From Jatrophihabitans endophyticus (GTDB lineage Bacteria; Actinomycetota; Actinomycetes; Mycobacteriales; Jatrophihabitantaceae), in NCBI RefSeq assembly GCF_900129455.1, contig NZ_FQVU01000002.1:248001-312000 (forward strand): a DNA stretch of 64,000 nt. The letters run 5' to 3'. The first letter of the stretch is position 1. Each line of letters opens with the position of its first letter. Below the pieces are notes generated by a model. That model was not told where the DNA came from. It saw only the letters and a program-made list of their open reading frames with translations, and did no database searches. Shown here one piece after another: positions 1 to 64,000 of this stretch. Made by a program: the position numbers and the translations under genes.

Positions 1-1161
1 GAAGCCGTAGGTGAGCACATAGAACAGCACGCTCGAGATGCCGTCCTTGCCGAGATGGCCGTTGCGGTCGACCGCGAGCAGCCCCACCAGGATGAACCCG
101 GCGTGCGCGATCGAGGAGTACGCGAGGATGCGCTTGACGTCGGTCTGGGTCAGGCCGAACACCGCTCCGACGACCATCGAGGCGATGGCCGCAGCCCAGA
201 TGATGGGTCGCCAGTCGTAGGCGGTCGTGTTGAACCCGACGTAGAGCACCCGGATGATCGCGCCGAACGCGGCGACCTTGGTGCACGCGGCCATGAAGGC
301 GGTGACCGGGGTCGGCGAACCCTGGTAGACATCCGGGGTCCAGCTGTGGAACGGCGCGATGCCGGCCTTGAACAGCAGGCCGACCAGCAGCAGCGCGAGG
401 CCGGCGTAGAGCAGGATGTCGGACTTCGTCGAGCCACGGGTCGCCTGCAGGATCGTCGGCAGGTCGACCGAGTTCGCGTAGCCGTAGAGCAGCGCGAGGC
501 CGTAGAGGAAGAACGCCGACGCGAAGGCGCCCAGCAGGAAGTACTTGACCGCGGCCTCCTGCGACAGCAGCCGCCGGCGCCGCGCCATGCCCGCCATCAG
601 GTACAGCGGCAACGACAGCACCTCGAGCGCCACGAACATCAGCAGCAGGTTGTTCGCGATCGGGAAGATCAGCATGCCCGAGACCGCGAACATCATCAGC
701 GGGAAGATCTCGGTCTGCACCCGGTCGGTCTGCGCCAGCCGCCGGTCGTCGGCCGACCCGACGACGACGGCGGACGACGCGACGATCGGGCTGCCGACGT
801 CGACGCTCCGCTCGGCCATCAGCAACGTGGCCATGATGGCGAGGGCCAGCACCGTCCCCTGGATGAACAGGCCGGTCGAGTCGACCGCGAGCGAGCCCGC
901 GAAGGACAGGTTGCTCCCGGCCGGCGACGGGGTCGCCACGTTGGTGGCGTGGATGACGCCGACCGCCACGACCGCGGCGATCAGGCCGCCGAGCGAGATG
1001 ACCAGCTGGGCGGGGAATCGGTCGCGCCGCGGCAGGACGGCCTCGGCGATGACGCCGAGGATCGCGGCGCCCAGGACGATGAGGATGGGCGACAGCGCCG
1101 AGTACGACACCGACGGGGCGTCGATGGTGTTGTCGGCTGCGGCCAGCAGCAGGGCGCTCAC
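1..1161 (-). CDS. nuoN: NADH-quinone oxidoreductase subunit N, partial (C-terminus missing)
   Basis: Membrane antiporter-like subunit of respiratory complex I, which couples NADH:menaquinone electron transfer to proton pumping. 387 codons are visible from a GTG start; the last quarter or so lies beyond the left edge. The sequence is almost entirely hydrophobic helices, with the family pattern LFKAGIAPFHSWTPDVYQG and LAYSSIAHAGF carrying the conserved Lys and His residues of the proton channel. The start overlaps the nuoM stop by GTGA, so the two are translationally coupled. It is the last gene of the nuo operon. Confidence 0.97.
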   Translation of the reverse strand, partial: MSALLLAAADNTIDAPSVSYSALSPILIVLGAAILGVIAEAVLPRRDRFPAQLVISLGGLIAAVVAVGVIHATNVATPSPAGSNLSFAGSLAVDSTGLFIQGTVLALAIMATLLMAERSVDVGSPIVASSAVVVGSADDRRLAQTDRVQTEIFPLMMFAVSGMLIFPIANNLLLMFVALEVLSLPLYLMAGMARRRRLLSQEAAVKYFLLGAFASAFFLYGLALLYGYANSVDLPTILQATRGSTKSDILLYAGLALLLVGLLFKAGIAPFHSWTPDVYQGSPTPVTAFMAACTKVAAFGAIIRVLYVGFNTTAYDWRPIIWAAAIASMVVGAVFGLTQTDVKRILAYSSIAHAGFILVGLLAVDRNGHLGKDGISSVLFYVLTYGF

Positions 1162-2732
1162 TTCTGACCTCCGACGGCCGTCTGGTAACTCGGGGCGGGA
1201 TCGGTCGTCCCGATGTCGTGCTGCAGCGTCACCTTGACCGCCGGGTTGATGACGTCGAGCACCGGCTTCGGGTAGACGCCGAGGAAGACGATGATCGCGA
1301 TCAGCGGCGCGACGCTGAGGATCTCGCGCGCGTTCAGGTCACGGAACTTCGTGACCCGCTCGCTCACCGCACCCTGGAAGGTGCGCTGGTAGAGGTAGAG
1401 CACGTAGACGGCGGCCAGGATGATGCCGGTGGTCGCCACGATCGCGTAGCCCTTGTACCGGCTGAAGACGCCGACCAGCACGAGGAACTCGCTGATGAAC
1501 GTGCTCATGCCGGGCAGCGCGAGGGCCGAGAGTCCGGCGAGCAGGAACAGTCCCGCCAACCGCGGCGCGACCTTGGCCACACCGCCGTAGTCGTCGACGT
1601 TGCGACTCTTGCCGCGGGCGATGAGCAGGCCGACGACGATGAACAGCGCGCCGGTCGAGAAGCCGTGGTTGACCATGTACAGCACGGCGCCCGAGCCGCC
1701 CTGCGTCGTGAACGCGAAGATGCCCAGGCCGATGAAGCCGAAGTGCGCGACCGACGTGTAGGCCACGAGCCGCTTCATGTCTCGCTGGCCGATGGCGAGG
1801 AACGCCGCGTAGAGCACGCCGATGACCGACAGCACGAGGACGGCCGGCGCGAAGAACTTCGACGCGCCCGGGAAGAGCACGAGGCAGTAGCGCAGGAAGC
1901 CGAACGTGCCCACCTTGTCCAGGACGCCGACCAGCAGGGCGGCACCGCCCGCGGGCGCTTCGGCACCGGCGTCGGGCAGCCAGGTGTGGAACGGCACCAG
2001 CGGCGCCTTGATCGCGAAGGCGATGAAGAAGCCGAGGAAGAGCCACTTCTGCGTAGCGTCGTTCGGCAGCGGGTGCTCGATGAGGTCCACCATCGAGAAG
2101 CTGCGCGAGCTGCTGGTGACGTACAGGCCGATCACCGACGCCAGCATGAGCAGGCCGCCGACGAGCGAGTAGAGGAAGAACTTCATCGCCGCGTACTGCC
2201 GGCGCGGGCCGCCGAAGCTGCCGATGATGAAGTACATCGGCACGAGCATGGCCTCGAAGAACACGTAGAACAGGAACACGTCGGTCGCGGTGAAGACGCC
2301 GATCATGAAGAACTCGAGCAGCAGCAGCAGCGCGAAGTAATTCTTGACCGAGCGGCGACGCGTGGGGGTCGCCTCCTCGGCGCCGGAGCGGCTGTCGAGC
2401 GCGTTCCACGACGCGAGGACCACGGCCGGCACGAGCAACGTCGACATGCCGACCAGGGCCATGGCGATGCCGTCGGCACCGAGCGAGATGTGGACGCCGA
2501 ACGCCTTGATCCAGTCGACCTGGAAGGCGTACTGGAAGCGGTCCGCGGCCGTCTTCGGCATGCCCGTGTTCATGGTGAACAGCAGGACGAGCGCGTAGAC
2601 GGTGACGCCGAGCGAGACGACCAGGGTGACCTGCTTGGCGAGCTTCGACTGCGCCTCGGGCAGCGCGAACACGGCCAGCGACCCCGCGAGCGGGATCAGG
2701 ACCAGGACTAGAAGCTGATAGGACTGGTTCAC
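1158..2732 (-). CDS. nuoM: NADH-quinone oxidoreductase subunit M
   Basis: Second antiporter-like membrane subunit of complex I, 524 residues, normal for the family. Conserved stretches include FPVFFEAMLVPMYF-type helices (VFFEAMLVPMYFIIG), IKAPLVPFHTWLPDAGAEAP and VAYTSVAHFGFIGLG. I chose the GTG at 2732 (VNQSYQ) because it overlaps the nuoL stop codon. The in-frame extension further upstream is Arg/Pro-rich shadow sequence lying over nuoL. Confidence 0.97.
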   Translation of the reverse strand: MNQSYQLLVLVLIPLAGSLAVFALPEAQSKLAKQVTLVVSLGVTVYALVLLFTMNTGMPKTAADRFQYAFQVDWIKAFGVHISLGADGIAMALVGMSTLLVPAVVLASWNALDSRSGAEEATPTRRRSVKNYFALLLLLEFFMIGVFTATDVFLFYVFFEAMLVPMYFIIGSFGGPRRQYAAMKFFLYSLVGGLLMLASVIGLYVTSSSRSFSMVDLIEHPLPNDATQKWLFLGFFIAFAIKAPLVPFHTWLPDAGAEAPAGGAALLVGVLDKVGTFGFLRYCLVLFPGASKFFAPAVLVLSVIGVLYAAFLAIGQRDMKRLVAYTSVAHFGFIGLGIFAFTTQGGSGAVLYMVNHGFSTGALFIVVGLLIARGKSRNVDDYGGVAKVAPRLAGLFLLAGLSALALPGMSTFISEFLVLVGVFSRYKGYAIVATTGIILAAVYVLYLYQRTFQGAVSERVTKFRDLNAREILSVAPLIAIIVFLGVYPKPVLDVINPAVKVTLQHDIGTTDPAPSYQTAVGGQK

Positions 2733-4654
2733 TGGAAACGCACCGCCAGGAGCACGGCGATGATGGCGACCGTGCCGGCGAGCATCGACAGCGCGTAACT
2801 GCGCACGAATCCGGTCTGGGCCCGTCGCAGTCGCGACGAGCTGCCACCGAATCCGGCCGCGAGGCCGTTCACCGCGCCGTCCACCCCCCGGTTGTCGAAG
2901 AACACGAGCGCGCGGGTCAGCCACTGCCCCGGACGCATCAGGAACGTCTCGTTGAACTTGTCGGCGTACAGGCTGTTGCGCGCGACGAGCGTGACGGGTG
3001 AGCCGGCCGGCTGCACCGTCGGAACGGGCCGGCGGCCGAAGGCGAGGAACGCCCCGGCGATGCCGAAGACGACGACGACGAGCGTGATGGCCGTGAGCGC
3101 GACGGGCGAGACCGTGTGCGTGCCGACCTCCTCGGCCTCACCCACCGACGGCTCCAGCCAGTGCTGCACGCTACCGCCCATGATCATCAGGTAACCGCCG
3201 GCGAGCGCGAGCACGGCGAGCACGGCCATCGGCAGCCACATGACCGGCTTCGCCTCGTGCGGGTGGACGTCGTCCTCCCACCGGCGCTTGCCGAGGAAGG
3301 TCATGACGAAGGCGCGGGTCATGTAGAACGCGGTCAGGCCGGCGCCGAGGAGCGCGCAGAGGCCGAGGATCCAGCCCGTGGCGCCGCCCTTGTCGAATGC
3401 CGACTCGATGATCTTGTCCTTGGTCCAGAACCCGGTGAACGGCGGGATTCCGAGGATCGCCAGGTAACCGCAGGCGAAGACACCGAAGGTGATGGGCATG
3501 ACCCGCCACAGGCCACCGAAGCGACGCATGTCGATGCGGTCGTTCATCGCGTGCATGACCGAGCCGGCCGAAAGGAACAGCGCGGCCTTGAAGAAACCGT
3601 GCCCGACCAGGTGGATGATGCCGATCGCGTAGACGCCCGGGCCGAGCCCGACGGCCAGGAACATGTAGCCGATCTGGCTGATCGTCGAGTTGGCCAGCAC
3701 CTTCTTCAGGTCGTCCTGCCCGGCCCCGGCGATGCAGCCGTAGAGCAGGGTGATCGCGCCGAGGATCGTGACGACGGTGCGCGCGGCGTCCGAGGCGTTG
3801 AAGATCGGCGCCGAACGGGCGATGAGGTAGACGCCGGCGGTGACCATCGTGGCGGCGTGGATGAGGGCCGACACCGGGGTCGGGCCCTCCATGGCGTCGG
3901 GCAGCCAGGTCTGCAGCGGGAACTGACCGGACTTGCCGCAGGCGCCGAGCAGCAGCATGAGCGCGATGGCGGTGGCCGCGCCGGTGGAGAAGTTCGTGCC
4001 GAGCACGGTGTTGAACGCGGAGGTGCCGGTGAACGCGAACATCAGCATGATCGCGATGGACAGCCCGACGTCACCGACGCGGTTGGCGAAGAAGGCCTTG
4101 TTGCCGGCGGTGGCGGCCGAGTTGCGGGTGAAGTAGTAGGAGATCAGCAGGTAGGACGCGACACCGACGCCCTCCCACCCGATGTAGAGCAGCAGGTAGC
4201 TGTCGGCCAGCACCAGCAGCAGCATCGCCGCGATGAAGAGGTTGAAGTAGCCGAAGAAGCGGCGGCGGCCGTCGTCGTGGGCCATGTAGCCGACCGCGTA
4301 GATGTGGATCAGCGAGCCGACACCGGTGATGAGCAGGGCGAACACGAGCGACAGCGGGTCGAGCAGGAAGCCGACCTCGATGCGGAAGTTGCCGACCGGC
4401 GCCCAGTCGAACAGGTTGAGGTCGACCCGGCGCTCCTCGCCGTGCAGGTCCTTCACCGAGAAGAACAGCATGACCGTGTAGACGAACAGCGCGATCGGGA
4501 CCAGCGCACCGAGCAGGTGCCCCCACTTGTTCGCGCGACGGCCGATCACCAGCAGGATCAGCGCCGAGAGCGCGGGGACGGCGACCAGCAGCCAGACGCC
4601 TGACTGGATCCCGGTCGCGGTGTGGAACTCCGTGCCGGATTCGGCGAGATTCAC
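2729..4654 (-). CDS. nuoL: NADH-quinone oxidoreductase subunit L
   Basis: Largest membrane subunit of complex I (641 residues), the distal antiporter-like unit with the long lateral helix. Recognisable blocks are YIGWEGVGVASYLLISYYF, FPLQTWLPDAMEGPTPVSALIHAATMV and HLVGHGFFKAALFL, with the conserved Glu, Lys and His of the proton path. It starts with GTG, 10 nt after the nuoK stop. Confidence 0.98.
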   Translation of the reverse strand: MNLAESGTEFHTATGIQSGVWLLVAVPALSALILLVIGRRANKWGHLLGALVPIALFVYTVMLFFSVKDLHGEERRVDLNLFDWAPVGNFRIEVGFLLDPLSLVFALLITGVGSLIHIYAVGYMAHDDGRRRFFGYFNLFIAAMLLLVLADSYLLLYIGWEGVGVASYLLISYYFTRNSAATAGNKAFFANRVGDVGLSIAIMLMFAFTGTSAFNTVLGTNFSTGAATAIALMLLLGACGKSGQFPLQTWLPDAMEGPTPVSALIHAATMVTAGVYLIARSAPIFNASDAARTVVTILGAITLLYGCIAGAGQDDLKKVLANSTISQIGYMFLAVGLGPGVYAIGIIHLVGHGFFKAALFLSAGSVMHAMNDRIDMRRFGGLWRVMPITFGVFACGYLAILGIPPFTGFWTKDKIIESAFDKGGATGWILGLCALLGAGLTAFYMTRAFVMTFLGKRRWEDDVHPHEAKPVMWLPMAVLAVLALAGGYLMIMGGSVQHWLEPSVGEAEEVGTHTVSPVALTAITLVVVVFGIAGAFLAFGRRPVPTVQPAGSPVTLVARNSLYADKFNETFLMRPGQWLTRALVFFDNRGVDGAVNGLAAGFGGSSSRLRRAQTGFVRSYALSMLAGTVAIIAVLLAVRFQ

Positions 4655-4664
4655 CGAGCCGCTC

Positions 4665-4964
4665 CTAGTACTTCAGCAGGTTGGCGTCGTCGACCGACGC
4701 GGACCTGCGGGTTCGGAAGATGGCCATGATGATCGCGAGCCCCACGACGACCTCGGCGGCCGCGACGACCATGACGAAGAAGGCCATGACCTGCCCCTCG
4801 AGATTGCCGTTGATCCGCGAGAACGTGACGAGCGAGAGGTTCACGGCGTTGAGCATCAGCTCGACCGACATGAACACCACGATCGCGTTGCGGCGGACGA
4901 GCACGCCGACCGCGCCGATCGTGAACAGCGCCGCGGACAGGATCAGGTAGTACGACGGGTTCAT
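4665..4964 (-). CDS. nuoK: NADH-quinone oxidoreductase subunit K
   Basis: Small three-helix membrane subunit of complex I, 99 residues, the usual size. The second helix carries the conserved [10 protein letters not shown] segment with the Glu needed for proton translocation, and the third has [11 protein letters not shown] with the second membrane Glu. The ATG overlaps the nuoJ stop (ATGA), which fixes the start. Confidence 0.97.
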
Positions 4965-5770
4965 TTCGTCGTCGACCTCGCTTCCGCGTCGCTGTAGTCG
5001 CTCGGGTCGAGCACGCCGGGGACGCCCTCGTAGGGCGGGAACTCCTCGTGGCCGACCATCGTCGACTCGTGCGAGATGGTGCCGTCGGGCAGCAGCGCGG
5101 GCGTGCCGATCGAGTTGCCGGTGGACAGCACGCCGGGTCCGGGCAGCGGCTGCGGCCGGCCGCTGCGGATGCGCTCGCGGGCGAGCGACTTCTGCGTGGG
5201 CTTGCGACCCTCGCGCTCGATGTGGGCGAGCACCATGGCGCCCACCGCGGCGATGATGAGCAGCGCCGACGTCAGCTCGAACACGAACAGGTACTTCGTG
5301 AACAGCAGCTGCGCGATGGAGTTGACGTTGCCGCCGTTCGCGTTCGCCGCATCGAGATCGGCCGGTGTCTGATCGCCCTCGAACGCCTTCGCGATACCGA
5401 TCGCGACGAGCAGGGCGAACGCCAGCCCGAACAGCGCGGCGGCCCACCGCTGACCCCGCAACGTCTCGACGATGGAGTCCGACGAGTCGCGGCCCACCAG
5501 CATGAGGACGAACAGGAACAGGATCATGATCGCGCCGGTGTAGACGATGATCTGCACCAGACCGAGGAACGGTCCCTGCTGGATCACGTAGAACGCGCCC
5601 AGGCTCATCATCGTCGCGACGAGCGACAGCGCCGAGTGGATCGCGTTGCGGAACAGCACCATGCCGACCGCGCCGGCCAGCGAGACCGGCCCCAGGATCC
5701 AGAACGCGACCGCCTCGCCCAGCGGGACGGTGCCGTTCGTCAGCGGCGCCGCCAGCAGCTCAACTGCCAT
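4961..5770 (-). CDS. nuoJ: NADH-quinone oxidoreductase subunit J
   Basis: Membrane subunit of complex I, 269 residues. Five hydrophobic helices sit in about the first 180 residues, including the conserved [20 protein letters not shown] segment with the pi-bulge helix motif. A hydrophilic C-terminal tail of about 80 residues follows, longer than in E. coli and typical of actinobacteria. It overlaps nuoI by 11 nt and nuoK by 4 nt. Confidence 0.97.
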
Positions 5771-6461
5771 GGTGCTGCCCCATCCGGTTGGCGTGGCCCG
5801 TGATCGGCCTGCCCGCGACGTTGGCCGTGCTCTGCGGCTCGCCCTGCTGCAGCGGCGCCTGCGAGCGGCTCGCGTAGTAGTCCTTCTCGTCGTCGCCGAG
5901 CCGCATCGGGTGCGGCGGCGCCTCCATGCCGGGCAGCAGCGGCGCCATCAGCTGTTCCTTGGTGTAGATCAGCTGCTGGCGGTCGTCGAGGGCGAGCTCG
6001 TACTCGTTGGACATCGTGAGCGACCGCGTCGGGCAGGCCTCGATGCACAGCCCGCAGAAGATACAGCGCAGGTAGTTGATCTGATAGACCTTGCCGTACC
6101 GCTCGCCGGGCGAGAAGCGCTGCTCGTCGGTGTTGTCGCCGCCCTCGACGTAGATCGCGTCGGCGGGGCAGGCCCATGCGCAGAGCTCGCAGCCGACGCA
6201 CTTCTCCAGGCCGTCCGGGTGCCGGTTCAGCACGTGCCGGCCGTGATAGCGCGGCTTGGTGCCGTAGTAGTCGAACGGGTACTGCTGCGTGTAGACCTTC
6301 TTGAACATCGTCGAGAAGGTGAGCCCGAAGCCCTTGGCGAAGCCGGCGACGCTCCCGGTCGGCTCGGGCAGCGGGGCCGCCTTGCGCGGCGTGACGCCGG
6401 CGCCCGGCTCCAGGGCCGACGACCCGTGCGGGGTGTTCGCGGGGACTGCTGAGTCAGACAT
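5760..6461 (-). CDS. nuoI: NADH-quinone oxidoreductase subunit I (2x[4Fe-4S])
   Basis: Peripheral-arm iron-sulfur subunit of complex I that passes electrons toward cluster N2. Two ferredoxin motifs, [12 protein letters not shown] and [12 protein letters not shown], ligate the two [4Fe-4S] clusters. 233 residues from the ATG at 6461 (MSDSAV); an ATG three codons upstream at 6470 is also possible. The N-terminal 45 residues and a C-terminal tail of about 60 residues are low-complexity extensions. It overlaps the nuoH stop by 8 nt. Confidence 0.95.
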
Positions 6462-7773
6462 CGGTGTCATCGCCTTCGATCTCGGCGGGGCGGCGGCGGA
6501 CCCCGGCCGTGGCCAGCGACCGCGGCGGTGTGGGAACGACGAGGTCCATCGGGGGCGTCGGGAAGGTGGGCTCGTAGCGGGCGTGGTCGTCCTCGTCGTC
6601 CTCGAGGTCGGCGGCGCGGCGCGCGGACGCACCGTCCCACACCATCACCGCCGGGATGACGATGACGAACAGCACGATGGCCAGTGGCACGAGCGTGGCC
6701 TGCCAGGCCGGCCAGCCGCGGTCGCGCAGCACGTGGATCGCAGTGACGGCGAGGATCCAGACCAGGTTGATCGGGATGAGCGCCTTCCAGCCGAACGCCA
6801 TGAACTGGTCGTAGCGCAGCCGGGGCAGCGTGCCGCGCAGCCAGACGAAGACGAACAGGATCGCGATGACCTTGGCCGTGAACCACAGGATCGGCCACCA
6901 GCCGGCGTTCGCGCCGTGCCAGAGCGACAGCGGCACCGGGGCGCGCCAGCCGCCGAGGAACAGCGTGGTGGCGAGCGCCGAGACGGTGACCATGTTGATG
7001 TACTCGGCGAGGAAGAACATCGCGAACTTGAACGAGGAGTACTCGGTGTGGAAGCCGCCGACGAGCTCCGACTCGGCCTCGGGCAGGTCGAACGGGGCGC
7101 GGTTCGTCTCGCCGACGACCGACACCGCGTAGATCGCGAACGACACGATCAGCGGGATGACGTTCCAGAGGTGGTTCTGCTTGGCCACGATGCCCGACGT
7201 GGACATGGTGTCGGAGAAGAGGAACACCGCCACCATCGACAGACCCATGCCGACCTCGTAGGAGATCATCTGGGCCGCCGAGCGCAGCCCGCCGAGTAGC
7301 GGGTAGGTCGATCCGGACGCCCAGCCCGAGAGCACGATGCCGTAGACGCCGAGCGACGAGCAGGCGAAGACGACGAGGACGCCCACCGGCAGGTCGGTCA
7401 GCTGCAGCGCGGTGTGGTGACCGAAGATCGACACCTCGGGCCCGAACGGGATCACCGAGAAGGCGAGGAAGGCCGGCACGGCCGAGACGATGGGCGCGAT
7501 GTAGTACACCGGCTTGTCGGCCAGGACCGGGATGATCTCTTCCTTGAAGGCGAGCTTCATGCCGTCGGCGAGCGACTGCAGCACACCCCACGGGCCCACG
7601 CGGTTCGGCCCGATGCGGTTCTGCATCCGACCGACGACCTTGCGCTCGAAGACGATGGTGAACAGCGTCATCAGCACCAGGTAGACGAAGACGCCGAGCA
7701 CCTTGAGCGCGGTGAGCCAGATCGGCTGGTCACCGAAGCCGGGCAGGTTCTGCCCTGCTGCGAGAACGTCCAT
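6454..7773 (-). CDS. nuoH: NADH-quinone oxidoreductase subunit H
   Basis: Membrane subunit at the quinone-binding junction of complex I, 439 residues. Conserved blocks are [32 protein letters not shown]-type sequence near the N-terminus and [20 protein letters not shown] in the middle, with the acidic residues of the E-channel. The ATG at 7773 overlaps the nuoG stop (TGATG). The long in-frame stretch upstream is antisense-like shadow over nuoG and was not included. The C-terminal tail (about 60 residues) is hydrophilic. Confidence 0.96.
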
Positions 7774-10202
7774 CACTGCGCCTCTCCGACGACCGGCGGG
7801 GCATCCGTCCGGACGAGCGTGACGGTGGCGCCGGCGACGGCACCGAGGCCGGTGCGCACCGAGCACTCCCGGGCGTTGGTCGGCAGCCACACCACGCGGT
7901 CGGGCATGAGCTCGACCTTGCTGGGCAGCACCAGGGCACCGCGCTCGGTCGACACCGAGAGCAGGTCGCCGTCGACGATGCCGACCTCCGCCGCGGTGGC
8001 GGCACTCACCCGCGCGAAGACCGGCTTGGCCGTCCCCGCGAGGTGCTCGTCGCCGTCCTGCATGCGGCCGGCGTCGATGAGCTCGCTCCACGTGGCGAGG
8101 ACGGCCTCGCCCGCGGCGGCCACCGGTGCCGGCGACGGCGCGACGGCCGGTGCCGCCACGCGCGACACGGCCGGGCCGAGACGCAGCAGCTCCGCGCGCG
8201 CGGCCTCGACCGACGCGAGGTCCAGGCGGACGTCCAGCTCCTCGGCCAGCGCGTCGAGGACGCGGGCGTCGCTCATGGCGCCGGTGCCGGCGATCGTCAG
8301 CTCGAAGGGGCGGCGACGCCCCTCCCAGTTCACGAAGCGGCCGGCCTTCTCGGTGACCGGGGCGACCGGCAGCACGACGTCGGCGTGGGCCGTGACGGCG
8401 CTGTGACGGATCTCGAGGCTGACCACGAAGCCGGCGTTGGCGAGGGCCTGCTCGGCGAGTGCCGGGTCGGCGGTGTCGGTCGGCTCGACGCCGCCGACGA
8501 CGAGCGCGGCGAGTGCGCCCTCGGCGGTGGCACGCAGGATGCCGTCGATGTCGCGGCCGGGGCGGGTCGGGATCGCGGCGCCCCACACGCCCTCGACCTC
8601 GGCGCGCACGACGGCGTCGGTGAGGTCGCGACCGCCCGGCAGCAGCGTCGGGAGCGCGCCGGTGTCGATCGCGGCGCGCTCGCCCGCGCGCCGGGGGATC
8701 CAGGCCAGGCGGGCGCCGGTCTCGGTGGCGAGCCGGACGGCGGCGCTCAGCGCGCCGGGCGAGGTCGCGAGCCGCTCGCCGAGCAGGATCAGCGCGCCCG
8801 GGCCGCCGAGCGCGCCGACGACGTCGCCCGGAAGGGAGTCGAGGGCCTCGCCCTCGGCACCCGGCACGGTCGGCAGCAACGTCCCGGCCAGCTTGGTCAG
8901 CCCGCGCGAGGCGTACGCGGCGAGCGAGAAGACGCGGGCGCCGTGGTTGCGGCTGCCCTTGCGCAGCCGCAGGAAGACGCTGGCGGCCTCCTCCTCGGGC
9001 TCCAACCCGACGAGCAGCACCGCAGGGGCGTGCTCCAGGTCGGTGAACGAGACGTGCTCGGGACCGAGACCGGCGACGTGCGAGCCGAGGAACGCGAGCT
9101 CCTCGTCCGACACCGGCCGGGTGCGGGCATCGACGTCGTTCGTGCCGAGCGCGACACGCGCGAACTTCGCGTACGCGTACGCGTCCTCCTCGGTCAGCCG
9201 GCCGCCGGGAAGCACGCCGACGCCGCCGCGGTCCACGGCCTCGGCCAGACCCTGCGCGGCGCGCTCGAGCGCGTCGGGCCAGCTCGTCTCGACGAGCTCG
9301 CCGTCGGCGTTGCGCACCAGCGGGTTGAGGACGCGGTCGGCCTGCTGGAGGTACTGGAAAGCCCAGCGACCCTTGTCGCAGTTCCACTCCTCGTTGACCT
9401 CGGGGTCGTTGCCGGCGAGCCGACGCGTCACCTTGCCGCGGCGCCAGTCGGTGCGCTGGGCGCAGCCGGACGAGCAGTGCTCGCAGATCGAGTCGGTGGA
9501 CTGCAGGTCGAAGGGCCGGGCGCGGAAACGGTACGAGGCACTGGTCAGCGCGCCCACCGGGCAGATCTGCACCGTGTTGCCCGAGAAGTAGGACTGGAAG
9601 GGCACCTCCTCGGAGGTGCCGATCTGCTGCTGGGCACCGCGCTCGAGCAGGTCGATGAACGGGTCACCGGCGATCTGCAGCGAGAACCGGGTGCAGCGCT
9701 GGCACAGCACGCACCGCTCGCGGTCGAGCAGGACGTTGGACGAGATCGCCACCGGCTTGGGGAAGGTGCGCTTGGTCTCGTGGAAGCGGGAGTCGGCGCG
9801 GCCGTTGCTCATCGCCTGGTTCTGCAGCGGGCACTCGCCGCCCTTGTCGCAGATCGGGCAGTCGAGCGGGTGGTTGATGAGCAGGAGCTCCATGACGCCC
9901 TGCTGCGCCTTGTCGGCGACCGCCGAGGTGAGCTGCGTCTTGATGACCATGCCCGGCATGACCGTGGTGGTGCACGACGCCGCGGGCTTGGGCATGCCGC
10001 GGCCGTTGCCCATGTCGGTGACCTCGACGAGGCACTGCCGGCACGCACCCGCGGGGTCGAGCAGCGGGTGGTCGCAGAAGCGCGGGATCGAGATGCCGAG
10101 CTGCTCGGCGGCGCGGATGAGCAGCGTGCCCTTGGGGACGGAGATCTCCAGGCCGTCGATGGTGACGGAGATGAGGTCCTCTTTGGCGGGTGCTTCGGTC
10201 AT
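7773..10202 (-). CDS. nuoG: NADH-quinone oxidoreductase subunit G
   Basis: Large peripheral-arm iron-sulfur subunit, 809 residues. The N-terminal region has a 2Fe-2S ferredoxin motif ([15 protein letters not shown]), followed by [13 protein letters not shown] and [10 protein letters not shown] for [4Fe-4S] clusters, then a molybdopterin-oxidoreductase-like domain ([10 protein letters not shown] onward) that has probably lost the cofactor. It starts at an ATG 31 nt after nuoF, one of the few real gaps in the operon. Confidence 0.97.
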
Positions 10203-10233
10203 GCTCTTCCCTCGTCCTTCGCGCGCGCGCTCA

Positions 10234-11523
10234 TCAGTGGGCCCCGGCGAGCGCGCGGTTGCCCGCGTACGGGCAGCCCTGGTTCTCGATGTGCGCGATG
10301 TACTCGTCCTTGAAGAACTTGATCGACGACGACACCGGGCTCGTCGCGCCGTCGCCGAGCGCGCAGAAGGACCGGCCCAGGATGTTGTCGGACAGGTCGA
10401 GCAGCGTCTCGAGGTCCTCGTCGGTGCCCCGGCCGGCCTCGAGCCGGTCGTAGATGCCGACGTACCAGTACGTGCCCTCGCGGCACGGCGTGCACTTGCC
10501 GCAGGACTCGTGGCGGTAGAACTCCGACCACTTCTTCACCGCGCGGACGACGCAGTCGCCCTCGTCGAAGATCATGACGGCGGACGTCCCGTTCATCGAA
10601 CCGGCCTTGACGGCCTCGTCGAAGTCGAGCGGGGTGTCGAGGTGCGCCTCGGTGAACAGCGGGGTCGACGAGCCGCCGGGCGTCCAGAACTTGACGTCCT
10701 TGCCCCGGCTCATGCCGCCGGCGAGCTCGATGAGCTCGCGCAGCGTGGTGCCCATCGGCGCCTCGTACTGACCCGGGTTCGCGACCCGGCCCGACAGCGA
10801 GTAGATGCACGGGCCCGGCGACCCGGCCGGCCCCATCGCCTTGAACCAGTCGGCGCCGCCCAGCACGATGTAGGGCACGCTCGCGAGCGTGCCGACGTTG
10901 TTGACGACGGTCGGCGAGTCGTACAGGCCGTTGGTGGCCGGGAACGGCGGCTTGAGCCGCGGCTGGCCGCGACGCCCCTCGAGCGAGTCGAGCAGGGCGG
11001 TCTCCTCGCCGCAGATGTAGGCACCGGCGCCGCCGTGCACGACGATGTCGCAGTCGAAGCCCGAGCCGAGGATGTTCGTGCCGAGGTAGCCCTTCACCCG
11101 CGCCTCGTTGACGGCCGCGGTGACCCGACGGATCGCGTGGATCGCCTCGCCGCGGATGTAGACGAAGGCACGGTTCGCGCCGACCGCGAAGCAGGCGATG
11201 ATGATGCCCTCGATCATCGAGTGCGGGTCGTTCATCATCAGCGGCAGGTCGCGGCAGGTGCCCGGCTCGCCCTCGTCGGCGTTGACCACGACGTACTTCG
11301 GCTTGGGGTTGTCCTTGGGGATGAACGACCACTTCATGCCCGTGGGGAAGCCGGCGCCGCCGCGGCCACGCAGGTTGGAGTCCTTGACCAGGGTCACGAG
11401 GTCGGCGGGCGCCATCGCGAGCGCCTTGCGCAGACCGGCGTAGCCGTCGAGCCGCTCGTAGTTGTCGAGCTTCCACGGCTGCTGGGTGCCGAAGCGCTTC
11501 GTCAGAACGGGACTGAGGCTCAT
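10234..11523 (-). CDS. nuoF: NADH-quinone oxidoreductase subunit F (NADH/FMN site)
   Basis: Flavoprotein subunit that oxidises NADH in the cytosolic arm of complex I. 429 residues with the glycine-rich NADH/FMN motif [14 protein letters not shown] near residue 50 and the C-terminal cluster N3 motif [14 protein letters not shown] strong Shine-Dalgarno (AAGGAGGA) lies at the very end of nuoE, 10 nt before the ATG. Confidence 0.98.
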
Positions 11524-11526
11524 GTC

Positions 11527-12462
11527 CTAGTCCTCCTTCTCGGTCTCGCTCGCCGGGTCCGTCGTGTTGCTCGGGTCGGACTCCGCGGTGTGCAGCGGCG
11601 CGTCGCTCTCGCTCGGGCCCTCGGTCTGGCCGTGGGTGACCGTGGCCGCCGCCTGCCCCTGCTGTGCGTCGGCCGAGGAGTCGACGGCGTAGGACGGTGC
11701 GGTGTCGCCCCGCCGGACGGCCAGCGCGACGCCGGCCTCGGTCGGCGTGCCGGTGCCGTTGGCCTCGGGCGCGAGCGTCGTCTCGTCGAACAGGCCGGCG
11801 ATCTGTCGCTCGATCTCGCGGAAGGAGCACAGCGGCGCGCCGCGGGTGGGCGCGGGCCGCTCGCCGGACTGCAGCTGGCTGACGAGCGAGCGCGCGGTGC
11901 CGACCGACTGCTGGTCGAAGAACTCGTAGTTGACGGTGACGACGGGCGCGTAGTCGCAGGCCGCGAGGCACTCGGCGTGCTCGAGGGTGATGCGGCCGTC
12001 CTCGGTGGTCTGGTTGTTGCCGACCCCGAGCTGCGTCTTCAACGCGTCGAAGATCTCGTCGCCGCCGAGCATGCCGCACAGCGTGTTGGTGCAGACGCTG
12101 ACGAGGTATTCGCCGGTGGGCTGACGCTTGTACATCGTGTAGAACGTCGCCACCGCGGCGACCTGCGCCTTGGTGATGCCCAGGACGTCGGAGCAGAACG
12201 CGATGCCGTCGGGCGTGACGTACCCCTGCTCTGACTGCACGAGGTGCAGCAGCGGCAGCAGCGCCGAGCGCGACTGCCCCTCGGGGTAGCGCGCGATGAG
12301 CTCCGCGGCGTCGGCACGGGTCCGGTCGGAGAACACCGACGGGTCGCCCGGGCGATCGAGGTTGATGACCGACGTGCGGAAGTTCGTCCGGTCGGTGTCG
12401 GAGTTCGTCGGCGCCGCCTGCGCGGGGGCGTCGGTGAAGCTCTTGTACTCGTAGTCCGGCAT
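11527..12462 (-). CDS. nuoE: NADH-quinone oxidoreductase subunit E
   Basis: [2Fe-2S] subunit of complex I; its four ligands are in CTNTLCGM and ECLAACDYAP. 311 residues, longer than the usual 160-250 because of an acidic, low-complexity C-terminal tail (about the last 90 residues) of the kind seen in actinobacteria. The ATG overlaps the nuoD stop (TGATG). Confidence 0.96.
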   Translation of the reverse strand: MPDYEYKSFTDAPAQAAPTNSDTDRTNFRTSVINLDRPGDPSVFSDRTRADAAELIARYPEGQSRSALLPLLHLVQSEQGYVTPDGIAFCSDVLGITKAQVAAVATFYTMYKRQPTGEYLVSVCTNTLCGMLGGDEIFDALKTQLGVGNNQTTEDGRITLEHAECLAACDYAPVVTVNYEFFDQQSVGTARSLVSQLQSGERPAPTRGAPLCSFREIERQIAGLFDETTLAPEANGTGTPTEAGVALAVRRGDTAPSYAVDSSADAQQGQAAATVTHGQTEGPSESDAPLHTAESDPSNTTDPASETEKED

Positions 12463-13784
12463 CAGCGATCACACCCACCCATGACGGGATCGATCGAGGC
12501 CACGGCGGCGATGACGTCGGCGACCTGGCCGCCGATCGACAGCGCCGCGACGGCCTGCAGGTTGATGAACGACGGCTCGCGGAAGTGCACCCGGTAGGGC
12601 CGGGTGCCGCCGTCGCTGACGATGTGCGCCCCGAGCTCGCCGCGGGGTGACTCGACCTTGGAGTACACCTGGCCCGCCGGGACGCGGAACCCTTCCGTCA
12701 CCAGCTTGAAGTGGTGGATCAGGGACTCCATCGACGTGTTCATGATCTTCTGGACGTGCTCGAGCGAGTTGCCCATGCCGTCGGGGCCGAGGCTGAGCTT
12801 CGCCGGCCACGCGATCTTGGGGTCGTCGTGCATGGTCTCGCCCGGCTCGAGCCGTGCCAGCACCTGCTCGATGATCTTGATCGACTCGTGCATCTCGGCG
12901 ACGCGGACGACGAAGCGCGACCAGCAGTCGCCGCGGTCGTCGGTCGGGACCTCGAAGTCGAAGGTCTCGTAGCCGAGGTACGGCTCGGTCTTGCGCATGT
13001 CCCACGGCAGGCCCGCGGCCCGCAGCAGCGGGCCGGTGATGCCGAGCGCGATGCAGCCCTCGACGCCGATCCAGCCGACGTCCTTGAGGCGGTTGATCCA
13101 GATCGGCTGGCCGCGCAGCAGGCGGTCGACGCCGACCAGCTCCTCGCGCTGCTCCTTGAGGAACTGGGCGAAGATCTCCTCGTAACCCTCGGGGAGGTCC
13201 TGCGCCACGCCGCCGGGGCGCACGAACGCGTGGTTCATGCGCAGCCCGGTGACGGCCTCGAGCACGTCCAGGCAGCGCTCGCGTGCCCGGAAGCCGTTGG
13301 TCATCGCGGTGAGCGCACCGAGCTCCATGCCGCCGGTGGCGAGCCACACCCAGTGCGACGAGAGGCGGTTGACCTCCATCATCAGCACCCGGATGAGCTG
13401 CGCGCGCGCCGGCGCCTCGATGCCGAGCAGCCGCTCGACACCCAGGCAGTACGCCGTCTCGTTGAAGATCGGGGAGAGGTAGTCGGCCCGGGTCAGGAAC
13501 GTGACGCCCTGCGTCCACGTCCGGTACTCGGTGTTCTTCTCGATGCCGGTGTGCAGGTAGCCCACCACGACGCGCGCGTCGGTGACGGTCTCGCCCTCGA
13601 GCTCGAGCACCAACCGCAGCACGCCGTGCGTCGACGGGTGCTGCGGCCCCATGTTGATGACGAGCTTCTCGTCGGCGATGGGGTCGGTGCCGCCGAAGAC
13701 CTGGTCCCAGTCGCCACCGGTGAGGTTGTAGACGCGACCTTCGGTCGTCGCGCGTGACGGCGCGTAGTCGTCGGTGGTGCTCAT
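12462..13784 (-). CDS. nuoD: NADH-quinone oxidoreductase subunit D
   Basis: 49-kDa-type subunit that forms the quinone site with NuoB. 440 residues from the ATG at 13784, which overlaps the nuoC stop. Conserved elements are [15 protein letters not shown] near residue 45 with the quinone-site histidine, and the C-terminal block [23 protein letters not shown]. The upstream in-frame Pro/Arg-rich extension is shadow sequence. Confidence 0.97.
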
Positions 13785-14533
13785 TTGTAAGCCCTCCGCT
13801 CGTCCGGCGGTGGAATGGTGGCGCCCTTGTACTGCACGGGGATGCCGCCGAGGGGATAGTCCTTGCGCTGCGGGTGGCCGTCCCAGTCGTCCGGCATCAG
13901 GATGCGGGTGAGCGCGGGATGGCCGTCGTAGACGATGCCGAACAGGTCGAAGGTCTCGCGCTCCTGCCAGTCGGCGGTCGGGTAGAGCCCGGTGAGCGAG
14001 GGAACGTGCGGGTCCTCGATGCTCACCGCGACCTCGAGGCGGACGCGGCGGCGGTAGGTCATGGACGTCAGGTGCGCCACCGAGTGCAGCCGGTGGGCCG
14101 AGCCCAGGTAGTCGACACCGGACACGCTGGAGCACAGCTCGAAGCGCAGGTTCGGGTCGTCGCGCAGTGCCGTGGCCACGCCGAGCAGGTGGTCGCGCTC
14201 GACCTGCAGCGTCAGCTCACCGCGATCGACGACGACCTTGCGGACCGCTTCGCCCGCGTGGGCGTAGGCCTCGAAGAGGGCGTCGACGACCTCGTCGAAG
14301 TAACCGCCGTACGGCCGTTCGGCCGGCGGCGGCGTCCACGGCTCGCGGACCAGACCACCGAAGCCGGAGGTGTCACCGCTGCCGGCGACGCCGAACATGC
14401 CGTGTCGCTCGACGCCGTACGGGGAGTCGGCCTTGTACGCGCCACCCGTGCCGACCGTCGCGCGCGCGATGTCGGCCGCGCCCTGCTCGGGGGCGGAGTC
14501 GTCGGGGACGGGGCGCTCCGTGGGGCTTGCCAC
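13781..14533 (-). CDS. nuoC: NADH-quinone oxidoreductase subunit C
   Basis: 30-kDa subunit of the peripheral arm. The signature [19 protein letters not shown] is present near residue 190, and the C-terminus [16 protein letters not shown] is typical. The GTG at 14533 (VASPTERP) lies 4 nt after the nuoB stop and gives 250 residues; the first 60 are low complexity. It is separate from nuoD, not fused as in E. coli. Confidence 0.95.
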
Positions 14534-14537
14534 CGTC

Positions 14538-15077
14538 CTACCGCCCGTACTTGTACGACGACGGCACGAGCTCGACGGTCTGGTCGGCGAGCTTCGCGGC
14601 ACGCTTCGGGCCCAGCGGCTCGTTCATGATCTTGTGGTGCAGCTTGAGGATCGCGTCGATGAGCATCTCCGGCCGCGGCGGGCAGCCGGGCAGGTACATG
14701 TCGACGGGGACGACGTGGTCGACGCCCTGGACGATCGCGTAGTTGTTGAACATGCCGCCGCTCGACGCGCACACGCCCATCGCGAGCACCCACTTGGGCT
14801 CGGGCATCTGGTCGTAGATCTGGCGTAGCACCGGCGCCATCTTCTGGCTGACGCGCCCGGCGACGATCATCAGGTCGGCCTGCCGCGGCGACGGGCGGAA
14901 GACCTCCATGCCGAAGCGGCCGGAGTCGAATCGCGGCGCGCCGAAGGTCATCATCTCGATGGCGCAGCAGGCGAGACCGAACGTCGCCGGCCACAGCGAG
15001 GACTTGCGCGTCCAGTTGACCAGCTTCTCGACGCTGGCCAGCAGGACGCCGTCCGGCAGCTTCTCTTCTAGACCCAT
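14538..15077 (-). CDS. nuoB: NADH-quinone oxidoreductase subunit B (cluster N2)
   Basis: Carries the terminal [4Fe-4S] cluster N2. 179 residues with the tandem cysteines of LACCAIEMM (C37, C38), C103 in VCASSGG and C132 in [10 protein letters not shown]. It sits 6 nt downstream of nuoA and 4 nt upstream of nuoC, consistent with one transcript. Confidence 0.98.
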
Positions 15078-15083
15078 GGCTTA

Positions 15084-15446
15084 TCAGTCCCAGTCCAGTC
15101 CGCCGCGGCGCCAGACGTAGGCGTACGCGGAGAACACGGTGACGATGAACAGGATGATCTCGACCAGCCCGAACAGTCCGAGCGCCTTGTTCGACACGGC
15201 GTAGGGGTACAGGAAGATGATCTCGATGTCGAAGACGATGAACAGCATCGCCGTCAGGAAGTACTTGATCGGGAACCGCTGCGGGCCGAGCGGCTGCTCC
15301 GTCGGCTCGATGCCGCACTCGTAGAAGTCGAGCTTGGCCTTGTTGTAACGCTTCGGCCCGGTGAACGGGGCGATGGCGACCGAGAAGAACGCGAAGCCGA
15401 AGGCCAGTGCGAACAGCAGGACGATCGGCAGGTAGGGCGCGAGCAT
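15084..15446 (-). CDS. nuoA: NADH-quinone oxidoreductase subunit A
   Basis: First gene of the nuo block: 120 residues, three hydrophobic helices, with the family pattern [44 protein letters not shown] split over helices 2-3. The ATG at 15446 follows a purine-rich Shine-Dalgarno (AAGGGAGAG). Only 89 nt separate it from the flavoprotein gene upstream on the same strand, so it may be co-transcribed with that gene or have its own promoter in the gap. Confidence 0.97.
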
Positions 15447-15525
15447 CTAGCGCTGCTCTCCCTTCTCGGACGGAATCGGGGGGCGCGAACCCCAGGCTAT
15501 CCCCGCACTCAGGCGGAACTTGGGC

Positions 15526-15539
15526 TTAGGCATGCCTAA
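15526..15539. promoter_or_regulatory. 14-bp perfect palindrome between the reductase gene and nuoA
   Basis: TTAGGCATGCCTAA is a perfect 7+7 palindrome that overlaps the stop codon of the upstream reductase gene, about 80 nt before the nuoA start. It could be an operator for nuoA. The half-site resembles DtxR/IdeR half-sites but the spacing is not that of the 19-bp iron box. Function is unproven. Confidence 0.4.
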
Positions 15540-16849
15540 CGGACCGCCGGGGTCAGCTTGGTGAGCGCGGTGATGACGCGGTCGGAGACGTCCCCGTCGT
15601 GCGGGTCGGTCAGGTTCGCCAGCAGTTTGAGGACGAACCGCATCAGCGCCGGGTGGGGCAGGCCGTGGCGGGTGCACGCACGCATGACGGCCGGATTGCC
15701 GATCAGCTTCACGAACACCGCCCCGAGCCGGTAGTAGGCGCCCCACTCCTCGCGCATGCGCGCCGGGTACTGCTGCAGCGCGCGCTCACGGCTGGGGCCG
15801 TCGGGCCGGGCCAGCGCCTGGACGGCAGCCTCGGCCGCGTACTTGCCCGACTCCATCGCGTAGGGGATGCCCTCGCCGTTGAACGGGTTCACCGAGCCAC
15901 CCGAGTCGCCGACGATGAGCAGGCCGTCGACGTAGTGCGGGGTGCGGTTGAAGCCCATCGGCAGCGCGGCGCCGCCGGTCTTGCCCACGGCGTTCTCCTC
16001 GCGCAGGCCCCACTCCTCGGGAGTGTTGTCGAGCCAGCGGGTCAGCATGGCGCGGTAGTCGGTCTTGCCGAAGCCGCTGCTGGAGTTCAGCACGCCCAGG
16101 CCGGCGTTGACCGTCCCGTCGCCCATGCCGAAGATCCAGCCGTAACCGGGCAGCAGGTCGGACTCGTTGGGCTTGCCGTCCCAGAGCTCCAGCCACGACT
16201 CGAGATAGTCGTCGTGCGTCTTCGGGCTCGTGTAGTAGCGGCGGACGGCCACGCCGAGGGGGCGCTTGTCGTTGCGGTGCACGCCGAGCTTCTGCGCGAG
16301 CTTGCCGCTGACGCCTTCGCAGGTCAGCACGAGCGGCGCGCGGAAGGTGACCGGCTTCTTGTCCGCCGTCCGACCGGTGACGCCGACGACGCGACCGGTC
16401 GCGTCCTGGATCGGGTCGGTGACGCTGGTGCGCTCGTAGAGTCGCGCACCGGCCTTGACCGCCTGCTCGGCCAGCATCGCGTCGAGGTCGGCGCGAGGCC
16501 GGACCAGTCCGAACGGCGGGAAGCTGGTGAGGTCGGGCCAGTCGAGGTGCAGCCGCTGACCGCCGCCGATGACGCGCAGTCCGCGGTTGTGCAGCCAGCC
16601 GTTGGCCTCGCTGACGTCGATGCCCATGTCGACGAGCGCGCGGGTGCCGCGGGGGGTGAGGCCGTCGCCGCACACCTTCTCGCGCGGGAACTCGGTCTTC
16701 TCGATCAGGGCGACGGACAGGCCCGCGCTCGCCAGCCAGTACGCGGCGCTGCTGCCCGCCGGACCCGCGCCGACGACGATCACGTCGGCGTCGTTGCCTT
16801 CATCGGCGGTCAGCGACTCGGGGCGGACCTCCGCCGTGGGGACCGACAT
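15536..16849 (-). CDS. Geranylgeranyl reductase family flavoprotein (probable menaquinone reductase)
   Basis: FAD-dependent reductase of 437 residues. The dinucleotide-binding motif VVGAGPAGSSAAYWL starts near residue 25 and the family motif VCGDGLTPRG is at 59-68; a second FAD block GDSGGSVNPFNGEGIPYAMESG lies near residue 310. In actinobacteria such proteins hydrogenate isoprenoid chains, including one unit of the menaquinone tail (MenJ in mycobacteria). Its place directly ahead of nuoA on the same strand suggests it tailors the quinone that complex I reduces. Reduction of another geranylgeranyl lipid is the main alternative. Confidence 0.88.
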   Translation of the reverse strand: MSVPTAEVRPESLTADEGNDADVIVVGAGPAGSSAAYWLASAGLSVALIEKTEFPREKVCGDGLTPRGTRALVDMGIDVSEANGWLHNRGLRVIGGGQRLHLDWPDLTSFPPFGLVRPRADLDAMLAEQAVKAGARLYERTSVTDPIQDATGRVVGVTGRTADKKPVTFRAPLVLTCEGVSGKLAQKLGVHRNDKRPLGVAVRRYYTSPKTHDDYLESWLELWDGKPNESDLLPGYGWIFGMGDGTVNAGLGVLNSSSGFGKTDYRAMLTRWLDNTPEEWGLREENAVGKTGGAALPMGFNRTPHYVDGLLIVGDSGGSVNPFNGEGIPYAMESGKYAAEAAVQALARPDGPSRERALQQYPARMREEWGAYYRLGAVFVKLIGNPAVMRACTRHGLPHPALMRFVLKLLANLTDPHDGDVSDRVITALTKLTPAVR

Positions 16850-16880
16850 GCTGGGGGGCTCCTGCCGAACGGGGAAGAGT

Positions 16881-16898
16881 TTGTGAACGCTTTCACGA
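16881..16898. promoter_or_regulatory. Rex-like operator upstream of the reductase-nuo operon
   Basis: TTGTGAACGCTTTCACGA matches the Rex consensus TTGTGAA-N4-TTCACAA at all but one of the fixed positions. It lies 32 nt before the ATG of the reductase gene. Rex is the NADH/NAD+-sensing repressor known to control nuo in Streptomyces. A LacI-family (cre-like) operator is an alternative, because the core also fits TGAAAGCGTTCACA on the minus strand. Confidence 0.55.
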
Positions 16899-16999
16899 GC
16901 GCTCCGGCGGGGAGTCTACGCCGCATCTGGCCGTCGTCCTGCCCCTCGGCGTGGCCGCGTTAGCAACCCCGAGCGCGACCACGGCGAAGGGCAAGCAGG

Positions 17000-18031
17000 T
17001 CACCGTGGGGCCAGCGCCGCTCTCAGCCTCGCTGCCGTGACGGGCCAGTGCCGCAGCACGTCCTCCCACAGGATGCGCTCGACCCGCCAGCCCCGCGAGC
17101 GCAGCGCGTGCTCGCGCCGCTTCTCGCGCCACAGCGCGTCGGCGGTGTACTTGTCGCGGCCATCGGCCTCGAGGACCAACCGCTGCTCGGGCCAACAGAA
17201 ATCGACCCGGTAGCCGCCGATCACGTACTGCAGCCGGGGTGACGGGAACCCGGCTCGACACAGCGCGAGGCGCACCACCGACTCGAGGGGCGATTCGGCC
17301 AGGGGGTCGGCCAGGCCCAGCACGGCGCGCGCCTGGCGGACGCCGGGCCAGCCGAGCGCGCCGGCCAGTGCCCGATCGATCGCGGCCACGGTGGCCACCC
17401 GCTCGCGCAGCGCGGAGTCGGCCGCCATGATGCCGCCGCGCGCATCGTGACGGGCGAGGTCGACGAGGGTCCGCGCCACCGTGGTCACCGGTACCCCGAA
17501 CCACGACGTCACCTCCGCGTCGGACAGCCCTGCGCCGTACGCGTGCCCCGCCGCGCGGCGCCCGAGGCCGAGGCGCGCCGGCGCCAGCAGTTCGGGCGCC
17601 GTCGGCAATCGCAGGACCGGCAGGCCGTGCAGGACGGCTGAGCTCGCCGCCGCGACGACGTGCTCACGGCGGCCACGGCACAGCGCCGCCGCGTGGAGGG
17701 CGTGCCGCCGCCGTGCGTCGAGTCGCACGTCGCCGGACCCCACGACACGCAACGGCGCCACCGTCCCCCTGGCCGGGATCGACCAGTCGCCCCGACAGAC
17801 GGCCGCCCGGGCCGCCGAGCGGGTCACCCCCAGGGCGGCGAGCTCGGCGGTGGTGAGGACGAAGCCGCGGCCGGCCGCCGTACGGAGCGGTTCCCCGGCG
17901 CCGCGCGCCGCCGCGTGCCACCAGCTCTGCCACTGCCGAGCCGGACCCGGTCCCGGCCTCCCGGGACCACCGGGAACGGCGTCGACGAGGACGTGGTCCA
18001 GGTACCGATCGGGGTCCGGGAGCCCACCCAT
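17000..18031 (-). CDS. AbiEi-antitoxin-like / DUF559 endonuclease-fold protein
   Basis: 343 residues from an ATG at 18031. The N-terminal part (FVLTTAELAALGVTRSAARAAV, near residue 50) looks like the winged-helix AbiEi-type domain. The C-terminal part has the DUF559/Vsr-like core YRVDFCWPEQRLVLEADG followed by WRVERILWEDVLRH, with acidic residues placed as in PD-(D/E)XK folds. Such proteins are common single genes in actinobacteria and usually have no AbiEii toxin beside them; none is seen here. Function is not established. No convincing Shine-Dalgarno precedes the start. Confidence 0.7.
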   Translation of the reverse strand: MGGLPDPDRYLDHVLVDAVPGGPGRPGPGPARQWQSWWHAAARGAGEPLRTAAGRGFVLTTAELAALGVTRSAARAAVCRGDWSIPARGTVAPLRVVGSGDVRLDARRRHALHAAALCRGRREHVVAAASSAVLHGLPVLRLPTAPELLAPARLGLGRRAAGHAYGAGLSDAEVTSWFGVPVTTVARTLVDLARHDARGGIMAADSALRERVATVAAIDRALAGALGWPGVRQARAVLGLADPLAESPLESVVRLALCRAGFPSPRLQYVIGGYRVDFCWPEQRLVLEADGRDKYTADALWREKRREHALRSRGWRVERILWEDVLRHWPVTAARLRAALAPR

Positions 18032-18144
18032 GCCGGCGATCGTGACGCGTCGAAGGAGCGGAGCAGAGGTTGTCCACAGCCCCCATCCGCGCTTGCCCCG
18101 CGGTGTGGCCGCGATCAACCGCGCCGCAACGGCCACGGGGAGGG

Positions 18145-19680
18145 TCAGGCGGGGGCGGCGTCCAGCTCGTCGGCGCCGAGCGCCGCCGGCTCGTGGCGAC
18201 CCGCCTCGGCCGGCGGGCGGACGAGGACGAACACCGCCAGTGCGGCGAGGACGCCGAGGACGCCGGAGACGAGCAGCGTCCACTGCACGCCCTGGACGGA
18301 GGCGGCGTGGATCGCGTCGTCGAGCGCGCCGCGCACGGCCGCCGGCGCCTGGGCCAGGACGCCGTGCGCCTGACCGCCCGAGACCGCCCGCGAGACCGCG
18401 TCCGACGCCGGCACCCGGTGGTCGGCGAGGACGTGGGCCGAACGCGCCGCGAACACCGAGCCCAGACCGGCGATGCCGAGCGCGAAGCCCAGCTGCCGGG
18501 CGGTGTTGACCGCCCCAGCCGCCATGCCGCCGCGCTGCACCGGCACCGCGCTCATCGCCGCCGAGCTCAGCGTCGGCGTGGCCAGCCCGACGCCCACGCC
18601 GACGAGGAAGAACCCGGGCAGCAGCGCGGGCCAGGTGGCGCTGCCGTGCACGAGCATCCCGCCGAGCAGGCCGCCGAGCCCGATGAGCAGCAGGCCACCC
18701 CCGATGATCGGGCCGGGACGGGTGCCGTGCAGGAAGCGGCCGATCGCCGCGGACACGCCGAAGGACGCGAGCGACAGCGGCAGCCCCACGAGACCGGACT
18801 CGATGGGGCTCAGCCCGACGACCGACTGCAGCCAGATCGTCGTGTACGTGAACGACGCGAACGCACAGAGCGTGACGAACATGCCGGCCAGCAGCACCCC
18901 GACGAAGGGACCGTTGCGCAGCAGCGACAGGTCGAGCATCGGTGCCCGGGTCCGCAGCTCGACGGCGACGAACACCGCCAGCAGCACCGGCGTGGCCACG
19001 AGCCAGCCCCAGCTGCCGACCTCGCCCCAGCCGTTCTCGTTGGCCTCGATCAGACCGTAGGTCAACGAGGCCGCCGCCGCCGTGAACGCGACGATGCCGG
19101 GCACGTCCACCCGAGCGCGCACCGGCGCGTGCGAGTCGCGCAGCACGACGACGCACAGCGCGATCGCGACGAGGCTGACCGGCAGGTTGACGAAGAAGAT
19201 CCAGCGCCACGAGACGCCCTCGGTGAGCAGGCCGCCGACGATGGGGCCGACCGCGGCCGACGCGCCGGCCACCGCCCCCCAGATGCCGTACGCGGTGCCG
19301 CGGTCGCGGCCGTGGTAGCTGCTGTTGAGCAGGGCGAAGGTCGTCGCGAACATCGCCGCGGCGCCGAGCCCCTGGACGGCCCGCGCCGCGACCAGGGCGC
19401 CGGCGTTCGGCGCGAGCCCGCACACCAGCGACGACACCGCGAAGAGCCCCAGCCCGGCGATGTAGGCCCGCCGGTGCCCCACCAGGTCGGCGATCGAGCC
19501 GGTGCCCAGCACGAGCGCGGCGAGCACCAGCGCGTACGCGTCGACCACCCACTGCAGCGACGCGAACGAGGTCTGCAGATCGGTGGCCATGTCGGGCAGC
19601 GCGACGTTCACGATCGTCACGTCGATGAGCAGCATGAACGTGCCCAGGCACACCGTGAGCAACGGCAACCACTTGCGCAT
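18145..19680 (-). CDS. MFS drug:H+ antiporter, DHA2/EmrB-QacA type
   Basis: 511-residue integral membrane transporter with about 14 helices, including the family motifs LDVTIVNVALP-like LLIDVTIVNVALPDMATDL near the start and GSIADLVGHRRAYIAG in the loop between helices 2 and 3. It is expected to export small hydrophobic compounds using the proton gradient. The ATG at 19680 follows a strong Shine-Dalgarno (GGAAGGA). It is divergent from the Lrp-type regulator across a 148-bp gap that holds a perfect inverted repeat. Confidence 0.92.
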   Translation of the reverse strand: MRKWLPLLTVCLGTFMLLIDVTIVNVALPDMATDLQTSFASLQWVVDAYALVLAALVLGTGSIADLVGHRRAYIAGLGLFAVSSLVCGLAPNAGALVAARAVQGLGAAAMFATTFALLNSSYHGRDRGTAYGIWGAVAGASAAVGPIVGGLLTEGVSWRWIFFVNLPVSLVAIALCVVVLRDSHAPVRARVDVPGIVAFTAAAASLTYGLIEANENGWGEVGSWGWLVATPVLLAVFVAVELRTRAPMLDLSLLRNGPFVGVLLAGMFVTLCAFASFTYTTIWLQSVVGLSPIESGLVGLPLSLASFGVSAAIGRFLHGTRPGPIIGGGLLLIGLGGLLGGMLVHGSATWPALLPGFFLVGVGVGLATPTLSSAAMSAVPVQRGGMAAGAVNTARQLGFALGIAGLGSVFAARSAHVLADHRVPASDAVSRAVSGGQAHGVLAQAPAAVRGALDDAIHAASVQGVQWTLLVSGVLGVLAALAVFVLVRPPAEAGRHEPAALGADELDAAPA

Positions 19681-19799
19681 GTCGGGTCCTTCCCCAGTCG
19701 TCCTCTTCACCGTCCCGACGAGCACGAGGCACCGGGATCGACGAACCGCGGACCACTATCGGCCCGGGGTCGGACGCCGGACGCACCGAATTGCCGTCG

Positions 19800-19818
19800 T
19801 GTGGCGGAATCCGCCACA
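19800..19818. promoter_or_regulatory. 19-bp perfect inverted repeat, candidate operator of the Lrp-type regulator
   Basis: TGTGGCGGAATCCGCCACA has two 9-bp arms around a central A. It sits 10 nt before the start of the divergent Lrp-family gene and 119 nt before the efflux pump, so it could serve autoregulation and control of the pump. Confidence 0.6.
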
Positions 19819-19828
19819 ATCGACGGTC

Positions 19829-20848
19829 ATGTTGTCCGAAACCGCCAGCATCGATGTCGTCGATGCGCAGATCATCCGCTGCCTGCAGCTGTCACCGAGG
19901 ATCCCGTTCCGTACCGTGGCCGACATCCTCGCCCTGTCGGAGCAGACCGTGGCGCGCCGGTACCGGCGGCTGGTCGGCGGCGGGATCGTGCGCGTCACCG
20001 TCGTCCTGCGGCCGACCGCGTTCGGGCAGACCAACTGGACGGTGCGCACCAAGTGCCGTCCGAGCGGCGCGGAGTCGCTGGCGCAGGCGCTCGCCCGTCG
20101 CGACGACGTCAGCTGGGTGACGCTCGCCGCCGGCGGTGCCGAGGTGCTGTGGGTGCTGCGCGCCCGCTCGCAGGAGTCGCGCGACGAACTGCTGATGCAC
20201 CGCCTGCCCCGCTCGGCGCCGGTGCTCGACATCAGCGCTGCGATGCTGCTGCACCGCTACGTGGGGGTGGGCACGTCACCCGCGGACGACTGGGCCGGGC
20301 TCGCCGACCTGCTCGACGCGCAGCAGGCTGCCGCCGCCACCGCGACGATGGCGCTGCGCCCGTGCGCCGAGGACCGTCGCTTCGAGTTCCGCCCCGGCGA
20401 CACGGCGATGCTCGACGTGCTGAAGGCGGACGCGCGCGCCTCCTACGCGACCCTGGCCGACGCCGCGGGCACGACCGAGGCACGCGCGGCGCGACGGCTG
20501 CGCACGCTGGTCGAGGACGGCGCCGCCTACCTCGACGTCGACATCGCCCTGGCGGCGATCGGGATGCACGCGTCGGCGACGCTGTGGCTGACGGTGCCGC
20601 CGTCCCGGCTGCACGCCGCGGGCACCGCCCTCGCCTCGGCCCCGGAGGTGGGTTTCGCCGGCGCGGTCACCGGGCCGCAGAACCTCATGGCGAGCGTGGT
20701 GTGCCGCGACGTCGAGCACCTGTACCGGATGGTGACCGAGACGGTCGGCGCGATCGAGGGCGTGCAGAGCCTGGCCATCAGCCCGGTGTCGCGTCAGCTC
20801 AAGCAGGCCGACGCGCTCGTGGACGGCGACCGGCTCGCCGTGAGCTGA
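19829..20848 (+). CDS. Lrp/AsnC family transcriptional regulator with tandem domains
   Basis: 339 residues, about twice the usual Lrp length. It holds two copies of the family layout: an HTH at about residues 8-55 (DVVDAQIIRCLQLSPRIPFRTVADIL...ARRYRRLVGGGIV), then a second HTH near 195-240 (DTAMLDVLKADARASYATLADAAGTTEARAARRLRTLVEDG), each followed by a sensor-like region. The ATG at 19829 starts the first HTH cleanly. Divergence from the MFS pump suggests it controls that pump. Confidence 0.88.
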   Translation: MLSETASIDVVDAQIIRCLQLSPRIPFRTVADILALSEQTVARRYRRLVGGGIVRVTVVLRPTAFGQTNWTVRTKCRPSGAESLAQALARRDDVSWVTLAAGGAEVLWVLRARSQESRDELLMHRLPRSAPVLDISAAMLLHRYVGVGTSPADDWAGLADLLDAQQAAAATATMALRPCAEDRRFEFRPGDTAMLDVLKADARASYATLADAAGTTEARAARRLRTLVEDGAAYLDVDIALAAIGMHASATLWLTVPPSRLHAAGTALASAPEVGFAGAVTGPQNLMASVVCRDVEHLYRMVTETVGAIEGVQSLAISPVSRQLKQADALVDGDRLAVS

Positions 20849-20872
20849 CCGGTGCGGCCCCCGAGGGTGCTG

Positions 20873-21232
20873 CTACTTGACGTCGAGCAGGTCGATCACG
20901 AAGACGAGCGTCTTGCCCGAGAGCCGGTGCCCCGCGCCCGCCGGACCGTAGGCCTTCGCCGGCGGGATGGTGAGCTGGCGGCGACCGCCGACCTTCATGC
21001 CGGGAATGCCCTCCTGCCAGCCCTGGATGAGCCCCTGCAGCGGGAACTCGATGGACTGGCCGCGATTCCACGAGGCGTCGAACTCCTCGCCGGTGTCGAA
21101 CTCGACGCCGACGTAGTGCACCTCGACCCGGTCGCCGGGCTTGGCCTCGGTGCCGTCGCCGACGGTGAGGTCCTCGACGACGAGGTCGGCCGGCGGTTCC
21201 CCGCCCGGGTACTCGATCACTGGCTTGGTCAT
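20873..21232 (-). CDS. FKBP-type peptidyl-prolyl cis-trans isomerase
   Basis: Small cytosolic FKBP, 119 residues, single domain. Hallmarks are VEVHYVGVEFDTGEEFDASW, then IEFPLQGLIQGWQEGIPGMKVGGRRQLTIPPAKAYG in two adjacent blocks, and the closing LVFVIDLLDVK. It catalyses proline isomerisation in protein folding. The ATG at 21232 follows a GGATGGGG Shine-Dalgarno; no signal peptide. It converges with the Lrp-type gene (24 nt between stops). Confidence 0.95.
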   Translation of the reverse strand: MTKPVIEYPGGEPPADLVVEDLTVGDGTEAKPGDRVEVHYVGVEFDTGEEFDASWNRGQSIEFPLQGLIQGWQEGIPGMKVGGRRQLTIPPAKAYGPAGAGHRLSGKTLVFVIDLLDVK

Positions 21233-21267
21233 GACCCCATCCAACACGACGCGGCCCCGGCGCGGTC

Positions 21268-21350
21268 GGCCCCATCCCAGCGCGGCACGCGGCGTGGTTG
21301 GCCCCATCCCAGCGCGGCACGCGGCGTGGTTGGCCCCACGCCAGCGCGGC
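21268..21350. repeat. Tandem repeat, 32-bp unit, about 2.6 copies
   Basis: Two exact 32-bp copies (21268-21299 and 21300-21331) are followed by a partial, diverged third copy. The unit begins GGCCCCATCCCAGCGCGG. The segment GGTTGGCCCCACGC at its end is repeated in inverted form near 21376-21389, so the array can also fold. It lies in the divergent gap between the FKBP and acetyltransferase genes. Confidence 0.85.
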
Positions 21351-21420
21351 TGACCGGCCGTCGCGACCGCGCCCGCGTGGGGCCAACCGGGTTCGCCCCG
21401 TCGTCTGCCAGGCTGCGCGG

Positions 21421-21879
21421 GTGAGCCCCGACCCGCTGCCCGCCGTGCACGACGGTCTGCTGCGCGACCTCGACCCCGTCGTCCTCTACCGCATCCTGGC
21501 GCTCCGCTCGGAGGTCTTCGTGCTGGAGCAGGACTGCGTCTACCTCGACCCGGACGGCCGCGACGCCGAGGACGACGCCCGGCAGTTGTGGATCGCCGAC
21601 GAGGACGGTGCCGTCCTCGCCACCCTGCGGCTGTTGCGCGATCCCGACGGCACCGCCCGCATCGGCCGCGTCGCCACCGCTTCGGCGGCACGCGGCCGGG
21701 GGTCGGCCGCCCGGTTGATGACTCGCGCGCTCGAGCTCGTGGGCGACGGGGAGACCGTGCTGGAAGCGCAATCACAGCTGGCTGATTGGTACGGCCGATT
21801 TGGATTCGGGCGTGCCGGTGCCGATTACCAAGAGGACGGCATCCCGCACACGCCGATGCGGCGACCGTCGACCCGGTGA
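21421..21879 (+). CDS. GNAT family N-acetyltransferase, ElaA-like
   Basis: 152 residues from a GTG start. The ElaA pattern LYRILALRSEVFVLEQDCVYLDPDGRD is followed by the acetyl-CoA-binding loop IGRVATASAARGRGSAARLM and the C-terminal WYGRFGFGRAGADYQEDGIPH. Substrate unknown. The cupin and transpeptidase genes follow on the same strand but after a 63-nt gap. Confidence 0.9.
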   Translation: MSPDPLPAVHDGLLRDLDPVVLYRILALRSEVFVLEQDCVYLDPDGRDAEDDARQLWIADEDGAVLATLRLLRDPDGTARIGRVATASAARGRGSAARLMTRALELVGDGETVLEAQSQLADWYGRFGFGRAGADYQEDGIPHTPMRRPSTR

Positions 21880-21942
21880 CGACGACCCGCCGTCGCGGGC
21901 CGTCCCGCCCCTAGACTGCGGCGATCCGAGAAGGAGGCTCCC

Positions 21943-22494
21943 GTGCGCGCATGGCTCGTCGCCCTGCTGGCGGTGGCGCTCGCCGCCGCGGCCGGGGCGA
22001 CGCTGTCGGTCATGACCTCGCCCGCGTCGGGCGCGCAGCGACAGGCCGCCACCGAGCGCCAGGTCGCGGCGAGCACCGCGAGCACGCCGAAGAAGTCCAG
22101 GGCGTGCCCGAAGCTGTCGGGCAAGACCATCGACATCGACATCAGCCGCCAGCTCGCCCGGATGTGCGCGTCCGGCCGGCTGGTGCGCACGACCCGCGTC
22201 ACGACCGGGGCGAGCGCGCATGGCTACGCGACCCCGCGCGGCACCTGGCGCATCTCCGCCAAGCAGCGCGACACCACGCTGCATCCCGCGGCCGGCGGCG
22301 CTTACCCGGTGAAGTACTGGATGCCCTACGACGGCGCGTACGGCCTGCACGACTCGTCCTGGCAGACGTTCGCCTACGGCAGCCAGAAGTACCGCACCCG
22401 CGGCTCGCACGGTTGCACGCACGTCCCGGCGAAGACGATGGCGTGGCTGTACCGCTGGGCACCGGTCGGCACACGCGTGCGGATCCACCGCTGA
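21943..22494 (+). CDS. Secreted L,D-transpeptidase (YkuD) domain protein
   Basis: 183 residues with an N-terminal signal peptide (hydrophobic residues 4-22, likely cleavage near ASGA at 28-31). The YkuD catalytic features are H136 in YGLHDSSW and SHGC at 155-158, with Cys158 the likely nucleophile that cross-links or anchors peptidoglycan. It starts with GTG after an AGAAGGAGG Shine-Dalgarno. The stop overlaps the next gene's ATG (TGATG). It is shorter than typical actinobacterial L,D-transpeptidases and lacks Ig-like domains. Confidence 0.88.
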   Translation: MRAWLVALLAVALAAAAGATLSVMTSPASGAQRQAATERQVAASTASTPKKSRACPKLSGKTIDIDISRQLARMCASGRLVRTTRVTTGASAHGYATPRGTWRISAKQRDTTLHPAAGGAYPVKYWMPYDGAYGLHDSSWQTFAYGSQKYRTRGSHGCTHVPAKTMAWLYRWAPVGTRVRIHR

Positions 22495-22901
22495 TGACCA
22501 CGCTGGACCCGCGGGCGCTCGGCATGCAGCCCCACCCCGAGGGCGGGTGGTACCGCGAGACGTGGCGGCACGAGGCGACGGTCGAGACGCCCGCCGGCAC
22601 GCGCCCGCTCGCCACCTGCGTCGCCTTCCTGCTCGAGCCGGGACAGCACTCGGCCTGGCACCGCGTCCGCTCGCCCGAGCTGTGGCTCTGGCAGGGCGGC
22701 GGGGCGCTGCTGCTCACCGTCGGCGGCACCGCCGACGCCCCCGTGGCCGGCGCCGAGGTGCGGCTGGACGTCGGCGGCCAGCACCTGGTGCAGGGCGAGG
22801 AATGGCAGACCGCGCGCCCCGCCGGGGCCGAGGCGGTCCTCGTCGCCTGCGTCGTGTCGCCCGGTTTCGACTTCGCCGACTTCAGCCTCGCGCCGGCGTG
22901 A
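22494..22901 (+). CDS. Cupin domain protein, DUF985 (cupin_5) family
   Basis: 135-residue cytosolic cupin. The opening LGMQPHPEGGWYRETWRHE and the middle FLLEPGQHSAWHRVRSPELWLWQGG are typical of the DUF985 family. Reaction unknown. It is translationally coupled to the preceding transpeptidase gene by a 1-nt overlap. Confidence 0.88.
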   Translation: MTTLDPRALGMQPHPEGGWYRETWRHEATVETPAGTRPLATCVAFLLEPGQHSAWHRVRSPELWLWQGGGALLLTVGGTADAPVAGAEVRLDVGGQHLVQGEEWQTARPAGAEAVLVACVVSPGFDFADFSLAPA

Positions 22902-22977
22902 GCGGGGTGCCACGACCGTGTCCAGCACGCCGAACGACCCTGTCGACGCCCGACGACCGCCCGATAGGGTCGCGCGC

Positions 22978-23271
22978 GTGAGTTCGCAGCGCGTCACGAT
23001 CGTCGACCTCGCGGGCGAGATCGACATCCGCACCGCGTCCGAGGCCCAGGCCAAGGTCAGCTCCGCGCTCACGGCCGAGACGCCCGAGGTCCTGATGCTC
23101 GACCTGACCCAGGTCAGCTTCCTGGACTCCGTGGGCATCGGCTTCCTCGTGGGGCTCAACCAGCAGGCGCAGGATGTCGGCGTCGCGCTGCGGCTGCGCA
23201 ACCTGCAGCCCCAGGTGCACCGGGTGCTGGCCGCCACCGGCCTCGTCGGCGTGCTGCAGATCGAGCAGTAG
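22978..23271 (+). CDS. STAS domain protein (anti-sigma factor antagonist type)
   Basis: 97 residues from the GTG at 22978; a longer form from a GTG at 22918 is possible. The STAS core VTIVDLAGEIDIRTASEAQAK and LDLTQVSFLDSVGIGFLVGL contains the phosphorylatable Ser of SpoIIAA-type antagonists in the DSVG loop. No cognate anti-sigma factor or sigma gene is adjacent. A strong hairpin follows 36 nt after the stop. Confidence 0.88.
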   Translation: MSSQRVTIVDLAGEIDIRTASEAQAKVSSALTAETPEVLMLDLTQVSFLDSVGIGFLVGLNQQAQDVGVALRLRNLQPQVHRVLAATGLVGVLQIEQ

Positions 23272-23307
23272 CGACCGCCGACCCGAACTCCGCGCGACAA
23301 CGAAGAA

Positions 23308-23344
23308 CCGCCCCGCCGCTCGCACGAGGCGAGTGGCGGGGCGG
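23308..23344. terminator. 16-bp GC-rich hairpin after the STAS gene
   Basis: Arms 23308-23323 and 23329-23344 pair with a single G-T mismatch around a 5-nt loop. On the minus strand the stem is followed by a T-rich stretch (TTCTTCGTTGT), so it may end transcripts from both sides. From here to the element boundary (23345-23576) I see no convincing gene, only small hairpins near 23381-23400 and 23410-23427. Confidence 0.7.
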
Positions 23345-23576
23345 CCACGTTTCGGCAGGCTGCGGCGGGTATCTCCGTTGTTCCCCCGATCAACGGGTTC
23401 GCGCAGACACGAGCGTCGGAACGCTCGAGGCCGGTGCTGAGTCTTTCCAGATACTGGCACCGAACTGCCTAACAAAAACCTTACACAAGGTCGGGCGGGG
23501 GCGCAACCCCTGATTCCGACGAGTTCGCCGCGGCCGGGCCGCCCGGGCGTCGCACCGGACACCGGGACGGGGAAGG

Positions 23577-23624
23577 GATGGAGCCGCCTCGGGGAATCGA
23601 ACCCCGGACAACCTCATTACGAGT
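23577..23624. other. attL, 48-bp core
   Basis: Exact copy of the 3' part of the tRNA-Thr gene at 40413-40460, extending through the encoded CCA into the anticodon loop. Sequence identity ends exactly at both sides (23576/40412 and 23625/40461 differ). Confidence 0.95.
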
Positions 23625-23742
23625 CGCAGGCCCGACGTACCGGGTGATCCCTCGTGACCCCGCGTCGCCCGGAATCTCGGGCCTGTGCGCGGGCGCCGCC
23701 TGTCCCTTGTCCCCGTTCGTCACGGGTCGCACCCGTTCGTGT

Positions 23743-23762
23743 GTGACCACTTTCGTGACCAC
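23743..23762. promoter_or_regulatory. Candidate left arm-type integrase binding sites
   Basis: Two direct copies of GTGACCAC at 23743-23750 and 23755-23762, 12 bp apart, about 120 bp inside attL. The same octamer pair occurs near attR, as expected for arm sites of a tyrosine integrase. Confidence 0.5.
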
Positions 23763-23868
23763 ATCCCCTCACGCCTGACCCCAGGCACGAAGACGGCCCC
23801 GGCCGGTGCTGGAACACCGGGCCGAGGCCTTGATCGCACTCCCCTGCGCGAACAGGAAGGCAGGACCC

Positions 23869-24519
23869 ATGTCAGAACGTACCGAGCAAGCCGGACAGTC
23901 CTCTCCCGCCATCGGCGGGCCGACCACGGACCTGAGCCCCGCCGCCATGCCCCCGTGTCCGTGGTGGTGCAGCGACACCAACCCCGACCACCGCACGGAC
24001 TTCGAGTCCTCGGACTGGAACGACCCGTCCGTGAAGTTCCGGATCCACACCCACGTCTTCGGGCGAACGGCCGCGGCCGTGGTCCAGGACGAGCGGCACG
24101 AGGCGGGCCGGGTCACCTTGGTACCGGCCTACGTCGCGTTCTACTACGACCAGGCGGAGACGCCGGAGGAGGCGCTGGATCTCGCCCGGGCGATCGAAGC
24201 GGCCGGCGATCTGCTGCGCAGGGTCGTCGAGGGGCGGGAACCGCCGAGCGCGGGCCAGGCTCCCTCGTGGGCGACTACCCACGAGGACGTCGAGGGCGGC
24301 ATCCGGTGGGAGCACACCGCAGTCAGCCCGGTCGGGCGCGCCGTCACGATCTTCGCCACCGACAGCGTCAGCATCAGTGGCGACGGAGCGGTCAGCCTCA
24401 CGCGGAGCCCCGTCGAGGTGTACGTCGGCGAGGACGACCGCGCGCTGTCCCCGCAGCAGGCCGCCGAGTTCGCTCAGACCGTGCTCGACACCGTTGCCAC
24501 GATGGGAGACGCCCGATGA
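23869..24519 (+). CDS. DUF6907-like hypothetical protein
   Basis: 216 residues from an ATG preceded by AGGAAGGCAGGA. The N-terminal block PPCPWWCSDTNPDHRTDFES and the later VYVGEDDRALSPQQAAEFAQTVLD resemble small actinobacterial proteins (DUF6907) found in phages and integrative elements. No catalytic motif seen; function unknown. Its stop overlaps the start of the recombinase gene (ATGA), so the two are probably co-expressed. Confidence 0.7.
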   Translation: MSERTEQAGQSSPAIGGPTTDLSPAAMPPCPWWCSDTNPDHRTDFESSDWNDPSVKFRIHTHVFGRTAAAVVQDERHEAGRVTLVPAYVAFYYDQAETPEEALDLARAIEAAGDLLRRVVEGREPPSAGQAPSWATTHEDVEGGIRWEHTAVSPVGRAVTIFATDSVSISGDGAVSLTRSPVEVYVGEDDRALSPQQAAEFAQTVLDTVATMGDAR

Positions 24520-25367
24520 CCCCCTATGACCCGGTACTCGACGAGTTCGAGCGGCACATGCTGACGAACAAGCTGTCACCGGTCACGATCAGCGACCGGT
24601 CGGAGTTCCTGCGCCGGTTGTCGGTCTGGCTGGCGCCGACGCTGCTGCTCGGCGCGTCGCCGGAGCAGCTCGAGCGGTTCCAGCAGTCCTACAGTCACCT
24701 CGCGCGGGCGAGTGTGGACGTGTACACCCGCCACGTCCGGGCGTTCTACGCGTGGGCGGTGTCGACCGAGCGCGTGCTGCGCGATCCGACGTCGAGGATG
24801 GTGCGGGTGCGCCCTAGGCAGGGGCTTCCTCACCCGATCGACGAGGGCGACCTGCGGACGCTGCTGGCATGCGCGACGGGTGGGCTTCGGTTGGCCTACG
24901 TCCTGGCGGCATTCGCCGGGTTGCGATGCGGTGAGGTCACGCGTCTGACGGGCCAAGACCTCAACCTGACGGCCCCGCAACCCACAGCCCTCATCCACGG
25001 CAAGGGCGGGTACGAGCGCATCGTCCCGCTGCTACCGCCAGTGGTGGCGGAACTCGTGCCGGCCTCGCGGCGCCGACTCGGCCCGATCGTGCTCAAGCGC
25101 GACGGGACGCCCTTCACGGCGTCGCAGCTGTCCATCCAGTCGAGCAAGTTCATGACCAGCATCGGTATCGAGTCGACGATGCACTCGCTCCGGCACTACT
25201 TCGCTACTGAGGTCGTCCGGATGACCCGGGACGTGCTGCTCGTCCAGCAGCTCCTCGGCCACGCGTCGCTGCAGACCACGCAGATCTACATGCGGGCATC
25301 CCTCAACGACGCGCACGAGCGCATGGCCGGCCTGGCAGCCACGGCGGGAGGCTTGTTAGCTAACTAG
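24516..25367 (+). CDS. Tyrosine recombinase, Xer-like, second recombinase of the element
   Basis: 283 residues. An N-terminal SAM-like core-binding domain (about 1-95) precedes a catalytic domain with the full set of residues: R137 (AGLRCGE), K163 (HGKGGYE), H223 and R226 (HSLRH), H249 (LLGHAS) and nucleophile Y258 (TQIYMR). It appears active. It differs clearly from the integrase at the right end in length and sequence and lacks that protein's N-terminal arm-binding domain. A perfect hairpin terminator follows 14 nt after the stop. Confidence 0.92.
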   Translation: MTPYDPVLDEFERHMLTNKLSPVTISDRSEFLRRLSVWLAPTLLLGASPEQLERFQQSYSHLARASVDVYTRHVRAFYAWAVSTERVLRDPTSRMVRVRPRQGLPHPIDEGDLRTLLACATGGLRLAYVLAAFAGLRCGEVTRLTGQDLNLTAPQPTALIHGKGGYERIVPLLPPVVAELVPASRRRLGPIVLKRDGTPFTASQLSIQSSKFMTSIGIESTMHSLRHYFATEVVRMTRDVLLVQQLLGHASLQTTQIYMRASLNDAHERMAGLAATAGGLLAN

Positions 25368-25381
25368 CCGCTGACCCAAAG

Positions 25382-25416
25382 CGCCCCGCCCTCCGAGATA
25401 GACGGAGGGCGGGGCG
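25382..25416 (+). terminator. Perfect 14-bp hairpin terminator
   Basis: Arms 25382-25395 and 25403-25416 are exact complements with a 7-nt loop (AGATAGA). It closes the DUF6907-recombinase operon. Confidence 0.8.
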
Positions 25417-25433
25417 TAGCTACGTTGGCTCGC

Positions 25434-25619
25434 ATGACCACCCCGAAGCGCCCGGTCGAGACCGCCGAAGAGCGCGCGCAGCGGATCCGCGCGGAGGTCG
25501 CGACGTGGCCGCGGTTGACGTCGGAACGGAAGGCCGAGTTGCGGCGGTTGCTGTCGCCGGCGGCCGACCGTGTCCGTGCCCGTCTCGCAGCCGAGCAGAC
25601 CCGGCGGTCAGACAGTTAG
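25434..25619 (+). CDS. Small hypothetical protein, charged helical
   Basis: 61 residues from an ATG at 25434. It is rich in Arg, Glu and Ala (AEERAQRIRAEVATWPRLTSERKAELRRLL in two overlapping helical stretches) and predicted all-helical. Similar short proteins occur in actinobacterial integrative elements. Its stop overlaps the stop of the convergent DUF2283 gene by 4 nt. Function unknown. Confidence 0.6.
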   Translation: MTTPKRPVETAEERAQRIRAEVATWPRLTSERKAELRRLLSPAADRVRARLAAEQTRRSDS

Positions 25620-25945
25620 GCCGGCACGGGCGCGCGCATCCCCCCGGTGACCAGAGATCCGTCGCCGCTCTGACCGATGCGGAAGTACCCGGCAACCGAC
25701 GGGCGAATGGCGCGAAGCGCGTCGATCGCCTCGATCGGAACGTGGTACTCAGTGATGAGCCGCTGGAAGGGGATCTCAGCCTGCAGATCGAGGATTTCGA
25801 TGCCGAGCGCCATCGCGAACGCGTCCAAGTCGATCTGGACCTCGTCGGTGACCTCGACGGTCCGAGCGACCTCGCCGTCACAGAATCGGATGTAGGCGGC
25901 CTCAGCCGCCAGGTCGACGGTGGCAGTGATGTTGATGGCGGGCAT
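25616..25945 (-). CDS. DUF2283-containing protein, putative antitoxin partner
   Basis: 109 residues. The first 60 carry the DUF2283 pattern AAYIRFCDGEVARTVEVTDEVQIDLDAFAMALGIEILDL; the rest is an extra C-terminal extension. DUF2283 genes often lie directly downstream of DUF4258 genes and the pair has been suggested to act as a toxin-antitoxin system. Here it follows DUF4258 after 3 nt, on the same strand. Activity is inferred only. Confidence 0.78.
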   Translation of the reverse strand: MPAINITATVDLAAEAAYIRFCDGEVARTVEVTDEVQIDLDAFAMALGIEILDLQAEIPFQRLITEYHVPIEAIDALRAIRPSVAGYFRIGQSGDGSLVTGGMRAPVPA

Positions 25946-25948
25946 GAC

Positions 25949-26179
25949 TCAATCCTTCCATGCTACGGACTTGACGGTCACGTCATCCACAGCTAGTCCC
26001 GGGTGACGTACCCAAACCTTCAGGTCCCGTCCATCTACTCCAGGTCCGATGTAGCGGATGCTGTTCTTCGGTGTCGTCTCGTCTGAATGATGATTGCGTA
26101 AAGCCTCTGTTATGTCCAGCTCGGAAATCCCACGCTCACGCATCCGCACGCGGGCGTGCGGCAGGATCCGGAGTCTCAT
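25949..26179 (-). CDS. DUF4258 protein, putative RelE-like toxin partner
   Basis: 76 residues. The opening HARVRMRERGISELDITEAL and the later RYIGPGVDGRDLKVWVRH match DUF4258, a small family with a RelE/ParE-like flavour. Its ATG overlaps the stop of the DUF6941-like gene, and the DUF2283 gene follows, giving a three-gene operon. Toxin activity is an inference from gene pairing. Confidence 0.78.
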   Translation of the reverse strand: MRLRILPHARVRMRERGISELDITEALRNHHSDETTPKNSIRYIGPGVDGRDLKVWVRHPGLAVDDVTVKSVAWKD

Positions 26180-26577
26180 CGCGCCTGAGGCTGCAGTTCC
26201 ACATCGAAGGCCAGTCGGCGAACTTGCTCGCCGTCGAGCTCCACTAGCACCTCGTACAGGCCCGCCGCCGGAGTCGGAATGAGGGTGGTCAGCGCGAACA
26301 GTCGACCGACCTTGCCGTCGTATGGCCGACTGGCAGACGAGTCTGCAAGCGGCACTTCCATCGCCAGTTCGAAGACTGGCGCATTCCGAACTCGAATGGT
26401 CAGCTGATTCGGGGGTTCACCCTCCTGGGCGCGAACGCGGCCAGCAATCGACAGCAGATGTTGGCCCGGCAGCATCGGCACGGTCACGCTTGTGTAGCTG
26501 GCGTTCAGCACATTGAGGGTGCCGTTCGGCTGGATGCTGGCGAACTCAGCCAGAAACGCGTAGTCGAGTTCAGCCAT
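26176..26577 (-). CDS. DUF6941-like hypothetical protein
   Basis: 133 residues, predicted mostly beta. The pattern DYAFLAEFASIQPNGTLNVLNA at the start and FALTTLIPTPAAGLYEVLVELDG later resemble the DUF6941 family. It leads an operon with the DUF4258/DUF2283 pair (ATGA overlap). There is no membrane segment. Its role, possibly as sensor or binding partner of the pair, is unknown. The 227 nt upstream (26578-26804) contain no convincing gene and presumably its promoter. Confidence 0.65.
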   Translation of the reverse strand: MAELDYAFLAEFASIQPNGTLNVLNASYTSVTVPMLPGQHLLSIAGRVRAQEGEPPNQLTIRVRNAPVFELAMEVPLADSSASRPYDGKVGRLFALTTLIPTPAAGLYEVLVELDGEQVRRLAFDVELQPQAR

Positions 26578-26804
26578 GCGCGGGAGCGTAACGGTGCGCT
26601 ACGTCATCGTGCCACCGCTCCGCTACCTGAACACCTTCCGCAGGCTCACCCTGGCCGCGGCAGCGATGCGGCTGCCGGCCGGTGTGTGTGGTGATCCCGC
26701 CGACTAGGGCGGCGGTCAGCTCGCGGAGATCCACCTGCAGTGAGCGATGGGGCGCCAATCCCCCGCGTCGCGGAGGGACGCCCCGTCGCCGCCGAGCGTA
26801 CTCG

Positions 26805-26984
26805 TCAGTGCGAGTTCTGCGGTGCGTCCAGCCAAGCCACAGCCTCGGCGAGCTCTCGCACGGCGCTCGCATACTCGACCGCATGTGACCCTGCAGTCTG
26901 GTTCTTGAGGTGCCTCGTGGCGAGCTTGGCCGCCTCGTGCAGCGCTTCCATCACGGCGTCTTCGGCTTCGTCTCGGTCTGCCAC
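26805..26984 (-). CDS. Small helical protein downstream of the tape measure gene
   Basis: 59 residues from a GTG at 26984 preceded by GGGGGTAG. The sequence is acidic-helical (DEAEDAVMEALHEAAKLATRH, then AVRELAEAVAWLDAP). It sits 112 nt past the tape measure stop on the same strand. No family recognised. Confidence 0.55.
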   Translation of the reverse strand: MADRDEAEDAVMEALHEAAKLATRHLKNQTAGSHAVEYASAVRELAEAVAWLDAPQNSH

Positions 26985-27096
26985 AGCTACCCCCTTCGTT
27001 CGCCGACCTGGCGTCGGCGGGTGGACCGACCGTATGCGGCCGGTCCGACAGTTCCCACCACTCGACGGGCCTGGTCCCCCGGACTGCAAGGCTGAG

Positions 27097-30000
27097 TCAG
27101 CGTCGCCGGTCGTTCTTCTTGTTGCCCTTGCGGGACGCGGTGCCGACCTTCTTGCCGTCCATGTAGATGTCGAGCTTGATGTTGCGCAGCTCGGCGCGTG
27201 CCGCCTTCGCCATGACGCGTGCGGTGCGGTCCGCGCGGCGGTCCTCGGCGGCGATGTCACGCTTCAGGTCGTTGACCCGCCGCTGCGCGGTCGTCACCCC
27301 CGCCTTGTTGAAGGTGTCCGCGGCGAACGTCCCGAACGCCGACGACCGTTCGTTGATCGTCCGCTGCGACGACACCAGCGACGACAGGTCCGACGCGGAT
27401 GCGGACAGCAACGCCCGCACCTGCGGGTAGGCGCCCGGCCCGGCGTCGATGATCTGCTGAAGCATCGCCCGGCCCGTCTGCGACTTCCCCAGCTTCTTCG
27501 CCAACGCCCGCACCCCGGCCACGTACTTCGTGACGAGGAGTGCCTGTTGCCGGGCGGCGGCCTGCATCGACCCGAACGTCGGGGTGGCCTGCTGGTCGGT
27601 CACGCCAGCAGATGCGACGTTGAAGGTGCCCCGCGCGGCGTCGCGGGCCTGCGTGTACGTCGACGAGTAGGCGGAACGGGCGGCCTCGAGCTTGTCGTAG
27701 GCGGTGCTGTTCGAGCGGGACGGGGAGCCGAGTTGGGCGCGGAGCGCGTCACGGCGGCGGGTATGGGTGAGGAGCGCGGCGTCGAGCTTCCGCAGGTGGG
27801 CGAGGGCCCGGTCGGAGGCGCCGGCGTCGTCCATCTGGTCGTAGAGCCGCCGGAACGCTGCCCGCGCCTGGCTGGTGGTGCCGTCGACGGCGTCGCTGAA
27901 GGCGCGGAGGCCCTTGGTGTCGATCTGGGTGGTGAGCTTGAGGACGGCCTTGATGTCGGTGGCGCGGGCGTTCTGGGCGGCGGTGATGGTGTCGTAGGTC
28001 TTGCCGCCGTACCGGTAGTCGGCCTTGTCCTTCTTCCCGGACCCGCGGGTGGTGGTGATCTGTCCGACACGGCCGCCGGCGGCCATCGCGACGACGTCGA
28101 GGGTGGCGCCACGGTTCGCGGCTTCGAGCGCGGACCGGTTCCGCTTCGTGGCGTCGGCGGTCGAGATCCACTCCCCGTTGGAGAGGCGGTACGGCTGCCG
28201 GTAGGAGCCGTCGACGAGCATGGCGGGCACGTCGTCCGAGGTGCCAGTGCCGGGACCGTAGACCATGCCCACGTCGCCGCCGGCGGCCCGATGCACCGGA
28301 CCGCCCTTCGCCGCCTCGAACTTCTGCCCACCCTTGGAGCGGCCAGAGTCGCCCCCGGTCGAGACGGTGCCGTTGTGGTGCACCGTGACGTTCACGCTCT
28401 TGTCGTGCAGAGCGTTGAGGTAGTTCTGGACACGCTGAAGCGCGGACTCGGCTGGGCCGGTGAGCGCCGAGACCTGCGGAACCCGGTTCTGCTGCAACGA
28501 GTTGATCTGGTCGTTGAGGCGGGCAATCAGCGCCTTGCCGACGGCCGTGTTGGCCGTGACCCCCGGCACCTTCCCCTGCTTGATGGCGTTCACCTTCGCC
28601 GTCAGATCGCGAATGCGTGCCTGTGCCGTCGTGGTGTCGACTGTCGTCGCGATCTTCTTGGCTGGGATCTTGTTCAGATCGGACAGCGCGCGGTCGACTC
28701 GGCGTATCGCGCCCGCGGATGCGCCCATCGCCTTCAACCGTGCGCGTTCCTGCGTGAGGGCTTCGCGGGTGGCTTCGATGCCCTTTCGGGTCATCTTGGA
28801 GCCGCCGGATACGGCCTCGCCGAGAGCCTGCGCTGAGCGAATGGCGCTGTTCACGTTCTGCTGGTTGTTGCGTCCAGCCTCGGTACTCAACGACCACGCG
28901 GTGGCGTTGTCCTTGAGACCCTTCGTCAACGTGGCCAGCGAGTTCGCCTGCGCGATCCTCGCGTCCGCGATGTCGAGCGTCTCGCCGTTGAGCTTCTTGA
29001 ACGCCTGGTCGAGCAGCCCGGCGGCATCACTCGCGACGCGCATGGCCTGGGCCTGCGCGTTGGTCTGGTCGGTGTTCTGCTTCGCGGCTTTCGTGGCAGC
29101 GAGGTACTCGGCGCCGGTCATGTTCAGGGCGCGAGCCATGGCCTGCTGAGCGGGACTGCCGCCGGCAGCCAGTCGCACGCTCTCGGACTGCGCCTGGTTG
29201 TACGCCTTCTGGGCGTCGATGTTCTCGTGGAGAGACGCTCGGGTTGTCCGGAGCTTGTCCGCGAGGTCAACCGCCGCCTTCTGCGTCTCGTTGAGCTTCT
29301 GACCGCCCTTGTCCAGGTCGGCGAGGTTGTCCGGGAGCTTGTCGAGGCCAGCGATGTCGAGGAGGGACTGGTAGAGCTGGTCGAAGTCACTCTTGCTGCC
29401 GTTGACGGCGTTAGCGAGCGTCCCGTAGCTCGTGCCGAGCTGCTGATTGCCAGCGTGGAGTCGGTCGAGCACCTTGAGCGCGTTGTTGTCCTGCAGGGTC
29501 TTCGCCGTGGCCTGCAGGTTTGCGTTCGACAAGGCGTCGGTGGACTGCTTGACCGACTCCGTGTAGTTCTGATTCGCCTTCGTCGCGTCGTCTGTCTCAT
29601 CGGACGAGTCACCCATCGCGAACGCCAGTGATCCGAGGATCAGGACGAGGGCGCCGATGGGGCCGAGCGCGGCCCGCCACCCCATCGCGGCGACACGACC
29701 GGCCGCGACGGTGCGCGCGGCGGACGCTTCGGCCGCTGCAGCGGTCTGGATGGCCGCGGCACGGGCGGCGGCGACCTCTTCCGCCTTCGACGCGATGAAC
29801 GACGCTGAAGCGCCCTGCTGCGCACGCGCCGCCGTCAGCGCCGACTCGGCCTGCGCCAGGTTGTCTGCCGCGACCTGGGCCGCGGCCGCCGCGGAAGCCG
29901 ACCGCATCTCGAGGCTGGCCGCCATCGACGTGGCGCCCATCGCCTGCGCCCGCCCGGCGGCCTGCGTGTACGCCGACCCGATCGCGCCCACCACGGCCGT

Positions 30001-30996
30001 GGTAGCGCGCAACCCGAGCGACGCGACCCGCCACGCGACGAGGAGCGGCACGATGGCCCGCAGCACCGGCAGCGGAAGCGAGTTGATCGCCGACGACACC
30101 GCCGAGATCGCCTCGAGCGTCACGTGTCCCATCGGCCCGGCGCCCTGCCCGACATGCACGATCGTCTCGAGCAGGTTCCCGAGCGTCTGCTCCACGTTCG
30201 GCAACTCGGCCTGCACGTAGGCGACGAAGTCCTGCACACCGGTGGACGACGCCGCCCACCGCTCCAACCCGTTCGACCCGCGCACCAGCTCGGCGCCCAT
30301 GCTGGCGAACAACGGGTCCAGCTGCGTCAGGATGTTGAGCAGCGCGGGACCGGCGTTGCTCGCGATCTCACCGATCTGCCCCGCCATCTGGTGCGCGTCG
30401 GTGTTGATCACCTTGAACAGGGGTGCGGAGTTCGCCAGCCCGGACTCCAGTCCGTCGAGCAGCGGTACCGCGGTGACCGCCTTCAGCGTCGTCAGCTCCT
30501 GCTTCAACGTGGTCACGTCGTCGCCGTAGCGGGAGATGTCGAGGGCGCCGGACTTCGCCATGTCGCTGATGCCGGCGATCCCGAGCGCGGTCGACGCGAG
30601 GGTGGGGACGAGGCCGGCGAGGATGCCGCCACCCACCGCGGCCAACGGGGCGGCCGCCGACCCCAGCAGGACGATCGCGTCGAACAGCAACCCGACACGG
30701 GAGCGGGACGAGTCCGCGCTGCTGCCAATGCTGCCGATGTCGCTGCGGGTCTGCCGGGCGTTGTTGCGGAACCGGATGTCCGTCCGCGACCGTGCCCGGA
30801 GCTGGTCCAGTTCGGCGCGGATCGCGGCGAGCTGCGCCTGCGCGCCGTTGTCGTCGACCCGTACCCGCACGTCGATGTCCCGCTCGTGCCGCAGCGCGTC
30901 GAGATCCCGGCGGGCCTGCCGAATCGTCCGCGCCCACGCCGAATCGTCCAGGGACAGGTACGCCACGATATGGCCGGTCTCAGTCTCGCCGCTCAC
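27097..30996 (-). CDS. Phage tail tape measure protein
   Basis: 1299 residues. It begins with a conserved tape-measure opening (VAYLSLDDSAWARTIRQARRDLDALR), then long Ala/Gln/Arg-rich coiled coil, and hydrophobic stretches at about 105-150 and 445-465. The region near residue 910 (MVYGPGTGTSDDVPAMLVDG) followed by GEWISTADATKRNRSALEA is typical of actinophage tape measures. It sets tail length and is injected with DNA. Its start overlaps the preceding stop by 1 nt (TAGTG). No tail tube, chaperone or tail-tip genes are present around it. Confidence 0.92.
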   Translation of the reverse strand: MSGETETGHIVAYLSLDDSAWARTIRQARRDLDALRHERDIDVRVRVDDNGAQAQLAAIRAELDQLRARSRTDIRFRNNARQTRSDIGSIGSSADSSRSRVGLLFDAIVLLGSAAAPLAAVGGGILAGLVPTLASTALGIAGISDMAKSGALDISRYGDDVTTLKQELTTLKAVTAVPLLDGLESGLANSAPLFKVINTDAHQMAGQIGEIASNAGPALLNILTQLDPLFASMGAELVRGSNGLERWAASSTGVQDFVAYVQAELPNVEQTLGNLLETIVHVGQGAGPMGHVTLEAISAVSSAINSLPLPVLRAIVPLLVAWRVASLGLRATTAVVGAIGSAYTQAAGRAQAMGATSMAASLEMRSASAAAAAQVAADNLAQAESALTAARAQQGASASFIASKAEEVAAARAAAIQTAAAAEASAARTVAAGRVAAMGWRAALGPIGALVLILGSLAFAMGDSSDETDDATKANQNYTESVKQSTDALSNANLQATAKTLQDNNALKVLDRLHAGNQQLGTSYGTLANAVNGSKSDFDQLYQSLLDIAGLDKLPDNLADLDKGGQKLNETQKAAVDLADKLRTTRASLHENIDAQKAYNQAQSESVRLAAGGSPAQQAMARALNMTGAEYLAATKAAKQNTDQTNAQAQAMRVASDAAGLLDQAFKKLNGETLDIADARIAQANSLATLTKGLKDNATAWSLSTEAGRNNQQNVNSAIRSAQALGEAVSGGSKMTRKGIEATREALTQERARLKAMGASAGAIRRVDRALSDLNKIPAKKIATTVDTTTAQARIRDLTAKVNAIKQGKVPGVTANTAVGKALIARLNDQINSLQQNRVPQVSALTGPAESALQRVQNYLNALHDKSVNVTVHHNGTVSTGGDSGRSKGGQKFEAAKGGPVHRAAGGDVGMVYGPGTGTSDDVPAMLVDGSYRQPYRLSNGEWISTADATKRNRSALEAANRGATLDVVAMAAGGRVGQITTTRGSGKKDKADYRYGGKTYDTITAAQNARATDIKAVLKLTTQIDTKGLRAFSDAVDGTTSQARAAFRRLYDQMDDAGASDRALAHLRKLDAALLTHTRRRDALRAQLGSPSRSNSTAYDKLEAARSAYSSTYTQARDAARGTFNVASAGVTDQQATPTFGSMQAAARQQALLVTKYVAGVRALAKKLGKSQTGRAMLQQIIDAGPGAYPQVRALLSASASDLSSLVSSQRTINERSSAFGTFAADTFNKAGVTTAQRRVNDLKRDIAAEDRRADRTARVMAKAARAELRNIKLDIYMDGKKVGTASRKGNKKNDRRR

Positions 30997-31286
30997 TACG
31001 CGCCGTCCGGAAGATCGCGCAGTCGCGCCCGCAGCTCTGCATCAGTCCACGTCAGTTGATCGAGGAACGAAGCACGGCGCTCGTCGTCAACGATCGCGAA
31101 CGTGGCAAGCTCGGCCGCGGTCCACGCGAGCACAGCCTCGAAGTCCAGACGCTCCACCCGATTCCGACCGGCAAGCCGGCGCCGGATCATGGTGCGGACC
31201 TCCTCGAGGTCCCCCGCCGCCTGCAGCCGCATCGCGTACTGCAGAACGTCATGCACGGAGCGTCGGGTGCACTCGCCCGCCGTCAC
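30996..31286 (-). CDS. Hypothetical phage-operon protein, 96 aa
   Basis: Helical protein of 96 residues with the stretch VHDVLQYAMRLQAAGDLEEVRTMIRRRL and a C-terminal half rich in Leu and Arg. Its position just before the tape measure gene is where siphophages carry tail assembly chaperones, but no slippery frameshift site or sequence match was recognised. GTG start overlapping the upstream stop (GTGA). Confidence 0.65.
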   Translation of the reverse strand: MTAGECTRRSVHDVLQYAMRLQAAGDLEEVRTMIRRRLAGRNRVERLDFEAVLAWTAAELATFAIVDDERRASFLDQLTWTDAELRARLRDLPDGA

Positions 31287-31486
31287 GCGACGTCACCGTC
31301 CGCCCCGTTGGCACGGTCGGCGACGACGAGCGCCTCCCACTCGCGTGTCCCGACCTGGATGCAGCGCACACCCGGCCCATGCGGATCACCGACACCGACG
31401 ACGGTGTGCAGTTCACCGGGAGCGTGCCCGTCGACCGCGGCGTCCCGCAGCGGACCGCCGCCCACGACGACCGGGCCGGCGCTCAT
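31283..31486 (-). CDS. Small hypothetical phage-operon protein, 67 aa
   Basis: 67 residues from the ATG at 31486 that overlaps the preceding stop. Gly/Val-rich and probably beta (GPVVVGGGPLRDAAVDGHAPG, then CIQVGTREWEALVVADR). No family recognised. It is part of the coupled packaging/tail operon. Confidence 0.6.
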   Translation of the reverse strand: MSAGPVVVGGGPLRDAAVDGHAPGELHTVVGVGDPHGPGVRCIQVGTREWEALVVADRANGADGDVA

Positions 31487-32166
31487 GCCCGCGCCCCCTC
31501 GCCGGTCAGCACTCCGCGCGCTGCGGCATCCCACCCGCCGACACGGCCCGTGAGTGTGCTTCCCGCCAGCTGCCGCGAACTGGTCAGGGTGATCGACGAG
31601 AAGTCACGCACTTCGCCGACCACACCGGCCTCGACCGCGGTCGCGATCAGGACAGCAGGCGCCACGTCGGACACGTTGATGCCGCGATCCGGGATGCGGT
31701 AACCCGTCTCGCCCCCGTACATGGCGCCCAGCACCCCGAACGTGGACAAGGCTTCGGCGCCCGCCCGCTGCAACCGCACGTCGGCGGCGACCAACTCGTT
31801 CGAGTTGTGCCAGATCGTCGCGCTCCGTGCCGTGGCGCGCTTGGCCAGCGTGCGCAACGCATCTACCGCCGCCGCCCACGCCTGCACGAGCTCCGCGTCC
31901 GAGGTGTCGATGCTCGCGACCTGCTCGATCGTCTCCTGCGCCCTCTCGACGGCGAGTGCCCGCTCGGCCGCGGCGCGCTTCGTCGCCGCACCCGTTGCAC
32001 GGAGCCGCGCGAATCGCGAGATCCGCGACTGCTCGTCGAGCTGCTCGGCGGTGATCGTCTCGTCGCCGGCCTCGAGCCGCTGCTCGAACTCGACGACGAG
32101 TGCCTCGGCCTCTCGTGCTTCCTGGTCGGCCTGTTCGGCCGCCGCTACCGCGTCGTCAACGGTCAT
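31483..32166 (-). CDS. Hypothetical phage-operon protein with N-terminal coiled coil
   Basis: 227 residues. The first 110 or so are strongly acidic/alanine-rich coiled coil (AAAEQADQEAREAEALVVEFEQ). The C-terminal half is more globular (STFGVLGAMYGGETGYRIPDR and FSSITLTSSRQLAGSTLTGRVGGW-like). It occupies the place where portal, scaffold and capsid genes would lie in a complete siphophage but resembles none of them to my eye. ATG start overlapping the upstream stop. Confidence 0.65.
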   Translation of the reverse strand: MTVDDAVAAAEQADQEAREAEALVVEFEQRLEAGDETITAEQLDEQSRISRFARLRATGAATKRAAAERALAVERAQETIEQVASIDTSDAELVQAWAAAVDALRTLAKRATARSATIWHNSNELVAADVRLQRAGAEALSTFGVLGAMYGGETGYRIPDRGINVSDVAPAVLIATAVEAGVVGEVRDFSSITLTSSRQLAGSTLTGRVGGWDAAARGVLTGEGARA

Positions 32167-32303
32167 CGGGTCTGCTCCTTCTCGGCGGTCTTCGGCTTGT
32201 AGTGCTCCTCGACCGCCTTGGCCAGGGCGATCATGTTTTCGCCCGGCGACAGGCGCGGTTGTTCGTCGCCGTTGCCAGGGGTCTTGGTCTGTGCGCCGCT
32301 CAC
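32163..32303 (-). CDS. Very small hypothetical protein, 46 aa
   Basis: 46 residues from a GTG at 32303 with a good Shine-Dalgarno (CGAGGAGCG). It overlaps the genes on both sides by 4 nt. Hydrophilic with one short helix (GENMIALAKAVEEHYKPKTAE). Function unknown. Confidence 0.6.
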   Translation of the reverse strand: MSGAQTKTPGNGDEQPRLSPGENMIALAKAVEEHYKPKTAEKEQTR

Positions 32304-32692
32304 GGTTCGCTCCTCGTGGCTCGGATCAGTCCATCGGTGTCGATCAACAGGCACCGATCACTGACGCGGTGGCTGCGGACACGGCCAGATGCGGCCAACC
32401 TCCGGGCGCGGCGCTCGCCACACCCAGCACGCTCCGCAGCCACCGACGTCGGTTCCATGCCTGTCACGCTGTTCGTTGTAGCGGCCGAGTGTCCGCTACC
32501 GGACAGGTCAGCATCGGGGTCGTCGGCGACCGCCTGCAGCAGCACCAATGCACGCTCCACCTGCCGCGGAAACGACGGCACCGCGCCATCCACACGCGCT
32601 CGAGCCCGCAGATCACGCGTCACCGCACGCAACACCCACGACGCGACCCCAGGCGCACGCAGAGCGCCATCCAGCGGCTCGTCGCCGGTCAC
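32300..32692 (-). CDS. HTH-domain protein directly after terminase
   Basis: 130 residues from a GTG at 32692 overlapping the terminase stop (a GTG one codon earlier is possible). The C-terminal third, SVAAERAGCGERRARRLAASGRVRSHRVSDRCLLIDTDGL over about 40 residues, has the layout of MerR/excisionase-type winged HTH domains. It may be a DNA-binding regulator or a packaging accessory. A DNA-binding gene between terminase and tail genes is unusual. Confidence 0.65.
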   Translation of the reverse strand: MTGDEPLDGALRAPGVASWVLRAVTRDLRARARVDGAVPSFPRQVERALVLLQAVADDPDADLSGSGHSAATTNSVTGMEPTSVAAERAGCGERRARRLAASGRVRSHRVSDRCLLIDTDGLIRATRSEP

Positions 32693-34284
32693 CACGTGTC
32701 ACCCTTCTCGAAGCCCCCAGGCGTCTGCCACCACATGGCCGAGTCCTGCATCGGTAGCGCAGACCGCGGGACAACGAGCCCGCCGGCAGTCTCAACGACC
32801 TCGAGGTCATCTCGGTCGACACGCTCCCGAGCGGTCGCGCGGAACCGCGCGTAGGCCCGGTTCCAGTCATCGAACTCGCCGACCTGCGCCCAGAAGCTGC
32901 GACCCGGGTTGTGCCACGACGCCACCGCGAAGTCACTCGCGCACGACACCGCGTGCAGCAAGCTCATCGCGAAGTCGTCGTGCCCGAGCCGCTCCGGCAC
33001 GCTGATCCGCACCGCACCAGACTCGGTGTACTCGAACTGCAGCGAGTTCAACTGCCGCAGCAGATCAGGATGACGAGGCAACACGAGCCGCCGCTGCTGC
33101 AGCAGCGACTTGATCCGCCCGAACCCGGCCTGCTTCCGCCGGTTGTCGATCGACACCTCAGCCAGTGGAGTCGCCGGCGAGACGCGACGCTCCTGCAGCT
33201 CTCGGCGCAAGATCGAAGTGGCGGCATCACCGACACCGTTGATCTCGCTCGCGATCATTCTGACGTCGTAGACCTCGACCAGATCCGCGACATACGAGGC
33301 GAAGTCGTGCCACGCCCACCCCGAGCGGCCGGCCAGCCACGGGACGAAGTAGGCACGCTGGCCGACACCGAGGATCTCGTCGTTCAGGCCGAAGTCATCG
33401 AGTGCTCCGATGAGCGCGACGACGTTGGCGTCGTTCCGCAGCCCCCAGTCGATCCCGGCAACAACCGCCAGCGACCGCGTGTGCCCAGGACCGTCCACGA
33501 ACGGCGACGCCTCACGAGCCGCGTCAGCGTCCAACAGGTCGTAATCAGCGACCGCCTCCTCAAGCTCCTCGGCCGAGAAGTAAGCCTGCTGGTCGTCAAC
33601 CCACTCGGCCAGCACCTCCTGCCGGTACACCCACTCCGGATCAGTGCGCCGCCAGTCCTGCAACAGCTTGTCATCCACCAGCGGCGACACCTGCGACGGC
33701 CAATGGAACGACGCGTACCCCTCGGCCCGGTTCTCGCCGAGCCGGAACGTCTGCGCGAAGAACCGCTCCTGCGAGCCGTAAGGCGTCCCCGCCATCACCA
33801 CCTTCGAGCCCGGCCGGGCGATGATCGTGTACCGGATCGCCCGCCACAGCTCATCCGAGATCGACGCAGCCTCATCCAAGATCAACAGATCCACCGACGG
33901 ACCACGCGCACGCCGCTGCGACGCCGGAATGCACCGAATCTCCGACCCATTGCTGAGCGTGATCGTCGACTTGTTGTCGTCATCGACCGAGCCCCCCAGC
34001 AGCGGACTCGACGCCAGGTCGAGCATGTCTGCCAGCAGCTCCTTCGCCGCGTCCTCACCCGCCGACAACACCAGCACCCGCGCCCCCCGCCGAGTGAACG
34101 CCGTGTGCAGGGCGATGATCGCCAACGTCCGCGACTTCCCCGCCTGCCGGCCACACACCATGCACCGGGTACGTGCCGGCGACATCACCACCGTCTGCTG
34201 ATGCGGCCACAACGGCTCACCCACCAGCTGCCGCGCGAACTCCCGGGGATCGAGCAGCGACTCGACCACCCATACCGCCGTCAC
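32689..34284 (-). CDS. terL: Terminase large subunit
   Basis: 531 residues, full length. The N-terminal packaging ATPase has Walker A GRQAGKS at 45-51, Walker B VDLLILDEAA at 131-140 with the DE pair, and coupling motif AGTP at 165-168. The C-terminal RNase H-like nuclease begins with GIDWG (D279) and has further acidic residues in SEINGVGD. All catalytic motifs look intact. GTG start overlapping the small subunit stop by 4 nt. Confidence 0.95.
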   Translation of the reverse strand: MTAVWVVESLLDPREFARQLVGEPLWPHQQTVVMSPARTRCMVCGRQAGKSRTLAIIALHTAFTRRGARVLVLSAGEDAAKELLADMLDLASSPLLGGSVDDDNKSTITLSNGSEIRCIPASQRRARGPSVDLLILDEAASISDELWRAIRYTIIARPGSKVVMAGTPYGSQERFFAQTFRLGENRAEGYASFHWPSQVSPLVDDKLLQDWRRTDPEWVYRQEVLAEWVDDQQAYFSAEELEEAVADYDLLDADAAREASPFVDGPGHTRSLAVVAGIDWGLRNDANVVALIGALDDFGLNDEILGVGQRAYFVPWLAGRSGWAWHDFASYVADLVEVYDVRMIASEINGVGDAATSILRRELQERRVSPATPLAEVSIDNRRKQAGFGRIKSLLQQRRLVLPRHPDLLRQLNSLQFEYTESGAVRISVPERLGHDDFAMSLLHAVSCASDFAVASWHNPGRSFWAQVGEFDDWNRAYARFRATARERVDRDDLEVVETAGGLVVPRSALPMQDSAMWWQTPGGFEKGDTW

Positions 34285-34775
34285 GCCCCCTCACCCGCCT
34301 CGCGCGCATCCACCGCAGCCTGCGCATCCGACAGCAACTTCGCCATGTCGACCTTCGCCGCCGCAACGTCCTTCCCCAGCCGCGCCGCCGACAGCGGATC
34401 TAGGCCCAGCCGGCCCCGGTGCGTCAGCGCGGTCGCCTCCATCCGCCGCCACACCTCCAACGGCGGGGCCGTCCCCGGCTTCGGAGACTCCATCTGCCGC
34501 TCGATGGGCATGGCCTCCAGATACTCGGCAGCCCGCGCGCACTTCGCCTCCACCCGAGCCCACGCGTGCACCGCAGACGCGTACAGCGGCGCCCGCAGGT
34601 ACTCCGTCCCCGGCTGCTCGAGCAGCCGCGCCACCAACTCGAGCGCCAACGGCTCCACCTTCCGCGGCGACCTCGCGCCATGCTTCGTCGACAGCTCATG
34701 CCCCGGCGCGAACGGCGGCCGCTGCCCCGGGAACGCCGGCACCCACTCCTCTGACGTCTGACCCTCCCCGCTCAC
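34281..34775 (-). CDS. terS: Terminase small subunit-like protein
   Basis: 164 residues. The N-terminal FAPGHELSTKHGARSPRKVEPLALELVARLL is the pattern seen in small terminase subunits of actinophages, and the rest is helical. It should recognise the packaging site and load the large subunit encoded next. GTG start overlapping the upstream stop. Confidence 0.85.
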   Translation of the reverse strand: MSGEGQTSEEWVPAFPGQRPPFAPGHELSTKHGARSPRKVEPLALELVARLLEQPGTEYLRAPLYASAVHAWARVEAKCARAAEYLEAMPIERQMESPKPGTAPPLEVWRRMEATALTHRGRLGLDPLSAARLGKDVAAAKVDMAKLLSDAQAAVDAREAGEGA

Positions 34776-35053
34776 GGCGCGAACCGCTCACCGGGCGACA
34801 ACTGCTGAGCCCGCAACGCCTCGAGCACGTCCTCAGCACCCGTCCACCCGCCCGCCTCGACGCACTGCTCCCCGACCACACCCGCCAAGATCGCGGCCAG
34901 CTTCGCCAGCGCCGACACCACCTCGAACACTTCCGGCGGCAGCCCGTCGTACCGCCACAGGACGGGCACGTCCCCCCGCAACGACCCCACGGCCAAGTCG
35001 ATCGCCTCATGCGAGGGCGTCCCGTGGTTCAGCTGCATCGGCTGTAGCGGCAT
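34772..35053 (-). CDS. Hypothetical protein upstream of terminase, 93 aa
   Basis: 93 residues from the ATG at 35053, which overlaps the upstream stop (TGATG). Helical, with LPPEVFEVVSALAKLAAILAG and a C-terminal EDVLEALRAQQLSPGERF. No family recognised; conserved-looking small proteins of this type precede terminase in several actinobacterial prophages. Confidence 0.62.
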   Translation of the reverse strand: MPLQPMQLNHGTPSHEAIDLAVGSLRGDVPVLWRYDGLPPEVFEVVSALAKLAAILAGVVGEQCVEAGGWTGAEDVLEALRAQQLSPGERFAP

Positions 35054-35400
35054 CACTCCGCCCCCCGCCACACGTCCGCGAGCAGGCGCCGCTCCACGTC
35101 CCCCGGCTCGGTCAGCCCCAGCTCGTCCAGCAGCAGCCCGAGCGCCCACCCAGCCATTCGCGCGGTGGCCGGCAGGCGGGTCTCACCCCGCCGCTTCGCC
35201 ACCTCGTCCAGCGCGTTCACCAGCCCGCCGAGGTGATACACGGCAGCCAGGCCCCGCAGATCTCCATAGGCAGGTGCCAGGCGGGCCGGTACCGTTTGGG
35301 TGACTGCCCGCTCCCCCGTTCCACGGGGCACAAGTGGGCGGTCGGACGGGGCGTCCCCCAGACCCTGGGGATCACGCCCCGTCGCCATGTCCCCGCTCAT
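35053..35400 (-). CDS. Hypothetical protein, first gene of the packaging operon
   Basis: 115 residues from the ATG at 35400 (an ATG at 35388 is equally plausible). Helical core GDLRGLAAVYHLGGLVNALDEVAKR. Only 17 nt separate its start from the divergent HEPN-like gene, so the operon promoter must overlap coding sequence or the true start lies a little further in. Confidence 0.6.
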   Translation of the reverse strand: MSGDMATGRDPQGLGDAPSDRPLVPRGTGERAVTQTVPARLAPAYGDLRGLAAVYHLGGLVNALDEVAKRRGETRLPATARMAGWALGLLLDELGLTEPGDVERRLLADVWRGAE

Positions 35401-35417
35401 GCGGCACACTCCGCGGC

Positions 35418-35912
35418 GTGAGCGAGATCAGGCCCTACGGCACCACCGACGATGCGACTGCCACCGCTGTCGGATGGATCGCTATCGAGGCTGCAGAGAT
35501 CGAACTGGTGACAGCGCAGCTGAGCGCTGCCCTGACGGGATCCGGCCGTGCACAGCACCTCACGGTTGGCCAACCGTGGCGCACCATCGTCGACGGGCTC
35601 CTCGCCACCCTGAGCGCGCCCTGGTACATCAGCCTCACACCGACCGACCTGGCACACCTTGATCGGATACGAGCCGACGCGCACACCGCGGAGCGCCTGA
35701 TGGTCGAGCGCAACCGCGTCGTACACGCGATATGGGACGAGCCAACAGCCGACGGGTACCGGGCGAGTAGCCGCTTCCAGCGGTTCGGCTCGGTGAGCGG
35801 CCGCGCCTGGTCCCTTGACCAACTGGCCACCCTCCGCGACGACCTGCACCGAGTAAGCAATGACCTCTGGGAGCATCTGATCTGGGCTATCGACCTGCTG
35901 AACGACGTCTGA
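35418..35912 (+). CDS. HEPN-like protein with RNxxxH motif
   Basis: 164 residues from a GTG at 35418. All-helical, with the segment LMVERNRVVHAIWDEP containing R98-N99-x3-H103, the metal-independent ribonuclease signature of HEPN domains. An earlier helical part (AIEAAEIELVTAQLSAAL) fits the four-helix fold. It is a lone gene divergent from the packaging operon, the usual position of accessory phage cargo. A role as a defence or toxin RNase is an inference; no MNT nucleotidyltransferase partner is adjacent. Confidence 0.62.
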   Translation: MSEIRPYGTTDDATATAVGWIAIEAAEIELVTAQLSAALTGSGRAQHLTVGQPWRTIVDGLLATLSAPWYISLTPTDLAHLDRIRADAHTAERLMVERNRVVHAIWDEPTADGYRASSRFQRFGSVSGRAWSLDQLATLRDDLHRVSNDLWEHLIWAIDLLNDV

Positions 35913-35927
35913 CCCGAGGTGCACGAC

Positions 35928-35948
35928 CACCTGATTTCGAATCAGGTG
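35928..35948. promoter_or_regulatory. 21-bp perfect inverted repeat
   Basis: Arms CACCTGATT and AATCAGGTG flank a TCG spacer, 16 nt after the HEPN-like gene. It could be a weak terminator or an operator for the next small gene. Confidence 0.5.
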
Positions 35949-36032
35949 CGACGCTCGCAGGCCCGGTGAACGCTGGCCTGCGAATCGACTGGTCACACGC
36001 TGGTCACGCACACACGCTGCGAGCATGCAGCG

Positions 36033-36254
36033 ATGAGCGACCAACGATCGGTGGGCGAGCTGCTCGCGGCTGCGCAGACCCGCCTCGAGAACGACATCCG
36101 CGACGGCAACCCCGGCACGAGACAATGGGCCCGAGCACAGCTCACCAAGCTCGACACGCACGGGACGACCGACGGCCACCTCGGATCGCCCTGCGTCGCC
36201 GACGGCGAACCGTTCCCCTGCAGCACCATCGCGTACCTGCTCGCAGCCGACTGA
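36033..36254 (+). CDS. Small hypothetical phage-type protein, 73 aa
   Basis: 73 residues from an ATG. The C-terminal PCVADGEPFPCSTIAYLLAAD and the acidic helical N-terminal half resemble short early proteins of actinobacterial phages and elements. Function unknown. Confidence 0.65.
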   Translation: MSDQRSVGELLAAAQTRLENDIRDGNPGTRQWARAQLTKLDTHGTTDGHLGSPCVADGEPFPCSTIAYLLAAD

Positions 36255-36330
36255 CGCGCGCGCGGCATCCGACAACATCGCACCGACAACAAGGCCCCGC
36301 CGGCCTGCCCTGAACTTGGGGCTGTCCGCT

Positions 36331-36405
36331 GTCCGCCCCTTAAAGGGGGCGGACGCGGACGGACATGTCCGGTGGGGGTGGACATGGGGCGGACATGTGG
36401 ACATC
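36331..36405. other. Candidate replication origin: hairpin plus iteron-like repeats
   Basis: A 9-bp hairpin (GTCCGCCCC at 36331-36339, GGGGCGGAC at 36346-36354) is followed by GGACATG at 36361, 36380 and 36391 and GGACATC at 36399. More copies lie inside the 3' end of the adjacent ATPase gene (36566, 36578, and GGACATC at 36622). Repeats beside a RepA-like gene suggest an origin; no protein-binding data. Confidence 0.45.
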
Positions 36406-37402
36406 AGGTCTCCTTGGGTGCTCGGTAGAACGGGCGCGCTGTTGTTCCGGTGTTGGTCAGCAGGCCCTTGGAAACAAGGCCGTTGAGTGCACGGTGGAAG
36501 GAGGCGGGGGACATCTCGGCGGTGGCGCGGAGGTCGGACTTGCTGGCGCCGGTAGCGCTGTGACCGGACATGAACGCGGACATGAGGCGTTGCTCGGAGC
36601 TTGTCGTGTCCGCGGCGTGAGCGGACATCAGGACGGCGCTGTCGAGGGCGTCCACGAGGGTGAGTGACACCCGGTCCTGCAGTGGTCCGTCCTTCCGCTT
36701 CGTCCTTTCAAGCGTGAGGTTCTCGGGCGTGCCGGTCGTCAGGTAGACGGTGTCGACGCCGGCCTCGAGCGCGCTGCTCCCTCGGACGGTCGTGCCGTCC
36801 TTTCCGGTGTGGTGGACGGCGAGCACGGTGCCGCCGCCGGTGGCGCGCTGGATCCGGTAGAGCGCGTCGACGGCGAGCCCCATGTCACGTGCGCTGTTCT
36901 CGTCTCCGCCTGGGAGGCAGCGCGCGAGGGTGTCGATGACGACGAGCCGGCGCCCGGCGGCGGCCGTGGCCAGTTCGGTGACGGAGTTGGCGTCCAGCAA
37001 GTTGATGGGTTCGGGCAGGACAGCGAGTCGATCCGGGTGGATGTCGTGGTGCCAGGTGAACTCCCAGGCTTCGAAACGCTGGTTGAGGCCGTAGGCGCCT
37101 TCGGCCGCTACGTACAGCACCGATCCGGTCTCGACGGGGCGCATCTGCCAGGCCTTGCCGGTGGCAACGCAGGCGGCCCAGTCCTGAGCGGTGAAGCTCT
37201 TCGCGGTGCCCCAGTGTCCGGCGAGAACCGCGACGCTGCGCAGGTCGACGGTGCGGTCGATGAGCGGCTGCGGTGTCGGCAGGTTCGTGAGGTCGGCCCG
37301 GGTGAGGAGTCGGTCGCGGAGCGGGGTGTTGCGCGATCGAGCGGTCGCACTGGGTGGCCCCATCCATGAGGCGTCGAGTTCGTCGACGGTCGGTTGTGTC
37401 AC
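36404..37402 (-). CDS. RepA/AAA_25-type ATPase, replication helicase
   Basis: 332 residues from the GTG at 37402, which overlaps the upstream stop. A RecA-like ATPase core has an atypical Walker A (AGHWGTAKSFTA near residue 75) and Walker B RRLVVIDTLARCLPGG. The C-terminal 80 residues contain a winged HTH (SKSDLRATAEMSPASFHRALNGLVSKGLL). It resembles RepA-like hexameric helicases of plasmids and phages and probably drives replication of the excised element. The long Arg-rich upstream in-frame stretch is not coding. Confidence 0.85.
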   Translation of the reverse strand: MTQPTVDELDASWMGPPSATARSRNTPLRDRLLTRADLTNLPTPQPLIDRTVDLRSVAVLAGHWGTAKSFTAQDWAACVATGKAWQMRPVETGSVLYVAAEGAYGLNQRFEAWEFTWHHDIHPDRLAVLPEPINLLDANSVTELATAAAGRRLVVIDTLARCLPGGDENSARDMGLAVDALYRIQRATGGGTVLAVHHTGKDGTTVRGSSALEAGVDTVYLTTGTPENLTLERTKRKDGPLQDRVSLTLVDALDSAVLMSAHAADTTSSEQRLMSAFMSGHSATGASKSDLRATAEMSPASFHRALNGLVSKGLLTNTGTTARPFYRAPKET

Positions 37403-37620
37403 ACGATCGCCTCGACGACCTGAACATCGCCGCCGAACCGCAGCTCGAGGGCGGCCATAACGTCGTCTGCGGCGGCGCGAGGCACACCGAGGGCGCGGCG
37501 CTTGCGGTCGTACTGTTTGCGGCATTTCACCGTCGTGATCGCGGCGTGGATGACACCCATCTCGCCGGCGAACCAGGCGGATCGCTCGCCGAGTTCGACG
37601 ACGATCTGCGGGGCGGTCAT
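37399..37620 (-). CDS. Small hypothetical protein of replication cassette, 73 aa
   Basis: 73 residues from the ATG at 37620. Contains a basic helical centre (AAITTVKCRKQYDRKRRALGVPRAAADD). Overlaps both neighbours by 4 nt. No family recognised; possibly nucleic-acid binding given the charge. Confidence 0.6.
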   Translation of the reverse strand: MTAPQIVVELGERSAWFAGEMGVIHAAITTVKCRKQYDRKRRALGVPRAAADDVMAALELRFGGDVQVVEAIV

Positions 37621-37976
37621 GCGGCACCTCGCTCGGCTTCGCCGTCGCGCCCGAGGTAGGGCCGGCCGCCGCGCGCCCACCACGCACGCGAGGCGATGCA
37701 CCGGGAGCATGAGTCGCAGCGTTGGGGGCAGGGTGAACCGTCGACCGTGTTCCGGATGCGTTCGAGTTCGGCGACTTGCGGATCGACCGCCCGAACGCGC
37801 ACGACGGCGGCGAGCTGCGACCAGCAGTCCTGCATGTCGCGCTCGGCGGCCTGGCGGCCGGCTGTGTGGCCATCGGTCCACCCGAGCTGGTAGCTCGCGT
37901 CAAGCGCCGGTGTCCACGCCTCGGCGAGCAGCGTTGCAGCGGTCAGGTCGGGCCTCGCAGCAGTGTCGACGCTCAC
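37617..37976 (-). CDS. Cys-rich hypothetical protein of replication cassette
   Basis: 119 residues from the GTG at 37976. Helical first half, then a cysteine cluster CPQRCDSCSRC near residue 85 that could bind zinc, followed by an Arg/Gly tail. Coupled by 4-nt overlaps to both neighbours. Function unknown. Confidence 0.65.
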   Translation of the reverse strand: MSVDTAARPDLTAATLLAEAWTPALDASYQLGWTDGHTAGRQAAERDMQDCWSQLAAVVRVRAVDPQVAELERIRNTVDGSPCPQRCDSCSRCIASRAWWARGGRPYLGRDGEAERGAA

Positions 37977-38212
37977 CGCAGCACCTCGTCGGGAAGCATG
38001 ATCATCTGCCGGATTTCTTCGAGCGGCACGCCGTTCGCGAAAAGGGTGACGGCCTCGAGGTACAGCTCCCGTGGCGTCAGTCCGAATGTGCTCGGTTGAC
38101 GTGTGGCAGGGGTGGCCGCATCCTTGGCGGTGTCGGCGTGGTGGTCGGCATCTGTTGAGGAGGCCGGGCGTGGCTGCGCCTGGCCTCTTCGCTTGTCCGG
38201 GGGTTCGCTCAC
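37973..38212 (-). CDS. Small hypothetical protein of replication cassette, 79 aa
   Basis: 79 residues from a GTG. The first 40 are disordered and polar; the C-terminal part TPRELYLEAVTLFANGVPLEEIRQMI is a compact helical segment. Coupled to both neighbours. No family recognised. Confidence 0.6.
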   Translation of the reverse strand: MSEPPDKRRGQAQPRPASSTDADHHADTAKDAATPATRQPSTFGLTPRELYLEAVTLFANGVPLEEIRQMIMLPDEVLR

Positions 38213-38430
38213 GAGCCACCTGCCTCAAGGAGGCGGACTAGTTCGGCAGTGACGATGCGTAGCCTTCGTCCGATCTTGAGAACTTGCAGCGGGAAGTCGC
38301 CGCTCTTGTAGGCCGCGTAGGTGCCGTTCGCCCCGTATCCGAGCGCGGCACCCCCCTTGACGATCGGCACGGTCGGCGGCCAAGCCCTGATCTCTTCGAT
38401 GCTGCTGACTCGATCCACTGCTCGCGGCAT
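38209..38430 (-). CDS. Excisionase-like HTH protein
   Basis: 73 residues from an ATG. The arrangement IVKGGAALGYGANGTYAAYKSGDFPLQVLKIGRRLRI (about 37 residues) followed by VTAELVRLLE matches the MerR-like winged helix of AlpA/Xis proteins. It opens the leftward early operon opposite the repressor, the usual place for a directionality factor. It could also regulate the early promoter. Confidence 0.72.
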   Translation of the reverse strand: MPRAVDRVSSIEEIRAWPPTVPIVKGGAALGYGANGTYAAYKSGDFPLQVLKIGRRLRIVTAELVRLLEAGGS

Positions 38431-38547
38431 GCGCTTAGCCCTTCAGGATGACTATTGACCCTGTACGGCTCAGACGATCCCCGACGATCCCTGTTGACCG
38501 CAAGCCGAAAACATCATATCTTCTAGCTATTCCGGCTAAGGAGCATC
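38431..38547. promoter_or_regulatory. Early switch region between excisionase-like and repressor genes
   Basis: A locally AT-richer gap between divergent genes. GACGATCCC occurs twice in direct repeat at 38473-38481 and 38483-38491 (10-bp period, one helical turn), immediately upstream of the rightward promoter, and is a candidate operator for the repressor or the excisionase. Confidence 0.6.
38494..38522 (+). promoter_or_regulatory. Sigma-70-type promoter for repressor and integrase
   Basis: -35 TTGACC at 38494-38499, 17-nt spacer, -10 TATCTT at 38517-38522. Transcription would begin near 38529, about 19 nt before the repressor start. Confidence 0.7.
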
Positions 38548-39099
38548 GTGGGACAACACCTTGACTGGGTCGAAGGCAACCGACTCGTCGCATCGATGGG
38601 CAGCGAGAACTACCTCGCCGAACGCATCACCACTGAGCGAGAAGCTCGGAACTGGTCGCAGTCCGAGTTGGCCCGAGAGATGGAGCGAGCCGGCTGCCGA
38701 ATACCGCAAACGGCTATCTCGAAGATCGAGAAGCCTCAACGCGGAGGGCGCCGTGACATCAGCGTCGACGAGGCGATCGGGTTCGCGCGGGTGTTCGGGA
38801 TTCCGCTCGGCGAGCTCCTACTGCCGATCGAGGCAACCAACGATCTTGAGGTGGCGAAGGACCTCGCTGCGGGCCCTACAGCTCTAGTAGCGCGTGACAC
38901 CGCCGTCGATACCTACGACCAGCTGGTGGGTCGTCTCCGCTTGCTGTACGCAACCGATCAGGGGTGGAAGGTCGCACTCGAAGCCGAGTTGGGGCGGGCG
39001 GTCGACGCCGCCAACACTGACGACGACGCCATGGTGATCGCCCGGCTGCAGTTCCTCCGGGACGTCGTGCTGATCAAGCCGAAGAGGGCCCAGCGATGA
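38548..39099 (+). CDS. XRE-family HTH repressor
   Basis: 183 residues from a GTG with Shine-Dalgarno AAGGAG. The HTH lies at about residues 25-80 (ITTEREARNWSQSELAREMER...TAISKIEK), with a C-terminal helical domain of unknown role. Its position, divergent from the early operon and overlapping the integrase by ATGA, makes it the likely immunity repressor. No LexA-like autopeptidase domain is visible. Confidence 0.85.
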   Translation: MGQHLDWVEGNRLVASMGSENYLAERITTEREARNWSQSELAREMERAGCRIPQTAISKIEKPQRGGRRDISVDEAIGFARVFGIPLGELLLPIEATNDLEVAKDLAAGPTALVARDTAVDTYDQLVGRLRLLYATDQGWKVALEAELGRAVDAANTDDDAMVIARLQFLRDVVLIKPKRAQR

Positions 39100-40484
39100 A
39101 GGGTTCTGTGACGAAGCGCTGCCCGTGCCCGGTGCAGCGGAACGCGCGCGGCGAGCGGATCGCTTGCAAGATCAAGCACGGATCGTGGACCTACGTCGCT
39201 GACGCCGGCCGTGACCCGGCCACCGGGCGCCGGCGTCAGCTCCGCGGCTCGGGCTACGCCACGAAGGGTGAGGCCGAGGCGGCGCTCGCCGAGCACGTCG
39301 ACTCCGTCCGCAAGGGCACCGCGACCCACGACGAGCGGCAGACCGTCGCGGCGTACCTGCGCGGGTGGCTCGAGCAGCGCGAGGCGAACGGCCTGCGCCC
39401 GACGACGCTGCAGTCCTACCGCCAGCACGTCGAGCAGCTGTTCGTGCCGCAGATCGGTCATCTGCGCCTGCGTGACCTCCGGCCGGGCCACGTCGAGGCG
39501 ATGTTCCGCGAGATCGCCAAGCCGCAGCCCGGCCGCCGGCCGCGCGGGCCGGCGAGCATCGCCCGCATCCACGCCACGCTGCGCAGCGCGCTCGGCGCCG
39601 CGGTGAAGCGCCGCCTGATCTCGTTCAACCACGCGGTCGGGATCGACCTGCCCAAGGCCCAGCGTCCGCGGGTGCAGCCGTGGCAGCCGGCCGAACTGGG
39701 TCGGTTCCTCGACTTCGCCGCGGCCGACCCGCTCGGCGCGCTGTTCGAGACGATGGCCGGCACCGGCCTGCGCCGCGGTGAGGCTGCCGGGCTGCGGTGG
39801 GTCGACGTCGACCTCGAGGCCGGGGTCGCGATCGTGCACCAGCAGGTCGTCGCCATCGACGACGGCAAGCCCTGCCCGCACTGCGGGGGCCGTCACCGCG
39901 AGGCCTCGTTTGGCCGGCCCAAGACCCGCAGCGGAGAGGACCGCGTCGTGGACCTGGACTCAGGCGTCATCGGCGTCCTGATGGCCCACCGCCTCACCCA
40001 GGACGCCCAGCGCGCCGCGTGGGGCGAGGCCTACCTCGACCACGGGTTGGTGTTCGCCCGCGAGGACGGCACGCCCTGGCCGCCTGTGCGCCTCACCAAG
40101 CGGTTCAACGAGCTCGTCCGGGCCGCAGGCCTGCCGAAGGTCAGCCTGCACGCTCTCCGGCACGGTCAGGCATCGCTGATGCTCGCCGCCGGCGTTCCCA
40201 TGGCCGTCGTGTCGAAGCGGCTCGGGCACTCGACGATCAGCCTGACGTCGGACACGTACTCGCACCTGCTCGAGGGGGTCGGCCGCGACGCCGCCGAGCG
40301 GGCCGCCGCGCTCGTCCCGAGAGCCCTGCGTGACCACTCGGTGACCACTCCGGCCCCGGAAACGACTCAGGCCCCCCGCCAGAGCGACGGAGGGCCCGGA
40401 ATCGCTGGGGTAGATGGAGCCGCCTCGGGGAATCGAACCCCGGACAACCTCATTACGAGTGAGGTGCTCTGCCGACTGAGCTAA
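39096..40484 (+). CDS. int: Phage-type tyrosine integrase
   Basis: 462 residues: N-terminal arm-binding domain (about 1-75), core-binding domain (about 80-185) and catalytic domain with R226 (GTGLRRGE), K276 (RPKTRSG), H352 and R355 (LHALRH), H378 (RLGHS) and nucleophile Y388 (SDTYSHL). An insertion with CPHCGGRH at 260-267 could bind a metal. The 3' end of the gene runs through the attachment core into the tRNA gene on the opposite strand, so the last seven residues are encoded by host DNA. It should insert the element into tRNA-Thr. Confidence 0.96.
   Translation: MKGSVTKRCPCPVQRNARGERIACKIKHGSWTYVADAGRDPATGRRRQLRGSGYATKGEAEAALAEHVDSVRKGTATHDERQTVAAYLRGWLEQREANGLRPTTLQSYRQHVEQLFVPQIGHLRLRDLRPGHVEAMFREIAKPQPGRRPRGPASIARIHATLRSALGAAVKRRLISFNHAVGIDLPKAQRPRVQPWQPAELGRFLDFAAADPLGALFETMAGTGLRRGEAAGLRWVDVDLEAGVAIVHQQVVAIDDGKPCPHCGGRHREASFGRPKTRSGEDRVVDLDSGVIGVLMAHRLTQDAQRAAWGEAYLDHGLVFAREDGTPWPPVRLTKRFNELVRAAGLPKVSLHALRHGQASLMLAAGVPMAVVSKRLGHSTISLTSDTYSHLLEGVGRDAAERAAALVPRALRDHSVTTPAPETTQAPRQSDGGPGIAGVDGAASGNRTPDNLITSEVLCRLS
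40330..40348. promoter_or_regulatory. Candidate right arm-type integrase binding sites
   Basis: GTGACCAC at 40330-40337 and 40341-40348, 11 bp apart, inside the 3' end of int and about 65 bp before the core. It matches the left pair in sequence and orientation. Confidence 0.5.
40413..40460. other. attR, 48-bp core
   Basis: Exact match to 23577-23624; lies within the intact tRNA-Thr gene and ends in the anticodon loop. The tRNA was preserved because the element carries the replacement 3' end. Confidence 0.95.
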
Positions 40485-40490
40485 GGCGGC
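40415..40490 (-). tRNA. tRNA-Thr, anticodon CGT
   Basis: 76 nt including an encoded CCA (complement of 40415-40417). Acceptor arms GCCGCCT and AGGCGGC pair fully; the anticodon stem CCTCA/TGAGG holds loop CTCGTAA with anticodon CGT, reading ACG. The T arm contains GGTTCGAATCC. It is the integration target of the element; a TTAGACT -10-like box lies upstream near 40517-40523. Confidence 0.97.
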
Positions 40491-40492
40491 GT

Positions 40493-40512
40493 GCGCGGAA
40501 CGAGTTCCGCGC
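40493..40512. terminator. 8-bp hairpin after int, before tRNA
   Basis: GCGCGGAA and TTCCGCGC around a CGAG loop. It lies 9 nt after the int stop on the plus strand and could end int transcription; it also lies just upstream of the tRNA on the other strand. Confidence 0.45.
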
Positions 40513-40650
40513 GACGAGCGAGTCTAACCGGTCGCCGGGAGCGTGATCACCCCCGGGCGGCGCGGACCGCGGGTGGCCGGCAGGCGAACGTTGGACGAAG
40601 CCTCGCGCCGGGGGACGCGGCCGAGGCCACGCGCACCTCACAGTGGAGGC

Positions 40651-41424
40651 GTGACGTACCGCGACCGGCCCGGTCCGCTCGCCGTCGCGCACCGCGGTGG
40701 CGCCGGCCTTGCCGCCGAGAACACCCTGGCCGCCTTCGCCCGCTCGTACGCACTCGGTGTCCGCTACCTGGAGACCGACGTCCGATGCACCGCCGACGGC
40801 CAACTCGTCGCGTTCCACGACGCTCGCCTCGAGCGGGTGACGTCGGCGCGCGGCTGGGTGCGATCGCGCACGATGGCCGAGCTCGCCACGCTGGCCGTGC
40901 GCGGCGGTGGCCCGATCGTGGCGCTGGACGACGTCCTCGCCGCCTTCCCCGACGCCTGCCTCACCGTCGACGTGAAGGACCCGGCCGCCGTGCCGGCGCT
41001 CGCCCGGCTGCTGCACGACACCGGGGCCGCCGCGCGGGTGTGCGTCGCCGGGGCGCGGGGCACGTGGCTGCGTGCCCTCGCCGACCGCGTCGGCCCGCAA
41101 CTGTCGACCGCGCTGTCCTGGCGCGAGCTCGCCCACCTGGCCGCGAGCCGGCCGCCGCGCACCTACGGTGCCGCGGCGTTCGCCCACGTGCCGCTGCACG
41201 TCGGGCGGGTGCCGGTGTTCCGGCGCGACCTGCTCGCCCGCGCGCACGACGCCGGCGTGCGGGTGCTCGTGTGGACCGTCGACGACCCGGTGACGATGCA
41301 CCGGCTGCTCGACGACGGCGTGGACGGGATCATCACCGACCGACCCGACGTGCTGCGCGAGGTGCTGATCGCGCGGGGGCAGTGGCACGCCCCCGACAGC
41401 CGGGAGGCCGGCATCCCCGCCTGA
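40651..41424 (+). CDS. Glycerophosphodiester phosphodiesterase (GDPD)
   Basis: 257 residues from a GTG with Shine-Dalgarno GTGGAGG. TIM-barrel family motifs: AHRGGAGLAAENTLAAF (H14, R15, E23 region), YLETDVR (E41, D43) and AFHD (H56), which bind metal and substrate. It hydrolyses glycerophosphodiesters to glycerol-3-phosphate and an alcohol. No signal peptide, so probably cytosolic. The 160 nt before it hold only the int hairpin and the tRNA promoter. Confidence 0.93.
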   Translation: MTYRDRPGPLAVAHRGGAGLAAENTLAAFARSYALGVRYLETDVRCTADGQLVAFHDARLERVTSARGWVRSRTMAELATLAVRGGGPIVALDDVLAAFPDACLTVDVKDPAAVPALARLLHDTGAAARVCVAGARGTWLRALADRVGPQLSTALSWRELAHLAASRPPRTYGAAAFAHVPLHVGRVPVFRRDLLARAHDAGVRVLVWTVDDPVTMHRLLDDGVDGIITDRPDVLREVLIARGQWHAPDSREAGIPA

Positions 41425-41479
41425 GCGTTGCCCATGATCGCTGGGCCGGTCTCATCGATGGCCGGGCAGGGTGGGGCGA

Positions 41480-42976
41480 ATGGGAGGGTTCTTCGGGCTG
41501 GTCGCGAGACGGCCCGCCGCGCGCCGGCTCGACGCGATCGTGCTGTTCGTGCTGACCGTCGTCGTCCGCGAGGCGTTCGTGCTGTCGAGCCCCGGCGGGG
41601 TCCGCGGCGTGTTCGGCTACGACGGCTCGGTCTACTACGCCGCGGCGGACTCGCTGTTGCAGGGTCGGCTGCCCTATCGCGACTTCACGCTGCTCCACCC
41701 GCCGGGCATGATGCTCGCCCTCACTCCCTTCGCGGCGTTCGGACGGCTGGCCGGCGACCACGCCGGCTTCATGCTCGCGAACGCCGCGTTCGTGGCACTG
41801 GCCGGCGTCAATGCCGCACTGGTCCACGCCGTGCTGCGGCGGGTGGGCACGCCGCGGTGGGCGGCGCTACTCGGGGGTGTGTTCTACGCGGCCTGGTTCG
41901 GCGCGGTCCAGGCCGAGGTCAACGAGCGGCTCGAGCCGCTCGGCAGCTTCCTGCTGCTCCTCGGCGCCTTCCTGCTCGTCGGCGAGCACGGACGGACGCC
42001 GCGGCGGCTGCCGCTGGCCGGCGCGGTTCTCGGCGCCGCCGTCTGCGTCAAGGTCTGGTACGTCGTCCCCGCCGTGCTCGTCCTGCTCGCCGCCGCCCTC
42101 GCCACCCGCCGGTTGCAGGGCGCGCTGCGGCTCGCGGCCGGCGCGGTCGCCGCCGCCGTCGTGCTGGTCGGCGTGTTCTTCGTCGCCGCACCGACCGCGA
42201 TGTGGCGGATGATCGTCACCGACCAGGTCGGCCGCCGGGACGCCGGGCCGCGCGGCGCGCGGTGGGGCGAGGCCGTCACGACGGTGTCGCGGCTGCACGT
42301 GTCACGCGACTCGCGGGAGCTGTTGCTGGTCGTCACCGCCGTCCTCGGACTGGCGATGGTGGCACTGGCGGCCCGCACGACGTTCGGTCGGGTCGTCTCG
42401 GCGGTGCTGGCCGCGCAGCTCGTCGTCCTGTTCGTCACGCCGACCTACTTCTTCTTCTACTCCGGCTACGTCGCGCCGGCCGCTGCCCTGCTCGTCGGCA
42501 CGGCCGCGGGCGCGACGAGCGCGACCGGCACGGTGCGTCGTCTCGGCGCCGTCGTGCCGGCGCTGGTCACCGTGGGGGCGGTCGCCGTCACCGCCGGGGT
42601 GTTCGTCGACGGCACCTTTCACATCAGTCGCCGCTTCCCGGCCGGCCCGCTGGCCGACCGGGCCGCGACCGTCCGCTGTGTCGTGGCCGACTCCCCCGCC
42701 GCGTTGATCCAGCTGAACGTGCTCAGCCGCGGGCTGCGCAACGGCTGCCCCAACTGGGTGGACGTCAGCGGCCGGTCCTACGACGTCGACCGCTCCGGGC
42801 TGGGTCGGCGTCGCAGCCCGCTGTGGCAGCGGGAGATCCGCGACTACCTGCGCAGCGGTCAGGCCGCCCTCGTCATCCGCGGCAAGACGGGGCTGAGCCG
42901 CGAGACGCGAGACGCGATCCGTCGGTGGCCCGTCCTCGCCCGGCACGGCACGGTGACGATCTACCGCACGCCGTGA
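41480..42976 (+). CDS. Multi-spanning membrane protein, GT-C glycosyltransferase-like
   Basis: 498 residues with roughly ten hydrophobic helices. The first loop has YDGSVYYAAADSLLQGRLPYRDF and then LLHPPGMMLALTPFAAFG, the layout of polyprenol-phosphate-dependent (GT-C) glycosyltransferases, with an Asp in the first extracytoplasmic loop as likely catalytic residue. The C-terminal domain is extracytoplasmic and soluble. Substrate unknown. A GTG at 41471 is an alternative start. Its stop is 4 nt from the convergent PSP1 gene. Confidence 0.75.
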   Translation: MGGFFGLVARRPAARRLDAIVLFVLTVVVREAFVLSSPGGVRGVFGYDGSVYYAAADSLLQGRLPYRDFTLLHPPGMMLALTPFAAFGRLAGDHAGFMLANAAFVALAGVNAALVHAVLRRVGTPRWAALLGGVFYAAWFGAVQAEVNERLEPLGSFLLLLGAFLLVGEHGRTPRRLPLAGAVLGAAVCVKVWYVVPAVLVLLAAALATRRLQGALRLAAGAVAAAVVLVGVFFVAAPTAMWRMIVTDQVGRRDAGPRGARWGEAVTTVSRLHVSRDSRELLLVVTAVLGLAMVALAARTTFGRVVSAVLAAQLVVLFVTPTYFFFYSGYVAPAAALLVGTAAGATSATGTVRRLGAVVPALVTVGAVAVTAGVFVDGTFHISRRFPAGPLADRAATVRCVVADSPAALIQLNVLSRGLRNGCPNWVDVSGRSYDVDRSGLGRRRSPLWQREIRDYLRSGQAALVIRGKTGLSRETRDAIRRWPVLARHGTVTIYRTP

Positions 42977-42980
42977 CCCG

Positions 42981-43796
42981 TCAACGCGACTCGTAGGCCC
43001 GCCGGCTGCTGCACACCGACGCCAGGGCGCACGGGGTGCGCCGGCCGTCGGCCGACATCCGCACGACCACGTTCTCGCCCGGGACGTCGTGGCCCACGAC
43101 CCGGCCGGGGCCGTCCGGCGTGTCGACGTCCGCCCCGACCGCCGGGGCGCGCGCGGCGAAGTCCTGGTACAGCGGATGCTCGTACTTCAGGCAGCACATC
43201 AGCTTGCCGCAGGCGCCCGAGATGCGCATCGGGTTGGCCGGCAGGTCTTGGTCCTTGGCCATGCGCACGCTGACCGGTTCGAAGTCGACGAGGAACGTCG
43301 AGCAGCACAGCTCGCGCCCGCAGCTACCCACCCCACCGGTGAGCTTGGCCTCGTCGCGGGCCGAGAGCTGGCGCAGCTCGACCCGGCCGTGCAGCGTCGC
43401 CGCGAGGTCGCGGACGAGCGCGCGGAAGTCGACGCGATGGGGGGCGGTGAAGTAGATCGTCGTGCGGTGCTCCGCGGCCACGTGGTCGACGCCCACCACC
43501 TTCATCGGCAGCCCGTGCTCGCGGATCAGCCGGCGGCTCGCCACCCGCGCCGCGGCCCGTGCCCGCCGCGCCGTGGCGGCGGCCGCCACGTCGTCCGGGC
43601 CCGCCACGCCGAGCAGGACGGGCAGGCCCGCAACGTCCTCGCTCACCCATTCCGGCGCCCAGGTGACCTCGGCGACCTCCGGCCCGTCGTCGGTCGGGAA
43701 CAGCACGTGGTCGCCGACCTGCGGGGCCAGCGTGCCCGGGTCGGCGTAGTAGAGCCGTCCCTTCGGCTGGAAGACCACCGCGCACATCATCGGCAT
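42981..43796 (-). CDS. PSP1 domain protein (RicT/YaaT family)
   Basis: 271 residues from the ATG at 43796 (an upstream GTG at 43814 is possible). The PSP1 region contains the paired cysteine motifs GSCGRELCCSTF and SGACGKLMCCLKYE, characteristic of the family; in Bacillus the homologue binds iron-sulfur clusters in the Ric complex and affects RNA processing. It is usually found downstream of holB, as here. Confidence 0.92.
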   Translation of the reverse strand: MPMMCAVVFQPKGRLYYADPGTLAPQVGDHVLFPTDDGPEVAEVTWAPEWVSEDVAGLPVLLGVAGPDDVAAAATARRARAAARVASRRLIREHGLPMKVVGVDHVAAEHRTTIYFTAPHRVDFRALVRDLAATLHGRVELRQLSARDEAKLTGGVGSCGRELCCSTFLVDFEPVSVRMAKDQDLPANPMRISGACGKLMCCLKYEHPLYQDFAARAPAVGADVDTPDGPGRVVGHDVPGENVVVRMSADGRRTPCALASVCSSRRAYESR

Positions 43797-43836
43797 GCGC
43801 GCCACAGTAGCCACCGCCCGGTGGCGGCGGTGTGGG

Positions 43837-45030
43837 TCAGCCCGGCAACCGCAGCGCGGCGGTCATCGCCTCGACCGCGATGCGCGGCTTGACGTTCTCC
43901 TCGATCGCCTGCCGGCAGGCGAGGATGGCGTCGAGGCGGCGCAGGACGCCGGCGGGGTCGAGGGCGGCGGCGACGGTGCGGACGTCGCTCGCGAAGTCCG
44001 GATGCGCCGGCGCGGTGCCCGACCCCCAGAGGACGAGCAGCACGTCGCGGTAGAACGCGGCGAGGTCGACGAGCGCGCGGTCGAGCGCGTCGCGCTGCGT
44101 CCGGGTGGCCCGTGACTTCTGCCGACGCTCGAGCTCCTTGAGCACGCCGGCCGAGCCGCGCACGGACGTCGCGACGCCCTTGCCGGTGGCGCCCTGGCCG
44201 AGCGCCACCTGCAGCGACTCGGTCTCGCCGGCGTCGCGGTCGGCCGACAGCGCCGCGGCCTCGCCCTCGGCGGCGCCCACGAGATGGTCGGCGGCCTCGA
44301 GGCAGGCGCGCAGCGAGGTCAGGGACGCGGGGATGGCCAGGACCTCCGCGCGCCGGCCGCGGGCGTCCTCGTCGCGGGCGAGCCGGCGCGACCGGCCGAC
44401 GTGCCCCTGCCCGACCGCGGCCGCCCAGCGCGCGGTGTCGGCGTCGAAGCCCTCGCCGCGCAGCACCCCGGCCACCGCCTCGGCCGGCGGGATGCGCAGC
44501 GTCACCAGCCGACACCGCGAACGGATCGTCACCATGACGTCGTCCGGGTGCAGGGACGGTGCGCAGAGCAGGAACACCGTGCGCGGCGGCGGCTCCTCGA
44601 TCGCCTTGAGCATGGCGTTCGAGGCCTGCTCGGTGAGCCGGTCGGCGTCCTCGATGACGATGACCTGCCACCGGCCGAGCTGCGGGCGCCGCCCGGCGCG
44701 GGCGACGGTGGCACGCATCTCCTCGACGCCGATGGACAGCCCCTGCGGCACGACGGCGTGCACGTCGGGATGGGTGCGGGCCCCCACGGTGCGGCACTGC
44801 GGGCACTCGCCGCAGCCGAGCTCGCCCGGACGCTCGCACTGCAGCGCCGCGGCGAACGCCTGCGCCGCCACCGAGCGCCCGGAGCCGGCCGGGCCGGTGA
44901 ACAGCCAGGCGTGCGTCATGGTGCCGGCCGCCGGGGAGCGGCCGGCGGCGATGTCGGCGGCGGCCGCCGCGGCCTCGCGCAGGGTCGCGACGGCGGTGTC
45001 CTGCCCGACGAGCTGGTCCCAGACGGTCAC
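43837..45030 (-). CDS. holB: DNA polymerase III subunit delta'
   Basis: 397 residues from the GTG at 45030 that overlaps the MarR stop. Clamp-loader ATPase fold: GPAGSGRS at 46-53 (Arg in place of the Walker Lys, as usual for this subunit in actinobacteria), four cysteines at 65, 73, 76 and 79 for zinc, and sensor motif IRSRCRLVTLR. It helps load the sliding clamp during replication. It lies downstream of tmk as in many bacteria, but with marR in between. Confidence 0.93.
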   Translation of the reverse strand: MTVWDQLVGQDTAVATLREAAAAAADIAAGRSPAAGTMTHAWLFTGPAGSGRSVAAQAFAAALQCERPGELGCGECPQCRTVGARTHPDVHAVVPQGLSIGVEEMRATVARAGRRPQLGRWQVIVIEDADRLTEQASNAMLKAIEEPPPRTVFLLCAPSLHPDDVMVTIRSRCRLVTLRIPPAEAVAGVLRGEGFDADTARWAAAVGQGHVGRSRRLARDEDARGRRAEVLAIPASLTSLRACLEAADHLVGAAEGEAAALSADRDAGETESLQVALGQGATGKGVATSVRGSAGVLKELERRQKSRATRTQRDALDRALVDLAAFYRDVLLVLWGSGTAPAHPDFASDVRTVAAALDPAGVLRRLDAILACRQAIEENVKPRIAVEAMTAALRLPG

Positions 45031-45635
45031 GGGACGATTGTCGTCCCCTGCTGCGACGACGCGGCGAGCAGCAGGGTGCGCAGCGCGTCGGCGAGCGGCC
45101 CCAGCGTCGCCGTCGGCAGCGGCGTCAACAGCTCGCGCTCGGTCTCGAGCAGGGCCGCGAACGCGGTGTCGACCAGCTCCCGGCCGGCCGGCGTGAGCGC
45201 GACGCGGACGAGCCGGCGGTCGGCACGGTCGACCGAGCGCACGACGAGACCACGATCGGTGAGGCCGTCGAGCCGGCTCGTCATGGTGCCCGACGTGACA
45301 TAGGTGCGGGCGGCGAGCTCCCCCGCGGTGAGCTGGAACGGCTCGCCCTCGCGGCGCAGCGCGGCCAGCACGTCGAACTCGTGCTTGCGCAGCCCGTTCG
45401 CGGCGAAGCTGCGGGCCCGGCGCTCGGCGAGGACGCCGGCGAGCCGGTCGAGGCGGGACAGCACCTCCAGAGGGGCGACGTCGAGGTCGGGCCGCTCCCG
45501 CCGCCAGGCCGCGACGATGCCGTCGACCTCGTCGACGCCGTCCGCCCCGTCGACACCGTCGACACCGTCGACACCGTCGACACCGTCGGGTCGGGCGATC
45601 GGGTCGTGGGCAGCCACGCCGCCATGGTCGCACAT
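45027..45635 (-). CDS. MarR family regulator with Gly-Val-Asp repeat
   Basis: 202 residues. Residues 19-40 are a simple repeat (GVDGVDGVDGVDGADGVDEVDG is the region; positions only approximate), then a MarR winged helix: FDVLAALRREGEPFQLTAGELA, TSGTMTSRLDGLTDRGLVVRS and DRADRRLVRVALT. It probably represses drug- or stress-response genes. It sits between tmk and holB and overlaps holB, so it would be transcribed with replication genes. Start ATG 45635; a start past the repeat is conceivable. Confidence 0.85.
   Translation of the reverse strand: MCDHGGVAAHDPIARPDGVDGVDGVDGVDGADGVDEVDGIVAAWRRERPDLDVAPLEVLSRLDRLAGVLAERRARSFAANGLRKHEFDVLAALRREGEPFQLTAGELAARTYVTSGTMTSRLDGLTDRGLVVRSVDRADRRLVRVALTPAGRELVDTAFAALLETERELLTPLPTATLGPLADALRTLLLAASSQQGTTIVP
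45547..45588. repeat. 9-bp minisatellite in the marR coding region
   Basis: CCGTCGACA repeated four times exactly plus a partial fifth; on the coding strand this encodes the Gly-Val-Asp repeats. Period 9 keeps the frame, so copy number can change without frameshift. Confidence 0.9.
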
Positions 45636-45669
45636 CTCTTGACGTCGAGAGGTCGACGTGGGTGCGCCC

Positions 45670-46287
45670 TCAGCCGCGCAACCGCGCCCGGACGGCGGCG
45701 AGGACGTCACCGGCGAGCGCATCGGCGGCGCGGGTCGCGTCGAGCACCAGGTAGCGCGCCGGCTCGGCGGCGGCCAGGGCCAGGAACGCCGCACGGACCG
45801 CCCGGTGGAACTCCAGCGACGCGCTCTCCAGCCGGTCCGGCCGCGCGCGCGCACCGGCCCGCGCGAGCCCGGCGACGGGATCGACGTCGAGCAGGACCGT
45901 CAGCGCGGGAGTGAGGCCGCCGGTGGCCCACACCGTGACGGCGTGGGCGCCGGCGCCCAGCCCCCGGCCGGCGCCCTGGTAGGCGAGGGTGGAGTCGACG
46001 TAGCGATCGGTGATCACGACCGCGCCCCGCGCGAGGCCGGGCGTCACGACGGTGTCGACGTGGTGCGCCCGGTCGGCGGCGTAGAGCAGGGCCTCGGCCC
46101 GCGGCGTCACGTGCCCGTCGGGATCCAGGACGAGCCGGCGCAGCTCGGTGCCCAGGGGCGTCCCGCCCGGTTCCCTGGTCTCGACGACCTCCTGCCCCGC
46201 CGCGCGCAGCGAGGCCGCGAGCAGCCGGATCTGCGTCGACTTGCCGGCCCCCTCGCCCCCCTCGAACGCGACGAACAGCCCGCTCAC
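45670..46287 (-). CDS. tmk: Thymidylate kinase
   Basis: 205 residues from the GTG at 46287. P-loop FEGGEGAGKST at 8-18, DR(Y) motif VITDRYVDSTLAYQGAGRG at about 91-109. Phosphorylates dTMP to dTDP for DNA synthesis. The start overlaps the stop of the MFS-TMK fusion gene by 4 nt. Confidence 0.95.
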   Translation of the reverse strand: MSGLFVAFEGGEGAGKSTQIRLLAASLRAAGQEVVETREPGGTPLGTELRRLVLDPDGHVTPRAEALLYAADRAHHVDTVVTPGLARGAVVITDRYVDSTLAYQGAGRGLGAGAHAVTVWATGGLTPALTVLLDVDPVAGLARAGARARPDRLESASLEFHRAVRAAFLALAAAEPARYLVLDATRAADALAGDVLAAVRARLRG

Positions 46288-48347
46288 GCCGGGCCAGAGT
46301 GGAGGTCGGCGACCTCCGGGAGCTCGCCCACGGGGCTCGTGAGCAGCGAGGCCCGCCGACTCACCAGCCGCTCCAGCCGCTCGGCGACCTCGACGGGCAG
46401 CGCCACGGGAGCGGGGTCCTGACAGCGCACCGTCGTCCCGGGGTGCGCGTCGATCTCGTCGTCGTAGGCCTGGCTGACGCCGGCCAGGTCGATGTCGTCG
46501 GCCCCCGGACGCTCGGCACCGATCGTGTCGACGACGACGGTGAGGTCGGCACGCAGGTCGCCGGTGCTCCACTCGTGCACATCGCGGATGCGTTCGGCGT
46601 CGGCCCCGCGCCCCCCGCCGTGCACCGCCAGCGAGCTGAGCAGGTAGCCGTCGCACACCACGACCTCGCCCCGGTCCAGCGCCGGGCGGATCACCACCGC
46701 GACGTGTTCGGCTCGGTCGGCGGCCGACAACAGCGCGGCGGTCTCCGGCTCCAGCCCGGCGTGGTCGGTGGCGGCCAGCAGTTCGGCGACGTGGCGTCCG
46801 GCCGGCGTCCCGGTCGGCTCGGCGGTCTCGACGACGGTGAGCGAGAAGTCGCGCGCCGCCTGCGAGAGGAGCGCGGCGTACCGCGCGGTGACGGCCCGGT
46901 CGGTGCCGTCGACCGCGACGAGCAGCCCGCCGCGCTGGTCGCCGTAGCGTCCGCCGGCGGTGTTGAGCACCCGCTGCCGGACGAGATCGCGGAACCGCTT
47001 GCGCGACTGGCCGGCGCGCGACGTCGCGTAGAACGACACCAGCAGGGCGAGCAGCCCGCCGACGAGCAGGGTGAGCCCGGGGCCGGAGAAGCGCAGGTAG
47101 GACTCGCCCACCTTGAAGCGGTGCTCGCCGAGCAGTCCGGCGAGCACGGGGCCGACGGCGATGGTCAGCAGCAGCACCAGGCGCACCGAGGAGAGCACGA
47201 AGGAGAAGATGCGCCCGCGGAGCCGGTCCTCGACCTCCTGGCCGATCATCGTGTAGCCGATGATCCACGCCATCCCGGCGAACAGTCCGACGAACGCCGC
47301 GAAGACGGTGGCGAGGATGAAGTCGCGGATCAGCGACATGGTCAGCAACGACAGCCCGGCGGCGCCGATGGCGAAGCCGAAGACGCGGCTGCGGGCGTAG
47401 GACGGCAGCACCCGCGGCCCGACGAGCATGCCGACGGCGAGGCCGGCGAACACCGTCCCGAACATGATCGAGTACCCGGCCGCGCCACCGCCCAGCGTGC
47501 GGACCCACAGCTGGGCGACGCCCACGGTCAGGCCGCCGGCGGCGAACGCGCCGATGATCCCGACGTACAGGCCACGGATGAGCGCGTTGCGTCGGATGTA
47601 GGAGATGCCCTCGCGCAGCAGCGAGACGATGCTCTGCTCCTGCTCGCGGTCGGCGGGGACGGCCGGGATGTCGCGGCGGCTCACGAACACCGTGCTCGCG
47701 CTGACGGCGAAGGTGACGGTGTTGACGAGCAACGCGATGACGATCGCCACGTTGACGTCGTCGGCGCCGACCGTGCCGTTGGACGACACCAGCCGGTTCG
47801 TCGCCGAGAGCAGCGCGAACAGCCCCGCCGCTACCGGGACCGTGCCGTACACCGAGAACAGCGAGATCTGGTTGGCGGTGGGCAGCAGTCGCTTCGGGAC
47901 GATGGAGACCTGGATGACCTGCTTGCACGGCTGGGTGAACAGCCCGATGGCCTCGATGGCGAACTGCGCGATGTAAAGCCAGATCAGGTTGTAGCCGAAG
48001 GCGATCGAGGCGTAGAGGACGCCGGCGGCGAGGTCGCCCACGATGACGGTCTTGCGGCGGTCGAGCTTGTCGGCGAGGGCCGCGGCGATCGGGCCGAAGA
48101 GCAGGTCGGGGGCGAGCCGGACGAGGATCACGCCCGAGATGGCGGCGCCCTGGGTGGTGTAGGACTGCTCCCGGGTCAGCTGCTGCGCGAGTGCGGTGTT
48201 GGCCAGCAGGCCCAGCCAGTCACCCAGGCTGGAGAGCGTGATCGCCGCCCACATGCGGCGCACGACGGGGATGCGCGCGAGCGTCAGCAATGCGTTCTCG
48301 CGGCGCGGCCGCCGGGCCGAGCCGGGCGGACCCGGTCCGCTGCTCAC
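46284..48347 (-). CDS. MFS transporter fused to a thymidylate-kinase-like domain
   Basis: 687 residues: about 12 membrane helices (residues 35-440) with MFS loop ADKLDRRKT, then a soluble TMK-like domain from about 473. In that domain the P-loop is degenerate: VDGTDRAVTARY (479-490) has no GKS/T, and the DRY motif is CDGY (565-568), while SLAVHGGGRG resembles the lid region. The kinase half is therefore probably inactive, perhaps a nucleotide sensor. This fusion is known in actinobacteria. Placement beside an intact tmk supports division of labour. Confidence 0.85.
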   Translation of the reverse strand: MSSGPGPPGSARRPRRENALLTLARIPVVRRMWAAITLSSLGDWLGLLANTALAQQLTREQSYTTQGAAISGVILVRLAPDLLFGPIAAALADKLDRRKTVIVGDLAAGVLYASIAFGYNLIWLYIAQFAIEAIGLFTQPCKQVIQVSIVPKRLLPTANQISLFSVYGTVPVAAGLFALLSATNRLVSSNGTVGADDVNVAIVIALLVNTVTFAVSASTVFVSRRDIPAVPADREQEQSIVSLLREGISYIRRNALIRGLYVGIIGAFAAGGLTVGVAQLWVRTLGGGAAGYSIMFGTVFAGLAVGMLVGPRVLPSYARSRVFGFAIGAAGLSLLTMSLIRDFILATVFAAFVGLFAGMAWIIGYTMIGQEVEDRLRGRIFSFVLSSVRLVLLLTIAVGPVLAGLLGEHRFKVGESYLRFSGPGLTLLVGGLLALLVSFYATSRAGQSRKRFRDLVRQRVLNTAGGRYGDQRGGLLVAVDGTDRAVTARYAALLSQAARDFSLTVVETAEPTGTPAGRHVAELLAATDHAGLEPETAALLSAADRAEHVAVVIRPALDRGEVVVCDGYLLSSLAVHGGGRGADAERIRDVHEWSTGDLRADLTVVVDTIGAERPGADDIDLAGVSQAYDDEIDAHPGTTVRCQDPAPVALPVEVAERLERLVSRRASLLTSPVGELPEVADLHSGPA

Positions 48348-48453
48348 GCGACCGCCGGGGCCACGGCATGGTGCCGGGCACGGAGCCGCGCGGTCGGGAA
48401 CACGGCGCGAGTGTATCGGTGCGTCGCCCGCGGCACGGGCGGATGATGCGCAG

Positions 48454-49677
48454 ATGACCGTCCGCAACTGGGCCCGGAACATCGCCTTCACCGCCGACGA
48501 GGTGCTGCGGCCGACATCGGTGGCCGAACTGAGCGAGCTGGTGGCCTCGCGAGCGCTCGTGCGTGCGCTCGGCACCGGGCACTCGTTCAACCGCATCGCC
48601 GACTCGACCGGGGTTCTCGTGTCGACCCGCGACCTCGCGTTGCCGATCGAGATCGACGGCGACACGGTGAGCGTCGGCGGCGGCACCCGCTACGGCGAGC
48701 TCGCCGTCGCGCTGCACGCCGCGGGGCGGGCGCTGGCGAACCTCGGTTCCCTCCCGCACATCTCGGTGGCCGGCGCGTGCGCGACGGGCACGCACGGGTC
48801 GGGGTCGGGCAACCGCTGCCTCGCCGCCGCCGCGCTCGCCGTCGAGTTCGTACGGGCCGACGGCGCCCTCGTCCGACTGACCCGCGACGATCCCGACTTC
48901 GGCGGCGCCGTCCTCGCACTGGGCGCGCTCGGGATCGTCACCCGGCTGACGCTGGCGACCGTCCCCACCTTCGAGATCCGGCAGGACGTCTGGGTCGACG
49001 CTCCGTTGCCGCGCGTGCTCGACCGGCTCGACGACGTCCTGGACTCGGCTTACAGCGTAAGTCTGTTCACGTCGTGGCGGCGGCGCGACGTCCTCGACCA
49101 GATCTGGACGAAGTCACGCACCGACGGCGTGCCCTTCGACGGCGCCGAGGTGGGCGCGCGTCCCGCCGAGGTGGCGATGCATCCCATCGCCGGTCAGGAC
49201 GGCGCCACCGCGACGCCGCAGTCCGGCTCGGCCGGTCCGTGGCACGAGCGGCTGCCGCACTTCCGCCTCGAGTTCACGCCCAGCAACGGCGAGGAGCAGC
49301 AGAGCGAGTACCTGCTGCCCCGCTCGGCGGGGGCGGCCGCGGTCGCCGCGCTGGCCGAGGTCGACTTCGCCGGCGCGCTGCAGGTGTGCGAGATCCGCAC
49401 CGTCGCGGCGGACGAGCTGTGGCTCTCGCCCTGCTCCGGGCGCGACACGCTCGCCCTGCACTTCACCTGGTTCGACGACGACGTCCGGGTGGCGAATGCC
49501 GTCGACGCCCTGGAGCGCACGCTGGCCCCGTTCGACCCGCGACCCCACTGGGGCAAGGTGTTCCGCGCCGCGCCCACCTGGCACCGGCCGGCGCTGCCCC
49601 GCTTCCGCGAGCTCGTCGACCGGTACGACCCGGACCGCACGTTCGGCAACGCGTTCCTGGCCGAGCACGTGTACTGA
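48454..49677 (+). CDS. FAD-linked oxidase, alditol oxidase-like
   Basis: 407 residues. VAO-type FAD domain with GTGHSFN; H43 aligns with the histidine that binds FAD covalently in Streptomyces alditol oxidase. A second FAD motif ACATGTHGSG lies near residue 110, and the C-terminal HWGKVFRAAP and YDPDRTFGNAFL are typical. It is expected to oxidise polyols with O2, making H2O2. It is a cytosolic single-gene unit, divergent from the MFS-TMK gene. Confidence 0.9.
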   Translation: MTVRNWARNIAFTADEVLRPTSVAELSELVASRALVRALGTGHSFNRIADSTGVLVSTRDLALPIEIDGDTVSVGGGTRYGELAVALHAAGRALANLGSLPHISVAGACATGTHGSGSGNRCLAAAALAVEFVRADGALVRLTRDDPDFGGAVLALGALGIVTRLTLATVPTFEIRQDVWVDAPLPRVLDRLDDVLDSAYSVSLFTSWRRRDVLDQIWTKSRTDGVPFDGAEVGARPAEVAMHPIAGQDGATATPQSGSAGPWHERLPHFRLEFTPSNGEEQQSEYLLPRSAGAAAVAALAEVDFAGALQVCEIRTVAADELWLSPCSGRDTLALHFTWFDDDVRVANAVDALERTLAPFDPRPHWGKVFRAAPTWHRPALPRFRELVDRYDPDRTFGNAFLAEHVY

Positions 49678-49696
49678 CCCGCAGGAAGATCCGGAA

Positions 49697-49723
49697 CCGC
49701 CGGTGATGTTCCTGCACCGGCGG
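49697..49723. terminator. Bidirectional 9-bp hairpin between convergent genes
   Basis: CCGCCGGTG and CACCGGCGG with a 9-nt loop, between the oxidase stop and the topA stop. The sequence CCCGCAGGAAGATC occurs on both sides (near 49679 and 49740). Confidence 0.65.
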
Positions 49724-49756
49724 CGCCAGAACACGGCACCCGCAGGAAGATCGCGG

Positions 49757-52516
<2,760 letters not shown>

Positions 52517-52614
52517 GAAGTCCGCCTTTCACCACTGTGCGCCCGGTGCCGGACGTCCAACGGCGGACGGTACAGGAAGGTCGCAAGGCGGCGGTTCCGG
52601 GAGTTGGCCCGCCG

Positions 52615-53205
52615 TCAGGTGGGTGGCGCCGGCCACGCCGTGCCGGCGCCGTCGGGTGCGGGGCCGAGCAGTTCGACGAGCCGTCGCAGCCGCCGCGACG
52701 AGGTGACGCGCCACCCCGGGCCACCCCGCGCGCCGAGCGAGACGGCCGCGACGCCGAGCTGGGACAGCTGCGCCCCGGCGGCGAGGTGGATCGCGTGGTG
52801 CGTCGGGTCGTCACCGGCCGCGGTCGCCAACAGGTAGCCCGCCTCGTCGCGTCGGCCGGCGGCGACGGCCCAGAGCCGCAGGCCGCCGGGCCCGAGCCGG
52901 AACGACCGGGGCAGGCCCTGACCCGCGCCGCGGGTCCACCGTTGCGCGTGGGGCAGCAGCGCGGGCGAGAACGCGGTGCGGGCGCCGAATCCCGACGAGG
53001 CCGTCACGACGGCATCGCTTCCGACGACGTCCAGCTCCGCGAACGCAGCGCACAGCGCGTCGGCCCGCCAGCGGTCGGCGACGACGACCGAGACCCGCGC
53101 GCCCGGCCCGCTGCGGACCCACCCGCCGCCGGCGAGCAGCAGCCCGTCCAGGTCGTCGAGCGTCGGCGTCGCGGCCGCCGCACCGAAGAGCGAGAACTGG
53201 GTCAC
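52615..53205 (-). CDS. Conserved hypothetical protein upstream of topA
   Basis: 196 residues. No recognised domain; segments VSVVVADRWRADALCAAFAELD and SSGFGARTAFSPALLPHAQRW suggest an alpha/beta fold. A gene of similar size sits at this place next to topA in mycobacteria and relatives, so the association is conserved. Function unknown. Confidence 0.75.
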   Translation of the reverse strand: MTQFSLFGAAAATPTLDDLDGLLLAGGGWVRSGPGARVSVVVADRWRADALCAAFAELDVVGSDAVVTASSGFGARTAFSPALLPHAQRWTRGAGQGLPRSFRLGPGGLRLWAVAAGRRDEAGYLLATAAGDDPTHHAIHLAAGAQLSQLGVAAVSLGARGGPGWRVTSSRRLRRLVELLGPAPDGAGTAWPAPPT

Positions 53206-53281
53206 GGACGCAATGGTGCCCGACGAGCGGACGCTCGCCGGGCACCGTCGCAGCCTTGCTGCACCACTGTGTCGTGCTGGG

Positions 53282-54265
53282 TCAGCTGCTCTTGTCCTTG
53301 TACAGGCACCACTTCTCGTCGATCTCGCGCAGGTACATGGTGATGCTGGTGCTCCGCCCGCTGTCGAGCGTGATGCGGCCGGTCATCGTGGCGGTGTCGC
53401 CGGACTCCTTCGCCGCGCTGGTCACCGAGGCCGTCTCGACCGTGTCGAGCTCGGACTGCGTGATCCGGATCGGCACCCCCGGGCAGGCGATCGCCTTCAC
53501 GTCGTCGAGGTCGTGGCCCTGCAGCGCGAGCATGTAGCGGTAGCCGGCCACCGTCGGCGTGTAGCTGTAGTTGTTCGAGCTCGACAGCGAGGACGACGGA
53601 TCGTCCGACGACGAGTACGTGGGGTCCGACGGCGAGGAGTAGGTGTCCGAGCTGCTCGGTGCGCCGGAGCTGGACGGGAAGTCGCCGCTGGAGCTCACCG
53701 ACGCGGTCGGCGACCCCGAGCTGGCGGTCTTCGTGTCGTCGTCACCGCTACTGAGCAGGACGAGCGTGGTGATGCCGCCGGCGAGGACGACGACCGCGAC
53801 GACGGCGGCGATGATCGCGTTGCGCCGGTTGCGGGTGGGCGGCGGACCGCCCCACGGTGATCCGGGACCGCCCTGGCCGTAGGGCTGCTGGCCGTACTGC
53901 TGGCCGTACTGCTGGCCGTACTGCTCACCCTGCTGCCCGTACTGGCCGCCCTGCCCGTACGGGTCATGACCGCCCTGCCCGTACTGGCCGCCCTGCCCGT
54001 ACGGGTCATGACCGCCCTGCCCGTACTGACCGCCCTGCTGGCCGCCCTGCCCGTACGGGTCGTAACCACCCTGGCCGTACTGTCCGCCCTGCTGGCCGTA
54101 CTGGTCACCGCCCTGGCCCTGGCCGTACTGACCACCCTGCTGGCCGTACTGGTCACCGCCCTGACCCTGCCCGTACTGTCCGCCACCCGGCTGGCCCCAG
54201 GAGGGATTGCCGCCCTGCCCGTAGCCGGGCTGGCCGGGGTTGTTCGGCGGTGGGTAGTCCGTCAT
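53282..54265 (-). CDS. Gly/Tyr/Gln-repeat single-pass membrane protein
   Basis: 327 residues. Residues 1-145 are low complexity built from GQYGQGG, GHDPYGQGG and QQYGQ units. A single membrane helix follows (NAIIAAVVAVVVLAGGITTLVLL, about 150-172), then a Ser/Thr/Asp-rich linker and a C-terminal globular domain of about 95 residues with two Cys (CPGVPI and WCLYKD). The topology suggests cytosolic repeats and an external small domain. The repeat part is prion-like in composition. Function unknown. Confidence 0.85.
   Translation of the reverse strand: MTDYPPPNNPGQPGYGQGGNPSWGQPGGGQYGQGQGGDQYGQQGGQYGQGQGGDQYGQQGGQYGQGGYDPYGQGGQQGGQYGQGGHDPYGQGGQYGQGGHDPYGQGGQYGQQGEQYGQQYGQQYGQQPYGQGGPGSPWGGPPPTRNRRNAIIAAVVAVVVLAGGITTLVLLSSGDDDTKTASSGSPTASVSSSGDFPSSSGAPSSSDTYSSPSDPTYSSSDDPSSSLSSSNNYSYTPTVAGYRYMLALQGHDLDDVKAIACPGVPIRITQSELDTVETASVTSAAKESGDTATMTGRITLDSGRSTSITMYLREIDEKWCLYKDKSS
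53880..54200. repeat. Degenerate coding repeats of the Gly/Tyr/Gln protein
   Basis: Short-period in-frame repeats, including a near-perfect 42-bp direct repeat beginning near 53935 and 53977. Repeat copy number is likely to vary between strains. Confidence 0.8.
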
Positions 54266-54458
54266 CGCGCGCTCGCTTCTGTGAGGTGAGGTCGCCGGGA
54301 TCGCACCGGTGTCGTCGTCTCGTGTGCTGGCAGTGTGGCAGGAGGGGCGCGGCGCGATCCACCCGAGCGCGCCCGATCGGATGGGGAGGCCTCCCCGATT
54401 GCGGGTCCCGGCCGCCGCGAAACCCCGCAAGCCCGGCCATACCGGGCGGGGGGACGGC

Positions 54459-54491
54459 GACGGCCCCGGTCCGTGCGGGACCGGGGCCGTC
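54459..54491. terminator. Perfect 14-bp hairpin terminator of hppA
   Basis: Arms 54459-54472 and 54478-54491 around loop GTGCG, 28 nt after the hppA stop. Confidence 0.8.
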
Positions 54492-54518
54492 GGACGAGCG
54501 CGTCGACGTGCGGGACGC

Positions 54519-56840
54519 TCAGGCCTTCAGTTCGACGCGGGCCGGCTCGGGTTCGTCGCCCATCGTCACCTGCCGGCGCTTCGAGACGATGACCGCGCCG
54601 GCGATGACGACGAACGCGACGATGGCGATGACCGCGCGGACGCCGTTGTTCTTGTCGTCGCCCGTGCTGAACTGGATCACGGCCGGGGCGATCAGCACCG
54701 CGACGAGGTTCATGACCTTGATCAGCGGGTTGATGGCCGGGCCGGCGGTGTCCTTGAACGGGTCGCCGACGGTGTCACCGATGACGGTCGCGGCGTGGGC
54801 CTCGCTGCCCTTCCCGCCGTGCGAGCCGTCCTCGACCATCTTCTTGGCGTTGTCCCACGCCCCGCCGGAGTTCGCGAGGAACACCGCCATGAGCACGCCG
54901 GCCGCGATGGCGCCCGCCAGATAGCCGGCGAGCGGGCCGGCGCCGAAGGCGAAGCCGACGGTGATCGGCGCGAAGATGGCGAGCAGGCCGGGTGTGGCGA
55001 GCTCGCGCAGCGAGTCCTTGGTGCAGATGTCGACGACGCGGGCGTAGTCCGGCTTCTCGGTGAAGTCCATGATGCCGGGCCGGGTGCGGAACTGCTCCCG
55101 GACCTCGAACACGACCCGCCCCGCGGCCCGGCCGACCGCGCTGATGGCCAACCCGCTGAACAGGAACACCGCGGCGGCGCCGATGATCGCGCCGACGAGG
55201 ATGTTGGGCGAGACGATGACGAAGTTGGTCGCCTCCGTCGCGTGGTACTTGGCCAGGGCGTCGGCGACGGCGTCGGTGAACGAGCCGAACAACGCGGTCG
55301 CCGCGAGCACGGCCGTCGCGATCGCGATGCCCTTGGTGATCGCCTTGGTGGTGTTGCCGACGGCGTCGAGATCGGTCAGCACGCGCGCGCCGGCCTCGTC
55401 GATGTCGCCGCTCATCTCGGCCACGCCCTGGGCGTTGTCGCTGATCGGGCCGAACGTGTCCATGGAGACGATGACACCGGCGGTCGTGAGCAGGCCGCAG
55501 CCGGCGAGCGCCACCGCGAACAGCGCGACCGCGACCGAACCGCTGCCCAGCAGGAAGGCGCCGAAGACGGCCAGCGCGATCAGGACGGCGGTGTAGACGG
55601 CCGACTCGAGGCCCAGCGAGATGCCGGACAGGACGACCGTCGCCGGCCCCGTCAGCGAGGTCTTGGCGACGTCCCTCACCGGCCGGCGGATCGTGTCGGT
55701 GAAGTAGCCGGTGAGCTGCTGGATGAGGACGGCGAGCACGATGCCGATCAGCACCGCGACGAACGCGATGACGGCCGGGCTGCCGTCGTAGGCCGAGACC
55801 TGCTCGCTGATGTCGAAGTCGCTGAACTTCGAGGGCAGGAAGGTGAACGCGGCGACGGCGACCAGGACCAGCGACACGACGGCCGAGATCACGAAGCCGC
55901 GGTTGATGGGCACGAGGCCGTTGCGATCACCCGGACGCAGCTTCGTGGCGAGGATGCCGACCACCGAGCTGATGACCCCGATGCCGCCGATGATCAACGG
56001 CAGCAGCAGCCCCTTCGCGCCGAACGCCGCCTGGCCGAGGATGAGGGCCGCGACCAGGGTCACGGCGTAGGACTCGAACAGGTCGGCGGCCATGCCGGCG
56101 CAGTCACCCACGTTGTCGCCCACGTTGTCGGCGATGGTGGCCGCGTTGCGGGGGTCGTCCTCGGGGATGCCTGCCTCGACCTTGCCGACGAGGTCGGCGC
56201 CGACGTCTGCCGCCTTGGTGAAGATGCCGCCGCCGACGCGCATGAACATCGCCAGCAGCGCGCCGCCGAAGCCGAAGCCCTCGAGCACCGTCGGGGCGTG
56301 GTCGTTGTACGCGATGAGCACGATCGAGGCGCCGAGCAGCCCGAGGCCGACGGTGAGCATGCCGACGATGCCGCCGGTGCGGAACGCGATGTGGAACCCG
56401 CGCTGCCCCTCACCGCCGCGCGCGGCGGAGGCGACCCGGACGTTGGCGCGCGTCGCCATGGTCATGCCGACATAGCCGACGATGGCCGAGAACCCGGCGC
56501 CGAAGAGGAAGAAGATCGCGCGGCCGATGCGGACGCTGGCACCACCCTCGTTGACCGGCAGCACGAGGAGCAGGGCGAACACGAGGATGGAGAACAGGCC
56601 CAGCGTGCGGAACTGCCGGTTCAGGTAGGCCGCGGCGCCCTCCTGCACGGCCTTGGAGATCTCCTGCATGCTGGTCGTGCCGGTGTCGGCGGCCAGCACC
56701 TCCCGCACGAGGACGTAGGCGTAGACGAGCGCGAGGACCGCGACGACGGCGATGACGTAGACGAAGCCACGCTGGGCCCCGGTGATCGCGAGCGGATTGT
56801 CGGCCATCGCCGGTGCGGCGACGAGGTGGTGCGAGGCCAT
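54519..56840 (-). CDS. hppA: Membrane-bound H+-translocating pyrophosphatase
   Basis: 773 residues, about 16 membrane helices. Substrate motif DVGADLVGKVEAGIPEDDPRN and a second acidic cluster IADNVGDNVGDCAGMAADLFE bind Mg-pyrophosphate. In GNTTKA the Lys (K499) marks the K+-independent subclass; the K+-dependent type has Ala there. It hydrolyses PPi and pumps protons, saving energy. Shine-Dalgarno AGGGGAG precedes the ATG. The 187 nt upstream hold its promoter but no gene. Confidence 0.97.
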   Translation of the reverse strand: MASHHLVAAPAMADNPLAITGAQRGFVYVIAVVAVLALVYAYVLVREVLAADTGTTSMQEISKAVQEGAAAYLNRQFRTLGLFSILVFALLLVLPVNEGGASVRIGRAIFFLFGAGFSAIVGYVGMTMATRANVRVASAARGGEGQRGFHIAFRTGGIVGMLTVGLGLLGASIVLIAYNDHAPTVLEGFGFGGALLAMFMRVGGGIFTKAADVGADLVGKVEAGIPEDDPRNAATIADNVGDNVGDCAGMAADLFESYAVTLVAALILGQAAFGAKGLLLPLIIGGIGVISSVVGILATKLRPGDRNGLVPINRGFVISAVVSLVLVAVAAFTFLPSKFSDFDISEQVSAYDGSPAVIAFVAVLIGIVLAVLIQQLTGYFTDTIRRPVRDVAKTSLTGPATVVLSGISLGLESAVYTAVLIALAVFGAFLLGSGSVAVALFAVALAGCGLLTTAGVIVSMDTFGPISDNAQGVAEMSGDIDEAGARVLTDLDAVGNTTKAITKGIAIATAVLAATALFGSFTDAVADALAKYHATEATNFVIVSPNILVGAIIGAAAVFLFSGLAISAVGRAAGRVVFEVREQFRTRPGIMDFTEKPDYARVVDICTKDSLRELATPGLLAIFAPITVGFAFGAGPLAGYLAGAIAAGVLMAVFLANSGGAWDNAKKMVEDGSHGGKGSEAHAATVIGDTVGDPFKDTAGPAINPLIKVMNLVAVLIAPAVIQFSTGDDKNNGVRAVIAIVAFVVIAGAVIVSKRRQVTMGDEPEPARVELKA

Positions 56841-57027
56841 AGGGCTCCCCTGGTCGGCTCACGGCCCCGCCAGAACTCGCAACGGCACCGTTGACGCAGT
56901 TGGGCACCGGGCACATCGCACGAAACGGCTGGCCCCGGCGCTGACTGGCCGGAGTTTAGCGGGGCCTGAGAGCAGGACCGCGAAGGGGTGTGACCCGTGT
57001 CTCACGCGGGTCGCGACCCGCCGACGA

Positions 57028-57372
57028 TCAGGCCTGCAGGGTGGCGACCGCGTCGTCGACCGTGCCGTGGATCGAGAAGACCCCGTCCAGGCCGGTGATC
57101 GCGAAGAGCTTGAGGATCCGCTCCTGGTGGCACACGAGGGGCAGCGCGCCGCCGGCCTCGGTGGTGGCCGAACGGGCCTCGACGAGCGCACCGAGACCGG
57201 TGGAGTCGAGGAAGGCGACGTCGGACAGGTCGACCACGACGCTCGTGACGCCGGACTGCAGCAGCTCGGACAGGCTGTCCTTCAGGGCGGGAGCCGAGTA
57301 GACGTCGACCTCGCCGCTGACGGCGACGACCGGGAAGCCGCCGACCGATTGGCGTGAGACCGAGAGCTCCAC
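57028..57372 (-). CDS. STAS domain anti-sigma factor antagonist
   Basis: 114 residues from the GTG at 57372, preferred because AGAGG lies 6 nt upstream; a GTG at 57381 is the alternative. STAS core FPVVAVSGEVDVYSAPALKDSL and VDLSDVAFLDSTGLGALVEA with the phosphorylatable Ser/Thr of the DSTG loop. Divergent from the helicase gene; no kinase partner nearby. Confidence 0.92.
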   Translation of the reverse strand: MELSVSRQSVGGFPVVAVSGEVDVYSAPALKDSLSELLQSGVTSVVVDLSDVAFLDSTGLGALVEARSATTEAGGALPLVCHQERILKLFAITGLDGVFSIHGTVDDAVATLQA

Positions 57373-57435
57373 GCGCGTCACCTCTCGTTGCAGGTCACAG
57401 GGTTCGTGCCGGTGGTGTCACCACCGGCGGGTTCA

Positions 57436-59964
57436 ATGGCGGACGTCGGCGCCGTCGGACGTCCGACGGCGCACGAAGCGCCGTGCATGAGCATGCCACA
57501 GCCCCAGGAGAGGACGTCGCGGGTGCAGCACCTGCTCGATCGCGTGCTGCTGGGGGTGCCCCCCGGCGACTCGCCGGTCACACACGTCGAGCGGCTGCGG
57601 CCCCGCGCCGGCACCACGGTCGGCTGGCCGGAGTGGGTGCCGACGCCGCTGCGCGACCGGTTCGTCGCGCGCGGTGTGCAGCGGCCCTGGGTGCATCAGG
57701 CGAGCGCGGCGAGCACGGCCCACGCCGGCGGCTCGGTCGTCGTGGCCACCGGTACCGCGTCGGGCAAGTCGCTGGCCTACCAGCTGCCCGGACTGACCGC
57801 CCTGCTCGCCGACGACCGCGACCGCGTGCTGTACCTGGCCCCGACCAAGGCGCTCGCCGGTGACCAGCTGCGCTCGCTGCTCGACCTCGCGCTTCCCGGG
57901 GTCCGGGCCGCGACGTTCGACGGCGACACCCCGCTCGCCGAGCGGGACTGGGTCCGCGCGCACGGCAACTGGGTGCTCAGCAATCCGGACATGCTGCATC
58001 GCGGCGTGCTGCCTGCCCATGCCCGCTGGTCGTCCTTCCTGCGTCGGCTGCGCTACGTGGTCGTCGACGAGTGCCATTCCTATCGCGGGCTCTTCGGCGC
58101 CCACGTCGCCCAGGTGCTGCGCCGGCTGCGTCGGGTGTGCGCGCAGTACGGGTCGGCGCCGACGTTCGTGCTCGCGTCGGCGACGGTGGCCGAGCCGGCG
58201 GCCTCGGCGACGCGGCTCGTCGGTGTGCCGGTGACCGCGGTGACCGAAGACGCGTCGCCGCGCGGCGGGCAGACGTTCGCGCTGTGGGAGCCGCCGCTCA
58301 CCACCCTGCGCGGCGAGCACGACGCACCGGTGCGGCGCGCGGCGGGGGCGGAGGCGGGTCGGCTGCTCGCCGACCTGGTGGTCGAGGGGGCCAGGACGCT
58401 CGCGTTCGTCCGCTCCCGACGGGGAGCGGAGTTCGCCGCACTCGGCGCGACCCGGCAGCTGCACGAGAGCGGACTGGCCGAGCTCGCCGATCGGATCGCG
58501 CCCTACCGTGCCGGCTACCTGCCCGAGGAGCGGCGCGCGCTCGAGGCGGCGCTGTCGTCGGGTGACCTGCTCGGCGTCGCCGCGACCAACGCCCTCGAGC
58601 TCGGTCTGGACATCTCCGGTCTCGACGCGGTCGTGCTCGCCGGGTACCCGGGCACGCTGGCCTCGGTGTGGCAGCAGGCCGGCCGCGCGGGGCGGGCCGG
58701 CGACGAGTCGCTCGTGGTGTTCGTGGCCCGGGACGACCCGCTCGACACCTATCTCGTCCATCACCCGGCCGCGATCTTCGGCCGACCGGTCGAGGCCGCC
58801 GTCTTCGACCCGGCCAATCCCTACGTCCTCGGCCCACAGCTGTGCGCCGCGGCCGCCGAGCTGCCGATCCGCCCGGACGAGCTCGCCCTGTTCGCGGCGC
58901 CCACGGCCGGGGTGGGCGGCGCGGACGAGCAGGCGGGCGTGGCGGCCGTGGCGGCCGCCCTGGCCCAGCTCGTCGCCGAGGGGGCGCTGCGACGGCGCGC
59001 GGCCGGGTGGTTCTGGACCCGCCACCGCCGCCCCGACGTGGACATCCGCGGTGCGGGCGGCCAACCGGTGCCGGTGGTGGAGGCCGCGACGGGCTCGCTC
59101 ATCGGCACGGTCGACGCCGCGACGGCCCATGCGACAGTGCATCCGGGCGCGGTGTACCTGCACCAGGGTCGGTCGTACGTCGTGGACGCGCTCGCCCCGA
59201 GGGCGGAGCCCGGGCCCGAGTTCGGGTCCGAGTTCGGGCCCGAGTTCGGGTCCGACGCCGGCCGCCGGGGCGGAGCGGGCGGACGGGACCCGGACCACCG
59301 GTCCGGCGCGAGCGTCGCGCTGGTGCACGCCGAGTCGCCGCCCTGGTCGACCTCGGCGCGCGACGTCACCGACATCGCGGTCGTGGCCGAGCGCGACGGC
59401 TTCTCGCACGGCCAGGTGCGGGTGTCGCTGGGCACCGTCGACGTGAGCAACCAGGTCGTCGGCTACGTCCGGCGTCGCCTCGACACCGGTGAGCTGCTCG
59501 ACGAGATCCCGCTGGACCTGCCCGCCCGTGAGCTGCGCACCACCGCCGTCTGGTACACGATCGAGCAGGTCGCCCTCGACGCGGTCGGCCTCGACGTGGC
59601 GGCGGTGCCGGGCGCCGCCCACGCGGCGGAGCATGCCGCGATCGGGCTGCTGCCGCTGTTCGCGGTCTGCGATCGCTGGGACATCGGCGGCGTCTCGACC
59701 GCGCTGCACCCCGACACCGGTCACCCCACCGTGTTCGTCTACGACGGGCACCCCGGCGGCGCCGGCTTCGCCGAGCGCGGACATGCGGCGCTCGGCGCGT
59801 GGTTGCGGGCGACCCGGACCGCGATCGCGGCCTGTGAGTGCCCGAGCGGGTGCCCGTCGTGCGTGCAGTCGCCGAAGTGCGGCAACGGCAACGAACCGCT
59901 CGACAAGGCGGGGGCGGTCACGCTGCTCGACCTCGTCCTCTCGCACGTCGAGCCGGCGACCTGA
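57436..59964 (+). CDS. DEAD/DEAH-box helicase, YprA/MrfA-like with C-terminal Cys4 cluster
   Basis: 842 residues from an ATG at 57436 (57487 also possible; neither has a good Shine-Dalgarno). Helicase core: Q-like WVHQASAA, Walker A ATGTASGKSLAYQLP, DECH box VVVDECHSYRG, motif III ASATV and motif VI QQAGRAGRAG. The C-terminal domain ends with CECPSGCPSCVQSPKCGNGNEPLDK-type sequence (four Cys, zinc-binding DUF1998). In Bacillus, MrfA excises mitomycin-type DNA damage. The mycobacterial homologue is also close to topA. Confidence 0.93.
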   Translation: MADVGAVGRPTAHEAPCMSMPQPQERTSRVQHLLDRVLLGVPPGDSPVTHVERLRPRAGTTVGWPEWVPTPLRDRFVARGVQRPWVHQASAASTAHAGGSVVVATGTASGKSLAYQLPGLTALLADDRDRVLYLAPTKALAGDQLRSLLDLALPGVRAATFDGDTPLAERDWVRAHGNWVLSNPDMLHRGVLPAHARWSSFLRRLRYVVVDECHSYRGLFGAHVAQVLRRLRRVCAQYGSAPTFVLASATVAEPAASATRLVGVPVTAVTEDASPRGGQTFALWEPPLTTLRGEHDAPVRRAAGAEAGRLLADLVVEGARTLAFVRSRRGAEFAALGATRQLHESGLAELADRIAPYRAGYLPEERRALEAALSSGDLLGVAATNALELGLDISGLDAVVLAGYPGTLASVWQQAGRAGRAGDESLVVFVARDDPLDTYLVHHPAAIFGRPVEAAVFDPANPYVLGPQLCAAAAELPIRPDELALFAAPTAGVGGADEQAGVAAVAAALAQLVAEGALRRRAAGWFWTRHRRPDVDIRGAGGQPVPVVEAATGSLIGTVDAATAHATVHPGAVYLHQGRSYVVDALAPRAEPGPEFGSEFGPEFGSDAGRRGGAGGRDPDHRSGASVALVHAESPPWSTSARDVTDIAVVAERDGFSHGQVRVSLGTVDVSNQVVGYVRRRLDTGELLDEIPLDLPARELRTTAVWYTIEQVALDAVGLDVAAVPGAAHAAEHAAIGLLPLFAVCDRWDIGGVSTALHPDTGHPTVFVYDGHPGGAGFAERGHAALGAWLRATRTAIAACECPSGCPSCVQSPKCGNGNEPLDKAGAVTLLDLVLSHVEPAT
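59218..59253. repeat. 12-bp in-frame repeat in the helicase gene
   Basis: Three copies of GAGTTCGGG(T/C)CC encoding Glu-Phe-Gly-Ser/Pro, in a non-conserved linker before the Cys-rich domain. Confidence 0.8.
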
Positions 59965-59972
59965 CCGCGACG

Positions 59973-61178
59973 TCAGCTGGTGCTGACCAGCCCGCCCGTG
60001 CGCCACTGGGCCCAGGTGAGGTTCCAGTCGCCGTACCCGTCGCCGAGGCGCATCTTGGCGCCGCCCGCGTCCGGATAGCGCACGACGTCGCCGACCTGCA
60101 TGAGTCCGAACAGCTTCTTCGCATCGGCCGTGGAGAGGTTGGTGCAGCCGTTGGAGCTGTTGGACCGGCCGATGTTGCCCCCTGCCGATGCTTCGTTCCA
60201 GGGGGCGGCGTGCAGGTACTCGCCGCTGTAGGTCAGGCGCTGCGTCCAGTAGACGTGGGCGAGGTTGTACTCGATGCCGCTGTGCGCGCCGCGCATGCGG
60301 GTGTCCTGGTCCTGCTCCATCACGACCTTGGTGCCGCGGATCGTCCGTGAGCCGGGGCCGCCCAGCGAGACCGGGAAGCGACCGACGCGCTTGCCGTCGG
60401 AGGTCAGGGTCAGGGTGTGCTTGCCGTCGTCGACCTTGGCGACGTTGCGTGCGCCGGTGCTGAAGTCGAGGGTCAGGCTGTCGTCGTAGCCGAGCCCCTT
60501 GCCGGCCGAGAGCCCCTTCGCCGGGATCGCGACGTGGATGCGGGCGTGGGCCGGCCAGTAGTGACGGGGACGGAAGTGCCCTTCGATCGGGCCGTTCCCG
60601 GCGCCGGAGTTCTCGAAGTACCAGGCGCCGGCGAGCGGCTTGCCGTCGGCCGTGACCGTCGTGGCCTGCTGCAGCGCGGCGCCGTCGGTGATCTGACGGG
60701 AGAAATAGGCGATGACGGGCATGCCGACGCCGTAGTGCGCGCCGTCGCCGTTGAACAGGCTGATGTGCACGTGCTCGGCCCGGGCGTCCGCCCGTTTCGG
60801 CCCGGAGGGCGACGGCGTGGCCGACGCACCGCCCGACGAGGTGGCACCGGTCGTGGGAGCGACCGCGGTCGGTGTCGTCGGGGTGCTGGCCAGCGACGAG
60901 GTGGTCGCCGTCGTCGCCGGTCGGGTGCCGGCACCACCCTGCCCGGACGCCGAGCTGCCGCCCGAGCAGCCCGCGAGCAGCGCCGCCGACAGCGCGACGA
61001 CCGCCGCGGCGAGCCACGGCGCGGTGCGACGTCGCGCGGACGGGGCCGGCTGCGGTGTGGCAGTCGCTGCGGTCGTGGCGGTCGCCGCTGCGGTCGTGGG
61101 GGTCGGGGTCGTCTCGCTCGTCACGTGGGAAGGACGCGGTGACCGGCGCTCCGGTTGCCGCCGTTGCCGATCCGTCAT
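59973..61178 (-). CDS. L,D-transpeptidase lipoprotein with Ig-like domain
   Basis: 401 residues. A lipobox LLAGC places the lipid-anchored Cys at 71 after an unusually long N-region, so a later start (GTG at 61124) is possible. A Ser/Thr-rich linker, then an Ig-like domain (about 140-230), then the YkuD catalytic domain: LHAAPWNE and SSNGCTNLS with nucleophile C345. The usual SHGC is SNGC here. It would cross-link 3-3 peptide bridges in peptidoglycan at the outer face of the membrane. Confidence 0.88.
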   Translation of the reverse strand: MTDRQRRQPERRSPRPSHVTSETTPTPTTAAATATTAATATPQPAPSARRRTAPWLAAAVVALSAALLAGCSGGSSASGQGGAGTRPATTATTSSLASTPTTPTAVAPTTGATSSGGASATPSPSGPKRADARAEHVHISLFNGDGAHYGVGMPVIAYFSRQITDGAALQQATTVTADGKPLAGAWYFENSGAGNGPIEGHFRPRHYWPAHARIHVAIPAKGLSAGKGLGYDDSLTLDFSTGARNVAKVDDGKHTLTLTSDGKRVGRFPVSLGGPGSRTIRGTKVVMEQDQDTRMRGAHSGIEYNLAHVYWTQRLTYSGEYLHAAPWNEASAGGNIGRSNSSNGCTNLSTADAKKLFGLMQVGDVVRYPDAGGAKMRLGDGYGDWNLTWAQWRTGGLVSTS

Positions 61179-61584
61179 CTACGTCACCGTGGGCGTCACG
61201 GTCGAGGTCACGCGCGACGGCCGGCCCCGGCAGCCGGCCGGCGCGGGCGTGGGCTGTCACCCGTCGGGTTCCGGCGACGGGCAACCGGACGGTCGCGCTC
61301 ACGGTCACGTCGACGACGCCGCTGCGGCCATCGGCGCCGAACGTGAGCCGGCAGCCGACGAGCCGGCCCCCGTTGCGAGCCGCGATCCGCACGGCGGCCC
61401 CGCACGGCGCTCCCGACATCCCGATCCGCGCAGCGGCGGCCAGGGCGGCGAGGTCGGCGGCGGCCTCGACCCGGTGACGGCCGAGGACCGCGAGGGTCCG
61501 CAGGGTCGTCACCGAACCGATCAGCAGCACCACCGCGGCAGCGGCCACCACCCAGATCGAGGCCGATCCGTCGTCCCGGCTCAC
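61179..61584 (-). CDS. TadE/secretion-neighbourhood protein, 3' end uncertain
   Basis: Starts with GTG at 61584, overlapping the upstream TadE-like stop. The N-terminal membrane helix (ASIWVVAAAAVVLLIGSVTTL) and HRVEAAADLAALAAAARIG followed by a Cys pair match the small proteins encoded next to TadE and the helicase in mycobacteria (Rv3654c type, normally 90-130 residues). The reading frame has no stop at the expected place: it stays open through the transpeptidase gene and beyond. A one-base shift would end it at the TAG at 61179-61181, directly before the next ATG. Confidence 0.55.
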
Positions 61585-61952
61585 GGCGACGCCCCGGACG
61601 CGGCGGGTTCGAGCGCGGCCACCGCGGCACCGGTGACGGTGAAGGCGGGCAGCAGGCCGCCAATCGGGCGGACCTGCGCGTGCACCTCTGCCACGACGTC
61701 GGTGCCGGCGCGCCGGATGGAGAGCACCGCCCCCGGCGCCGCCTGTCGGGCGAGGCGGGTCGCGACCGCGGTGTCGCCCCGCGCGGCCGCGCGCGCGGCC
61801 TCGCGAGCGGCGTCCTGCACGCGGACCCGGCCCGACGCGACCGCCACGGCGGTCAACGCGACCGCGAGGAGGAGGACGAGGACCGGTAGGCAGGCGGCGA
61901 GCTCGGCCGTGGCCATGCCCTCGTCGCCGGGCCGGCGCCGGTCAGAGCGCAT
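61581..61952 (-). CDS. TadE-like pilus assembly protein
   Basis: 123 residues. The prepilin-like start GDEGMATAELAACLPVLVLLLAVALTAVA has the Glu at +5 relative position and a membrane helix typical of TadE/pseudopilins; a mature helical domain follows (VQDAAREAARAAARG). It is probably a minor pilin of a Flp/Tad pilus. The start overlaps the DUF4244 gene by 11 nt. Confidence 0.85.
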   Translation of the reverse strand: MRSDRRRPGDEGMATAELAACLPVLVLLLAVALTAVAVASGRVRVQDAAREAARAAARGDTAVATRLARQAAPGAVLSIRRAGTDVVAEVHAQVRPIGGLLPAFTVTGAAVAALEPAASGASP

Positions 61953-62148
61953 TCAGCGCCGACCTGACGATCGAGCTCAAGGCCGAGGAGACGGCCGGGC
62001 TGCGCACCACCTTGTAGAGCACGACCGCGAAACCGACCGCGGCGACGGTGCCGACGGCGTACTCGGCGGTGGACATGCCGGCGTCGACGGTGGCACGCAC
62101 GCGACGGACGACCCGGCGGACGAGAGCGTGGCTGCTGCGAGGAGTCAT
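61942..62148 (-). CDS. DUF4244 / Flp-pilin-like small membrane protein
   Basis: 68 residues from an ATG at 62148. Contains DAGMSTAEYAVGTVAAVGFAVVLYKVV, the prepilin-like cleavage and Glu-Tyr pair of Flp-type pilins, with one hydrophobic helix. It is likely the major structural pilin of the tad locus here. The 293 nt before it (62149-62441) hold no convincing gene; the tandem GGCGACATCGCTG copies near 62385-62412 are noted. Confidence 0.85.
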   Translation of the reverse strand: MTPRSSHALVRRVVRRVRATVDAGMSTAEYAVGTVAAVGFAVVLYKVVRSPAVSSALSSIVRSALNAL

Positions 62149-62441
62149 GCCGCACAGCCTCCGTCCGAGGGGCGCCGCACGGACCGCGGCCGCGACTGCT
62201 GTGGACGACCACCCCGCCTGTGGACGGCCGAGGCCCCAGCTGTCACAACCGCGTCCTAGCGTCCTCGCGGGGCGCCCCGTCGGTCGGGAGCGGGCGCCCG
62301 CGCCGGCGGACAGGGTCGCCCCGACGCGACGAGGGCGCCGACCCCGGTACGGGATCGACGCCCTCGCGGCGCGCCACGGCGGTCGGCGACATCGCTGCCG
62401 GCGACATCGCTGTCGGCGGCGCCCCGGCCCACGGCCCGCGC

Positions 62442-62660
62442 TCACAGCTGCCCGGCCACCAGCCAGTCGTGCACGGCGGTGAACGGCCGGGCCGCGGCGT
62501 GACCGACGGCCGCCGCTCGGGGGTGCGCGGACTGGCGCCGGCCGCGACGGACGGCACGTCGCGCGGCGCGGGCCTCGCCGACCCGGCGGCCGCGGACCGC
62601 GCTCGCCTGCAGTGCTCGCATGTGCTCGTGGGCCATGCTGTCGGTCAGGATGGTGGTCAT
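62442..62660 (-). CDS. Small basic hypothetical protein, 72 aa
   Basis: 72 residues from an ATG at 62660 with Shine-Dalgarno CCGGAGG. The helical start TTILTDSMAHEHMRALQASA is followed by a very Arg-rich centre (RRAVRRGRRQ). It could bind nucleic acid. It lies between tad genes with its own upstream repeat region. No family recognised. Confidence 0.62.
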   Translation of the reverse strand: MTTILTDSMAHEHMRALQASAVRGRRVGEARAARRAVRRGRRQSAHPRAAAVGHAAARPFTAVHDWLVAGQL

Positions 62661-62775
62661 GACGGCCTCCGGTGTCGATGTCCTTCGCTGGCATCGACCA
62701 CGTTCGCGGTAAGGCCGTGGCCCGGGCATCGGAAGTTGGCCCAGTTCGGAGCGGCCGTCCGCGCGGCGCCGCCCG

Positions 62776-62820
62776 CTAAGGGGTCGGCTGCCCCCTTAGC
62801 CGCCGGCCGGTGCCCCTTAG
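62776..62820. promoter_or_regulatory. Triple CTAAGGGG motif, candidate operator
   Basis: CTAAGGGG at 62776-62783 and its complement CCCCTTAG at 62792-62799 and 62813-62820; the latter two are spaced 21 bp, two helical turns. It lies between the tadC-like stop and the 72-residue gene, on that gene's promoter side. Confidence 0.55.
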
Positions 62821-62854
62821 ACATCGGCCACCGAACCCGGCGACCGCGACATGG

Positions 62855-63571
62855 TCAGGGCAGGTCGGTCAGGGCCGCCCGCGCCACACCGACGACGACG
62901 GGCACGACGCCGAGCAGGACGAACGACGGCAGGAAGCACGCCGCGAGCGGGGCCATCGCGCGCACCCCGGCCCGCTGCGCGCGCGCCGTCGCGTCCGCCG
63001 TGGCCTCGGCGCGCAACTCGACCGCGAGGCGCTCGAACGCGGCGGCGAGCCGAGCCCCGCTCGCGGCGCTGCGCACGGCGACGGTGGAGACCGGCCCGAG
63101 CGGCCCGTCGCGCGCCAGCACCGCCCACGCCTGCGCGGGCTCGGCGCCGAGGCGCAGCAGACCGGCGACCCGCTCGAACGCGGCACGGATCTCGGGGCCG
63201 GCGGCCTGGGCGGCAGCGCTCACCGCGTCGGCCGGGGGCCGGCCCGCGCGGAGCGCCGCCGCGGCGAGGTCGAGCACGAGCGCCACCCAGCGGTCCTCGG
63301 CCGGCGTCGCGTGCCCGGGCCGCATCCGGCGCAGCCCCCACCAGCCCGACGGGCAACCGACGAGCGCCACGACTGCCCCGGCCGGTGGACCGGACAGCGC
63401 GACGGCACCGGCGATCGTGGCGACGAGCGCGCATGCGACGAGCGTCCGCGGCGGGCCGGCCGCACGGTCGGCGAGCCCGCCCGGATGCGGCGTGCCCGGA
63501 CGCGGGATGCCGGGGCGCGACGGCCCCGGCGCGAGGACCACCGCGGCAGCGACGAGCAGCCAGCCGATCAC
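62855..63571 (-). CDS. Type II secretion system F family protein, TadC-like
   Basis: 238 residues from a GTG at 63571. The central cytosolic T2SSF domain (LDLAAAALRAGRPPADAVSAAA and ERLAVELRAEATADATARAQRAG) is bracketed by membrane helices, with the closing FLPSFVLLGVVPVVVGVA. It is an inner-membrane platform subunit for pilus assembly. It follows the TadB-like gene after 13 nt. Confidence 0.88.
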   Translation of the reverse strand: MIGWLLVAAAVVLAPGPSRPGIPRPGTPHPGGLADRAAGPPRTLVACALVATIAGAVALSGPPAGAVVALVGCPSGWWGLRRMRPGHATPAEDRWVALVLDLAAAALRAGRPPADAVSAAAQAAGPEIRAAFERVAGLLRLGAEPAQAWAVLARDGPLGPVSTVAVRSAASGARLAAAFERLAVELRAEATADATARAQRAGVRAMAPLAACFLPSFVLLGVVPVVVGVARAALTDLP

Positions 63572-63584
63572 CGTCTCGCCACCG

Positions 63585-64000
63585 TCATCGCCCGGCGCGC
63601 CGCACGATGCGCCGCAGCCACAGCACGCCCGCGGCGTCCAGCAGCACCCCGAGGCAGCACACCGCCTGACCGGCGGACGGCCCCAGCAGGAACTCGAGGG
63701 GTCGCGCGTCCATCGCGGCACCCATCGCGACGCCGACCGACGGCAGTGCCGCCACCAGCACCGCGGCGGCGCGCGGGCCGGCCAGCGCGACGGCCACCGC
63801 GCGCCGGCGCACGTCCTGGGCCGCCAGGTCGGCCGCGACGTGGTCGACGACCTCGGCCAGCGCCGCTCCGGTCGACTCGACGAGTCGCCACGCCGCCCCC
63901 AGGGCACGCACCCCCGGCTCGCCGCTCGCCGCGAGCGCGGCCGCGGCATCGGCCCCGTCCCGAAGGGCGTCGACACCGGCGTGGAGCTGAGCCGCCGCGA
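63585..64000 (-). CDS. Type II secretion system F family protein, TadB-like, partial (N-terminus beyond edge)
   Basis: About 138 C-terminal residues are visible. WRLVESTGAALAEVVDHVA and RRAVAVALAGPRAAAVLVAALP match the T2SSF domain, ending with two membrane helices and RRIVRRAGR. Partner of the TadC-like protein in the pilus platform. The tad ATPase gene would be expected further right, outside the window. Confidence 0.85.
   Translation of the reverse strand, partial: AAAQLHAGVDALRDGADAAAALAASGEPGVRALGAAWRLVESTGAALAEVVDHVAADLAAQDVRRRAVAVALAGPRAAAVLVAALPSVGVAMGAAMDARPLEFLLGPSAGQAVCCLGVLLDAAGVLWLRRIVRRAGR

Follow-up and report, generated by a model that had tools for sequence, protein, structure and literature searches.

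P4 and the classical PICIs and SaPIs combine an integrase, a repressor and a replication gene with the redirection of helper packaging. In plan this is the same as the element described here, which lies in a 64,000-nt stretch of Jatrophihabitans endophyticus DNA (hereafter the window, meaning the whole stretch); P4 and the classical PICIs/SaPIs are not known to carry a large terminase subunit (TerL) plus a tape-measure protein (TMP). For the scaffolds and TerS of P4 and these islands we refer to the introduction of PMC10690885.

PLE satellites of Vibrio cholerae (PLE11, PLE1 and PLE4) use their own TMP in chimeric tails of different length. In PLE11 the satellite's own TMP and baseplate hub take the place of the helper's and the tails are 10 nm shorter, three PLEs lose 96 to about 99.9% of their transfer when tmp is deleted, and a pair of TMP and tail assembly chaperone is described (all from the parts of PMC12987554 used here). 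We regard both the PLEs and our element as integrated satellites with a TMP of their own. According to the same parts of PMC12987554, the PLEs combine theirs with a chaperone and with the head and most of the tail of the helper. Our element belongs to a different phylum and carries its own TerS and TerL, the comparison being one of gene sets.

With cf-PICIs the element has its own packaging genes in common, and some cf-PICIs are reported to carry putative tmp genes (PMC12987554, parts as above). The sections of PMC10690885 drawn on here describe capsid, protease, portal and connectors as encoded by cf-PICIs; in contrast, none of these was found in our element. The Streptomyces satellites MulchRoom and MiniFlayer likewise come from actinobacterial hosts. 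In those sections of PMC10690885 they have terminase, portal, capsid and scaffold genes without replication genes, whereas our element does carry a replication ATPase, and looking for head genes in it gave none. We did not find such elements described in the open-access literature (without preprints and with few subscription journals), which does not by itself prove them unpublished. The closest systems in that literature, as far as the parts used here go, are those of the PLE paper (PMC12987554) and the Streptomyces satellites (PMC10690885).

Ends and gene content of the element

A perfect 48-bp direct repeat bounds an element of 16,884 bp (16.9 kb; positions 23577-40460), with the second copy inside the 3′ part of a tRNA-Thr gene (Table 1). 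Like phage satellites, it is a discrete integrated unit with an integrase and att repeats, it has replication and regulation genes of its own (AAA ATPase, HTH repressor) and the genes of a complete virion are missing, no portal, capsid, tube or tail-tip gene having been found in it. The 3′ end of the integrase gene overlaps the tRNA and extends beyond the repeat. TerL is present as a single copy in the whole host genome. The DUF4258 and DUF2283 genes form what we take to be a toxin/antitoxin pair, and a search for defence cargo with PADLOC on ten window proteins returned only HTH_VI (1.2e-4) and capH (0.0066), both on the repressor.

Table 1. Features of the element, with positions counted from the first base of the window.
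Feature	Position	Strand	Evidence or remark
Far attachment repeat (48 bp), same sequence as 40413-40460	23577-23624	.	Repeat comparison
216-aa protein, sub-threshold DUF6907 match	23869-24519	+	
Second, XerC-like tyrosine recombinase	24516-25367	+	Pfam Phage_integrase 3.4e-18
DUF2283 protein, putative antitoxin of pair	25616-25945	-	Pfam for domain
DUF4258 protein, putative toxin of pair	25949-26179	-	Pfam for domain
DUF6941 protein	26176-26577	-	Pfam
Tape-measure protein (TMP), 1299 aa, intact	27097-30996	-	phrog_7025 and comparison with related phage TMP
96-aa protein gene, positioned like a tail assembly chaperone or tail-completion gene, identity putative	30996-31286	-	
67-aa protein gene	31283-31486	-	Homologue not found in 26 loci
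227-aa coiled-coil protein gene	31483-32166	-	Relatives confined, as far as seen, to such elements
46-aa protein gene	32163-32303	-	Homologue not found in 26 loci
131-codon gene: helical N-terminus and C-terminal winged HTH	32300-32695	-	Homologues in other elements
Terminase large subunit (TerL), intact, 531 codons	32689-34284	-	phrog_2 E 3.9e-41; Pfam Terminase_6N 5.4e-9
TerS by position	34281-34775	-	Homologue upstream of TerL in 26/26 loci; no PHROG or Pfam match
RepA/DnaB-type AAA ATPase, replication	36404-37363	-	Longer reading 36404-37903: Pfam AAA_25 5.2e-37, PHROG DNA helicase 7.5e-37
73-aa protein, excisionase/AlpA-like by eye only	38209-38430	-	No Pfam match
HTH repressor (cI-like)	38596-39099	+	Longer reading 38548-39099: Pfam HTH_3 1e-7, PHROG transcriptional repressor 1.5e-9
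Tyrosine integrase with arm-binding domain	39096-40484	+	Pfam Phage_integrase 1.4e-19, Arm-DNA-bind_4 7.1e-10
Attachment repeat in 3′ part of tRNA-Thr (tRNA 40415-40490, minus strand)	40413-40460	.	

Among the genes called by a codon-based caller, only the two recombinases, the replication ATPase, TerL and the TMP reach 250 codons. Head genes hidden by an annotation gap or a misassembly were considered and rejected, the element being free of N bases and six of its uncalled long ORFs (335-698 codons, found mechanically) having no PHROG match. The long mechanical ORFs overlap called genes of at least 250 codons or fall at 35397-36404.

Relatives and their types

When genome contigs were scanned for TerL with just the window protein as query, no relative came up; an alignment as query gave at least 22 loci (designated here by L numbers). 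TerL was matched at E 1e-40 or better in 6 of 397 genomes of an order sample (7 places). In a phylum sample, 1 of 396 genomes had a match at E 1e-60, that of the window itself, and therefore the group appears sparse or patchy. Among the matches listed in alignment scans of virus contigs and named genomes, TerL relatives of 37-65% identity come from Blastococcus, Klenkia, Rhodococcus, Arthrobacter, Microbacterium, Nocardioides, Pseudonocardia, Jatrophihabitans and an Acidimicrobiia MAG. At least 12 further elements with TerS, TerL and TMP were identified in Actinobacteria and virus contigs. Duplicates were counted once (L010/L027/L091, L009/L086, L013/L093, L015/L092 and L089/L108), weaker TerL matches (L032-L085 and L098-L107) were left out as elements, and L025, L090, L094 and L097 are too partial or remote for typing.

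The TMP type comprises at least 13 elements, namely the window element, L009, L010/L027, L012, L011, L013, L026, L029, L089, L095, L096, L030 and L023. Of these, L023 is a 5.2-kb fragment and L012, from Blastococcus saxobsidens, has a damaged TMP start, across which about 240 bases are gone, so that this copy is probably broken. The gene order varies, with the TMP gene preceding TerS in L029 and the coiled-coil gene preceding TerS in L026, and L011 encodes a head maturation protease (phrog_15531, 1.1e-23). Elements of capsid type are L087, L088 and the fragment L021 (phrog_10 major head protein, 1.4e-38, 2.6e-38 and 2.3e-37). A tail-fibre type is represented by one Jatrophihabitans MAG contig, L015 (phrog_18703 tail fibre, E 8.5e-32), which is without a TMP and whose tail-fibre-like protein has a Pfam GDSL match below the cut-off.

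Four records are of phage type (L022, L024, L028 and L031). Their TerS and TerL are homologous to those of the TMP-type elements, and in L024 and L028 the homology includes TMP and tail-completion genes; all four have a portal, whereas none was found in the window element. A phrog_267 capsid is present in L024, L028 and L031. It belongs to a family other than that of the capsid type. L022 is a 6.8-kb piece, and an endolysin is present in L028.

Portal and capsid HMMs, built from the clade's own genes, were searched against 26 loci translated in six frames (L010 being the same as L027). The portal HMM, from L022 and L031, also matched L024 and L028, giving 4 of 26 loci, all of phage type. The two capsid HMMs matched only their source loci (three of phage type and three of capsid type), leaving every TMP-type element without a match; since they matched their source loci alone, the informative part is the silence of the TMP-type elements. 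The PHROG portal phrog_533 was found in 4 of 18 records (L089 and L108 among them being one element), the same four phage-type ones. The absence of head genes from the relatives is stated for these clade-built portal and capsid models and for phrog_533. Between its TerL and its TMP the window element was not found to carry a portal, a capsid or tube genes, in which it differs from L028/L112 and from an ordinary temperate siphophage.

Several relatives also have clear ends. The element of Blastococcus TBT05-19 (15.1 kb) is flanked by a 47-bp repeat (98%) at tRNA-Met, that of Microbacterium ASV81 (14.4 kb) by a 102-bp repeat at tRNA-Tyr, and the Rhodococcus capsid-type elements (8.6 and 9.1 kb) by direct repeats at tRNA-Val and tRNA-Ser, whilst an Arthrobacter contig spans from copy to copy of a 46-bp repeat. 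No convincing direct repeat was seen for L011 and L013, and L095 has direct repeats of chance size only. The virus contig L030 has ends that are identical over 127 bases and therefore closes into a circle of 14,260 bp (14.26 kb), with the tail-completion gene at one end of the contig, the TMP gene at the other and a serine integrase (phrog_95, 1.6e-100) in the interior; the phrog_533 portal was not found in it. A circular form of one TMP-type element, from either cells or particles, has thus been assembled.

A maximum-likelihood TerL tree was built from 27 rows, with L036, L038 and L041 as outgroups; L097, which is among the 26 loci, was left out. Half of the inner branches (12/24) are well supported. 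The window element and L086 form a clade (100/100), and so do the capsid-type elements (100/99). The TMP-type elements do not form one clade and are intermixed with the phage-type records. On this tree the TMP-type label changes 8 times, and well-supported branches make at least four of the changes unavoidable; among 500 shuffles, 113 gave a number as low. The outgroup L038, on a very long branch, was placed inside the ingroup. This mixing indicates that satellites and phages of the TerL clade have exchanged or lost genes several times, and by a kind of element we therefore mean a gene plan, not a single line of descent. From the TerL sequences, the TMP-type elements may be several parallel lineages. 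Moreover, two elements of Blastococcus saxobsidens whose TerLs are 47% identical have in common a 1.3-kb stretch with the coiled-coil gene at 95.5% DNA identity and a TerS region at 82%, indicating that modules move between co-resident elements.

The tape-measure protein and the genes before it

By library search the window TMP gives a weak match (phrog_7025, E 4.4e-5). Against the 805-aa TMP of phage record L028, blastp returned E 4.5e-15 with 25% over 328 columns, and on the latter comparison we regard the identification as solid. The N-terminal part is nearest to the group of L024, L028, L089, L096, L030 and L023. The TMPs are far more divergent than the TerLs. Between the window element and L009 of Blastococcus, TerL is 65% identical and the TMP similarity is limited to a 215-aa stretch at 31%; between L011 and L089, TerL is 55% identical and the TMP match is not significant (E 0.75). 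Such divergence would fit a TMP that follows the helper. Some TMPs of different elements are nevertheless related, pairs with E < 1e-10 numbering 19 of 91 (14 TMPs, four of them partial and two from phage-type records). The best PHROG tape-measure matches across elements were 7025, 5448, 1533, 58, 9228 (twice) and 934; since the match lists overlap, the TMPs are divergent rather than proven unrelated. The best PHROG match of the L096 TMP carries no named function.

The sequence-only reading had claimed that nothing but small genes lies between the terminase and the tape measure. This is borne out, for we found five minus-strand genes there (131, 46, 227, 67 and 96 codons in order from TerL), each overlapping the next, and no portal, capsid or major tail gene. 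The codon-based caller skipped the 131-codon gene and set a later start for the 96-codon gene; we accept the former because homologues exist in other elements. Its family recurs among the 26 loci, by HMM, in L009, L011, L023, L015 and L089 and weakly in L096, L030 and L087. An Arthrobacter homologue (HMM E 2.8e-8) matches Pfam HTH_17 (E 2.2e-10), in agreement with the HTH that the same reading had assigned to one of the small genes. It had also seen a long coiled coil, and AlphaFold2 accordingly gives the 227-aa protein long helices at residues 3-32, 40-84 and 91-127. No significant family was found in PHROGs or Pfam for any of the five proteins, the matches of the 227-aa protein to phrog_15261 (E 0.01) and Pfam DraK_HK_N (E 0.043, below the cut-off) being sub-significant. 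For the 46-, 67- and 96-aa proteins the 26 loci yielded no homologue.

In PLEs the TMP stands beside a tail assembly chaperone; here the TMP is present and its neighbour, the 96-aa protein, is without a family and has a poor model only. A chaperone identity for this protein is putative, its single-sequence model being poor (pLDDT 57) and PHROGs giving no family. Directly before the TMP in L089, L023 and L030 is a 'tail completion or Neck1' protein (phrog_5; 4.3e-9, 1.3e-7 and 6.9e-10); the three are 56-60% identical to one another and related to those of L024 and L028. In L029 a tail assembly chaperone (phrog_3860, 3.6e-30) immediately precedes the TMP, giving the pair described for PLEs (PMC12987554, parts as above), and the same chaperone family precedes the TMP in the records L024 and L028. 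The idea that the small genes act on a helper's capsid or packaging, or form adaptors, stood to fall if their homologues were ordinary head-completion or scaffold proteins. This is partly the case for the position before the TMP, where three relatives have a tail-completion protein, an ordinary component of the head-tail joint, but not for the 227-aa protein, for which no known head, scaffold or tail relative was found. Most clearly, it is TerS and TerL that are the actors in packaging and the TMP that would act on a helper virion, rather than the small genes.

In the AlphaFold2 model of the 227-aa protein the mean pLDDT is 93-95 over residues 11-50, and nothing was predicted for residues 132-227. 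Relatives with pairwise E between 6e-30 and 3e-4 were found in L015, L096, L030, L089, L023 and L013. The one in L026 is doubtful, as it was picked up only by an HMM that L026 had helped to build (pairwise E 0.44). The family is thus present in 7 satellite-like elements (window included) plus one doubtful, and has been seen only in such elements. Within the TMP type, 6 of 13 elements (again with the window, and with L026 doubtful) have a relative, making the gene a marker for about half of these elements; in another six (L009, L010, L011, L012, L029 and L095) none was recognised. These six have proteins of 237-351 aa, coiled-coil by eye, at comparable places. Two tblastn queries found no relative among 50,697 phage records, and the gene was not found by HMM in six-frame translations of the phage-type records L022, L024, L028 and L031. 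In the order sample, 3 of 397 genomes had a match, each inside one of these elements, whilst the elements of genomes G117, G319 and G287 had none. The virus contigs gave one match, a twin of L089, in a search with a single peptide pattern, which may therefore have missed members.

We rejected the 227-aa protein as a small capsid protein or known scaffold, there being no significant family, no relative among those phage records and no significant fold match in BFVD (of the 87 hits within an E limit of 10, not one was at or below 0.001; the best, at E 0.6, was a minor tail protein). A remote link may have escaped this comparison, as residues 132-227 are absent from the model. The scaffold-like proteins that L087 and L088 have upstream of their capsid genes were likewise rejected as relatives, as the 227-aa HMM misses both loci.

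Satellite, decoy or prophage remnant

The sequence-only reading had suspected a helper-dependent element, and it gains support from the exact att sites, the similar elements in several genera and the one circular form. Satellite status is well supported, and by gene comparison the element would represent a satellite kind so far found in Actinobacteria. We think it probable that this satellite uses its own terminase to fill a helper head with its DNA and forms a chimeric tail around its own TMP. The integrase would excise the element and its replication ATPase would copy it, after which TerS and TerL would pump the DNA through the portal of a helper procapsid. Helper tube and tip proteins would polymerise around the satellite TMP, giving a chimeric tail, which we infer by analogy with PLE11 and whose length the satellite would set. 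Following this ruler logic, the tail is predicted to be clearly longer than that of an L028-like phage because the TMP has 1299 aa against 805. The genes between TerL and TMP may serve the hand-over to the helper virion: the 131-codon HTH protein could regulate by binding DNA or be a factor for the packaging site, the 227-aa coiled-coil protein could divert helper virion parts in a scaffold-like or adaptor-like way, and the 96-aa protein could be a chaperone or completion partner of the TMP.

Several results speak against the chimeric-tail reading: no helper was found with the families tried, the TMP-type elements are scattered over the TerL tree, six of them have no recognised relative of the 227-aa protein, some of their TMPs are related, one Jatrophihabitans contig has a tail-fibre-like protein in place of a TMP, and of the models that of the 227-aa protein has no significant viral fold match and that of the 96-aa protein is poor. 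The reading is further weakened in that the TMP could act as a decoy and not be built into the tail. The element would then still be a satellite, with a TMP (and perhaps a 227-aa protein) that poisons or competes with helper tail assembly, and its particles would carry the helper TMP. Gene content fits this equally well, and satellite- or island-borne blockers of tail assembly are reported (PMC12987554 and PMC11364771, in the parts used here). However, a TMP that is long, intact and different from one element to the next is what a working ruler matched to its helper might look like, and neither the chaperone of L029 nor the tail-completion protein of L089, L023 and L030 would be needed for a mere decoy. 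We therefore consider such poisoning unlikely.

A decaying prophage, its head and tail-tube genes deleted, is in our judgement quite improbable. Phage-type records of this TerL clade do have similar TerL, TMP and tail-completion genes, satellites may well originate by such loss, and L012 of Blastococcus saxobsidens is visibly damaged. Against decay, the 1299- and 531-codon genes of the window element are intact and its att repeats exact, a similar gene set recurs across many genera and integration sites, L030 has a circular form, and relatives of the 227-aa gene have not been seen in phages.

A resident helper was not found in the six host genomes with PF05065 (HK97-type capsid) or phrog_533 (portal), each giving 0 matches; one PF04860 portal match came from G004, on another contig. 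The failure to find a helper prophage with the families tried would suit an autonomous integrative element with a non-virion use for terminase and TMP (gene-transfer-agent-like, tailocin-like or in cell-to-cell transfer), but relatives encode capsid proteins or a head maturation protease, which are virion parts, and we give this very little credence. A particle of its own is also unlikely, because the search of the element turned up neither a tube or baseplate gene nor one for a capsid or portal.

Returning to the satellite with a chimeric tail, we tentatively put forward a wider possibility. The actinobacterial satellites may form a previously undescribed group with a common motor (TerS/TerL) to which each brings one virion part: a capsid in the 8.6-9.1-kb Rhodococcus elements, a TMP in the 14-17-kb elements and a tail-fibre-like protein in one from Jatrophihabitans. 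The 227-aa protein would then be a new type of satellite-only factor diverting assembly, which couples the satellite TMP, and with it tail length and DNA entry, to the helper tail.

Chimeric tails made by satellites were reported only in 2026, for the Vibrio PLEs, and in the parts of PMC12987554 used here the authors suggest that the strategy may be broader. The elements described here suggest such a strategy in another phylum, with a motor of their own, no head and TMPs that differ strongly between elements. Two questions would thereby become testable in cultivable soil actinobacteria, namely the reason for a satellite to replace the tail ruler and the means by which its own TMP, and not the helper's, is forced into the tail.

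Coiled-coil module and terminase in co-resident elements

Two elements co-resident in Blastococcus saxobsidens (L010 and L012) have in common a coiled-coil gene module that is 95.5% identical at the DNA level, whereas TerL identity between them is 47%. The start of the tape-measure protein (TMP) is deleted in L012.

Genes at the TMP and TerL positions

A tail-fibre-like gene with a weak GDSL-type match occupies, in the Jatrophihabitans MAG element L015/L092, the position held by TMP in other elements. A WhiB-type regulator (Pfam 6.5e-13) immediately follows TerL in the Blastococcus element L009. Within the TMP-type element L011 lies a head maturation protease; no capsid gene was found there.

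Recombinases and a putative toxin-antitoxin pair

Three elements (L010, L011 and L013) carry a large serine integrase (phrog_95); no tRNA site is used, and the integrase adjoins genes judged by eye to be Tad pilus-like. Several elements of the window-element group have, additional to the integrase, a XerC-like tyrosine recombinase. In the window, adjoining DUF2283 and DUF4258 genes are, by appearance, what we take to be a putative toxin-antitoxin pair.

Coordinates of the features described
Feature	Location	Length
Second XerC-like recombinase	window 24516-25367	
Second XerC-like recombinase	L092:13322-14494	
Second XerC-like recombinase	L027:12511-13647 (same element as L010)	
Second XerC-like recombinase	L030:2869-3660 (TMP-type)	
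DUF2283/DUF4258 genes	window 25616-26179	
Coiled-coil module	L010:12819-14116	
Coiled-coil module	L012:12154-13448	
Tail-fibre-like gene	L015/L092:9892-11385	
WhiB-type regulator	L009:9803-10069	
Head maturation protease	L011:7678-8595	
Integrated element, Rhodococcus	L087:4560-13184	8.6 kb
Integrated element, Rhodococcus	L088:2629-11818	9.1 kb

Capsid-type elements of Rhodococcus

Both Rhodococcus elements are very small, comprising an integrase, a replication ATPase, a capsid gene, TerS and TerL, together with a scaffold-like gene (judged by eye); no portal was found within them. Their TerL belongs to a clade common with the window element, and their capsid family differs from that of the related phages.
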